Source: Acidocella aromatica (GTDB lineage: Bacteria > Pseudomonadota > Alphaproteobacteria > Acetobacterales > Acetobacteraceae). From it: a DNA stretch of 39,737 nt. The position numbers were made by a program, and so were the translations under genes. This document shows positions 1-39,737 of this stretch, piece by piece (the stretch's first letter is position 1; each line of letters begins with the position of its first letter). The notes below the pieces were generated by a model. It saw only the letters and a program-made list of their open reading frames with translations, was not told where the DNA came from and did not search any database. The stretch is from assembly GCF_014201825.1 (NCBI RefSeq), contig NZ_JACHFJ010000018.1, positions 1 through 39,737 of the forward strand. The letters run 5' to 3'.

Positions 1-28
1 TGTGCCCTGGGGCATGCCCCAGGGCACA
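1..28. repeat. Perfect 28-bp palindrome at window edge
   Basis: Bases 1-14 (TGTGCCCTGGGGCA) are the exact reverse complement of bases 15-28. It could form a strong GC-rich hairpin. No T-run follows on the plus strand, and the other side is outside the window. It may be a terminator of an upstream gene or part of an insertion-sequence end, since the next 200 bases are transposon debris. The function is not decided by the sequence. Confidence 0.6.
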
Positions 29-101
29 TTGAAACCACCTCAACCATCAAGCATGAAGGGGAAAGACACTGCGCCTGAGCGCGAACAAAAAGGGGGGCAC
101 G

Positions 102-200
102 TCAGTTGAGGCATTCGTCACGGAACCGGCCGTTGAAGCTCTCGATGAACCCGTTTTGCTGCGGCTTGCCAGGTACGATGTAGTGCCACAGCACCGAGCG
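102..200 (-). pseudogene. IS3-family transposase (orfB) C-terminal fragment
   Basis: Read on the minus strand, this stretch encodes about 33 residues containing [20 protein letters not shown] followed by RFRDECLN and a stop at 104-102. This is the conserved end of the DDE integrase core of IS3-family OrfB, where the Glu of NGFIESFNG is the last catalytic residue. The rest of the transposase is missing upstream: the similarity stops abruptly near 200, where a different reading frame on the plus strand begins. Downstream, the usual extension after DECLN is lost to a stop codon. It is a dead remnant and marks an old insertion or deletion junction. Confidence 0.75.
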
Positions 201-201
201 C

Positions 202-390
202 TGGGACTCGCTGGTGGCCAACGGCTCTGCGTGGCACGACAGGCTGCCCAACAAGTTGTTCGACAAGACAGAACCGGACGGTTTCGCACCCGCCTCGCAG
301 ATCGTGGATTATCTCGTGGAATACGCCGAGGAGCTGGACGCACCGCCGCTGCCGCCGGGTGCATTGCCGTTCAAGCGCGAAATTGCGTAG
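202..390 (+). pseudogene. Flavin-dependent monooxygenase fragment
   Basis: An open frame of 62 codons starting [17 protein letters not shown] and ending in a stop at 388-390 resembles the segment of CzcO/flavin-containing monooxygenases that follows the FAD-binding glycine motif (W-D-S-L, R-L-P, then E-P-D-G-F with a helix like [12 protein letters not shown]). There is no start codon, no FAD Rossmann motif and no NADPH site, so only an internal slice remains. It abuts the IS3 orfB fragment at about 200, consistent with disruption by that element. The last 15 residues look less conserved and may lie beyond a second junction. Family assignment is by eye and moderate. Confidence 0.5.
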
Positions 391-395
391 CTGTT

Positions 396-482
396 ACAAA
401 AGTTTTGGGGACGCGGGAACTTTTTCAAAAAGTCCCGAAATCCTTTGCAGCTTTTTGAAAAAATCTGCACCAAAAACTTTTG
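396..482. repeat. Nested AT-rich hairpins with AAAAGTTTTGG arms
   Basis: Outer arms AAAAGTTTTGG (398-408) and CCAAAAACTTTT (470-481) enclose two inner hairpins: GGGAACTTTTT pairing with AAAAAGTCCC (415-435), and GCAG-CTTTTT pairing with AAAAAA-TCTGC (447-468). Nested palindromes of this look are common between genes in acetic acid bacteria, to my recollection. It lies downstream of the catabolic operon that ends at 606 and could also act as a bidirectional terminator. Confidence 0.5.
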
Positions 483-495
483 GAACTTTACCTCA

Positions 496-605
496 GAGAC
501 TATTTCAGAAGTCGCTCTGGTGAGTGGTCCGGGCATGATTTTCGAGCACCGGGGCGCAAAAATCGCACCCAGACGGCCACCAGAGTAGACTTCCGGAACA
601 GTCTC
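496..605. mobile_element. About 110-bp MITE with IS5-like terminal inverted repeats
   Basis: The left end begins GAGACTATTTCAGAAGTC (from 496) and the right end, read in reverse complement from 605, begins GAGACTGTTCCGGAAGTC. Both then continue into CTCTGGTG, giving imperfect inverted repeats of about 27 bases. The interior of about 58 bases carries no gene. GAGACTGTT-type ends occur in IS5-family elements, so this is probably a non-autonomous derivative. No clean target duplication is visible (left flank TCA, right flank TTA). The right end touches the stop codon of the oxidoreductase gene at 606, so the insertion sits immediately after that gene. Confidence 0.6.
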
Positions 606-1898
606 TTAACGGAAGGCGTCGAGCTTCTGGTAGTACCACATGCCCAAAGCGAGCATCTGGTTGCCCAGGAACCGCCCCACCGGCAGCCGCCATTGCCAGG
701 CGCTGGAGAAAACATCGAAATCCCGCGTATCGCCGGTCATGGCCTTGGCCATTACCTCGGCCACGATATGCGAGGTGGCGATGCCATGGCCGGAATAGCC
801 CTGCGCGTAAAACACGTTGGACGCCAACCGGCCCAGCTGCGGGATGCGGTTGATGGTGATGCCATCCTGCCCCTGCCAAGCGTAGTCGATACCGATGCCC
901 TTGAGCTGCGGGAAGGTTTTTTCGATAGCCGGGCGGATCTGCGCCGCGATGTCCTTGCTCTCGCCGCCGGTATAGTTGGTGCCGCTGCCGAAAAGCAGGC
1001 GGCGGTCGGCGGTCAAGCGGTAATAATCCAGCACGAAGCGGGTGTCGTACACCGCGATGTCGGTGGGGAGAATCTCCTTGGCCTGCGCCTCGGAGAGCGG
1101 CGCGGTGGCGACGATGCCGAGTGTCGCCGGGAAGATCAGCCCGCCCAGCTTGCGCTGGCCCAGCCGATGATAACCATTGCCCGCCAGCAGCACCTGGGCG
1201 GCGCGCACCGAGCCATGCGCCGTCACTACCTTCGGGCGCGGGCCGTCTTCGATGCGCAGCACCTTGGTGTCGGTGAAGATCTGCGCGCCCAGGCGCTGCG
1301 CGGCCTCGGCCTCGCCCAGGCAGAGATTGAGCGAATGCACATGCATGTTGCGCCGGTTATGCAGCCCGGCGCAGTACACATCCGTCCCCACCAGATCGCG
1401 CAGGGCGGTGCCGCGCACCAGCTCCACATCCCCGCCCATGCCGTGGGCCAGGATGTCCTTATACGTCGCCTCCAGCTCCGCCACGTGCGAGGGCTTGTAG
1501 GCGGCGTGCAGATGCCCGTGCTTGAGATCGCAGGCGATGCCGTATTTTTCCACGCGGCCCTTGATGATCTCTTGCCCGCGCCAGCGCAGATTCCACACGA
1601 AATCCTCGGCTGCCGCGCGGCCCAGCTTGCGGCTGAACTGCTTGACCATGGCGGCATCGCCGGAGAGCGAGCCGGTGATTTGCCCGCCATTGCGCCCCGT
1701 CGCCCCCCAGCCGATGCGCTCCGCCTCCAGCAGCGCCACGCGCAAGCCCCGCTCGCTCAGCTCCACCGCGCTGGCGACACCGGTGAACCCGCCGCCAATG
1801 ATGACGACATCAACATCGAGATCGGCCTCCAGCCGGGGGAAAGACGGCCCGGTATTGCGGGTCGCCGCGTAGTAGGAGCGGGGATAGTCTTGCGCCAT
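606..1898 (-). CDS. puuB: FAD-dependent oxidoreductase, gamma-glutamylputrescine oxidase-like (PuuB family)
   Basis: A 430-residue flavoprotein of the DAO/GlyOx-like family. The N-terminus has the FAD-binding Rossmann motif VVIIGGGFTGVASAVEL (near residue 30), then GWGATGRNGG, typical of PuuB and related amine oxidoreductases. Near the C-terminus YAQGYSGHGIATSHI is the conserved FAD-contact segment of this family. PuuB oxidises gamma-glutamylputrescine with O2 to an aldehyde, ammonia and H2O2; relatives use other amines, so the substrate is inferred. The start at 1898 is chosen because it begins MAQDYPRSYYAATRN, the family N-terminus, and leaves a 25-bp gap after the upstream stop with an AGAGAG stretch before it; an in-frame start at 2045 would lie inside the upstream gene. 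It is the last gene of a three-gene operon with a semialdehyde dehydrogenase and an aminotransferase. A MITE abuts its stop. Confidence 0.85.
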   Translation of the reverse strand: MAQDYPRSYYAATRNTGPSFPRLEADLDVDVVIIGGGFTGVASAVELSERGLRVALLEAERIGWGATGRNGGQITGSLSGDAAMVKQFSRKLGRAAAEDFVWNLRWRGQEIIKGRVEKYGIACDLKHGHLHAAYKPSHVAELEATYKDILAHGMGGDVELVRGTALRDLVGTDVYCAGLHNRRNMHVHSLNLCLGEAEAAQRLGAQIFTDTKVLRIEDGPRPKVVTAHGSVRAAQVLLAGNGYHRLGQRKLGGLIFPATLGIVATAPLSEAQAKEILPTDIAVYDTRFVLDYYRLTADRRLLFGSGTNYTGGESKDIAAQIRPAIEKTFPQLKGIGIDYAWQGQDGITINRIPQLGRLASNVFYAQGYSGHGIATSHIVAEVMAKAMTGDTRDFDVFSSAWQWRLPVGRFLGNQMLALGMWYYQKLDAFR

Positions 1899-1923
1899 GA
1901 AAGCGGTTCTCTCTGGATAAGGG

Positions 1924-3420
<1,497 letters not shown>

Positions 3421-3443
3421 AATCTATCAGTCTTTCTTGCGTA

Positions 3444-4805
3444 TCAGGCGAGCGAGGTGATGGCGTCGGCCACGGCGTTGAACAGGCCTTCGAGGTCGCT
3501 CTTCTCGGCGATGAAGGGCGGGCCGAATTGCAGCGTGTCGCCGCCGTAACGCACGTAGTAGCCGGCCTCCCAGCATTTCTTGGAAATCTCCCAGGGGCGG
3601 CGGGCGGGCTCGCCGGGGGCGGCCTCGATCTGCACCGCGCCGGCGAGGCCGAAATTGCGGATGTCGGCGACGTATTTCAGCCCCTTCAGCCCGTGCAGCA
3701 GATCCTCGAACACCGGGGCGAGCGCGTTCACGCGGCCGGCCATGTCGTCCTTCTCGAAGATCTCCAGCGCCGCGAGACCGGCGGCGCAGGCCAACGGATG
3801 GCCGGAATAGGTGTAGCCATGCGGGAACTCGACGAGATAGTCATGCCCGCCAGCGGCCATGAAGGTGTCGTGGATTTCATCGGTGGCGATGACCGCGCCC
3901 ATCGGCACCACGCCGTTGGTCAGCGCCTTGGCGCAGGTGATGATATCCGGGGTGACGCCGAACACCTGGGCGGCGAAATTGCCGCCGGCGCGGCCGAAGC
4001 CGGTGATGACCTCGTCGAAAATCAGCAGGATGTTGTGCTTGGTGCACAGCTCGCGCAGGCGCTTCAGATACCCCTTGGGCGGCACCACCATGCCCGCGGA
4101 CCCGGAGAACGGTTCCACGATCACCGCCGCGATGGTCGAGGCGTCGTGCAGCCCCACCAGTTCCTCCAGCGCGTCGGCCAGCTCGGCGCCATGCTCGGGC
4201 AGGCCCTTGGTGAAACGGTTCTGCGGCAGCAGCGTGTGGGGCAGATGGTCGACATCGCCCAGCGAGCCAAACAGCTTGCGGTTGCCTACGATGCCGCCGA
4301 CGCTGGTGCCGCCGTAATTCACGCCGTGATAACCCTTCACGCGGCCGATCACGCGGGTCTTGGCGGCTTGGCCCTTCTGGCGCCAATAGCCGCGCGCCAT
4401 CTTTATCGCCGTGTCGGCGGATTCGGAGCCGGAATTGGTGAAAAACACATGGTTCAGCCCCTCGGGCGCCAGCGCCGCTACCTTGGTGGCGAGCTTGAAG
4501 GCCAGCGGATGACCGAACTGGAAGTTCGGGGCGAAGTCGAGTTCCGCGACCTGCTCGGCAACCGCCTTCACGATCTCGGGACGGCGATGGCCAAAACCGG
4601 TGCACCAGAGGCCGGAGAGGCTGTCGAACACCTTGCGGCCCTTGCCGTCGATGAAATGGCAGCCCTCGGCGGCCGTCATCATGCGCGGATTGGCCTTGAA
4701 CTCGCGGTTGGCGGTGAAGGGCATCCAATAGGCGTTCAGCTCGTCCCGGCTGAGGCCGGCCGCCGCTTGGCGGTGGGCCGCGTCGTGCGAATCATAGGGT
4801 GACAT
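3444..4805 (-). CDS. bauA: Beta-alanine (omega-amino acid):pyruvate aminotransferase, class III
   Basis: A 453-residue PLP enzyme of the class III aminotransferase family. It opens with ELNAYWMPFTANREFKANPR, a signature of omega-amino-acid:pyruvate transaminases. It has the cofactor phosphate site TNSGSESADTAIKMAR, the IFDEVITGFGR segment whose Asp contacts the PLP ring, and the Schiff-base lysine in ITCAKALTNG (Lys293). It would move the amino group of beta-alanine or a similar omega-amine to pyruvate, giving malonate semialdehyde for the dehydrogenase encoded next. It is the first gene of the operon. The start at 4805 faces a LysR gene 111 bp away across a short region containing a LysR-type palindrome, matching the bauA/bauR layout known from pseudomonads. 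Other omega-amines such as putrescine derivatives remain possible, especially given the PuuB-like partner. Confidence 0.9.
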   Translation of the reverse strand: MSPYDSHDAAHRQAAAGLSRDELNAYWMPFTANREFKANPRMMTAAEGCHFIDGKGRKVFDSLSGLWCTGFGHRRPEIVKAVAEQVAELDFAPNFQFGHPLAFKLATKVAALAPEGLNHVFFTNSGSESADTAIKMARGYWRQKGQAAKTRVIGRVKGYHGVNYGGTSVGGIVGNRKLFGSLGDVDHLPHTLLPQNRFTKGLPEHGAELADALEELVGLHDASTIAAVIVEPFSGSAGMVVPPKGYLKRLRELCTKHNILLIFDEVITGFGRAGGNFAAQVFGVTPDIITCAKALTNGVVPMGAVIATDEIHDTFMAAGGHDYLVEFPHGYTYSGHPLACAAGLAALEIFEKDDMAGRVNALAPVFEDLLHGLKGLKYVADIRNFGLAGAVQIEAAPGEPARRPWEISKKCWEAGYYVRYGGDTLQFGPPFIAEKSDLEGLFNAVADAITSLA

Positions 4806-4877
4806 GGTGCGTCTGTGCTCCCGGCAGATGGAGAAGAAGGTGGAGCGAGACTAAGCGGGGAATTTGGTCCAATAAAT

Positions 4878-4897
4878 CTAAACTTGATTACATTTAG
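4878..4897. promoter_or_regulatory. Putative LysR operator between bauA and the LysR gene
   Basis: CTAAACTTGATTACATTTAG is a dyad of two 5-bp arms (CTAAA and TTTAG) separated by 10 bp. It sits in the AT-rich 111-bp gap between the divergent start codons at 4805 and 4917. Its T/A-ended dyad form is like the recognition sites of LysR-type regulators, which usually bind the shared divergent promoter. No footprint exists, so the assignment is positional. Confidence 0.45.
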
Positions 4898-4916
4898 TTA
4901 TGTGCATACTTACGCA

Positions 4917-5798
4917 ATGCCGCCTATAGCTCGCCTGAACGAAGCCGATCTGCGGCTGCTACGTATCTTTCGCACCGTGGTGGAGTGCGGCGGGTTCAGC
5001 TTGGCCGAGGCGGAGCTGAATATCTCCCGCCCCGCCATCAGCCAGCACATGGCCGACCTCGAACAGCGCCTGGGGCTGATATTGTGCCAGCGCGGTCGGG
5101 CGGGGTTCCGGCTAACGGAAGAGGGGCAGGCCGTTTACGAGGCATTGCTGCGGCTGCTGGCGGCGGTGGAGAATTTCCGTACCGAGATCAACGCCGTGCA
5201 TGCGCATCTGCGCGGGGAGCTGAATATCGGGATCACCGATAACCTCGTTACCTCGCCGCGCATGCGCGTGACCCGGGCGCTGCGCGCCCTGAAGACGCGA
5301 GGGCCGGATGTGCGGGTAAATATCCGGATGATCCCGCCGAGCCAGATCGAGCGTGGCGTGCTGGACGGGCAATTGCATGTCGGCATCACGCCAGCGGGGC
5401 GGACCCTGCCGGGGTTGCGCGAACTGCCGCTTTACGATGAGGTCTCGCATTTGTACTGCGCGGCGGAGCATCCGTTTTTCTCGCGCGGGGATCTGAATGA
5501 GGCGAGCATCGCGGAGGCAGATGCCGTGGCACCTTCCGGCTTGGCTGGCATGCCGCGCCTGCGCATCACCGCAACCGCCACCGACCGCGAAGGCGTGGCG
5601 TTTCTTATTCTGACAGGTTGCTATATCGGTTTTTTGCCCACGCATTACGCACGCCAATGGGAGGAGCGCGGGTTAATGCGGGCGATCAGGCCTGACCTCT
5701 ATGTTCAAGCAGTTGAGTATCAGGCCGTGACCTTGCGCAGCAGTCATCCGAATTTGGTTTTATCCACGTTCATGAGACTTTTGGACGAGGCGGGCTGA
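4917..5798 (+). CDS. LysR-family transcriptional regulator (BauR-like)
   Basis: A 293-residue LTTR. The N-terminal winged helix-turn-helix starts LNEADLRLLRIFRTVVECGG and contains FSLAEAELNISRPAISQHMA, the recognition-helix region; the rest is the periplasmic-binding-protein-like effector domain (from about residue 95, GELNIGITDNLV). The start at 4917 (MPPIARLNEAD) puts the HTH at the usual distance from the N-terminus. An upstream in-frame start at 4815 would add 34 residues encoded by the operator region and is rejected. The gene is divergent from the beta-alanine operon and probably controls it in response to beta-alanine or another pathway amine. The C-terminal domain looks complete. Confidence 0.85.
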   Translation: MPPIARLNEADLRLLRIFRTVVECGGFSLAEAELNISRPAISQHMADLEQRLGLILCQRGRAGFRLTEEGQAVYEALLRLLAAVENFRTEINAVHAHLRGELNIGITDNLVTSPRMRVTRALRALKTRGPDVRVNIRMIPPSQIERGVLDGQLHVGITPAGRTLPGLRELPLYDEVSHLYCAAEHPFFSRGDLNEASIAEADAVAPSGLAGMPRLRITATATDREGVAFLILTGCYIGFLPTHYARQWEERGLMRAIRPDLYVQAVEYQAVTLRSSHPNLVLSTFMRLLDEAG

Positions 5799-6093
5799 GG
5801 CTATAAAACTGGTCGCGGGAACCCACAGCCATTTATACCGAACTCGGCGCCCCCTTCCCACTGACACCGCAACGCCCCTGAAAGCGGCAAAACCAGCCAC
5901 CAAGTCCACGACAATGACCGAGAGAGGGGGCGCAGAGGCAGTATCCAAACCGCCCATAGTCCGGATGGATACTTAATGGCACCAATAAATGTCGCATGAA
6001 ACAATTAACGACCCGCTTGCCTTCATTGCCGCTCCAGAACAGACAAAATGCGATGAACATATGTAGCCATGGCTGAAGCAACAGTTCATGCAT
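5799..6093. other. Gene-free stretch between the LysR gene and the ars operon
   Basis: The stretch of about 300 bases between the LysR stop and the inverted repeat near arsH holds only short open frames with no recognisable protein features. A weak dyad, TATAAA near 5803 with TTTATA near 5853, follows the LysR stop. I see no tRNA or transposase motif. It probably marks the edge of the acquired arsenic region. Confidence 0.4.
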
Positions 6094-6166
6094 GATTGAA
6101 GGAGGCACTCGGGCGCCTCACCACTTATGACCAAGCCAGGCACAACACGGCGCTCTCCTTCAAATC
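6094..6166. repeat. Inverted repeat around the arsH stop codon
   Basis: GATTGAAGGAG (6094-6104) pairs with CTCCTTCAAATC (6155-6166), with one extra base on the right arm, around a 50-nt loop that includes a smaller hairpin (GAGGC 6102-6106 with GCCTC 6115-6119). The right arm covers the stop codon of arsH (6162-6160). It may act as the operon terminator or be the trace of a mobile-element end. No U-run follows on the minus strand, so a classical intrinsic terminator is not supported. Confidence 0.35.
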
Positions 6167-6891
6167 GACCGTTGATTGACCCGCCGGGATAGTTCCTCGG
6201 CGCTTTCTTTACGCTCGCTGTAGCGATCAACCAAGTAATCCGCGCAACCACGGGTCAGCAGGGTGAACTTCACCAGCTCCTCCATGACGTCCACGATGCG
6301 GTCGTAATATGGGGAGGGCTTCATGCGGTCGTTCTCATCGAACTCCGCGAAGGCTTTTGGTACCGAGGACTGGTTGGGAATGGTGATCAGGCGCATCCAA
6401 CGGCCGAGAATACGGAGCTGGTTGACTGCGTTGAAGCTCTGAGACCCGCCGCTGACCTGCATCACAGCGAGCGTCTTTCCCTGGGTCGGCCGCACGGCTC
6501 CCAGCGAAAGCGGAATCCAGTCGATCTGCATTTTCATGATTCCGGTCATCGCGCCATGGCGCTCGGGCGAACACCACACCATGCCCTCGCTCCAGGTCAC
6601 CACATCACGCAGCTCCTGAACTTTGGGATGACTTGCCTCAACGTCGTCCGGCAATGGGAGGCCGGACGGGTTGAAGAGCCGTGTCTCGGCACCGAAACGG
6701 CGCAGGATCCGCGCGGCCTCCTCTGTGACGAGGCGGCTGAATGAGCGCGCCCGCAGCGAACCGTAAAGCAGCAGGATGCGCGGTGGGTGGCCTAGCCGGG
6801 GCGGAGTGAGCAGGCGGTCTTCATCGACCGCCCTGAAGCTGGCCTCATCCAGATTCGGCGTCATGTCCTCGACCATGAGTGTCGGTCCCAT
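6160..6891 (-). CDS. arsH: ArsH, NADPH-dependent FMN oxidoreductase
   Basis: A 243-residue flavodoxin-fold protein. [18 protein letters not shown] (near residue 37) is the FMN phosphate-binding loop of ArsH, and [20 protein letters not shown] with IDWIPLS is its conserved central region. ArsH oxidises trivalent organoarsenicals such as methylarsenite to less toxic pentavalent forms, using NADPH and O2. The length matches the family. Its ATG at 6891 overlaps the acr3 stop as TGATG, so translation is coupled. It is the last gene of the ars operon. Confidence 0.95.
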
Positions 6892-7958
6892 CAGCGCGCC
6901 TCGTACCAGCCCTTGGACACCGTCACGAGCTTGACCACCAGCAACATCACCGGCACCTCGATGAGGACACCGACGACGGTTGCCAAGGCCGCCCCGGATT
7001 CGAACCCGAACAGGCTGATGGCGGCAGCCACCGCCAACTCAAAAAAGTTCGACGCACCGATAAGCGCCGAAGGGCAGGCGATATTGTGTTTCTCGCCAAC
7101 GGCGCGGTTCAGCACATAGGCCAACGTCGAATTGAAGAAGACCTGGATGAGGATCGGCACGGCCAGCATAACGATGACCAGCGGCTGCCTCAGGATCGCC
7201 GCCCCCTGGAAGGCGAAGAGCAGCACCAGCGTCAGCAGCAGGGCCGCGATCGACCACGGCCCGATCTTGACCATGGCGGCGTCAAAGGCCGCCTGTCCCT
7301 TGGCAAGCAGGCGCCAGCGCCAGAGCTGGGCGAGGATGACCGGGATAACGATGTAGAGCGCCACCGAGGTAATCAAGGTGCCCCACGGCACTGTAATGGC
7401 CGAAATCCCCAGCAGCAGCCCGACGATGGGCGCGAAGGCGAAGACCATGATGGTGTCGTTCATGGCGACCTGGGACAGGGTGAACAGCGGATCCCCGTTG
7501 GACAGGCGGCTCCACACGAAAACCATGGCCGTGCAGGGTGCCGCGGCCAGCAGGATAAGTCCGGCAATGTAACTGTCGATCTCGCCCGCCGGCAGCAGCG
7601 GGCGAAACAAATGCCCGATGAAGAGCGAGGCCAGAAGCGCCATGGAGAATGGCTTGACCAGCCAATTGACGAAGAGCGTGACGCCAATGCCCCGGACATG
7701 CCGCCTGACCTCGTGCAATGCACCGAAATCAACCTTCACCAGCATCGGGATGACCATCACCCAGATGAGCAGGCCGACGGGGAGATTGACCTGGGCGATT
7801 TCCATCCGGCCAATGGCCTGGAATAATCCGGGCGCCACTTGGCCGGCGAAAATGCCGGCGACGATGCACAGGAAAACCCAGACACTCAGGAAACGTTCAA
7901 AAACGCTCATCGGCGCGCCTGCGGCCACTTTCGCGGTAACTTCACATTGGGCAGACAT
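6891..7958 (-). CDS. acr3: Acr3-type arsenite efflux permease
   Basis: A 355-residue integral membrane protein with about ten hydrophobic segments. It shows the family stretches [40 protein letters not shown] and [14 protein letters not shown]. Cys142 in APCTAMVF corresponds to the cysteine essential for arsenite transport in Acr3. It exports arsenite formed by the arsenate reductases encoded just upstream. The N-terminus from 7958 has an AAGGAG ribosome site six bases upstream; an internal Met at residue 17 (MSVFERF) is another possible start. It follows arsC by 9 bp and overlaps arsH by one base. Confidence 0.95.
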
Positions 7959-7967
7959 AGGCGCTCC

Positions 7968-8399
7968 TTACAGGCCGAGGGCTTCACGGATAGCGGGAAC
8001 CAGCCGGGCGCGAATGTCATCCCGAACCTGTACGAAGCTTTCCAGAGGCTCGCCATGCGGGTCATGAAACGCCATGTGGATGCGTGGCACTGGCTTTGGA
8101 AAAATCGGGCAATTTTCCTTGGCATTGTCGCAGACGGTCACCACGAGATCGATGGCCTCATTCATCACGGCATCCATATCCTTCGGGTAAAGCCCATCGG
8201 TTGGCAGCCCCGCGCGTTTCAGTGCTTCGATGGCGCCATCAGCCACTTTCGGCTGCGGGTGCGTACCGGCGGACAGAGCGCGAACCTTTCCGGCAAGATC
8301 GTGATTGAAGATCACCTCCGCCATCTGCGACCGGCATGAATTTCCGGTGCAGAGGATGAGAACCGTCTTTTGTGTCGTCATTTTCTGCGCGTCGTTCAT
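7968..8399 (-). CDS. arsC: Thioredoxin-coupled arsenate reductase (LMW phosphatase-like)
   Basis: A 143-residue ArsC of the pI258 type. The P-loop ILCTGNSCRS carries the nucleophile Cys17 with Cys22 and the arsenate-binding Arg. VVTVCDNAKENCP carries Cys90 and Cys97, the pair that forms the disulfide passed to thioredoxin in this class. It reduces arsenate to arsenite for export by Acr3. The ATG at 8399 overlaps the stop of the preceding arsC as ATGA; an alternative start is Met7. It is notable that a second, unrelated arsenate reductase of the glutaredoxin type is encoded immediately upstream in the same operon. Confidence 0.93.
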   Translation of the reverse strand: MNDAQKMTTQKTVLILCTGNSCRSQMAEVIFNHDLAGKVRALSAGTHPQPKVADGAIEALKRAGLPTDGLYPKDMDAVMNEAIDLVVTVCDNAKENCPIFPKPVPRIHMAFHDPHGEPLESFVQVRDDIRARLVPAIREALGL

Positions 8400-8821
8400 G
8401 GCGTCACCTGCTTCCCGGCTGCATCCACTACAAGTTCACCATCCTCCTTGGTGAAGGCGCCGCCCTGCGGATTTGGCAGGATATCCAGCACCACCTCCGA
8501 CGGGCGGCACAGCTTCACGCCAAGCGGCGTGACCACGATGGGCCGGTTGATGAGGACCGGGTGCGCCATCATGGCATCGATCAGCTGATCATCCGTTAGG
8601 GCGGGATCGTCCAGCCCCAGCTCGTCATAGGGCGTTCCCTTGCGGCGCAGCAGCTCGCGTACCGGGACGGCCATCCGGTGAATAAGGCCCACCAGATCCT
8701 CCTGGCTGGGCGGGGTTTTCAGGTACTCGATGATCCTCGGCTCTTCGCCGCTATTGCGGATCAGGCCGAGCACATTACGCGATGTACCGCAGTTCGGGTT
8801 ATGGTAAATGGTTACGATCAC
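8396..8821 (-). CDS. arsC: Glutaredoxin-coupled arsenate reductase (ArsC, R773 type)
   Basis: A 141-residue ArsC of the thioredoxin-fold plasmid R773 class. The active-site segment YHNPNCGTSRN carries Cys11, and the arginines that bind arsenate fall in VPVRELLRRKG, VLINRPIVVT and KLCRPSEV. It reduces arsenate using glutathione and glutaredoxin, so it needs different reducing partners from the neighbouring thioredoxin-type enzyme. The start is GTG at 8821 with a GGAG ribosome site about ten bases upstream. It overlaps the next arsC by 4 bp. Confidence 0.93.
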   Translation of the reverse strand: MIVTIYHNPNCGTSRNVLGLIRNSGEEPRIIEYLKTPPSQEDLVGLIHRMAVPVRELLRRKGTPYDELGLDDPALTDDQLIDAMMAHPVLINRPIVVTPLGVKLCRPSEVVLDILPNPQGGAFTKEDGELVVDAAGKQVTP

Positions 8822-8891
8822 GATGTTGTCTCCTCAGTGCCGTCAGGGCGGCGTACGGCCGGTCACGCGCAAGTTTGTACCAAGAGCAATT

Positions 8892-9074
8892 TTATCGATG
8901 CTTACGACCAGCGTATTGCGCGACGCGCCAAAAGCAGGGCAGTTCCAAGAGCTTGCCCGCAGAGAATGCTCGAAAATGCGCAGCACCATCCTTACGAAGA
9001 ATCGACTCTGCCATGATCGACCTGCCGCTGTTACCTGTGCAAAGAAACAGTACGTTATAAATGCGGTCAAACAT
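8892..9074 (-). pseudogene. Truncated LMW-phosphatase-type arsC remnant
   Basis: The first 40 or so residues read [19 protein letters not shown] and then [11 protein letters not shown] with AHFRAFSAG, the N-terminus and P-loop (CTGNSGRS) of a protein-phosphatase-like ArsC. After FSAG the similarity ends, the frame continues with unrelated residues and stops at 8892. The remaining two-thirds, with the expected Asp loop, is missing. It lies between arsR and the intact arsC genes, so the operon once had three arsenate reductase genes or was spliced together by a deletion. It may still be translated as a short peptide. Confidence 0.75.
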
Positions 9075-9095
9075 CGGCGTTCTCCTCGTTGATTG

Positions 9096-9446
9096 TTATA
9101 TGTTCAATTTGTCTTGAACGAGGGACGAGTTGTCGCAGGTACCAACACCGCATGCAGCCGCGTCTCCCTGGCAGCAATTTTCTGTCAGATAGGCCAGAAG
9201 GGCATTCATGGCCGGGTATTCGGCGGCATAGATTAACGAGCGCCCCTCCCGTCGAAACGTCACCAAGCCGGCGTGGCGAAGCTGGTTGAGGTGAAACGAG
9301 AGGGTATTACCAGGCACACCAAGCCGCTCAGCTATCTGGCCGGCAGGCAACCCATCCGTCCCAGCTTGCACCAGCAAACGAAACACATCCAGGCGGGAGT
9401 CCTGGGCAAGCGCCGCAAGAGCCGCGACAGCCCTATTCTTTTCCAT
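9096..9446 (-). CDS. arsR: ArsR-type arsenite-responsive repressor
   Basis: A 116-residue ArsR/SmtB winged-helix protein. The DNA-binding helices are in LPAGQIAERLGVPGNTLSFH, followed by the wing VTFRREGRSLIYAAEY. The classical ELCVCDL metal site is absent; instead Cys91, Cys92, Cys99 and Cys104 sit near the C-terminus, like the Cys-Cys type arsenite site of Acidithiobacillus ferrooxidans ArsR. It should repress its own operon until arsenite binds. It is the first gene of the operon; a dyad operator lies directly before its start codon. No Shine-Dalgarno sequence precedes the ATG at 9446. Confidence 0.93.
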   Translation of the reverse strand: MEKNRAVAALAALAQDSRLDVFRLLVQAGTDGLPAGQIAERLGVPGNTLSFHLNQLRHAGLVTFRREGRSLIYAAEYPAMNALLAYLTENCCQGDAAACGVGTCDNSSLVQDKLNI

Positions 9447-9447
9447 T

Positions 9448-9480
9448 ATTCGAATATATTGGAATCATAGTATTTTGCAA
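9448..9480 (-). promoter_or_regulatory. ars operon promoter and ArsR operator
   Basis: On the minus strand, TTGCAA (9480-9475) and TATATT (9458-9453) form a -35/-10 pair with a 16-bp spacer. The near-perfect dyad ATTCGAATATATTGGAAT (9448-9465) covers the -10 region, as expected for a repressor operator. The predicted start of transcription falls on or next to the arsR ATG at 9446, which has no ribosome site, so the mRNA may be leaderless. Confidence 0.6.
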
Positions 9481-10090
9481 GTGGGTGTACCAAGCGAAGC
9501 AGAAGCTCGTCTTGTGCGAGATGGGGCCGGACTAACGAGTAGATCTGGTTTAGGGGGCCAAGCCCTCATCACCCACACCTAAGCGGGTTGGGCTCGGCAT
9601 AGGACGTCATCCGGTACCACCCGGTATTCCTTGACCTTCCCGCCCAGCAACTCGGTGGTCGGCACGCCACACCTCCCTGGCGCCCCACGCGGCACCCCGG
9701 TTGAAGGATTGGATCAAGCTTTTCACGATGTTTGGCTGGACAGGAGCATAGGCCATCAGGTTCGGGATTTCGAGTTACATTGCCCTAAGCCTGCCCTAGG
9801 GTTCTAGAACGCCAAAAGCCATCCGAGGGTGGATTTATGTAGCTGATTTGGTTTGATTTTTTGGTTGCGAGGGCATGCAGCCACTCATACCGAACAAGGG
9901 TAATCCTCAGCAGACGTAGTTCAGCTTAAGTATCACCTGACTTGGCATACACCACGCCCCAAGCGACTGGCGTCAGGGACATGACCAAGCATCCATTCAA
10001 CCAACGTGCCAACAATGACCTCAAAGGCTGCTCGAAAATGGCTCGCCAAAGTCGGAGCGCAAATATTTTATCTGGCAGGCCTGTTACAGA
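9481..10090. other. Gene-free region between ars promoter and helicase gene
   Basis: No intact gene is seen in this 610-base stretch. On the minus strand, codons from about 9665 to 9579 read PTTELLGGKVKEYRVVPDD and then run to a stop; this faintly resembles the N-terminus of some tyrosine recombinases (TxELLGGKV) but is far too short to be sure. There is an imperfect hairpin GGTTGC/GCAGCC at 9863-9882 and the short palindromes CCCTAGGG and TTCTAGAA near 9794-9810. It could be the scar of an island boundary. Confidence 0.3.
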
Positions 10091-13000
10091 TCACACATGC
10101 AATTGTGCTACCAATCCGAGCACAGGGAAGTGTACCACGAGATCGATGACACTGAACCCCTGAGTACGGAGGGCATCGCGGTAAAGGCGCAACTGCGGCA
10201 GGTAGCTTTGAGCACGCGCGGCGGCGGCGGCGCCAGGGTAGCTCTTGTGGTCGATGATCACCACGCCACCGGCATGGCGGATCAGCGCATCAAGGCGCCC
10301 ATGCACCTCCTCGCCCGAGGACAAACGAACTTGCACCGGCCATTCCCGGATGATCTCCGGCGCTTCATAGTTTGCCTGGGTATACGCCCAAAACCGGTCG
10401 GCGGCGGTCAGGCAATCCTCCACCGCCAAACCGCTCTGCCACACGCCTAACAGGCGTTCGGCAAGAGCCAGACGTTCGCTAAGCGGACGTCCCGGGTCAT
10501 CGGCGGCGAGAAAGCGGTGCAGCACCTCCCCGACTTCCTCGCGCGCGGCTCCTCCCCTATTAGTCAGCTGCTCACCCAGCCGGGTCAATGTGACCTTGGC
10601 TGCTGTTTCTCCCTCTGCGGTGCTGGGCGTCACGCGCAACGCCGGAAAGCTTGGCACCGCGCCACGGGGCCAAACGAGCCTTGTGATAGCGCCGGGGACG
10701 GGCGGCGTTTCCGGTTCGGTGGCTTTGATGCCTATCGTCTCAAGCTCCCCTGCCAGCCCTGGCGCAAAGCTATCGAGCCAAGGTGTCTTGGCAGGCAGGG
10801 CCAGAATCAGCATATCGCGCGCGCGGGTGACGCCGACATAGGCCAAGCGCGTCTCCTCGCGCTTCTGCCGTGCCTCCGCAGCTTTGAACAGCGCGGTTGC
10901 AGCGGCTTGCTCCACCAGGGGGACGCCTGCGCTCTGCCGGCCATAGGGCCAGGGCCAGTAGCGCACCCAGCGCCCGGTCAGCGGAGCCTTCGGATCCGGG
11001 GCGGCAATGTCGCTCTCCACGTTCACGCCAAAAGCGCGGGTCTCGAAGGTCTTGTCCAGTTGCGCCATCACCACCAGCGGCCATTCCAGCCCCTTGGCGC
11101 GGTGATAGGTGAGTATCGTGACCGCGTGTTCTGAGGCGGCCTCGGGCTGACCAGGAGCTATTTCAAGCGTATCCAGCCAGGCAATAAACCCGCCCGCAGT
11201 GGCTGCTTGGCGCAGGGAACGGCAATGGTCCTCGTAGGTCTGGGCGGCAGCACGCAGGGCCTCAAGATTGGCCAGCCGCTGCCGCGCCCCCGGCCAACGC
11301 GTGATGAGCGGCAATATTTCGGCGCGGGCTAAAGCCTCGTCTAGCGCCGCCAATGGGGGCAACCCACATGCGTCTTCAGGCGCATCGTCCAGCGCGGCCA
11401 CACGCGGCGAGGTGATGGTTTGTGCGCTCACCGCCTCGCTCAGCCAGTTCTGACCACTCAAATGCGCGATCTCGGCGGCGGCGAGCGTGTCGCGCGTATC
11501 GGCCAAACGGCGCAGGCAAGCCAGGGCCAGACGCACTTCCGGCGTGACCAGCAACCCATCGCGCTGCGCCGTCACCTCTACGCCATGTGCGTTCAACGCG
11601 GCGGCCAGTGTGGCGATGACTTTGTTGTCCCGGCAAAGAATGGCGATATCGCCCCCACGCACGGCGCGGACTATCCCGGTCTGCGGGTCCATGATCTGCG
11701 GGCGGTCCGGGGCGACGAGCAATGCGGCCACCTGCCCAGCCAAAGCGGCAAGGCGGTCACCTGCATTCTTGCCATCCAGACGCCAGCCCTGCACGGATGT
11801 GGGGGCATTGGCATAGTCTTTGCGGTACGGCTGCAACGCCACCACCTCTTTGGCCATGCCCTGCGCCCCGAAGATGGGCACGAACAAACTATTAGCGAAC
11901 TCGACCAGCGCGGGGCGCGAACGACGTGAGGTGGAGAGGATATTCTCTGGTTTAGGCGTGCCGCCCAAATGGGCGAGCATGGCGTCCATCAGCGCCGGGT
12001 CGGTGCCGCGAAACCCGAAGATCGCCTGTTTGGGGTCGCCCACCCAGACGCTCTTTTTCGCCAGCGCGCCGAGCCGCAGGAATAAAGCGAGCTGCAGCGG
12101 GCTGGTATCCTGGAACTCATCGACAAACAGCGTATGCAGCCGGGCGGAGAGTTCCTCGCGCACCTCCGCATTGGCCTCCAGCAGGCCGAGCAGGAGCGTC
12201 TCCTGATCGGTAAAATCGATCAACCCCGCCTCGCGCTTGTGCTCTGCGTAGTCGTCCAAAGCCTTGATCGCGGTATCGAACGCCGCGTTGACGATCTTCT
12301 CGAGGTCGGCGCGCAGGCGGGGGTGCCCGTGGTGCATCGCGGCGGCGGCGAGGATGGGGGCAAAATCCTCGCGCCTCTTGGCGCCGGGCGTGAGTTTGGC
12401 CAGACGTGCCCAATCGGCCCAAGCAGGATAGCGCTTTTCGCTCAGGGCAAAATGAGCGCCGGCCTCCTGCACGGCCTTGAGCGCCTTGCGTGTGCTATCG
12501 GTTTCCGCATCCAGATCCCAGCCTTTCGCCGCCTTGAGCAGACGCTCCATAGCCTTGAACAACGCGGTGTCCAGCGTCTCGGCATCGGGGGCGGGCTTGC
12601 CGAGCAGGGCCAACAGCCCATCCAGCGAGCGCTGGCGGCTAACCTCGAGGGCTTTCCCATTGAGGCCGTTGGCCCGCGCGGCGGTGACAATTTGCGACGC
12701 GGCCTTCTGCCAATCACCACTCCACGCCGCCTCGCCAGACAGGCCCAGGCGATAGGCGGCATCATGAGCCGCCTCCTCGCGCGTGGCGGCGGCGTTGGCG
12801 AGCACGGCGGCCAGCATCTGTTCAGCGCCCCCCGCCTCGAGCACGGTGAGGGCGGGAGAGAGCCCTGCCTCGAAGGCGAAGTCCCCGAGCAACCGCCCGC
12901 ATACGCTGTTCACGGTACCGATCAGCGCCTCGTGCAGCGGCATTTCGCTCATGCCCTTCGCGGCCAATTCCCCCTGCACGCGCAGCAGGATTTCGCCCGC

Positions 13001-13144
13001 GGCCTTCTTGGTGAAGCTGGTGGCCAACACACCCGCCACAGGCGCGGCTTCGTCGCGCAGGGTACGAATGATGTCTTGGGTAAGGCGGTAGGTCTTGCCG
13101 GCGCCCGCTCCGGCCGTGACGATGGTCAGATTATCCAGGCTCAT
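10091..13144 (-). CDS. AddA-like UvrD helicase fused to PD-(D/E)XK nuclease
   Basis: A 1017-residue superfamily 1 helicase. Walker A is AGAGAGKT (Lys17), motif II VDEFQD (Asp342, Glu343), motif III WVGDPKQAIFGFRG, motif V LTYHRAKGLEWPLVVM and motif VI RLAYVGVTRARD. The C-terminal RecB-type nuclease has GRLD (Asp952) and IIDHK (Asp965, Lys967), followed by a QLRLYRDAL helix, so both activities look intact. It resembles AddA of AddAB double-strand-break enzymes but is shorter than the usual 1150 or so residues. The start at 13144 overlaps the stop of the AddB-like gene as ATGA; a start five codons upstream is possible. Its partners here are the AddB-like nuclease, a WYL regulator and a tandem AAA+ ATPase, not the trxA/tsaE neighbours usual for housekeeping addAB in alphaproteobacteria. 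Role inferred: end resection or degradation of linear, possibly foreign, DNA. Confidence 0.88.
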   Translation of the reverse strand: MSLDNLTIVTAGAGAGKTYRLTQDIIRTLRDEAAPVAGVLATSFTKKAAGEILLRVQGELAAKGMSEMPLHEALIGTVNSVCGRLLGDFAFEAGLSPALTVLEAGGAEQMLAAVLANAAATREEAAHDAAYRLGLSGEAAWSGDWQKAASQIVTAARANGLNGKALEVSRQRSLDGLLALLGKPAPDAETLDTALFKAMERLLKAAKGWDLDAETDSTRKALKAVQEAGAHFALSEKRYPAWADWARLAKLTPGAKRREDFAPILAAAAMHHGHPRLRADLEKIVNAAFDTAIKALDDYAEHKREAGLIDFTDQETLLLGLLEANAEVREELSARLHTLFVDEFQDTSPLQLALFLRLGALAKKSVWVGDPKQAIFGFRGTDPALMDAMLAHLGGTPKPENILSTSRRSRPALVEFANSLFVPIFGAQGMAKEVVALQPYRKDYANAPTSVQGWRLDGKNAGDRLAALAGQVAALLVAPDRPQIMDPQTGIVRAVRGGDIAILCRDNKVIATLAAALNAHGVEVTAQRDGLLVTPEVRLALACLRRLADTRDTLAAAEIAHLSGQNWLSEAVSAQTITSPRVAALDDAPEDACGLPPLAALDEALARAEILPLITRWPGARQRLANLEALRAAAQTYEDHCRSLRQAATAGGFIAWLDTLEIAPGQPEAASEHAVTILTYHRAKGLEWPLVVMAQLDKTFETRAFGVNVESDIAAPDPKAPLTGRWVRYWPWPYGRQSAGVPLVEQAAATALFKAAEARQKREETRLAYVGVTRARDMLILALPAKTPWLDSFAPGLAGELETIGIKATEPETPPVPGAITRLVWPRGAVPSFPALRVTPSTAEGETAAKVTLTRLGEQLTNRGGAAREEVGEVLHRFLAADDPGRPLSERLALAERLLGVWQSGLAVEDCLTAADRFWAYTQANYEAPEIIREWPVQVRLSSGEEVHGRLDALIRHAGGVVIIDHKSYPGAAAAARAQSYLPQLRLYRDALRTQGFSVIDLVVHFPVLGLVAQLHV

Positions 13145-15678
13145 GCGCTGATCCCGCAAAGCGATGCGTAGTTACAGAAACGGCAAGGGGCTTCGATGGC
13201 GAGGCCGCGTTCATCTTCCGCGGGAGGCTCTATGCCTGCCGCCACCACCTGCCCGGCTTTCAGTGCCTTCAAGGCATCGGCGAAGTCGATCATGGCGCTT
13301 TGCCAGCAAGCAGCCAGATCGCCCCCCTGAACCTGGGCATCGGGGAAAGGATAAATGTCGGCCGCCAGCAGGCGCTGCTGGCGCAGCAGGTAGTAGGCGG
13401 CCGTTGCCCCCTTGCCGACGAGCCACGCATAGGCGGCCAATTGCAGCGCGGTGTTTTCCGAAAGGCGCGAGGCGTAATGCTTGGCCGAACTGGTCCATTT
13501 GGCATCCAGCACGAGCTTGCCCTTGGCGCCCTCGAACAACAGGTCCAGCCGTCCGCCTAGCGTACCTACCTGACCGGGTAAGGCGCGGGTGAAACTCTCT
13601 TCCGCTCCCACTAGGCGCAGTTTAGCGCTGGCCAGCTTGGCGGTGAGATCGGCCATCGCCTGGCTGATGCGCGTCCGCGCCCGCCCATAGAACGTGGCGT
13701 AATCGGGCTTGAGCAGCGGCGCGGCCATCTCGGGGGCCAGACGTTCGAACAAAGCTTGCGCCTTGGCGGCGGCATCAGTGGGGCTGGCGTAGCCATTGGC
13801 AAACACCTGATGCATCACCTCGTGCAGGAGCGTTCCCACCATCTGGTTGGGGCTGGGCAACGCGGCGGGGCCACGGGCATACAGCTTGGCCTTGTAGGAG
13901 AGGACCCAGGCCAGCGGACAGCCAAGCAGCTTCTCCAGGCCGGAAGGGGACTCCATTTCCCGCGGGCCGATCAGCTTGGCGGGTACGGCCCAGTCCCGCC
14001 GCGGGGCGGGCGGCATGAGGGGCGGCAGCCTTTCAGTGAACAGTTGCACCCCGGCGACCATGCCACCAGCTTGCAGCTCTTGCGCCTCCGTCCAGGCGCC
14101 GCGCAGAGAAGCGCCAAAGCATCCAGCCAGCAGGCCGAGCAGCGGATGGGGCTGGGCGGCCTCTTCACCGCCGCGCGGGCTGACGAGGATCAAGCGCTCG
14201 GAGGTCAGACTGATGGCACGAACCAAACCCAGGCGCGCCCGCTTGGGCGCCAGATCATTATCGGGCTCCAGCCCGCGCCCACGCATCCAGGCATGCTCAT
14301 GCAGCCGCCAGGGCGAGGCCGCTTGCGTGGCGGCCGGACCCAGCCACCAGAATGTTGCACTGGCCGTGTCAAGGCGCGCGGTGGGGCTGGAGAAAGCGCG
14401 CCAGGGTGCTGCCTCCGGTGCGGCAAGAGTAACATCGCCCGAGGCCACCGTTTCCAGCATACGCCCCAACAGCACCGGGCTCAGCCGCTCGATGCCGCTA
14501 CGAGCGATTGCGCGTTCCAGGGCATTGGCCGGGCCAGCTTCCTCGGGGCGTTGGCGGGCCGCGGCCCAATTGGCAATCCGCCGGCAGACGGAGAGAATGG
14601 TTGCGGCGGGCAGGTTGTCCCTCGGGGAAAAGCGCATGGCGGGCAGCCAGTCGGCGATATCCTGTACCCGCCGCTGGGCCCGTTTCTCGCGCTCCTGTGG
14701 TTCGATGCCGCATGTCTCATCGGTGGCCAACTTGGCCAAACGCGCGGCCTCGACGGCTTCGCGGTACTGCACGCCCCCATGACCGGGATGGGCGCTAATC
14801 GCATCGATCAGGAAGCGCGTGGCCCCACCCAGCGGATGCTCAGGCAGTTGTAGAAATTCCAGGGCCGCGGCCGCATCGAATGGTTCCCAGTGCAGGGCCA
14901 AGGCCAAAGAAAGCAGCTGCGCCCCCACCGTGGGCCCCGTGAGCGCCGCGGCACGGGGCAGATGCCGGGCGCGCAGCAACAACGGCAAGGGGGAAGCATC
15001 TCCCCCGAGCAGCGCGGTGTTGAATGGCAAGCTGGGCAGCATGGTGGAGATAATGTCGGCACAATCGGCACCGCCATCCCCGGTAAGCAGCGTCAGGCTG
15101 CCATCCCCCTGCCATGTGGCGGCTTCACCGGTGACAAACCAGCGTTGCAGCGCACCGAGATCGCCCTTGGCTTGAGTTGCGGGCAGGACATGAGGCGTGG
15201 CGTTCAAGCGGGTAAGGAGGTTGCGCCAGAGCGGCGGCCAAACCTCCAGCGGCTCCAACAGCATGAGGCGCGGCAGAGAGGCCGCCAAAGGCGCGTTCAG
15301 CAGCGTGTGCAGGATGTCGGGCTGCCCAACGGGCAAAGGCGGCAGAGCGGCGAGATCAGCCACGCGCGGCGGCATGGAAGCATCCACCGTACCATCCCAT
15401 CCGGCCAAGCACAGATCATCACGCAACCAAAGCACGCGCCGCGCCGTGGCCCAGGGATCAACCGCGAAAGAAGCTGACCAGAACCGCCCCGGCAGCGCCG
15501 CCAGAGCGGCATAAGCGGCGGCGATGCGCTCCGACTCGGGGGCGGGCCTGCACTCCTGCCCCAGCCATTGGCCGAGCAGATCCAGCAGGCCAAGCGGCCC
15601 GGCGATGGCGGTGAGCGGCGGCAAGCCAAGCGGCGCTGGTGCGCCGTCCAGCCCGGCGCCGAAGATCAGGGTGGTCAT
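13141..15678 (-). CDS. AddB-like PD-(D/E)XK nuclease with Fe-S cysteines
   Basis: An 845-residue protein. The C-terminal nuclease domain has GRLDLLFEG (Asp712) and LVLDAKW (Asp725, Lys727), then ENTALQLAAYAWL. Four cysteines match the Fe-S staple of AddB and Cas4: Cys587 in LLGCPLAW, and Cys832, Cys835, Cys841 in CRFCNYASLC, with the exact C-x2-C-x5-C spacing. The N-terminal 550 residues correspond to the degenerate helicase-like part of AddB; I see no Walker A motif there. It probably pairs with the AddA-like protein encoded 4 bp overlapping downstream, giving a helicase with two nuclease sites. Its own start at 15678 overlaps the stop of the WYL gene by 4 bp. It is about 150 residues shorter than typical alphaproteobacterial AddB. 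Confidence 0.85.
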   Translation of the reverse strand: MTTLIFGAGLDGAPAPLGLPPLTAIAGPLGLLDLLGQWLGQECRPAPESERIAAAYAALAALPGRFWSASFAVDPWATARRVLWLRDDLCLAGWDGTVDASMPPRVADLAALPPLPVGQPDILHTLLNAPLAASLPRLMLLEPLEVWPPLWRNLLTRLNATPHVLPATQAKGDLGALQRWFVTGEAATWQGDGSLTLLTGDGGADCADIISTMLPSLPFNTALLGGDASPLPLLLRARHLPRAAALTGPTVGAQLLSLALALHWEPFDAAAALEFLQLPEHPLGGATRFLIDAISAHPGHGGVQYREAVEAARLAKLATDETCGIEPQEREKRAQRRVQDIADWLPAMRFSPRDNLPAATILSVCRRIANWAAARQRPEEAGPANALERAIARSGIERLSPVLLGRMLETVASGDVTLAAPEAAPWRAFSSPTARLDTASATFWWLGPAATQAASPWRLHEHAWMRGRGLEPDNDLAPKRARLGLVRAISLTSERLILVSPRGGEEAAQPHPLLGLLAGCFGASLRGAWTEAQELQAGGMVAGVQLFTERLPPLMPPAPRRDWAVPAKLIGPREMESPSGLEKLLGCPLAWVLSYKAKLYARGPAALPSPNQMVGTLLHEVMHQVFANGYASPTDAAAKAQALFERLAPEMAAPLLKPDYATFYGRARTRISQAMADLTAKLASAKLRLVGAEESFTRALPGQVGTLGGRLDLLFEGAKGKLVLDAKWTSSAKHYASRLSENTALQLAAYAWLVGKGATAAYYLLRQQRLLAADIYPFPDAQVQGGDLAACWQSAMIDFADALKALKAGQVVAAGIEPPAEDERGLAIEAPCRFCNYASLCGISA

Positions 15679-16643
15679 GCCGTGCGCATCGCAATGGCGG
15701 GCTGGAACAGAGCCTTCAGCCCGGCAGGCGCGACGACCTCGACCGCCTCACCCCAGGTGTAGAGATGCCAGGAGAGCTCCAACATGCCGCCGCAGGTGAA
15801 GCATACGAGCAACGAACCATCAGCCTGCGGGGTGGTGGTCTGGGTCGGGTGGAATTGCCATTCCGCCGCATCCTCCGCGGCGCTGGAGGCGAAGCGCAGC
15901 ACCACCTCCTGCGCCGGCTCCTGGAACACACCGAAGGAGCGTGAGGCATAGGCAGCGAGGTCGAAAGATTGGGGGCTGAACCCGTCCTCAAGCACATTGA
16001 GATTGTCCAAACGGTCCAACCGCCAGAGGCGCACATGCGTGCCCGCTTCGGTATGTGCCACCAGATAGGCGCGGCGGCCATAAAGCACGCCATAGGGGCA
16101 GAGCACGCGTGCGCTCGCCTCGGTGGCGCCGGCCTGCCGGTAGCGGGCGGAGAGTTTGCGAAAGCCCAGCACAGCCTCGCGGATCATGCCTAGCATCTCG
16201 CGGTCCAGCTTCTGCCGCGGCCCAGGATGCATGGCCACGCCCTCGGCTTGCAGCAACGCTTCGATATCCGGTTCCACTTTACGCAGCGTTTCGGGCGCGA
16301 ACATGGTGCGCAGGCAAGTTAGAGCCTCGCGCACATCGCCGGCACGGGCATCGTCGCCACTCGCGGCGAGATCGCGTGCCAAGGTCTCCAGCGTGCCCAG
16401 CGTGCCATGGCTGGGCGGCACTTGCGGAATCGTGCGCGGCGGCAAGCGCCAATGGCGAACTCGATTTTCATCTTCTTTATAGCTCAGCTCTGGAAGCAGG
16501 GTGGAAATTTGCTCGCGCAAACGCTCAACCGTGCGGCGGGAAACGCCAAGCTCGTCGCGCATCTGTGTCATGGTAACGCCGTAGCGAGAAGTGGATAAAA
16601 GCTGTACCAAACGCAGCAGGCGGGTCGAGGGATCGTAGCGCAT
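15675..16643 (-). CDS. WYL-domain transcriptional regulator with N-terminal HTH
   Basis: A 322-residue protein. The N-terminus (MRYDPSTRLLRLVQLLSTSR) has the helix-turn-helix of DeoR/YafY-like WYL proteins, with a second helix pair in MTQMRDELGVSRRTVERLRE. The central WYL core reads YGVLYGRRAYLVAHTEAG and then VRLWRLDRLDNLNVL, followed by a C-terminal extension of the WCX type (VVLRFASSAAEDAAEWQF). WYL regulators sense nucleic-acid ligands or nucleotides and commonly control defence operons such as BREX and CBASS. It is the second gene of the cassette, 41 bp after the AAA+ gene and coupled to the AddB-like gene by ATGA. Its place inside the operon suggests autoregulation. Its operator is not identified. 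Confidence 0.88.
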   Translation of the reverse strand: MRYDPSTRLLRLVQLLSTSRYGVTMTQMRDELGVSRRTVERLREQISTLLPELSYKEDENRVRHWRLPPRTIPQVPPSHGTLGTLETLARDLAASGDDARAGDVREALTCLRTMFAPETLRKVEPDIEALLQAEGVAMHPGPRQKLDREMLGMIREAVLGFRKLSARYRQAGATEASARVLCPYGVLYGRRAYLVAHTEAGTHVRLWRLDRLDNLNVLEDGFSPQSFDLAAYASRSFGVFQEPAQEVVLRFASSAAEDAAEWQFHPTQTTTPQADGSLLVCFTCGGMLELSWHLYTWGEAVEVVAPAGLKALFQPAIAMRTA

Positions 16644-16684
16644 GGGACAATGATCGTTCCGTTTTCAGAGGATGGCAATCCAGC

Positions 16685-18811
16685 TCACATCAGGCGACCA
16701 AAACCCATGCCGCGCGCGGGGCCGAGGCGGCTTTCCATTTCGGCGGCGAGCAGGGAGAAGGCGCGGGCGGCATCGACCGAGTCGTCGAGCAGGACCATGC
16801 GCTTGGCCACGCGCGAGAAATCCGCGGGCGTCAGGCGGTCGAGTGTCGCCAGCCGTTCCGGGGCGGGCGCAGTGAAAGTCTTGGCAAAAAGCCGCGCGGT
16901 TTGCGCCGGCGCGAGATAATCAAAGCGCACATGCAGCAAGAAGCGGCGCAGGCTGGCGGCATCCAGCCCCTCGGGCAGATTCGTGGTGCATACGAACGGT
17001 TGCGGATGCGTCTCCATCCAGGTCAACATTTCATTGACCTGGGAAACCTCCCAGTTCCGCACCGCGCGCTCGCGTCCGCCAAGCAGGGAGTCGGCCTCAT
17101 CAAAGATCAGGAACTTGCCTTCGTCGCGCGCCTGGGCAAAGGCGGCCGCGATGTTACGCTCGGTCTCACCTACATAGCTGCCGAAAATATCCGAGCCGCG
17201 CTTTTGCAGCACACCCAGCCCCATTGCGGCGGCCAGATGCCGGGCGAAGGCGCTCTTCCCCGTGCCTGGCGGACCGGACAGCAACAGCGAGACGCCACGC
17301 GGCGCACCGGGGCGCGTGAGGCGCGCCACCAGGGCTGCGAGATCGAGATCAGCGCGGCTATAGGCCGGATCGTAAATTCCTGGCAGCTCGGCAGCCTCAG
17401 GGGCGGGCAGCACGCCATGCCCCATGGCCTTGGCCAAGCCGCGGGCCACGCGGGTGGCAGTGCGAGCTTCGCCACCCGCCAGTCGGGCCGCGCGCAAGGC
17501 ATTGCGCGCCACCGCCGGCGCGGTGGGGATCAGCCCGGCGAGATCCTGCGCCATGGGTTCATCCAACGCCACGCCTTCGGCCTCGGCCAACTCGCACCAC
17601 AACTCGGCGCGGCGCGAACGCTCGGGCAGCTTCACCTCCAGGCACAGACTCATGCGGCGCAACACGGCGGACGAAAAGGCCGTGATATCGTTGGCCGCCC
17701 AGATCACCGGTACGCGCGCGCTTTCCATTAGCCTGTGGATGAAGATCTTCGGCGTCGCGCTACGTTCAAACGGGCTGGTGCGGAAGATGTCTTCTGCCTC
17801 GTCGAACAGATACAGCGCCCGTTCACCACCGCTCACGCGCTGGGCCATCAACAGGTCGTTCATACGCTCGCTGCGATTGGGCTCCTCGCCGTGCGCGTCG
17901 GCCTCGCCAATGACATAAAGCGGGGCGCCAAGCAGCTTGGCCAGCGTGGCGGCGAACTCGGTCTTGCCGGTGCCGGGCGGGCCGTAGAGCAAGATATGCA
18001 CGGCGGCCTCGGTGCCTTGCGCATCGAGCACGGCACCCAGCAGCGCCCGGGCAATCTCCGAATCCTCGCCCAAATGGCTGAAGGCCGTCCAGGGCAGATG
18101 AGCCTGGCGCGGGGCGCCAAGCAGCTGGGCGCGCATGCTCTCGCCGGTTTCACCACAGGCATAGATCAGGCTGCGCAACCGGTCGGGGAGCATGATGTCG
18201 CCATCTTCATCAAGCCGGATGCTGCCGGAGACGGTAAGCGCGCCGCTGGGCAAGAAGCGCTTGGCCACATCGGCTTGCGGCTGGTTCAGCATGATGGCGA
18301 AATTCTCGCTGTAGCGGCGCAGGCAGCTGGTGCGCCCACGCGCCATGGAGAACAGATCAAACAGGCGCTCGCAATCATTATCGGTGCGGTAGCGGAAGAT
18401 GATGCCCAGCAGGGCGGCATCCATCGCCTCCAGCCCCAGGGCACGGCACACGGCGGCAAGCCCGGCGGCAGCGGGGCCAGTGGTTTCACGCAATTCCTGA
18501 TGGCGTCGGAGCAGCACCTTACGCAGTTTCGCCCATTGCAGGGGTGTGACGGACGTCGGCTGCCTCCCGTTCAGCCGCAAGCCTTCGAACTCTTTCTCCC
18601 CCACCCCGAAGCGCACGCGCTTGGAGGCCAGCCAACGGATGAATTGCGGCACTTCCGGCTGGGTATGGTCGAGCGCCGTCATGGTGTTGAGGGCGTAACC
18701 GAGCAGAGCGGCGGTTTCACCAGGGCAATGGGAGAAGCGCGAGGGGGGGGGCTCGTCGGCCTCCAAATCCAATTCCAACTCCTCGAGCGCGCTGCGGAAG
18801 CTGCGGGTCAT
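16685..18811 (-). CDS. Tandem AAA+ ATPase
   Basis: A 708-residue protein with an N-terminal region of about 270 residues of unknown fold and two AAA+ modules. Module 1 has Walker A GPPGTGKTEF (Lys283) and Walker B LYLFDEAED (Asp337, Glu338). Module 2 has Walker A GPPGTGKSAF (Lys519) and Walker B FLIFDEAD (Asp571, Glu572), with the pore-like GSYVGETERN segment between. The layout is Cdc48-like, suggesting a hexameric remodelling motor. It is the first gene of the cassette with a strong AAAAGGAGATCG ribosome site before ATG 18811. The N-terminal part may recognise the substrate or partner. Such ATPases occur as switch or unfoldase parts in several defence systems, but its exact job here is unknown. 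Confidence 0.85.
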   Translation of the reverse strand: MTRSFRSALEELELDLEADEPPPSRFSHCPGETAALLGYALNTMTALDHTQPEVPQFIRWLASKRVRFGVGEKEFEGLRLNGRQPTSVTPLQWAKLRKVLLRRHQELRETTGPAAAGLAAVCRALGLEAMDAALLGIIFRYRTDNDCERLFDLFSMARGRTSCLRRYSENFAIMLNQPQADVAKRFLPSGALTVSGSIRLDEDGDIMLPDRLRSLIYACGETGESMRAQLLGAPRQAHLPWTAFSHLGEDSEIARALLGAVLDAQGTEAAVHILLYGPPGTGKTEFAATLAKLLGAPLYVIGEADAHGEEPNRSERMNDLLMAQRVSGGERALYLFDEAEDIFRTSPFERSATPKIFIHRLMESARVPVIWAANDITAFSSAVLRRMSLCLEVKLPERSRRAELWCELAEAEGVALDEPMAQDLAGLIPTAPAVARNALRAARLAGGEARTATRVARGLAKAMGHGVLPAPEAAELPGIYDPAYSRADLDLAALVARLTRPGAPRGVSLLLSGPPGTGKSAFARHLAAAMGLGVLQKRGSDIFGSYVGETERNIAAAFAQARDEGKFLIFDEADSLLGGRERAVRNWEVSQVNEMLTWMETHPQPFVCTTNLPEGLDAASLRRFLLHVRFDYLAPAQTARLFAKTFTAPAPERLATLDRLTPADFSRVAKRMVLLDDSVDAARAFSLLAAEMESRLGPARGMGFGRLM

Positions 18812-18850
18812 CGCGATCTCCTTTTTAATTCAGGGGGAAAATCCCCGTTC

Positions 18851-18912
18851 CGCGCACGGCCTGGGCCGGCGCAATCAATTTAAAAAAAGTTTTGGCCTTC
18901 CGGCCGTGCGCG
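18851..18912 (-). terminator. Hairpin with T-tract between the HEPN gene and the AAA+ operon
   Basis: On the minus strand GGCC-GGAA-GGCC (18905-18894) is followed by AAAAC and seven Ts (18888-18882), an intrinsic-terminator form after the HEPN gene. The same bases also take part in a longer alternative stem: CGCGCACGGCC (18851-18861) is the exact reverse complement of GGCCGTGCGCG (18902-18912). The two structures are mutually exclusive, so an attenuator is possible. It suggests that the AAA+ cassette has its own promoter. Confidence 0.5.
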
Positions 18913-18920
18913 ATGAATAC

Positions 18921-18955
18921 GCCTCACATCCGTCAAAAACGGACGCATGTGAGGC
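18921..18955. terminator. Strong hairpin downstream of the HEPN gene
   Basis: GCCTCACAT (18921-18929) pairs perfectly with ATGTGAGGC (18947-18955), and inside it CCGT pairs with ACGG around CAAAA. No T-run follows on either strand within a few bases. It lies 30 bp past the HEPN stop codon and probably contributes to transcription stop or mRNA 3-prime-end protection. Confidence 0.45.
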
Positions 18956-18984
18956 AAGGTGGTCGAAAAAATCAGAAACAGGGA

Positions 18985-19647
18985 TCAGAGGATGACAGGG
19001 TAATGCGCCCTGCCCCAGGGCAGGGCGGGATGATTCATCATGAGGTCGATGAACAAAGGAATCAGAAAGGTCAGGATCGCCGCGCCGTCGCGGACCTGAG
19101 ATCGGTTGACCGTGCTGTTCCAGGTGGCGCCACCATGCATCAGTTGATTCCGCAGCACGTAGAGTCTGTCGAACAGGGTAGTTAGTACCGCCAGCGTATT
19201 CTGCTGCGCCAGGGCCTGTTGCGCCTGCTGGCGGGCGGCGGCGAATTTCTGCTCCCAATCGTCATATCCGAACAACTGGTTTTGGTGGTTCCAAAAGCGA
19301 TGGTAGACGAACTTATTGTCAAGCAGGAGACGAATGGGGCCCGAAAACCGGTGCCATAACGCATTATAGATCCGCTTTTCGGTATCAAGCGGCACCAGCT
19401 TGCCGAAATAATCCCTGAACAAGCTGCGTGCCGCGTTCGGTGTTGCCTCTCCCAGGTCTTCGGCATAGGCTGCGTTGAAGGCTATCCAGAGGAAAATGAA
19501 ACGGGCATCGTTATCGTCACCGCATTGCTCCGCCCTATCCAGCCAGCTCAACGCCCGGTGCACACGCAGAGACAGATTCTCATGAAACCCATCACGCAGG
19601 GCGCGCTGCTTGGTCTTCAGCGAAGTGTAGTCAGGCAAACCAGTCAT
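18985..19647 (-). CDS. HEPN-domain protein (putative ribonuclease) with RNxxxH motif
   Basis: A 220-residue all-helical protein. It has RFIFLWIAFNAAYAEDLG near residue 55 and, at residues 166-171, RNQLMH, the R-N-x3-H motif that forms the active site of HEPN ribonucleases; GGATWNSTVNRSQVRDGAA follows. I recognise it as a conserved stand-alone HEPN family found in many proteobacteria, function untested as far as I know. HEPN RNases often act as toxins or effectors that cut RNA during phage infection. The start at 19647 (MTGLPDYTSLKTKQRALRDG) has GGAG ten bases upstream; an upstream start at 19803 would add 52 unconserved residues, though an excellent AGGAGGTG lies 20 bases before it. It is on the same strand as the AAA+ cassette but separated by 173 bp and two hairpins. 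Confidence 0.7.
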   Translation of the reverse strand: MTGLPDYTSLKTKQRALRDGFHENLSLRVHRALSWLDRAEQCGDDNDARFIFLWIAFNAAYAEDLGEATPNAARSLFRDYFGKLVPLDTEKRIYNALWHRFSGPIRLLLDNKFVYHRFWNHQNQLFGYDDWEQKFAAARQQAQQALAQQNTLAVLTTLFDRLYVLRNQLMHGGATWNSTVNRSQVRDGAAILTFLIPLFIDLMMNHPALPWGRAHYPVIL

Positions 19648-20001
19648 GTCAGGCGTGCTCCGGTCGGTAGTGATCGAGACCTGGGCAAATTCGCACGGTT
19701 CACGCCTCTCTACCAGGAGGGGGCGTTTTGGCTGAGAAGCTCCCCGGGCACAAACAAGACTAAAGACGTTGTCATGCTGAAGAAGCAGGCAAGTGCTAAG
19801 CATGATCGTTTTTCTGCTGTAGCACCTCCTTTTTCTAAAATAGTTTATCTCAATACAACTGGTTTAGCAGGCTGTTAAAAAACATTTTTCAAGGAGCTTA
19901 ATGACGAAACAATAATTCGCACAGACGGTCATTAGCATAATATTGCTTCTTTGAAGCCTGTTCGAAAATTTTTTGTTCATTCGTCCATGCGGCGTGATCG
20001 C
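19648..20001. other. AT-rich leader of the HEPN gene up to the IS66 end
   Basis: This 350-base stretch is clearly more AT-rich than its surroundings. On the minus strand it holds an excellent AGGAGGTG near 19827-19820 with no start codon at a normal distance, and an in-frame ATG at 19803. Promoter-like hexamers such as TTGTAT (near 19861) are present but not convincing. The AT-rich part runs to the IS66 end near 20001. No tRNA or other gene is seen. Confidence 0.4.
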
Positions 20002-20082
20002 GGTATCCATCCGGCGTGAACCGCCTGCCGCGACTTCGTAGTGAGCGCTCATAACGGCGCTTGTATGAGCGTCATTATGAGC

Positions 20083-20526
20083 ATGGGACGGTTTGGGATG
20101 GAGATTTTATCTGGGGTTGAGCGCCGGCGTCGCTGGCGGTTGGAGGAGAAGCTTCGGATTGTTACTGAGGCTGAGGCGTCTGGATCCGTGTTTGCCCATG
20201 TGGCCCGGCGTCACGATGTTTCTCGTGGTCAACTCTGGACATGGCGGCATCAGGTTCGCAGCGGAGAATTGGCTCCAACGCCGGTTGTGCCGGAATTTCT
20301 GCCCGTACGGGTGCTGGAGAGCGAAGGGAGCGCCGAGCGCCAGGTAAAATACGCTGATAAGCCGATGAGGGCGCCCGCGCCATGTGCGGCGCCGCCCGAG
20401 GCTCGAGCGGCGGAATTTGGTTCGGGCCGGATCGAGATCATCCTGCCGGATGGGACATGCGTGCGGGTCGATGACCAGGTGGGGACTGTAGCGCTGCGCC
20501 AGGTGATGGTGGTGCTGCGCGGATGA
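20083..20526 (+). CDS. tnpA: IS66 accessory protein TnpA (helix-turn-helix)
   Basis: A 147-residue protein from this start. VERRRRWRLEEKLRIVTEAE and VFAHVARRHDVSRGQLWTWR form the helix-turn-helix characteristic of IS66 OrfA, and the C-terminus ends with the conserved IEIILPDGTCVRVDD segment. It is needed with TnpB and TnpC for transposition. The exact start is unsure: in-frame ATGs lie at 20041, 20065, 20077, 20083 and 20098. MGRFGMEILSGVE at 20083 looks most like the family. It overlaps tnpB by 4 bp. Confidence 0.85.
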   Translation: MGRFGMEILSGVERRRRWRLEEKLRIVTEAEASGSVFAHVARRHDVSRGQLWTWRHQVRSGELAPTPVVPEFLPVRVLESEGSAERQVKYADKPMRAPAPCAAPPEARAAEFGSGRIEIILPDGTCVRVDDQVGTVALRQVMVVLRG

Positions 20527-20870
20527 TTCCGATGGCCTCTGGGGCGCGGGTGTGGCTGGCGTCTGGCCCTACCGACATGCGCCGTGGCATGCGCGGGTTG
20601 GCGCTGCAGGTGCAAGAAGGGCTTGGGCGCGATCCGTTCGCGGGCGATGTTTACCTCTTCCGCGGCCGCAGCGGTTCGCTGCTCAAGGCGCTCTGGCATG
20701 ACGGCGTTGGCCTGTCACTTTATGCCAAGCGGTTGGATCGTGGAAAGTTCATCTGGCCGCAGACCGTGGACGGCGTCGTGGCGCTCTCACCCGGACAGAT
20801 GGGTTATCTTCTTGAAGGCATTGATTGGCGGAATCCGCAGCAAAGCTGGCGCCCGCAAGCTGCGGGATAG
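20523..20870 (+). CDS. tnpB: IS66 accessory protein TnpB
   Basis: A 115-residue protein with the canonical IS66 Orf2 sequence: VWLASGPTDMRRGMRGLALQ, DPFAGDVYLFRGRSGSLLKA and LLEGIDWRNPQQSW. It looks intact. Its function in transposition is unknown beyond being required in IS66 elements. The start overlaps the tnpA stop (ATGA). Confidence 0.92.
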   Translation: MIPMASGARVWLASGPTDMRRGMRGLALQVQEGLGRDPFAGDVYLFRGRSGSLLKALWHDGVGLSLYAKRLDRGKFIWPQTVDGVVALSPGQMGYLLEGIDWRNPQQSWRPQAAG

Positions 20871-20939
20871 CTGGAATTTGTGTCGCTGGAGTGCTGAATT
20901 CTGTAGCGTGACGCTGCGGGTTTATGATTCTATCAGGGT

Positions 20940-22314
20940 ATGGATGTCGATCCTGCCGCACTGCCTGATGACATTGAGGCCCTGAAAGAGATCGCCCGCT
21001 CGGCGCTGGCGGCACTTGATGTTGCCCGAGCATCTGCCGCGCGAACGGATCGTTCTGCCGGGCCCCGATGCCTGCACATGCTGCGGCGGCAAGCGGCTGG
21101 CCAAGCTGGGTGAGACGGTGACCGAGACGCTGGAGAGCGCACCGCGCCAATACAAGGTGCTTCAGTATGTCCGGGAAAAATTCACCTGCCGCGATTGCGA
21201 GACGATAAGCCAGACGCCGGCACCGTTCCACGTCATCCCGCGCGCCTTCGCAGGTTCCAGCCTGCTGGCGATGATCGCGCATGAGAAATTTGGCCAGCAC
21301 CAGCCGCTCAACCGCCAGTCTGAGCGCCTCGCTGCCGAAGGTGTTGCGCTCAGCGTCTCGACCTTGGCCGATCTGGTGGGCGCCGCCTGTGTCGCGCTGG
21401 GGCCGGTGTTCCGGCACATGGAAGCCACCGTGTTGGCGGCCGCGCGCGTGCATGGCGGTGCCGGTGCTGGCGCGTGGCCAGACCGCGATCGCGCGCGCCT
21501 GGGTCTATGTCCGTGACGACCGGCCATTCGGCGGTGCCGGGCCGCCCTGTGCGGTATTTTACTACTCTCGAGACCGGAGCGGGATTCACCCACAGACGCA
21601 TCTGGCCCGGTACAGCGGTATCCTCCAGGCAGATGCCTATGGCGGCTACAACAAACTTTACGAATCCGGCCGCTCGCCCGGGCCCATCATCGAGGCTGCC
21701 TGCTGGTCACACGCGCGCCGGAAATTCTTCGAACTGGCCGATATCGCGAAGAACGCCAAGCGCAAGGCGCAGGGCCGCACGCCTGCCTTCATCGCGCCTA
21801 TGGCGCTGACCGCGGTGCAGCGGATCGACGCTTTGTTCGAAATCGAACGGGCAATTAACGGTAACCGGCCGCCGAGAGGTTGACTGTGCGCCAGGACCTC
21901 AGCGTCGGGCTCGTCGCCGATCTTGAGACCTGGATGCGGGTCGAGCGCGCCAAACTCTCGCGCCATAATGATGTTGCCAAGGCGATGGATTACATGCTTA
22001 CCCGCTGGGCATCCTTCACGCGCTTCCTGAGCGACGGGCGGATTTGCCTGAGCAACAACGCGGCGGAGCGCGCCATCCGCAGCCTGGCCCTGGGGCGCCG
22101 CAACTGGCTGTTCGCCGGCTCTGATCGCGGCGGGCAGCGTGCCGCAATCATGTACAGCCTGATTACAACGGCAAAAATGAACGGCATCGATCCACAGGCA
22201 TGGCTCGCCGACGTCCTCGCCCGTATCGCCAATCATCCAGCGCATAGGCTCGATGAATTGATGCCCTGGAATTGGACTGGGCCACGAACCCCGGCGGAGC
22301 ACCGCGCAGCATGA
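20940..22314 (+). pseudogene. IS66 transposase TnpC, broken by a deletion and two frameshifts
   Basis: The coding sequence is in four pieces. It starts MDVDPAALPDDIEALKEIAR at 20940. Near 21020 it jumps directly to PEHLPRERIVLPG in another frame, losing the usual leucine-rich and linker region of roughly 70-80 residues. It continues through the zinc-finger-like CTCCGGKRL and FTCRDCE to RVHGG near 21460. There a few bases are missing where HGDDTTVPVLA is expected, which removes the first catalytic Asp and shifts the frame. The next piece (VLARGQTAIARAWVYVRDD to INGNRPPRG) is shifted back near 21880, and the last piece carries the catalytic Glu region [11 protein letters not shown] and ends at 22314. 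It is certainly non-functional. Confidence 0.9.
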
Positions 22315-22538
22315 CCACGCAGTTGAACAAGATTTGCGCGATCAAGACCATCGCGCTCGTCGCCCAGGAGATGGGGGAGGATGAGCAGTGGTTACACGAA
22401 ATCATCGATGAAATGGAACCAGAAGACGGGTTGATCTGGGTCTATGGACCCGATGGGGAAGGCACCCCAGCTTTCTCCGACTTCGGCATCGAAAACCTGG
22501 AAGATATCATCAGGGAACGCCGGCGCCCAAAAAAGTAG
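22311..22538 (+). CDS. Small IS66-associated passenger protein
   Basis: A 75-residue acidic protein ([20 protein letters not shown] and then [20 protein letters not shown]) that starts within the tnpC stop as ATGA. Similar small ORFs follow tnpC in alphaproteobacterial IS66 elements, from memory of the family; no function is known. It lies inside the proposed right inverted repeat, so it moves with the element. Unlike tnpC it looks intact. Confidence 0.7.
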
Positions 22539-22578
22539 TTCCCGCGTCTTTCACCGGATGTATACCATTTGGCCCCGG

Positions 22579-23352
22579 CTACAGTCCGAACTCCTTGCGC
22601 ACGGCCTCGGTGATCATCGAAACATGGTCATCCATCAGCCATTTCCCGATCTCGGCGCGGGAGCCTCTGGCATCGGCCAGAACGCCGCTTTGGCGTAAGT
22701 AGCCCGGCGGGGCGGGGATGATGTCGTAAGGCGGGAAGCTTGCGCGCCCCTCCTGCGGAATTTTGCTTTCATCCACGAGGTCCGGGCGCAGCAGCAGCAT
22801 CAGCGAGGTTTCTATCAGGCTCGCATGTTCCAGCTCGGTACCGGGGAAGCCATTGGGGAAGATGCGCTCCAGCGTCTCCTGCTTCACAAAGTCCCAGTAT
22901 TCCAGCCGCATCGCGATCACGTCCGTGATCCCGTCGCGCCGCAGCTCGCGCAGTGCCAAATCGAGCCCCTCCACGGCGGGCCAGGCGTTTTCGAAATGCC
23001 CGTTGATCAGCACGAAGCGTCGCGCGCCATGAGCGCCCATGTCGCGGATGATGTCGCGGATCATCAGGCTCAGCGTGTTGGCGTCCAGGCTTGTGGTGGC
23101 TGGAAAATTCTGTCCGCCGCCCGAGCGCGGCATGGATTTGTAGCCGTAGCTCAGCGTGGGGGCGACCAGCCCGCCGACATTGCGCGCCACGGCCTCGCAC
23201 ACGGCGGTAGGCAGGATCACGTCCACATTCAGCGGCAGATGTGGCCCGTGCTGTTCCGTGGCGCCGAGCGGGATGAAGATGATGCCCCCCGCTTCAATCT
23301 TGGCTTTCCATTCCGGCCAGGAGAGTTCGGCCATGAACACGCTTTCAACCAT
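22579..23352 (-). CDS. Creatininase (creatinine amidohydrolase)
   Basis: A 257-residue metalloenzyme. It matches true creatininase closely by eye: it starts MVESVFMAELSWPEWKAKIE, and the ligands fall at Glu33, His35, Asp44, His119 and Glu121, one position off Glu34, His36, Asp45, His120, Glu122 of the Pseudomonas enzyme. Conserved stretches are PLGATEQHGPHLPLNVDV, YGYKSMPRSGGGQNFPATTS and INGHFENAWPAVEG. It would hydrolyse creatinine to creatine or a related cyclic amide. The start at 23352 has AAGGAG eight bases upstream; an upstream in-frame ATG at 23385 lies inside the previous gene. It is 10 bp after the SDR gene, so co-transcribed. No creatinase or sarcosine oxidase is nearby, so the physiological substrate may differ. 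Confidence 0.82.
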   Translation of the reverse strand: MVESVFMAELSWPEWKAKIEAGGIIFIPLGATEQHGPHLPLNVDVILPTAVCEAVARNVGGLVAPTLSYGYKSMPRSGGGQNFPATTSLDANTLSLMIRDIIRDMGAHGARRFVLINGHFENAWPAVEGLDLALRELRRDGITDVIAMRLEYWDFVKQETLERIFPNGFPGTELEHASLIETSLMLLLRPDLVDESKIPQEGRASFPPYDIIPAPPGYLRQSGVLADARGSRAEIGKWLMDDHVSMITEAVRKEFGL

Positions 23353-23362
23353 GTGCGGCTCC

Positions 23363-24073
23363 TTAATGCATCGCGGCGCCGCCATCGGCGCTGTAACATT
23401 GCCCGGTGATGAAGCTGGCCGCAGGGTTGGCCAGGAAGAGAATCACCGCCGCCACTTCCTCTGGCCTGCCGATGCGCCCCAGCAGGTTGCCGGTTTCCAT
23501 CTTCTGCACCTCCGGTGTCATGGCGGCGTAGTTCAGCAGCGGCGTGTCGATGGGCCCAGGGGCCACGGCATTCACGCGGATATTCGGTGCCAGCTCGCGC
23601 GCCCAGGAGCGGGTGAGGCTGAGCATCGCGCCCTTGGTGGCGCAGTAGCCGGAAGCCCCGGCCCGGCCGAGATAAGCCAGCTCCGAGGCGATGTTGATGA
23701 TGCTCCCGCCCTTGGCGATATGCGGCGCGGCGGCGGCGGCCACCAGCATCGGGCCGCGTATGTTGATGGCGAACATCCGGTCCAGCGCCGCGATGTCGAG
23801 CGCCGAAAGCGGCGCGTCGTATTCCACCCCGGCGCAGTTCACCACGGCGTCGAACCCGCCAAGCCGCGCGGCGGCGTCCCCGACCGCCGATTGCACCAGG
23901 GCCGGATTGGCGAGATCGACCGGCTGGAAGGGCACATCCTCGGGCGGGATGCTGATATCCAGCCCGATGACCCGCGCGCCCGCGGCCAGAAACGCCCGCG
24001 CCGTGGCAAGGCCAATGCCGCTGGCCGCCCCTGTGACGAGCACGCGCATGGGGGGAGGGAGGTCGTCGGGCAA
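23363..24073 (-). CDS. Short-chain dehydrogenase/reductase
   Basis: A 236-residue classical SDR. It has the cofactor motif VTGAASGIG (residues 13-21), NCAG (79-82) and the catalytic set Ser130 (INIAS), Tyr143 and Lys147 (YCATK). Asp39 after the second strand (GLDIS) favours NAD(H). The start is probably TTG at 24073: AGGAAGG lies eight bases upstream, whereas the in-frame ATG at 24049 has only a C-rich sequence before it. A hairpin (CCTGTCGG 24086-24093 with CCGGCAGG 24102-24109) sits just upstream of this ribosome site. The substrate is unknown. It is co-transcribed with the creatininase. Confidence 0.85.
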   Translation of the reverse strand: MPDDLPPPMRVLVTGAASGIGLATARAFLAAGARVIGLDISIPPEDVPFQPVDLANPALVQSAVGDAAARLGGFDAVVNCAGVEYDAPLSALDIAALDRMFAINIRGPMLVAAAAAPHIAKGGSIINIASELAYLGRAGASGYCATKGAMLSLTRSWARELAPNIRVNAVAPGPIDTPLLNYAAMTPEVQKMETGNLLGRIGRPEEVAAVILFLANPAASFITGQCYSADGGAAMH

Positions 24074-24187
24074 GTTGTTGTCCTTCCTGTCGGGGATGAG
24101 ACCGGCAGGTTAGGCGCAACCCATTGGCGGATTACATGCGATTGGTGGCATCATCACATGCTTTGTTTCGGAAGTGTTGTCCTTGGC

Positions 24188-24955
24188 CTAAGGCATGTTC
24201 AGGCTGGGCAGGCTGTAATTGTCGATCATGGAGACCGGCCGCAGCGAGAGCGCATTGCCCGCGCACACCGCCTCGGCCTGTCGCAGCTCTTCCGGCGTGA
24301 CCGGTGCCTCGCGCAGTTTCCCGGCATCCAGCAAACAGGCGCGCCTGATTCCCGGCAGCGCGCCCTCGGCCACGGGCGGTGTCACCCATTCGCCACGCAG
24401 CCGCACGAACAGATTGGCGATGCTCGTCTCCGCCACGCGCCCGGCGCGGTTGAGCAGCAGCGCGTCGTCGGCCCCACGCTCGGCGGCTTCCATGCGCGCC
24501 AGCACGCCGGGCAGGTAGTTCAGGCTCTTGATGGCCGAGAGCGGCGAATCCTCATCCCGCCGGATGGCGCTGGTCACGAGCCGCAGCGGCCCGCCGGGCG
24601 GGGGCAGGGAGGCGGCGGTGAGCAGCAGGGTGGGAGCCGGGGCGCTCGGCGGAAGCAGGCCGCGTGGGCCGGGGCCGCGCGTCAGCGTCAGCCGCAGCGC
24701 CGCGTCCGTCAGTCTTTGAGCGGCCAGCAGATCATGCACCGCCACCGCCAACTCCTGGCGCGTCAGCGGCACGGGGATCCGCAGCAGCGCCGCCCCGGCG
24801 CAGAGCCGGGCATAATGCCGCGTCAGTTCCGGCACGGCCCCGGCATGGGCGGCCATGGTCTCGAACAGCCCGTCGCCGAGCAGAAAGCCCCGGTCAGCCG
24901 GGTCGATTCGCGCCTCGCTCGCCGGGCGCAGCGCGCCGTTGAGCCAGACCGTCAT
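24188..24955 (-). CDS. pabC: 4-amino-4-deoxychorismate lyase (class IV aminotransferase)
   Basis: A 255-residue PLP enzyme of fold type IV. RGFLLGDGLFETMAAHAG is the N-terminal signature, Lys143 in SAIKSLNYLPGVLA is the Schiff-base lysine, and ETSIANLFVRL is the cofactor phosphate region. It would cleave aminodeoxychorismate to p-aminobenzoate and pyruvate for folate synthesis. Branched-chain or D-amino-acid aminotransferases share the fold, but the direct ATGA overlap with pabB supports PabC. It is the last gene of the run. Confidence 0.88.
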   Translation of the reverse strand: MTVWLNGALRPASEARIDPADRGFLLGDGLFETMAAHAGAVPELTRHYARLCAGAALLRIPVPLTRQELAVAVHDLLAAQRLTDAALRLTLTRGPGPRGLLPPSAPAPTLLLTAASLPPPGGPLRLVTSAIRRDEDSPLSAIKSLNYLPGVLARMEAAERGADDALLLNRAGRVAETSIANLFVRLRGEWVTPPVAEGALPGIRRACLLDAGKLREAPVTPEELRQAEAVCAGNALSLRPVSMIDNYSLPSLNMP

Positions 24956-26247
24956 TGCCCCAGCGCCAGCAGCGGAGAGATTTTCACCATGGCCTCATCA
25001 TACTCGGCCCCGGCTACGCTGTCCCAGGTAATCCCGCCGCCCGCCTGGGCGTAGAGCGTGCTCGCCGTGGCGGTGAGGGTGCGGATGATGATGGCGCTGT
25101 CCATCGCGCCGTCGAAGCCGATCCAGGCCAGCGCCCCGCAATAGGCTCCGCGCGGCCCGGCCTCCAGCTCGTCGATGATCTGCATCGCCCGCCGCTTGGG
25201 CGCGCCGGTGATGGAGCCGCCCGGCAGCGTGGCGGCCAACAGATCGAACGCATCCAGCCCTGGTTTCAGCCTGCCCGTAACGGCGGAGACGAGATGATGC
25301 GCCTGGGCATAGCTCTCCACCGCCCACAGCTCCGGCACCGCCACGGAGCCGGTGGCGCAGACCTGCCCGAGATCGTTGCGCAGCAGATCGGTGATCATCA
25401 GATTCTCCGCCCGCTCCTTGGGGCTGGCATGCAGGGCTGCGGCGGCGGTGGCGTCCTCGTCCGGGTCGTCGCTGCGCGCGGCGGTGCCCTTGATCGGCCG
25501 CGTCTCCACCTCGCCCTCGGCGGTCAGGCGCAGGAAGCGCTCGGGCGAGGCGCAGGCGAGGCCGGAGTCCTCGTGCTGCAGGCAGGCCGCGAACGGGGCG
25601 GGGCTCAGCCGCCGCAGCGCCAGATGCAAAGCGGGCAGTGAGAGACCGACCGGGCGCGGCGCGGTGAAGCGCGTGGTCAGATTGGCCTGATAGATATCCC
25701 CGGCCACGATGTAATCGCGTAGCCGCTCATGCGCGGCGTGATACGCCTCGCGGCTCATCTCCGGGGCCCAATCCAGTCGGGGCACGGGCGGCAGCTCCGG
25801 CACGCGCCGCAGTGCCTCCACGATGCCCGGCAACTCCGCCTCGGGGCCCAGATAAACCAGCCGCCGCGCCACCGGGTCGAACCCCAGCAGCGTGTCGTAA
25901 AGCCCGAACCAGCCGCCCGGCAGGCCGGGGAGAGGCGAAAACCGGCTCTCCACCCCGGCTTCCTCGCGGGCGAGGTCGTAGCCGATCCACCCCACCGCCC
26001 CGCCCGCGAAGGGAAAGGGCCAGCCCTCGGGGCGTTCAGGGGCGGGGTATCTGGCCATCCAGCGCCGCAGCGTGGCGTAGGGATCAGCCCCCAGCCGCAG
26101 CGTGGCGCGCGGGGTGAGGCAGAGATAGCTGACGCAAGCGCGGGGATCGCCGCTGGCGGCGCTGTCCAGAAAGGCGAGACCGGGTGTTTCGGCGAAGGCG
26201 GCGAAGGCGGCTTCGGGGGGAAGGTAGGGAAGTTCAGCGGCAATCAC
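24952..26247 (-). CDS. pabB: Aminodeoxychorismate synthase component I
   Basis: A 431-residue chorismate-binding enzyme. It has the C-terminal catalytic part: the EVETRPIKGTAARS segment, where PIKGT (rather than PIAGT) marks PabB over anthranilate synthase; ERAENLMITDLLRNDLG; and PGGSITGAPKRRAM. With a glutamine amidotransferase (PabA, not in this window) it makes aminodeoxychorismate from chorismate. The start is set at GTG 26247, which follows the previous stop by 4 bp and gives the usual N-terminus VIAAELPYLPP; an ATG at 26322 would lie inside the glycosyltransferase gene. It overlaps pabC by ATGA. Confidence 0.88.
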   Translation of the reverse strand: MIAAELPYLPPEAAFAAFAETPGLAFLDSAASGDPRACVSYLCLTPRATLRLGADPYATLRRWMARYPAPERPEGWPFPFAGGAVGWIGYDLAREEAGVESRFSPLPGLPGGWFGLYDTLLGFDPVARRLVYLGPEAELPGIVEALRRVPELPPVPRLDWAPEMSREAYHAAHERLRDYIVAGDIYQANLTTRFTAPRPVGLSLPALHLALRRLSPAPFAACLQHEDSGLACASPERFLRLTAEGEVETRPIKGTAARSDDPDEDATAAAALHASPKERAENLMITDLLRNDLGQVCATGSVAVPELWAVESYAQAHHLVSAVTGRLKPGLDAFDLLAATLPGGSITGAPKRRAMQIIDELEAGPRGAYCGALAWIGFDGAMDSAIIIRTLTATASTLYAQAGGGITWDSVAGAEYDEAMVKISPLLALGQ

Positions 26248-26251
26248 CCGC

Positions 26252-27331
26252 TCAGTTTGCGGGCAATTCCGCCCCCCGGCAACCCGGCCCGGCAACGCTG
26301 AGGATGGTTTGGGCCATCTCATCCCAGCCGAGCGGTGGGATTGTGGCGGCGGCGGGCTGGGCGAGGCTCCGGCTCAACGCCAGCAGCCCCTGGGCGATGG
26401 CCGGGGCGTTCGGTGCGCAGAGAATCGCCCCCGGCTGGCCGCCAAGCTGCTCGGGCAGGCCGCCCACACTTGTGGCCAGCACGCGCCGCCCCGCCGCCAG
26501 GGCCAGCGCCGCGACGCCGGATTGGCTGGCCTCCCGGTAAGGCAGCACCAGCGCATCGGCCCAGGCGAGCAGGCCGGGGAGTTCGCCCTCCGCGAACCAG
26601 CGCCGCTCCACGGCAACGCCCGGCATTGCCGTGAGGCGCTCCAGCGCCGGGGTATTCGGCCCGTCCCCGCAGACGCGCAGCTCGAAGGGCCGGTTGTTTC
26701 CCAGGAACTCCAGCGCATTGGCCAGCAGATCCAGCCCCTTATAGGGCAGCAGCCGGCCGAAATAGAGAATCCGTGGCCGGGCAGTTGGCCGCGCGGCGGG
26801 CACGTCGGCGGCGAGGTCCAGCGGCGGGTGCCAGAGCTTGGTCAGGGTCTGGCCCTTGGTGCCAAAGCCCTGGCCGCGCAGCGCCTGCTCCACATGGCTG
26901 CTGAGGCAGAACAGATGTTTCGCGCCGCGCAGCAGCCGGGCTTGGTCCAGCACGCGGAAGCTGAGCGCATCGCCAGGATGCGGCGCGGCGTCATGCACGA
27001 TCACGCCGTAACCGATGCCCAGCGTGTTCAGCGCCGTGATCATGCGGGCATCGAGCAGTGCGGGCATGGCGCAGAGGGCGAAATCGGGGGCGAGGCGGCG
27101 CAGATGTGCCTCGGTGCGGGCGCGCAGAAAGGGCGAGGCCAGGCGCTGGACGATATAGCCGAGCCGGGTCTCATAGGTCGGCTCGCGCCAGTCGCAGCGC
27201 GGGGCGTTGGGGGCGGCCAGAATTTCCGCACCGGCGGCGAGCGAGAGCGGTGTATTCAGCGCCGCCGCCAGCCGTGCCGCGAAGATCGGCCCCGCGCCGC
27301 GCCGCCCCCAATGCCAGACGAGCGTTCTCAT
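26252..27331 (-). CDS. Glycosyltransferase family 4 protein
   Basis: A 359-residue GT-B glycosyltransferase. The C-terminal donor-binding domain starts RPRILYFGRLLPYKGLDLLA (about residue 180) and includes the late motif LVLPYREASQSGVAALALAAG, a GT4 variant where SQSG follows the first Glu. It probably adds a sugar from a nucleotide donor, plausibly GDP-rhamnose, to a cell-surface glycan; the acceptor is unknown. The start at 27331 (MRTLVWHWGRRG) overlaps the preceding gene by ATGA; an upstream start at 27490 is a frame extension into that gene. It is the third glycosyltransferase after gmd-rmd. Confidence 0.82.
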   Translation of the reverse strand: MRTLVWHWGRRGAGPIFAARLAAALNTPLSLAAGAEILAAPNAPRCDWREPTYETRLGYIVQRLASPFLRARTEAHLRRLAPDFALCAMPALLDARMITALNTLGIGYGVIVHDAAPHPGDALSFRVLDQARLLRGAKHLFCLSSHVEQALRGQGFGTKGQTLTKLWHPPLDLAADVPAARPTARPRILYFGRLLPYKGLDLLANALEFLGNNRPFELRVCGDGPNTPALERLTAMPGVAVERRWFAEGELPGLLAWADALVLPYREASQSGVAALALAAGRRVLATSVGGLPEQLGGQPGAILCAPNAPAIAQGLLALSRSLAQPAAATIPPLGWDEMAQTILSVAGPGCRGAELPAN

Positions 27332-28521
27332 CCGATGCCATTGGCGGTAAGCGCCGCGTCCAGTGCCTCCCGCCCCAAAGCCTGGATGGCGCGGCGCTGC
27401 CCGGCGGCGCCCATTTCCGCGCGCAATGTGGAATCCGCGAACAACCGCATCAGCCATGTGGCCGCGTCTTCCACATCCGGCTCCGCCCATTCCGCACCGG
27501 GGATGGCATACACGCCGCGCTCATCGCGCACGGGAACTAGCCGGTAGCGCACCAGCGCGCTGCTCTCCGGGGCCATGAAGTCCAGATTGCCGGAATACCC
27601 CGTGGCCACTACCGGCACGCCGAGCAGCGCCGCCGTGGCGGGGATCAGCCCGAAGCCCTCGGAGCGGTGCAGGGAAAGTACCACGTCGCTGGCCGCGATC
27701 AGCCCGCGCAGCTCCGGCTCGCTCAGCGTCTCCGTCATCACCTGGATGTTCGGCGTATCGCCCACGGCGGCGCGGATGGCGGCGAGATCCTCCTGGTAAT
27801 GCGCGATACCGGTGAGCTTGAGCACCAGCAGTGCATCCGGGCTTGCCCCGAACGCGGCCTTGAACGCGGCGATGGTGCCGAACGGGTTCTTGCGCGCGCA
27901 GCTGGAGGCGAGGTTGAACGCGCTGAGCACGATAAAGCGGTCCGTGGGCAACCCGAAGCTGGCGCGGTCTCCGGCCGCGCTGAGTGGCAGCTCGGTGGCC
28001 AGCGGAAAGGGCACGGCACGCACCCGCCCCGGCGCAATCGCCTCGAACGCCTCCGCCGCGAACCGGCTGGGTGCCCAGATCTCATGCACGAACCGCGCCC
28101 CCACGGCCCATTCACCTGGTACCTTGGCGAGTTCCCAGGCCCACACGCCGATCACCTGCCGCCCGCGCAGCATGTTACGCGGCCGCAGCCGGGCGAGGCC
28201 AACCGGCAGCACGGGGCCATTGACCACGGCGATGACCGCCGCCTCCGGCGCCAGCGTGCCGGCAAAGGCGGGCACCACGCTGGGCAGGCCAAGCGGCATG
28301 GTGCCGCGCAGCAGCCCCCGCGCGTCCAGGGCTCGGGCCAGGATGCGCCCGCTCTCGGCTATGCCGTTTTTACCGTCGATATCCCCAGCGATCACCGCGC
28401 CATCGCTGCGCGCCGGGGGCGGGGCGGGGGGAACCGCAATCCGCGCGGCCACGCGGGTCATCGCCGCACGCCGCGTTCCGCGCGGCAGCAGCCGCCATGC
28501 CCGGTGGGCGAGGCTCAGCAT
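27328..28521 (-). CDS. Glycosyltransferase family 4 protein
   Basis: A 397-residue GT-B protein. Features are VIGVWAWELAKVPGEW, FAAEAFEAIAPGRVRAVPFP, the linker FIVLSAFNLASSCARKNPFG and the donor-site motif LSLHRSEGFGLIPATAALLG. In this E-x7-E motif the second Glu is replaced by Thr (EGFGLIPAT), an unusual feature, so activity or mechanism may differ. The start at 28521 overlaps the preceding gene by 7 bp. Together with its two neighbours and gmd-rmd it may build a D-rhamnose-containing surface polymer. Confidence 0.82.
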   Translation of the reverse strand: MLSLAHRAWRLLPRGTRRAAMTRVAARIAVPPAPPPARSDGAVIAGDIDGKNGIAESGRILARALDARGLLRGTMPLGLPSVVPAFAGTLAPEAAVIAVVNGPVLPVGLARLRPRNMLRGRQVIGVWAWELAKVPGEWAVGARFVHEIWAPSRFAAEAFEAIAPGRVRAVPFPLATELPLSAAGDRASFGLPTDRFIVLSAFNLASSCARKNPFGTIAAFKAAFGASPDALLVLKLTGIAHYQEDLAAIRAAVGDTPNIQVMTETLSEPELRGLIAASDVVLSLHRSEGFGLIPATAALLGVPVVATGYSGNLDFMAPESSALVRYRLVPVRDERGVYAIPGAEWAEPDVEDAATWLMRLFADSTLRAEMGAAGQRRAIQALGREALDAALTANGIG

Positions 28522-29882
28522 GCATGGCCCAGCAGGCGCAACGTGGCGGCGGCACTCTCACGCCAGCTCACGGGGAGGAAATTCTCCCGGATTTCAGCTC
28601 GCCATGCCGCCAGTCCCGCCGGATTCTCCAGGACGTCCCGCACGGTGCGCAGCGCGTCGTGCAGATCATCCGGATCGAAATACCGGGCCAGCGCGCCCCC
28701 CGCTTCCGGCAGGGAGGTGGCATTGGCGGCCAAGCATGGCGCGCCATGGGCGAGGCTCTCGGTCACCGGCAGGCCCCAGCCCTCGAACAGCGAGGGATAG
28801 AGGGTGAACAGGCAATCCTCGTACATGGCGGCGAGTTCACCATCGCTGGGCGCCTCGATCAGCCGGATCTTGCCCCCCAGCCAGTCGGCGTTCTCCAGCT
28901 GCTGTATCAGATCCGCCACCAGCCAGCCCACCCGCCCGGCAAAGACGAGCGTAGGCACCTGCTCACGCGGCATGCTGGCTAGCAGCTCCCGCCAGATGCG
29001 GAAGGCCAGGGCATGGTTCTTGCGCGCCTCGATGGTGGAGACGAACAGCACGAAGCTCCCCGCTTGCGGCAGGCGCTCCGTGCGCAAGGGGGCCGGCGGC
29101 TGGCCGAAGCCGGTGCCGAGCGGGATCGGCGCGATGCGGCTTTTCAGCGTCATGCCTGTTTCGGCGGCGTAGGCTGCGGCGTCTTCGGCGGTGGTGCGGG
29201 AGATGGCGAGCACTTGGTCCGCCAGCGGCACCACGCTGCCGAACCAGGCGGTGAAGGCGAGGGTCACGCTGCGGTCGCACCATTCCGGGCGGCGCAGGGG
29301 CACGATGTCGTACAGCAACAGGCCGAAGTTTAAGCCCTGGCGGGCGCAGGTGGTGCGCACCAGCGCGGCGTAATCCTCCACATTCCAGGGCGAGCCGAGG
29401 CTGAGCAGCCAGTCGCCGGGCGCGGTCTGGGCCTCGAAATCATGCGCGGCTTCCTGCCGTGGCGGGGCGAGGCGGGTCTTGCCTGGGCGGAGGCAGGCGC
29501 GTGCGGCATCGCGTAGCGAGCGCAGCGCCGCGCGCTGCTGGGCGTTGAACTGGCGCAGCGGAATCGCGGCCTCGGGTGGCAGCGTGCCGACCAGCCTGCG
29601 CCCCAAGCGCCGGATCAGCCCTGGCGCGCGCGGCGTGGCGGCATGGCGGGGCGGGGCGGGTACGGCAGGTTTTGAAAGATTGCTGAACAGGGCTTCGATT
29701 TCAGAAAAGTCAATGCACGAGAAGCCGGCGCCGGATGCCGTATGACGGACGAAGCGCACATCCTGGGGCGCCAGTTCCACCAAGGCGTGCTGCAGCTCGA
29801 AGGCGAGGCGCTGGATACCGCTCGGGCGGTTGGCATGCGCGGCATATTGGAAGAGATCCTCCACGTCGATCCAGATGCGCAT
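28515..29882 (-). CDS. Glycosyltransferase family 4 protein
   Basis: A 455-residue GT-B protein. The N-terminus MRIWIDVEDLFQYAAHANRP resembles mannosyl/rhamnosyltransferases of polysaccharide clusters. FVLFVSTIEARKNHALAFRI and the intact E-x7-E motif EGWGLPVTE place it in GT4. The start has AGGAGG about eight bases upstream, inside the end of the rmd gene, with a gap of two bases. In Pseudomonas aeruginosa the gmd-rmd genes sit with three GT4 enzymes (WbpX, WbpY, WbpZ) that make the D-rhamnan A-band; this gene, as the first of three GT4 genes, could play the WbpX-like role. That parallel is inference from gene order. Confidence 0.85.
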   Translation of the reverse strand: MRIWIDVEDLFQYAAHANRPSGIQRLAFELQHALVELAPQDVRFVRHTASGAGFSCIDFSEIEALFSNLSKPAVPAPPRHAATPRAPGLIRRLGRRLVGTLPPEAAIPLRQFNAQQRAALRSLRDAARACLRPGKTRLAPPRQEAAHDFEAQTAPGDWLLSLGSPWNVEDYAALVRTTCARQGLNFGLLLYDIVPLRRPEWCDRSVTLAFTAWFGSVVPLADQVLAISRTTAEDAAAYAAETGMTLKSRIAPIPLGTGFGQPPAPLRTERLPQAGSFVLFVSTIEARKNHALAFRIWRELLASMPREQVPTLVFAGRVGWLVADLIQQLENADWLGGKIRLIEAPSDGELAAMYEDCLFTLYPSLFEGWGLPVTESLAHGAPCLAANATSLPEAGGALARYFDPDDLHDALRTVRDVLENPAGLAAWRAEIRENFLPVSWRESAAATLRLLGHAC

Positions 29883-29884
29883 CT

Positions 29885-30802
29885 CTATCCCTCCTCGTGC
29901 CGCACGCGAGCGCGCCAGTCATTCAGCACGTCGGCCAGTGTTTGCGCCCAGGGGATGGCCGGCCTCCAGCCCAGCAGCGCCCGCGCCCGGGCGGCATCGC
30001 CAATGGCGCGGGGAATGTCGGAGGGCCGCAGCCGCGCCGGGTCCTCCTCCACATGCACCTCCACTTTGGCCAACGCCAGCAGCGTGGCCAGCACATCGCC
30101 AATGCGGCGCGGTGTGCCGGAGGCGATGTTGAGGATCGTATCCCCTGGCAACTCCTCCGCGTGGGCGATGGCCAGCGCATAGGCGCGGGCGACATCGCGG
30201 ACATCGAGGAAATCCCGCTCCGGGTTCAGCGCCCCGACCTTGATCACCGGCGGGGCCAGCCCGGTCTCGATGCGCGCAATCTGCCGGGCGAAGGCGGGCA
30301 CCACGAAATCGGGGCTCTGGCCCGGCCCGGTATGGTTGAACGGGCGCAGCCGCAGCACGGAAAGCCCTTCCGCCGCCATCGCCCCCAGGGCCAGATCGGC
30401 GGCGGCCTTGGTCGCGCCATAGGTGTTCAGCGGGGCGGGCGGGGCCTGCTCGTCCAGCGCCATGCCGGCGCGGAAGCTGGCGCCGTAAATATCGGCGGAG
30501 GAGATGAACACCATCCGGCAATGCGGGGCGAGGTCACGAATCGCCTCCGCGACGTTCAGCGTGCCGTGCAGGTTCACCGCCCAGGCGCGGTCCGGCTCCG
30601 CCCGAGCCACCCCAATGGCGGCGATGGCCGCCAGATGCAGGCAGCATCCGGGCTGGCTGTTCCCGATCATCGCGCGCAACTCATCGCGGTTGGTGATGTC
30701 GGCTTCCGAGCGGATGATCTCGGCTCCGGTGGCGGTGAGGGCAGCGCAGACATGCCGGCCCACGAAACCGCCAGCCCCCGTGACCAGCACCGGACCAGAC
30801 AT
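29885..30802 (-). CDS. rmd: GDP-4-keto-6-deoxy-D-mannose reductase (GDP-D-rhamnose synthesis)
   Basis: A 305-residue extended SDR. It has VTGAGGFVG (NAD(P) binding), the catalytic FISSADIYG and Tyr-x3-Lys in TYGATKAAAD, and the RPFNHTGPGQSPDFVVPAFA segment that is typical of the reductase RMD. It reduces the C4 keto group made by GMD to give GDP-D-rhamnose. GDP-fucose synthase or an epimerase would be the alternative, but sequence and position next to gmd favour RMD. It starts one base after the gmd stop and ends two bases before the first glycosyltransferase. Confidence 0.85.
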   Translation of the reverse strand: MSGPVLVTGAGGFVGRHVCAALTATGAEIIRSEADITNRDELRAMIGNSQPGCCLHLAAIAAIGVARAEPDRAWAVNLHGTLNVAEAIRDLAPHCRMVFISSADIYGASFRAGMALDEQAPPAPLNTYGATKAAADLALGAMAAEGLSVLRLRPFNHTGPGQSPDFVVPAFARQIARIETGLAPPVIKVGALNPERDFLDVRDVARAYALAIAHAEELPGDTILNIASGTPRRIGDVLATLLALAKVEVHVEEDPARLRPSDIPRAIGDAARARALLGWRPAIPWAQTLADVLNDWRARVRHEEG

Positions 30803-30803
30803 T

Positions 30804-31820
<1,017 letters not shown>

Positions 31821-31919
31821 TCATGGCTTCGGTTGACGCAACCTAACATGGTGTCAATGCCTAATGCCAGCGTCAAGGGCGCTCTGGCCTTGCCGGCGCC
31901 GCCCGGTGCATAAGGGCTC

Positions 31920-33134
31920 GTGGATATGCAAACATCTTCCCCCTTCCGTGCCGCCGTGATCGGCGGTGGCCCCGCCGGGCTGATGGCCGCCGAGGTAATG
32001 GCCGAAGCCGGGCTGGCGGTCACGCTGTTCGAGCGCATGCCGAGCCTCGCGCGCAAATTCCTCATCGCCGGGCGCGGTGGCTTGAACATCACCCATGCCG
32101 AGCCTTTGGAGGCGTTCCTCGCCCGGTATGGCACGGCGGCGGAGTGGCTGGCGCCGTACCTGCGTGAATTTCCTCCCGAGGCCGTGCGCGATTGGTGCCA
32201 GGGGCTGGGGCAATCCACCTTCGTTGGCAGCTCGGGGCGGGTGTTCCCCGAGGTGATGAAGGCGAGCCCTCTGCTGCGTGCCTGGATCCGGCGGCTGGAG
32301 GGGCTGGGGGTGAAATTCGTCACCCGCGCCGAGTGGGCGGGCTGGGACGAGCGGGGCCATCTGCGCTTTGCCGACGGCACGAGCTTCGCCACCGATGCCG
32401 TGGTGCTGGCGCTGGGCGGCGCCTCCTGGCCGCGCCTGGGCAGCACCGGCGGCTGGACCGCGCTGCTGCCCGATATCGAGATCGCCCCGCTGCGCCCGGC
32501 CAATTGCGGCTTCCGGCTCGGCTGGTCCGGGCATTTCTCGGCCAAATTCGGGGGCACGCCGCTCAAGCGCATCGCCCTCACCTGCGGCGGGATGACGGTG
32601 CCGGGTGAGCTGATGATCACCAAGGACGGGATCGAGGGTGGTGCGATCTACGCTGTCTCCGCCCTGGCGCGGGAGATGATCGCGCGCGACGGCGCCGCCA
32701 CGTTGCAGATCGACCTGCGCCCGGATGTGAGCCGGGAGGCGCTTGCCGCGAAGCTGGCGGGCGGGGGCAGTGAGTCGCTCTCCACCCGGCTGCGCAAGCA
32801 GGCTGGGCTGTCTCCCGTGGCCATCGGGCTGGTGCAGGAAGCCCGCCATGCCGGGTCGGCCGCCCCGCTCGTGGACCTCATCAAATCCCTGCCGTTGCGT
32901 CTGCTGGCCCCGGCCGGCTTGGCGCGGGCGATCTCCACGGCGGGTGGCATCAGCTTGGCCGAGCTGGATAAGCACCTGATGCTGCGCCGTCATCCCGGTG
33001 TGTTCGTGGCGGGCGAGATGCTGGACTGGGAGGCGCCGACCGGCGGTTATCTGCTGCAAGCCTGTCTGGCCCTGGGGCGCGCGGCGGGGCGGGGCGTGCT
33101 CAGCTGGAAAGATTCGCGACCAGGAAATCGGTAA
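31920..33134 (+). CDS. HI0933-like flavoprotein, TIGR03862-type
   Basis: A 404-residue FAD protein. The N-terminus AAVIGGGPAGLMAAEVMAEA is the dinucleotide-binding motif, followed by KFLIAGRGGLNITHAEP, the hallmark of the HI0933/YhiN family; the C-terminus ends FVAGEMLDWEAPTGGYLLQA. The biochemical function of this family is not known. The reading frame opens with GTG at 31920; ATG at 31926 is equally possible. Its 3-prime end overlaps the convergent LysR gene by 35 bp. Confidence 0.88.
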   Translation: MDMQTSSPFRAAVIGGGPAGLMAAEVMAEAGLAVTLFERMPSLARKFLIAGRGGLNITHAEPLEAFLARYGTAAEWLAPYLREFPPEAVRDWCQGLGQSTFVGSSGRVFPEVMKASPLLRAWIRRLEGLGVKFVTRAEWAGWDERGHLRFADGTSFATDAVVLALGGASWPRLGSTGGWTALLPDIEIAPLRPANCGFRLGWSGHFSAKFGGTPLKRIALTCGGMTVPGELMITKDGIEGGAIYAVSALAREMIARDGAATLQIDLRPDVSREALAAKLAGGGSESLSTRLRKQAGLSPVAIGLVQEARHAGSAAPLVDLIKSLPLRLLAPAGLARAISTAGGISLAELDKHLMLRRHPGVFVAGEMLDWEAPTGGYLLQACLALGRAAGRGVLSWKDSRPGNR

Positions 33135-33987
33135 AGGCCCGCAGCTTCGCGGTAAGGTGCCGCCCGGGCGGGTACACCATGCGGAAGATGATCTGCGTTG
33201 TCGCATAATCTGGCAGCACCCGCGCCATCCGGCCATCCCGCAGCGCCTGCGCCACCAGAAAATCCGGTTGCAGCGCGATGCCCTGCCCGCCCAGAGCGGC
33301 GTGCAATTGCACCGTGGCGCTGTTGGTGCGCAGATTGCCGCCCACTTTTATGGCATGCGCCACGCCATCGGCGCCGGTGAAGCTCCAGGGCGCGCCGAGC
33401 GGCGCATTGGCCACCACAAGGCAGTTATGCCCGGCCAGATCCTCGGGCGTTGCCGGTGCGCCGTGCCGGGCCAGATACTCCGGCGCGGCGCAGAGCACGG
33501 TGCCGGTGTTCGACAGCGTGCGGGTGATATAGCTCGATTCCGGCAGCTGGTTCATGGTCACCGCCATGTCGAAACCTTCTTCCACCACGTCCACATAGCG
33601 GTCGGTCAGGATCAGCTCGACGGTCACCTTCGGGTAGGCGGCGGAGAAGGCGGGCAGCAGCGGGGCGATTAGCGCCGTGCCGAACGCCAGCGGCGTGCTC
33701 ACCCGCAACACGCCGGTAGGGGTGTTCTGCAACTCGCCGGTGATATTCTCCAGCGCTTCGAGCTGGGCCAGCAGGTCGGCGCATTGCTCGTAATAGATGC
33801 CGCCGATCTCGGTCAGCCCGACATGGCGCGTGGTGCGGTTGAGCAGGCGCACGCCGAGCGCCTCCTCCAGCTCGCGCACATGCTTGCTGATGATGGTGGG
33901 CGAGAGCCGCAACGCCCGGGCCGCCTTGGTGAAGCTCCCCGTTTCCGCCACCTTCGCAAAGGCGGTCATTTTCGCCAGACGATCCAT
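33100..33987 (-). CDS. LysR-family regulator, probable activator of the tandem secreted-protein genes
   Basis: A 295-residue LTTR. The HTH is in MTAFAKVAETGSFTKAARAL with RLSPTIISKHVRELEEALGV; the effector domain begins near residue 91 (TGVLRVSTPLAFG). It is most like the CrgA/DsdC-like branch with a TRHVGLTEIGGIYYEQC linker. The start at 33987 is preceded by a G-rich ribosome site. Only 16 bp upstream lies a palindrome that is repeated before each of three paralogous secreted-protein genes on the opposite strand, at the spacing normal for LysR activation. I infer it controls those genes and itself. The inducer is unknown. Confidence 0.87.
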   Translation of the reverse strand: MDRLAKMTAFAKVAETGSFTKAARALRLSPTIISKHVRELEEALGVRLLNRTTRHVGLTEIGGIYYEQCADLLAQLEALENITGELQNTPTGVLRVSTPLAFGTALIAPLLPAFSAAYPKVTVELILTDRYVDVVEEGFDMAVTMNQLPESSYITRTLSNTGTVLCAAPEYLARHGAPATPEDLAGHNCLVVANAPLGAPWSFTGADGVAHAIKVGGNLRTNSATVQLHAALGGQGIALQPDFLVAQALRDGRMARVLPDYATTQIIFRMVYPPGRHLTAKLRAFTDFLVANLSS

Positions 33988-34002
33988 ACGCCCCCGCAGA
34001 TT

Positions 34003-34070
34003 ATGAACTGTTTATTCAAGGTGAAAGTAAAAATATCCTGATTGTCAATTTGTTCGGAACCGGTCATAGT
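34003..34070 (+). promoter_or_regulatory. Operator-promoter module 1 (LysR-type)
   Basis: Dyad ATGAACTGTTTATTCAA (34003-34019, arms TGAAC/ATTCA), then TTGTCA (34042-34047), a 17-bp spacer and CATAGT (34065-34070). The dyad centre is 31 bp from the -35 box, or about -66 from the likely transcription start, as in LysR activation sites. It precedes the first small secreted-protein gene and overlaps the upstream region of the divergent LysR gene. Confidence 0.65.
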
Positions 34071-34159
34071 TCAAACGAAGGCGATACGTTCCACCTTAAA
34101 AGGGGCGGGGCTAAAATCGTCGTCCAGGGAAAATAATTCATATAGGGAAGGATCATCAC

Positions 34160-34492
34160 ATGCGTTTTCGTGCCTCCGCTGCTGTTCTGGCGGTCACATC
34201 TATGCTCGGCCTTGTCCAGCCTGCCGTCGCCTCCGGCCTGATTTCCACCTCCAACGCCGTGATGGTGTCGCTCAAGGAAATCGAAAGCCAGGGCCAGCTG
34301 GCCAAGGATCTCGCTGCCGGGGGGTATACCCATATTCTCCTGTCCAGCGTTGCCGCCACGCGTGAGAACCCGCACCCCGAGCTGAACCCCAGCCTGGTGA
34401 ACCAGCCTAACGAGCCTGCCCGGACCGGCTGGAACGGCACGGCGGTGAAGGACGGCGAGACCTACCAGATTTACGTTTCCTACGACCGTTAA
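34160..34492 (+). CDS. Small secreted protein, tandem paralogue 1
   Basis: A 110-residue protein with a signal peptide (MRFRASAAVLAVTSMLGLVQ, probable cleavage after PAVA at about 25). The mature part is LKEIESQGQLAKDLAAGGYT, then a conserved ATRENPHPELNPSLVNQ and TGWNGTAVKDGETYQIYV. I do not recognise the family; the pattern of a helix with GYT, then a short tail ending in strand-like residues, is loosely like PepSY domains, but this is weak. GGAAGGATCATCAC before the ATG is a good ribosome site. It is the first of three paralogues each with the same promoter architecture. Probably periplasmic or extracellular. Confidence 0.8.
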   Translation: MRFRASAAVLAVTSMLGLVQPAVASGLISTSNAVMVSLKEIESQGQLAKDLAAGGYTHILLSSVAATRENPHPELNPSLVNQPNEPARTGWNGTAVKDGETYQIYVSYDR

Positions 34493-34526
34493 TTAGCTCC
34501 GGGCCCGGTTTTCCGGGCACTTAAAC

Positions 34527-34569
34527 AAAACCCCTGTCATTGGGCTCAAGGCCCGGGCAGGGGTTTTTT
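34527..34569 (+). terminator. Intrinsic terminator after paralogue 1
   Basis: AAAACCCCTG (34527-34536) pairs with CAGGGG plus Ts (34558-34569), with an inner GGGC/GCCC stem, followed by six Ts. It is a classical rho-independent terminator, so paralogue 1 is transcribed alone. Confidence 0.85.
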
Positions 34570-34591
34570 GCTGTCCGCTGTCCTGCGGATT

Positions 34592-34659
34592 ATGAACTAT
34601 TTGTTCATAGAGAAAGAAAAAATCATCGGATTATCAATTTTTCCAGGTGGGTCCATATC
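34592..34659 (+). promoter_or_regulatory. Operator-promoter module 2 (LysR-type)
   Basis: Perfect dyad ATGAACTATTTGTTCAT (34592-34608), then TTATCA (34631-34636), a 17-bp spacer and CATATC (34654-34659). The dyad centre to -35 distance is 31 bp, identical to modules 1 and 3. A leader of about 65 nt (34665-34729) follows and is closely similar to that of paralogue 3. Confidence 0.7.
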
Positions 34660-34729
34660 CTGGGTCGAAGACGGTGAGTGCCGCCTTGAAGTTGGACCTC
34701 AAAAAACACCGTTACGAAAGATTATTCCG

Positions 34730-35059
34730 ATGCGTTTCTTCGCTTCTTCCGCTGTTCTGGCGACTGCTACCCTGCTTGGCCTTGCCCAGCCCGCCGCCGC
34801 CTTTAGCCTGTTTTCCTCGGTTGCCTCGGTGCAGGTGCCGGTTTCCGGCGTCGAGAGTCAGGCCAAGCTCGCGGCTCAGCTCCAGTCTCAGGGCTATAGC
34901 AACGTGGAGTTGGCCAGCGTCGCCCCGACCCGCGAGAACCCGCACCCCGAGCTGAACCCCAGCCTGGTGAACGACCCCGCCTCCCCGGTGCGCACGGGCT
35001 GGAACGGCGTTGCACAGAAGGATGGTGAGACCGTCCAAGTCTACGTTACCCGCTCTTAA
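34730..35059 (+). CDS. Small secreted protein, tandem paralogue 2
   Basis: A 109-residue protein. The signal peptide is MRFFASSAVLATATLLGLAQ with probable cleavage after PAAA near residue 24. The mature part contains VESQAKLAAQLQSQGYSNVE, the conserved ENPHPELNPSLVNDP and RTGWNGVAQKDGETVQVYV. It is more like paralogue 3 than paralogue 1 in the leader, and like paralogue 1 in ENPHPELNPSLVN. The start at 34730 is chosen because it matches the other two paralogues and follows a GAAAG stretch; a longer frame from 34568 runs back through the promoter and is rejected. Function unknown. Confidence 0.8.
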   Translation: MRFFASSAVLATATLLGLAQPAAAFSLFSSVASVQVPVSGVESQAKLAAQLQSQGYSNVELASVAPTRENPHPELNPSLVNDPASPVRTGWNGVAQKDGETVQVYVTRS

Positions 35060-35120
35060 CCGCGCCAGCGCGCGTCTCCTGGGCCGTTTGATGCGGCCCG
35101 GATACTTCCAGAAGTGAACC

Positions 35121-35160
35121 AAACCCCTGTCCTCGGGCTCAAGCCTGAGGCGGGGGTTTT
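35121..35160 (+). terminator. Intrinsic terminator after paralogue 2
   Basis: AAACCCC (35121-35127) pairs with GGGGTTT at the end, and CCTCGGGC pairs with GCCTGAGG inside, giving a long stem followed by Ts. It is homologous to the terminator after paralogue 1, so the duplicated unit includes promoter, gene and terminator. Confidence 0.85.
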
Positions 35161-35182
35161 GTTGTGTCCGCTCCCGCGAATT

Positions 35183-35250
35183 ATGAACTTCCAGTTCAAA
35201 GTAAAAGAAAGAATTAAACGATTATCAACACTCGGGCTGGGACCCATATG
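35183..35250 (+). promoter_or_regulatory. Operator-promoter module 3 (LysR-type)
   Basis: Dyad ATGAACTTCCAGTTCAA (35183-35199, arms TGAAC/GTTCA), then TTATCA (35222-35227), a 17-bp spacer and CATATG (35245-35250). The 31-bp dyad-to-minus-35 distance is the same as in modules 1 and 2. A leader of about 65 nt (35256-35320) is closely similar to that of paralogue 2. Confidence 0.7.
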
Positions 35251-35320
35251 GCGGCCCGAAGACGGTGAGTGCCGCCTTGAAATTTGGACCTTTAAGTCGC
35301 CGTTACGAGAGATTATCCCC

Positions 35321-35650
35321 ATGCGTTTCCATCGCGTTTCCTTCGCCCTTCTGGCCTCCGCCGCATTCGCCCTGGCCCAGCCGGCCGCCGCCTCGGGCCT
35401 GTTTTCCAAGGTCGCCATCGCGCAGGTGCAGATTGCGGGCGTTGAGAGCCAAGCCCAGCTTGCAGCACAGCTCAATGCCCAGGGCTATGACCATGTCACC
35501 CTGACCCCGATCTACCCGACGCTGGAAAACCCGCACCCCGAGCTGAACCCTGGCCCGACCAACGACCCCAATGCCCCGGTGCATGCCGGTTGGAATGGCG
35601 TCGCCCGCAAGGGGGGGCAGATCGTCCAAGTTTACGCCACCCGGTCGTAA
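35321..35650 (+). CDS. Small secreted protein, tandem paralogue 3
   Basis: A 109-residue protein. The signal peptide is MRFHRVSFALLASAAFALAQ with probable cleavage after PAAA. The mature part has VESQAQLAAQLNAQGYDHVT, ENPHPELNPGPTNDPNAPVH and AGWNGVARKGGQIVQVYATR. It differs from the others in having YPTLENPHPELNPGP rather than TRENPHPELNPSL. The start at 35321 matches the paralogues; the longer frame from 35114 covers the promoter. No clear T-tract terminator follows: the next gene ends on the other strand at 35669. Confidence 0.8.
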   Translation: MRFHRVSFALLASAAFALAQPAAASGLFSKVAIAQVQIAGVESQAQLAAQLNAQGYDHVTLTPIYPTLENPHPELNPGPTNDPNAPVHAGWNGVARKGGQIVQVYATRS

Positions 35651-35668
35651 GCCTCCCGCGGGGCCGCG

Positions 35669-36289
35669 TCAGTGATGTGGCCCGCCATGCCATCCGCTCC
35701 AGTCAAAGCCATAGATGAAGGTGACAGGCGGGTAGAGATACCCGTAGCCTGGATAATAGGCATAGGCTGGAGGGTAGAGCTGGTACGGATAGTAATAGCC
35801 CGCCATTTCACCCGGATAGCCATAGGCGCCCGCGGGCGGCAGTTCCGGCACCTTGTTGCCCTTGGCCGCCATGCATTGGGCGTAGGTGGTATTGTAATGC
35901 CATTGCAGCTCGCCGGCTGACGCCTGCGCGTTCGCGGCCCCCTGGGTAGCGCCCACGGCCAAGCCGGTCCCGGCACCGATGGCCGCCCCCGCCCCAGGAT
36001 TGCCCGCGGCGGCGCCGATCAACGCTCCGGCCGCGGCGCCAACCGCCGTACCCGTTACCGCGGCGGCCGTGCCGTTCTGATTCGCCACCTGCGATGCCGC
36101 CGAAGATGCATAGCCGATGCTCTGCGCGGCATAGGCGCGGCAATTGTAATCGTCCTGCTGGAATTGTGTGTAGGTTTTATCGGCACCCGGCAGTACCATG
36201 ATGCTGGGGCCTCTGGGCGGAGCCACGGCGCAGCCGCTTAGCAGCAGCGCAGCTGTCGCGGCACCAAAGGCGAGATGCTGTTTATTCAT
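35669..36289 (-). CDS. Glycine-zipper outer-membrane lipoprotein
   Basis: A 206-residue protein. The N-terminal signal has the lipobox LLLSGC, so it should be lipidated at Cys20 and anchored to a membrane. A GxxxG-rich segment (VGAAAGALIGAAAGNPGAGA) forms a glycine zipper. A Cys pair (NCRAYAAQ and QCMAAKGN) may form a disulfide, and the C-terminal 60 residues are very rich in Tyr and Pro. Glycine-zipper lipoproteins are structural envelope proteins; the exact job is unknown. It is convergent with the paralogue array and divergent from the L,D-transpeptidase. Confidence 0.85.
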   Translation of the reverse strand: MNKQHLAFGAATAALLLSGCAVAPPRGPSIMVLPGADKTYTQFQQDDYNCRAYAAQSIGYASSAASQVANQNGTAAAVTGTAVGAAAGALIGAAAGNPGAGAAIGAGTGLAVGATQGAANAQASAGELQWHYNTTYAQCMAAKGNKVPELPPAGAYGYPGEMAGYYYPYQLYPPAYAYYPGYGYLYPPVTFIYGFDWSGWHGGPHH

Positions 36290-36407
36290 GAAAAAATCCC
36301 CTTTTGGACAGGGCTTTCAACCACCAACCACGCTATCGGTCCCGGCGCGGCAACACATTGATTTCAGTCAAAAGCCCACCGCACCGGATCGTCTAGCATC
36401 GCCTCTC

Positions 36408-37214
36408 ATGCGCTATTTTGCCGGACTCGCCTTGTTGGTCTTTGCCCTGATGCTGGCCGGTTGCGCCGCGGCTCCGCCGCGCTTGGCCACGGCCCCGCCG
36501 CCGCCCGATTACAGCGCGCAGATCGCCATGTTGCGGGCGGAAATGGCGCGGGATGTGCCGGACAATCCACCGCGCAGCCTTGCCGATGACGACGCCTGGA
36601 TCGCCCGCACCCAGGCCATGTTCGCCGCCTCGCCCTACAAACCAGATACACCACAGCTCGTTCTCGCCGTGGACCGCAACCCGGCGGTGCAACAGTTGCG
36701 GGTGATCTTCGCCGACCCCACCGGGCCGTGGCAGGTTATCGGCGGCGGCAAGGTCTCCACTGGGCGGGCCGGGCGCTACGGCTTCTTCATCACCCCGGCT
36801 GGCGTGTTCCCGCACACCACCGCCATCCTCGATTACCGGGCCGAGGGCACATATAACGAGAACCATATTCGCGGCCTGGGCATAAAGGGCCGCCGCGTGT
36901 GGGATTTCGGCTGGCAGATGGCCGTGAAGGGCTGGCAGACGGATGGCGGGACCAATGAGATCCGCCTGCAGCTCCACGCCACCGACCCGGACGTGCTGGA
37001 GCCCCGCCTTGGCCGGCCGGATTCCAAGGGTTGCGTGCGCGTTTCCGCCGGGATGAACGTGTTCCTCGACCGCCACGCCGTGCTGGATGCCGATTATCTG
37101 CGCCACAAGGATGAAGATCCGGCCATCGCCGCATTGTTGCCGGTGGATGCGGATCCGTTCCCCTATGCCGGGACTTATCTGGTAATCTTCGACTCCTCGG
37201 AGCCGTTGCCATGA
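36408..37214 (+). CDS. L,D-transpeptidase, YkuD type, lipoprotein
   Basis: A 268-residue protein. The signal sequence has lipobox MLAGCA (Cys19). The C-terminal catalytic domain has His190 (LQLHATDPDVLEP) and the Cys-containing motif RPDSKGCVRVS (Cys209), the H-x(n)-S-[HK]-G-C-[VI]-R signature of L,D-transpeptidases. It would form 3-3 peptidoglycan cross-links or attach proteins to peptidoglycan in the periplasm. The start at 36408 is preferred because it begins the lipoprotein signal; a longer frame from 36198 would read through the divergent gene. The stop overlaps the ribonucleotide reductase start by ATGA. Confidence 0.88.
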   Translation: MRYFAGLALLVFALMLAGCAAAPPRLATAPPPPDYSAQIAMLRAEMARDVPDNPPRSLADDDAWIARTQAMFAASPYKPDTPQLVLAVDRNPAVQQLRVIFADPTGPWQVIGGGKVSTGRAGRYGFFITPAGVFPHTTAILDYRAEGTYNENHIRGLGIKGRRVWDFGWQMAVKGWQTDGGTNEIRLQLHATDPDVLEPRLGRPDSKGCVRVSAGMNVFLDRHAVLDADYLRHKDEDPAIAALLPVDADPFPYAGTYLVIFDSSEPLP

Positions 37215-38911
37215 ACAACACAGGATTGGACACCGAAATTGCACGTCTCGTCTGGTCCCAACGCTACCGCCATGGCGGTAGCGCCGAGCCGGACATCACC
37301 GCTACGTGGCGCCGTATCGCCAACGCTCTGGCGCAGGCCGAACCCTCGGGGCGGGATGAGTGGGCGGCGCGGTTCTACCGGGTGCTGGAGGGGTTCCACT
37401 TCCTCCCCGGCGGACGGGTAATCGCCGGGGCGGGCACGCCGCGCCGGGTTACGCTGCTCAATTGCTTTGTCATGGGCGGCATCGAGGACTCTATCCCCGG
37501 CATCTTCCGCGCCTTGCAGGAAGGGGCGGTGACCATGCAGGAAGGCGGCGGGGTGGGGTATGATTTCTCCACCCTGCGCCCGCGCGGCCTGCCCGCCAGT
37601 ATCGCGGGCAATATCGCCTCTGGCCCGGTCTCCTTCATGGCGGTGTGGGATGCGATGTGCGCCACCATCCAGTCCACCGGCGCGCGGCGCGGGGCGATGA
37701 TGGCGACCTTGCGCTGCGACCACCCGGATATCGAAGCCTTTATCGCCGCCAAGAGCCAGCCCGGCGTGCTGACCCATTTCAATCTCTCGGTGCTAGTGAC
37801 GGACGCCTTCATGCGCGCCGCCGCCGAGGGCGCGCCCTGGCGGCTCATTTTTCCCGCCACCCCACCGCATCGCATGACGCGCGAGGTGAACGCGGCGGAG
37901 CTGTGGGACAGACTGATGCGCGCCAGCTTCGCTAGCGCCGAGCCGGGGGTGCTGTTCATTGACCAGATCAACCGCATGAACAACCTGCACTATTGCGAGC
38001 GGATCAGCGCTGTGAACCCGTGCGGCGAGGTGCCGCTGCCCCATTATGGCGGCTGCGATCTCGGCTCGCTCAACCTCACCGCCTTTATCAGCGCGCCGTT
38101 CTCCCCTTCGGCGCGGCTGGATATGGAGGCACTGCTAGCTGCCGTGCCCATCGCCGTGCGCATCCTGGATAACGTGCTGGATGTCTCGCATTTCCCGCTG
38201 CCCGCCCAGGCGCAGGAGGTGCGGGCCAAGCGGCGCGTGGGACTCGGCATCACCGGGCTGGCGGACGCGCTTATCATGCTCGGGCTGGACTACGGGAGCG
38301 AGGCCGCGCGGCACTGGGCAAGCGGGGTGATGCGCGAAATCTGCCACGCGGCCTATCGTGCCTCCACGGCGCTGGCGGCGGAGAAGGGGGCGTTCCTGGC
38401 CTTCTCGCGTGATGCCTATCTGGCCGGGCCGTTCATCCGCGCACTGCCCGATGATGTGCGCGACGCCATCGCCACGCACGGCATCCGCAACAGCCATCTG
38501 CTGGCCATCGCCCCCACGGGCACGATCAGCCTGCTCGCGGGCAATGTCTCCTCCGGCATTGAGCCGGTTTTCGCCGCCGAGGCCGACCGCATGATCCTCG
38601 ACGCCTTTGGCGCGCAGCAGCATGTGACGGTGATGGACCATGCCGTGCGGCTCTGGCGGCAGGAGCAAGGCGGGAGGCTGCCGCCTGCCTTCGTTGATGC
38701 CGGGGCGCTGCCGGTGCAGGCGCATCTGGGCATGCAGGCGGCGCTGCAGGCGCATGTGGACCAGTCTATAGCCAAGACCATCAACCTGCCCGCCACCTGC
38801 GGCTTCGCCGATTTCGCCGATACCTTCCGCGCCGCCCATGCGCTGGGGCTGAAAGGCTGTACCGTGTTCCGCCCGCAAGCTGCCGCCGGGGTGCTCAGCG
38901 CGCGGGCGTGA
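37211..38911 (+). CDS. nrdJ: Adenosylcobalamin-dependent (class II) ribonucleotide reductase
   Basis: A 566-residue reductase. Active-site stretches are NPCGEVPLPHYGGCDLGSLN (Asn269, Cys271 as the probable thiyl-radical Cys, Glu273), the redox pair Cys85 (LLNCFVM) and Cys282, and LLAIAPTGTISLLAGNVSSG, whose loop binds substrate phosphate. SIAKTINLPATC is also typical of class II. It makes deoxyribonucleotides using a B12 radical and needs no oxygen. It is shorter than many NrdJ and ends GLKGCTVFRPQAAAGVLSAR without the extra C-terminal domain or C-x-x-C tail, so reduction of its active site may depend on another protein. Coupled to the L,D-transpeptidase gene by ATGA. Confidence 0.92.
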   Translation: MNNTGLDTEIARLVWSQRYRHGGSAEPDITATWRRIANALAQAEPSGRDEWAARFYRVLEGFHFLPGGRVIAGAGTPRRVTLLNCFVMGGIEDSIPGIFRALQEGAVTMQEGGGVGYDFSTLRPRGLPASIAGNIASGPVSFMAVWDAMCATIQSTGARRGAMMATLRCDHPDIEAFIAAKSQPGVLTHFNLSVLVTDAFMRAAAEGAPWRLIFPATPPHRMTREVNAAELWDRLMRASFASAEPGVLFIDQINRMNNLHYCERISAVNPCGEVPLPHYGGCDLGSLNLTAFISAPFSPSARLDMEALLAAVPIAVRILDNVLDVSHFPLPAQAQEVRAKRRVGLGITGLADALIMLGLDYGSEAARHWASGVMREICHAAYRASTALAAEKGAFLAFSRDAYLAGPFIRALPDDVRDAIATHGIRNSHLLAIAPTGTISLLAGNVSSGIEPVFAAEADRMILDAFGAQQHVTVMDHAVRLWRQEQGGRLPPAFVDAGALPVQAHLGMQAALQAHVDQSIAKTINLPATCGFADFADTFRAAHALGLKGCTVFRPQAAAGVLSARA

Positions 38912-38930
38912 AAGCCGCGTATTTGGGGCA

Positions 38931-38965
38931 TTGCCTGATGCAAAAATATTCGTATATATGAATAT
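38931..38965 (+). promoter_or_regulatory. Promoter and dyad operator of the SqrR/BigR-type regulator
   Basis: TTGCCT (38931-38936) and TATATA (38953-38958) form a -35/-10 pair with a 16-bp spacer. ATATTCGTATATATGAATAT (38946-38965) is a dyad with a single mismatched pair and covers the -10. The dyad ends exactly one base before the start codon at 38966, so the operator, promoter and start codon are fused and a leaderless mRNA is likely. AT-rich dyads with ATATTC-type arms are known as BigR binding sites. Confidence 0.6.
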
Positions 38966-39310
38966 ATGAATATTGATCCTTCAGTCATGCACAAGGCGGC
39001 CGGTCAGGCCGGAGAGTTGCTGAAATCCCTGGCCAATCCGCACCGGCTGATGATCCTCTGCCAGCTTCTGGAAGGTGAGCGCCCGGTCGGCGAGCTGGCC
39101 GCGTTCCTGGATCTGCGCAGCTCCACCGTCTCCCAGCATCTGGCTTTGCTGCGCCGGGATGGGCTGGTCACCGCCCGGCGCGAGGCGCAGACGATCTATT
39201 ACGATATCGCCAGCCATCCTGCCCGGCGGATCCTGGAAGTTTTGTTCGAGCTGTTCTGCGCGCCCGAGGTTTTATGCCAAGCCGTGCCAGTTCCCGCCAA
39301 TGACGACTGA
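38966..39310 (+). CDS. bigR: ArsR-family persulfide sensor, SqrR/BigR type
   Basis: A 114-residue winged-helix repressor. ANPHRLMILCQLLEGE and RSSTVSQHLALLRRDGLVTA are the DNA-binding core. Cys32 (LMILCQLL) and Cys98 (LFELFCAP) are 66 residues apart, as are Cys41 and Cys107 of SqrR, which form a persulfide bridge that releases DNA. I therefore read it as a sulfide/persulfide sensor rather than a metal sensor. The ATG at 38966 has no ribosome site and lies against the operator; Met8 at 38987 is an alternative. It is followed 15 bp later by a rhodanese gene. Confidence 0.82.
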   Translation: MNIDPSVMHKAAGQAGELLKSLANPHRLMILCQLLEGERPVGELAAFLDLRSSTVSQHLALLRRDGLVTARREAQTIYYDIASHPARRILEVLFELFCAPEVLCQAVPVPANDD

Positions 39311-39324
39311 AAAAGGAAATATGA

Positions 39325-39681
39325 ATGCTGTTCTTCACCGGTAAGAAGACCGATCTGCGTGAGTTCACGCCCCAGGAGTTGGAAGCGGCTCTGGCCAAGG
39401 GCGAGGTGATTCTGGTGGATGTGCGCGAGCATGCCGAGCATGAAGCTGCCAGGATCGAGGGCGCGGTCTGCTACCCGCTCTCCACCTTCGACCCCGACAC
39501 ACTGCCGGAGGGCGATGTCGTCCTGCATTGCGGCGTGGGCAAGCGCTCGGCCATGGCGGCGGAGCGCTGCACGAAAGCCGGTGTGAAGATCGCCGGGCAT
39601 TTGGCCGGGGGCATCAATGCCTGGGCCCAGGCGGGCATGCCCGTTGACGTGCTCCCCTGGAATGTGACCGTTTTTGTGTAG
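39325..39681 (+). CDS. Rhodanese-domain sulfurtransferase
   Basis: A 118-residue single-domain rhodanese. ILVDVREHAEHEAARIEGAV is the N-terminal signature, the active-site loop is HCGVGKRSAMAA with nucleophile Cys69, and AGGINAWAQAGMPV is the C-terminal helix. It would transfer sulfane sulfur, fitting a persulfide-responsive operon. AAAAGGAAAT lies seven bases before ATG 39325. It ends with WNVTVFV and a TAG that falls within the start of an IS3-family element, so its native end may have been changed by the insertion. Confidence 0.88.
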   Translation: MLFFTGKKTDLREFTPQELEAALAKGEVILVDVREHAEHEAARIEGAVCYPLSTFDPDTLPEGDVVLHCGVGKRSAMAAERCTKAGVKIAGHLAGGINAWAQAGMPVDVLPWNVTVFV

Positions 39682-39737
39682 AGTCTGTTCCTGGGGGATA
39701 GACCGATGAAGGGCAGCCGATTTTCTGAAGAGCAGAT
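39679..39737 (+). mobile_element. Left end of an IS3-family element with start of orfA (cut by window end)
   Basis: From about 39679 (TAGAGTCTGTTCCTGGGGGA) the sequence looks like an IS3 terminal repeat. The ORF at 39706 starts MKGSRFSEEQ, the N-terminus of IS3-family OrfA (usual continuation IIAIL and a helix-turn-helix). Only 32 bases of orfA are in the window, so integrity is unknown. The precise left boundary may include the stop codon of the rhodanese gene. Confidence 0.75.

Follow-up and report, generated by a model that had tools for sequence, protein, structure and literature searches.

The main new result of this analysis is that the WYL protein of a four-gene cassette in an acid-loving bacterium is, judged from its sequence, a full-length homologue of DriD, the activator of Caulobacter that is itself activated by single-stranded DNA (ssDNA), and that the putative operon is preceded by a DriD-type site. 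The cassette comprises intact open reading frames for a tandem AAA+ ATPase, the WYL protein, an AddB-like nuclease, and an AddA-like helicase-nuclease, all on the minus strand of the window, by which we mean the whole 39,737-nucleotide stretch analysed (Table 1). Gene content, homologies, recurrence, the DriD-type site and its spacing can be read directly from the DNA, and we interpret them with moderate confidence as an ssDNA-switched operon encoding an auxiliary AddAB-type machine that processes DNA ends. This machine, presumably inducible by ssDNA or damage, would probably act against invaders and possibly in repair; the cassette resembles a device for shredding DNA that is set off by damage or invasion.

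Table 1. Positions of the cassette genes and neighbouring features in the window
Feature	Position	Strand	Basis
Tandem AAA+ ATPase, 708 aa, N-terminal region and two complete AAA domains	16685..18811	-	PF00004, two stretches; motif words; 13-sequence alignment
WYL regulator, 322 aa, DriD homologue	15675..16643	-	PF13280, PF25583; 9pfq/8tp8 chains
Accessory AddB-like nuclease, 845 aa, PD-(D/E)XK with Fe-S-type cysteines	13141..15678	-	PDDEXK_1; invariant residues
Accessory AddA-like SF1 helicase-nuclease, 1017 aa	10091..13144	-	UvrD N, UvrD C, PDDEXK_1; motif words; tree
DriD-type site ATGCGTCC-N5-TGACGGATG	18927..18948	-	Matrix score; simulation; comparison with published sites
-10-like element (GCGTATTCATC), TA 8-9 nt past the DriD-type site	18912..18922	-	Aligned sites
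HEPN-type protein, possible accessory	18985..19803	-	Annotation of plasmid homologues; alignment of five

The WYL protein and its predicted promoter site

The initial annotation had named a WYL regulator; this assignment stands, and the protein is more than a generic regulator. WYL and WCX scored above their Pfam cut-offs and HTH_11 just below its own, and this wHTH-WYL-WCX protein is nearer to DriD than to other WYL proteins with known structure. Its residues 1-313 matched the 9pfq and 8tp8 chains at E 8e-77 to 9e-77, and the only other solved-structure match at E 0.01 beyond the DriD-like chains was PafC (5e-8). 9pfq is DriD, which binds ssDNA in its WYL domain and then a pseudo-palindrome overlapping the -35 region, recruiting RNA polymerase; the targets named are didA, bapE, recJ, dnaG, and a transporter operon (PMC12340889; PMC4211646). 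By analogy, the cassette protein may respond to ssDNA as well.

The DriD-type site begins 137 bp ahead of the AAA+ start and falls within a longer inverted repeat (about 18921-18955). A matrix from which this site had been left out ranked it first among all positions of the window; its score was 21.5, whereas none of 40 Markov-simulated windows scored above 18.4. By hand count, it shares 18 of 22 positions with the published didA site and agrees with the published DriD consensus, ATACGAC(X)7GTCGTAT, at 10 of 14 half-site positions, compared to 11 of 14 for the didA site (PMC12340889; PMC4211646). The word common to the sites collected here is TRCGWC-N7-GWCGYA. When the sites were aligned, the spacing to the -10-like element proved conserved, with a T at +8 in 11 of 16 and an A at +9 in 14 of 16, and the published didA promoter likewise has an A at +9 (PMC12340889; PMC4211646). 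In our reading, the site and the -10-like element form the predicted promoter of the operon.

Near the AAA+ start, the matrix score was at least 17.0 in 11 of the 12 WYL-linked loci of the family, with L052, which begins inside the AAA+ gene, as the lone miss, and at most 11.2 in all seven WYL-less family loci; as these loci are related, the counts of 11 and 7 are not independent. Across 68 AAA+ loci, which exclude the fragmentary AAA+ matches of G026, G039, and G074, scores of at least 14 occurred in 17 of 28 WYL-flagged loci versus 4 of 40 others. Beyond the family, some beta- and gammaproteobacterial loci have a weaker, more palindromic site, and others have none: a good site is lacking in several WYL-linked loci, L128 (7.8), L131 (8.0), L132 (6.5), and L136 (11.2) among them, and present in some loci not flagged for WYL, for example L134 (17.1) and L202 (16.7). 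In G334 and G340, the sites lie about 415 bp ahead of the AAA+ start. The core pattern has four exact matches in the 2.88 Mb genome, and with one mismatch allowed, 0.67 matches are expected by chance in the window. Scores near 18 also occurred in loci lacking an AAA+ gene (L069 and L072 with 18.1, L204 with 18.4). For this reason, we rejected the view that the palindrome by itself proves a site, and the weight is carried only by position, ranking, and the spacing to the -10-like element.

The encoded ATPase and helicase-nuclease

The frames of WYL and AddB, and those of AddB and AddA, are joined by ATGA overlaps, in line with the initial annotation, and 41 bp separate AAA+ from WYL; we infer that all four genes are transcribed together. 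Because of the junction with AddB, the AddA start is most likely the ATG at 13144 and not the TTG at 13159, which would give 1022 aa.

The claim that both AAA+ domains have intact Walker A and B sites was borne out, with Walker A at residues 277 and 513 and DEAE/DEAD at 337 and 571. Both domains also have Asn and Arg pairs of the sensor type, and a YVG word is limited to the second. The best solved chains were of the NVL, AFG2, and CDC48/VCP types, and the second domain resembles IetA (PADLOC). About 240 N-terminal residues had no Pfam match, in agreement with the unrecognised N-terminal region of the initial annotation.

The nuclease and helicase features described initially were all recovered. 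AddB matched PDDEXK_1 at E 3e-23 (Pfam), and H619, D712, D725, and K727, as well as Cys 587, 832, 835, and 841, were invariant in a 6-sequence alignment; Cys835 varies among 12 relatives, and it is missing in the two Brachybacterium proteins. AddA has UvrD N, UvrD C, and PDDEXK_1 domains (Pfam) together with the SF1 and nuclease words. The pair thus shows the features of the AddAB superfamily, namely SF1 helicase motifs, two PD-(D/E)XK sites, and Fe-S-type cysteines in AddB, and is predicted to work like an AddAB helicase-nuclease that degrades dsDNA ends. Solved structures gave nothing useful with the AddB profile (best E 0.0046, an Amy4 chain), and a search of a phage collection returned one partial match (46% of the query).

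A second, normal addAB, for which the initial annotation had advised a check, is present on contig 7 (C7:41943-46123). Its 987 and 1135 aa open reading frames are longer than both cassette counterparts, in agreement with the shortness noted before. In TIGR02784, the cassette AddA reached 143.6 bits, far below the cut-off of 860.75, whereas the contig-7 AddA reached 1056.6 bits. The AddB profile matched the genome's own AddB weakly and in the C-terminal nuclease part only (E 0.0006). In a tree against sampled alphaproteobacterial canonical AddA (every third of 30 fetched loci plus the genome's own copy, with L091 left out by hand), the accessory AddA formed a separate clade with an SH-aLRT of 99.

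Proposed function and competing explanations

In the mechanism that we propose, the WYL protein would act as a DriD-type activator. Single-stranded DNA that stems from phage DNA, from conjugation, or from DNA breaks would induce AAA+-WYL-AddB-AddA and thereby increase the amount of WYL protein. AddA and AddB would then unwind and degrade linear duplex ends, and this degradation would yield more ssDNA and sustain induction. The tandem AAA+ motor, whose second domain has a pore word of the threading type, may clear or remodel DNA-bound protein or gate the nuclease. Caulobacter uses DriD-type ssDNA sensing to respond to DNA damage (PMC12340889; PMC4211646). A DriD homologue and its site heading a mobile AddAB-type operon would tie ssDNA sensing directly to DNA destruction, with a feed-forward loop as the predicted consequence. 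This reading points to a single promoter site, a single inducer, and a single nuclease.

The initial annotation had proposed a specialised, regulated AddAB-like machine directed at foreign or damaged DNA. The specialised, regulator-linked, AddAB-like part holds; a direction against invaders is suggested by patchiness, plasmids, and hand-picked defence neighbours. Accessory AddB was found in 10 of 395 genomes of the order and in 3 of 21 of the same genus, with none in the other 18, and relatives of the accessory AddAB clade also occur on plasmids. The neighbours of AddBA include Shango, Gabija GajA, AbiE, and CBASS-type genes in loci chosen by eye, which do not represent a census.

Damage repair is also a reading of these data. 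AddAB normally serves recombination, and the cassette could be an SOS-independent repair module in which a DriD-type regulator raises a spare AddAB and an AAA+ remodeller for host double-strand breaks. We consider this a possible but less likely explanation. It would fit the control of checkpoint and repair-related genes by DriD in Caulobacter (PMC12340889; PMC4211646), and also the neighbours of AAA+-WYL without AddBA in G045 and G125, which are shared and ordinary-looking, one being of the dienelactone-hydrolase type. However, the genome already has a canonical addAB, and the patchy occurrence within the genus, the adjoining IS66 element, the plasmid relatives, and the location of some relatives near defence genes argue against it. 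The initial annotation would have settled for ordinary repair had this been the only addAB with no conserved partners; since a canonical addAB exists and AAA+ and WYL recur with AddAB pairs, that conclusion does not apply.

It is rather improbable that AAA+-WYL and AddBA are unrelated mobile modules brought together by repeated chance or by hitch-hiking on islands. Each does occur without the other: of the 10 genomes in the order that have accessory AddB, 6 had no AAA+ relative anywhere, and none of the 14 AAA+-positive family genomes tested had accessory AddB. G411, whose AddBA is the nearest relative found (70% identity), lacks both AAA+ and WYL in the 3.4 kb of contig before AddBA and has no AAA+ relative in its 88%-complete genome. 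We therefore rejected a strict four-gene system, and direct cooperation of the two halves remains only putative. Against unrelated modules, the order AAA+-WYL-AddB-AddA is kept in the window and three other genomes of the family (four in total), with AddB identities to the window of 33-57%. On plasmids of Fuscovulum, Leisingera, and Novosphingobium, the same AAA+-WYL pair is joined to a second AddAB lineage, which is distant, and in Paracoccus an AddA relative lies near AAA+-WYL. Moreover, the WYL and AddB frames overlap in the window, and G260 has a WYL gene and a site (score 26.9) 0.6-1.5 kb ahead of AddB pieces, with AAA+ not found. In the kind of neighbourhood survey suggested initially, AAA+ and WYL recur with AddAB pairs of two lineages, but the set is not obligatory.

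We likewise doubt that the WYL protein works as a repressor in the manner of BrxR or CapW, with relief upon damage. For one defence island, a WYL protein has been described that acts as a repressor and binds inverted repeats (PMC9122601), but the best full-length match of the cassette protein is the activator DriD, and the site lies at a DriD-like spacing from the -10-like element. An ordinary housekeeping addAB, to which UvrD plus two PD-(D/E)XK domains would also point, can be set aside as very improbable and was rejected on the TIGR02784 score, the second copy on contig 7, the separate clade, and the 18 of 21 genomes of the genus without such an AddB.

More tentatively than the ssDNA-switched AddAB operon itself, we envisage a modular, ssDNA-triggered immunity in Proteobacteria, in which a tandem AAA+ motor and a DriD-type sensor-activator would make up an exchangeable core for varied nuclease cargoes and the ssDNA made by the nuclease itself would serve as inducer of a self-amplifying attack on invading DNA. 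Cargoes would be the two AddAB lineages, DUF2779 RecB-like nucleases, small PD-(D/E)XK proteins, and the PDC-M27 set, with HEPN and ADP-ribosylglycohydrolase proteins as accessories. In Rhodoferax, an AAA+-DUF2779-WYL set is followed by PDC-M27A/B/C genes. A DriD-type site plus WYL beside a tandem AAA+ gene offers a rule for finding further cargoes.

Known systems and flanking regions

Among the window proteins scanned, five with PADLOC and 17 with Pfam and all from outside the right third, no known defence system came to light. The four cassette proteins gave domain-level or partial matches in PADLOC, NCBIfam, and Pfam, and no description of the set, for which the initial annotation knew no named system, was found in the open-access literature. 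The AAA+ protein scored 95.5 bits for IetA versus a cut-off of 510, and AddA matched parts of GajB models of Gabija. IetS, PDC-M27, and GajA were not among the families listed for the five window proteins (for AddA, 25 of 49).

The cassette WYL protein shares with DriD full-length homology, half-sites with a 7-bp centre, and a similar arrangement of site and -10 element, but it is encoded within the putative operon that follows the site, together with AAA+ and AddAB. The cassette pair resembles AddAB in its SF1 helicase-nuclease AddA, its PD-(D/E)XK AddB with Fe-S-type cysteines, and its adjacent genes, whereas it is shorter, accessory, in a separate clade, and far under the addA equivalog cut-off. 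BrxR-type islands also have a WYL gene beside a mobile operon (PMC9122601), but the cassette differs by its DriD-type WYL subfamily, its activator-type site geometry, and its AddAB cargo. UvrD-Cas4 fusions, which occur in defence contexts, likewise combine a RecB-type nuclease with an SF1 helicase, and several loci have WYL regulators; they are, however, described as one fusion protein, mostly beside type III R-M genes, in contrast to a two-subunit AddBA with AAA+ (PMC5704561).

In G872, of the same genus, the right flank is kept from 22565 onward at about 87-90% identity, preceded by unlike sequence apart from a 136-base repeat. As the main matches of the left flank are on a different contig, a clean empty site is not demonstrated in this genome.

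Directly upstream of the cassette lies a HEPN-type gene with a likely start at ATG 19647. Neither this gene nor the DriD-type site had been part of the initial annotation. Its product had no Pfam match at E 0.01; it contains the word RNQLMH, which we take to be HEPN-like, and its homologues on plasmids are annotated as 'HEPN domain-containing protein'. Of the 68 AAA+ loci, 8, with the window counted among them, have a relative close to the AAA+ gene, and four of these eight loci were the source of the two search profiles.

An accessory AddAB in addition to the housekeeping pair

The cassette encodes an accessory AddAB, predicted to be controlled by a DriD-type switch, and a tandem AAA+ protein as its putative partner. 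The four open reading frames described in the initial annotation were present and intact at the claimed positions, with ATGA overlaps at both the WYL/AddB and the AddB/AddA junctions; because of the latter overlap, ATG 13144 is most likely the AddA start. Pfam domains were UvrD N, UvrD C, and PDDEXK_1 in the AddA-like protein, PDDEXK_1 in the AddB-like protein, WYL and WCX in the regulator, and AAA in two stretches of the ATPase. By profile, the ATPase resembles the NVL, AFG2, and CDC48 types, and its second AAA domain contains a YVG word, which presumably has a pore-loop role.

The Acidocella aromatica genome (2.88 Mb, 29 contigs, completeness rated 100%) contains three matches to UvrD-helicase and four to PDDEXK_1. 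Contig 7 carries one addB-addA pair; with its AddA scoring 1056.6 bits, above the alphaproteobacterial equivalog cut-off, this pair is the second, normal addAB that the initial annotation had proposed to look for. The window AddA reached 143.6 bits versus the cut-off of 860.75. This score and the canonical pair on contig 7 rule out the window pair as the housekeeping enzyme. In a 42-sequence tree, 26 accessory AddA, that of the window included, were split from the rest by one branch (SH-aLRT 99), 11 canonical ones formed another group (SH-aLRT 99), and four from Rhodobacterales and Sphingomonadales plasmids formed a third (SH-aLRT 100); with a single UvrD row as the only outgroup and long branches, the deep order is uncertain.

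Of 395 Acetobacterales genomes, 10 carried accessory AddB (E 1e-20), 3 of them among the 21 same-genus genomes; it was also found in 14/398 genomes of the phylum and in 22 of 72,556 plasmid records, with 17 rated conjugative. The named genome collection had 15 loci, and an AddA relative adjoined AddB in all of them. Hosts include Acidocella aquatica, an Acidiphilium MAG, Rhizobium, Afipia, Brachybacterium, a Spirochaetia bacterium, and a Victivallis MAG.

Features of the window and of related loci (L, extracted locus)
Sequence	Feature	Position	Strand	Context
Window	AddA-like gene	10091-13144	-	
Window	AddB-like gene	13141-15678	-	
Window	WYL gene	15675-16643	-	
Window	Tandem AAA+ gene	16685-18811	-	
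Window	Second inverted repeat, arms CGCGCACGGCC/GGCCGTGCGCG	18851-18912		T-rich stretch between arms; between predicted -10 and AAA+ start
Window	Predicted DriD-type site	18927-18948	-	
Window	HEPN-type gene	18985-19803	-	Upstream of AAA+
Window	IS66-family pieces (TnpA-like, TnpB, DDE)	20041-21883		Right of cassette
L069	189-aa ORF	9297-9866		After AddA
L075	WYL gene to AddB pieces	6422-9959		
L075	DriD-type site	7400-7421		
L085	AAA ATPase, AddB, AddA	5939-10430		
L111	WYL gene, 92-aa ORF, AddB, AddA	7473-14959		
L127	ADP-ribosylglycohydrolase gene	15835-17268		
L128	ADP-ribosylglycohydrolase gene	15672-17240		

Recurrence of the AAA+ and WYL genes

The suggestion that the AAA+ and WYL genes are partners of AddAB was borne out as recurrence, but not as strict co-conservation. 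The AAA+-WYL genes were upstream in the same order in 4 of the 10 AddB-positive genomes of the order (the window, G334, G043, and G340, whose AddB is divided over two frames); no AAA+ relative was found in the other six at E 1e-40, one of them (G411) being only 88% complete. Conversely, no accessory AddB was found in any of the 14 AAA+-positive family genomes tested, with a profile that did detect AddB in the phylum search; a WYL gene adjoined AAA+ in 8 of these 14. In Fuscovulum, Leisingera, and Novosphingobium, plasmids link AAA+-WYL to a second AddAB lineage, which the AddA tree sets apart; its Fuscovulum AddB aligned with the accessory AddB profile only in the C-terminal part. An AddA relative is close to AAA+-WYL in an unannotated Paracoccus record. 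Further AAA+-WYL loci have DUF2779 nucleases (G098, G062, Rhodoferax, Diaphorobacter, and Sphingobium) or a PLD/helicase set, which in Rhodoferax matches PDC-M27A/B/C. Among 68 AAA+ loci, a mixture of family, phylum, and plasmid matches that yields counts and not rates, 8 had a clear AddA/AddB relative of either lineage at most 9 kb away, leaving out weaker UvrD-type AddA-profile matches in L138, L179, and L196.

Several further arrangements were observed. In G260, one of the six AddB-positive genomes without AAA+, a WYL relative precedes AddB pieces, the first inverted, at a contig end (L075), with the strongest DriD-type site observed; this may be a minimal form of the system, or damaged, or misassembled. 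In the Spirochaetia bacterium (L085), a different AAA ATPase of 559 aa with a partial IetA match is immediately upstream of AddB-AddA and is possibly an independent AAA partner. Two genomes of one genus, of inferred gammaproteobacterial type, carry AddB-AddA, a helicase-type match, a WYL gene, and a tandem AAA+ gene on one contig, not adjacent and spanning ~18 kb (G429, L108/L183) and ~26 kb (G595, L113/L185). Outside the window's class, a WYL gene and a small ORF are upstream of accessory AddB-AddA in G648 (L111).

A DriD-type regulator and its predicted site

The cassette is real and, on regulation, more interesting than the initial annotation had stated. Residues 1-313 of the WYL protein matched chains 9pfq, which is Caulobacter DriD, and 8tp8 (E 8e-77 to 9e-77), and the next non-DriD chain was PafC (E 5e-8). 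The DriD study describes ssDNA binding in the WYL domain, followed by binding of ATACGAC(X)7GTCGTAT and activation of transcription, with sites overlapping the -35 at a fixed distance to the -10 (PMC12340889).

Before reading the published site, we had noticed by eye the word TRCGTCC-N5-TGWCGYAT common to regions upstream of AAA+ genes. A matrix was built from eight of these AAA+-upstream sites, each omitted when scoring its own locus. The window site, itself spotted by eye beforehand, was kept out of the matrix and ranked top of the whole window. Its score was 21.5 versus a maximum of 18.4 across 40 Markov-simulated windows, and it is identical to the didA site at 18/22 positions (manual count). 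Near the AAA+ start, 11 of 12 WYL-linked family loci scored at least 17.0, the exception (L052) being cut by a contig end, and none of seven WYL-less loci exceeded 11.2; these 19 loci are related to one another and supplied six of the eight matrix sites, those with a site outside the matrix being the window, G334, G340, G098, and contig C85 of G142. Across all 68 AAA+ loci, scores of at least 14 occurred in 17/28 flagged as WYL-linked versus 4/40 others. The pattern alone is not rare, with four exact matches in the Acidocella aromatica genome. In 16 aligned sites, T is 8 nt downstream in 11 and A 9 nt downstream in 14; in the didA promoter as published, these two positions are C and A. The second inverted repeat is possibly a leader structure.

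Neighbours and probable target

We propose that ssDNA or damage would activate the WYL protein and thereby induce the operon, after which AddAB would degrade DNA ends, with the AAA+ motor acting as a putative remodeller or gate. Nuclease-made ssDNA may in turn be the inducer, in a presumed feed-forward loop. Because of the patchy presence, the plasmids, and the neighbours, invading DNA is judged the more probable target, with damaged host DNA about half as likely.

PADLOC, run on ten proteins picked by eye from six AddBA loci, gave Shango SngA/B/C in Afipia, GajA and AbiEii in G370, TRIP13-type ATPases in Acetobacter thailandicus and Phenylobacterium, an Orf5/HEC-06-like protein and a type III restriction enzyme fragment in Rhizobium, and nothing beyond partial IetA and TRIP13 matches for the Spirochaetia gene. 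Among the window proteins, AddA matched GajB in part, the AAA+ protein had matches of IetA type, and the WYL protein hit general WYL models. By PLSDB annotation, AddBA of Agrobacterium vitis has a CBASS cyclase, AbiEii, and a WYL gene nearby; that of Sinorhizobium meliloti has a WYL gene, and that of Bosea has AbiE and multiubiquitin genes. No WYL gene was annotated in the AddBA regions of Bradyrhizobium, Methylocystis, Rhizobium beringeri, and Lysinibacillus.

The window cassette lies between an ars-type cluster and, at its other end, the HEPN-type gene and an IS66 element. HEPN relatives are near the AAA+ gene in 8 of the 68 AAA+ loci and match 26 plasmid records; in Leisingera (L128), one adjoins a WYL gene and a TM0106-type RecB-like nuclease gene. 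Both window ends carry words of ~95 bases that recur where other contigs of the assembly end. L127, L128, and L171 have an ADP-ribosylglycohydrolase gene, fused with a DSP-phosphatase domain in L127; in these loci it separates WYL from AddB or is close to the AAA+ gene. The ORF after AddA in L069 matches the same profile.
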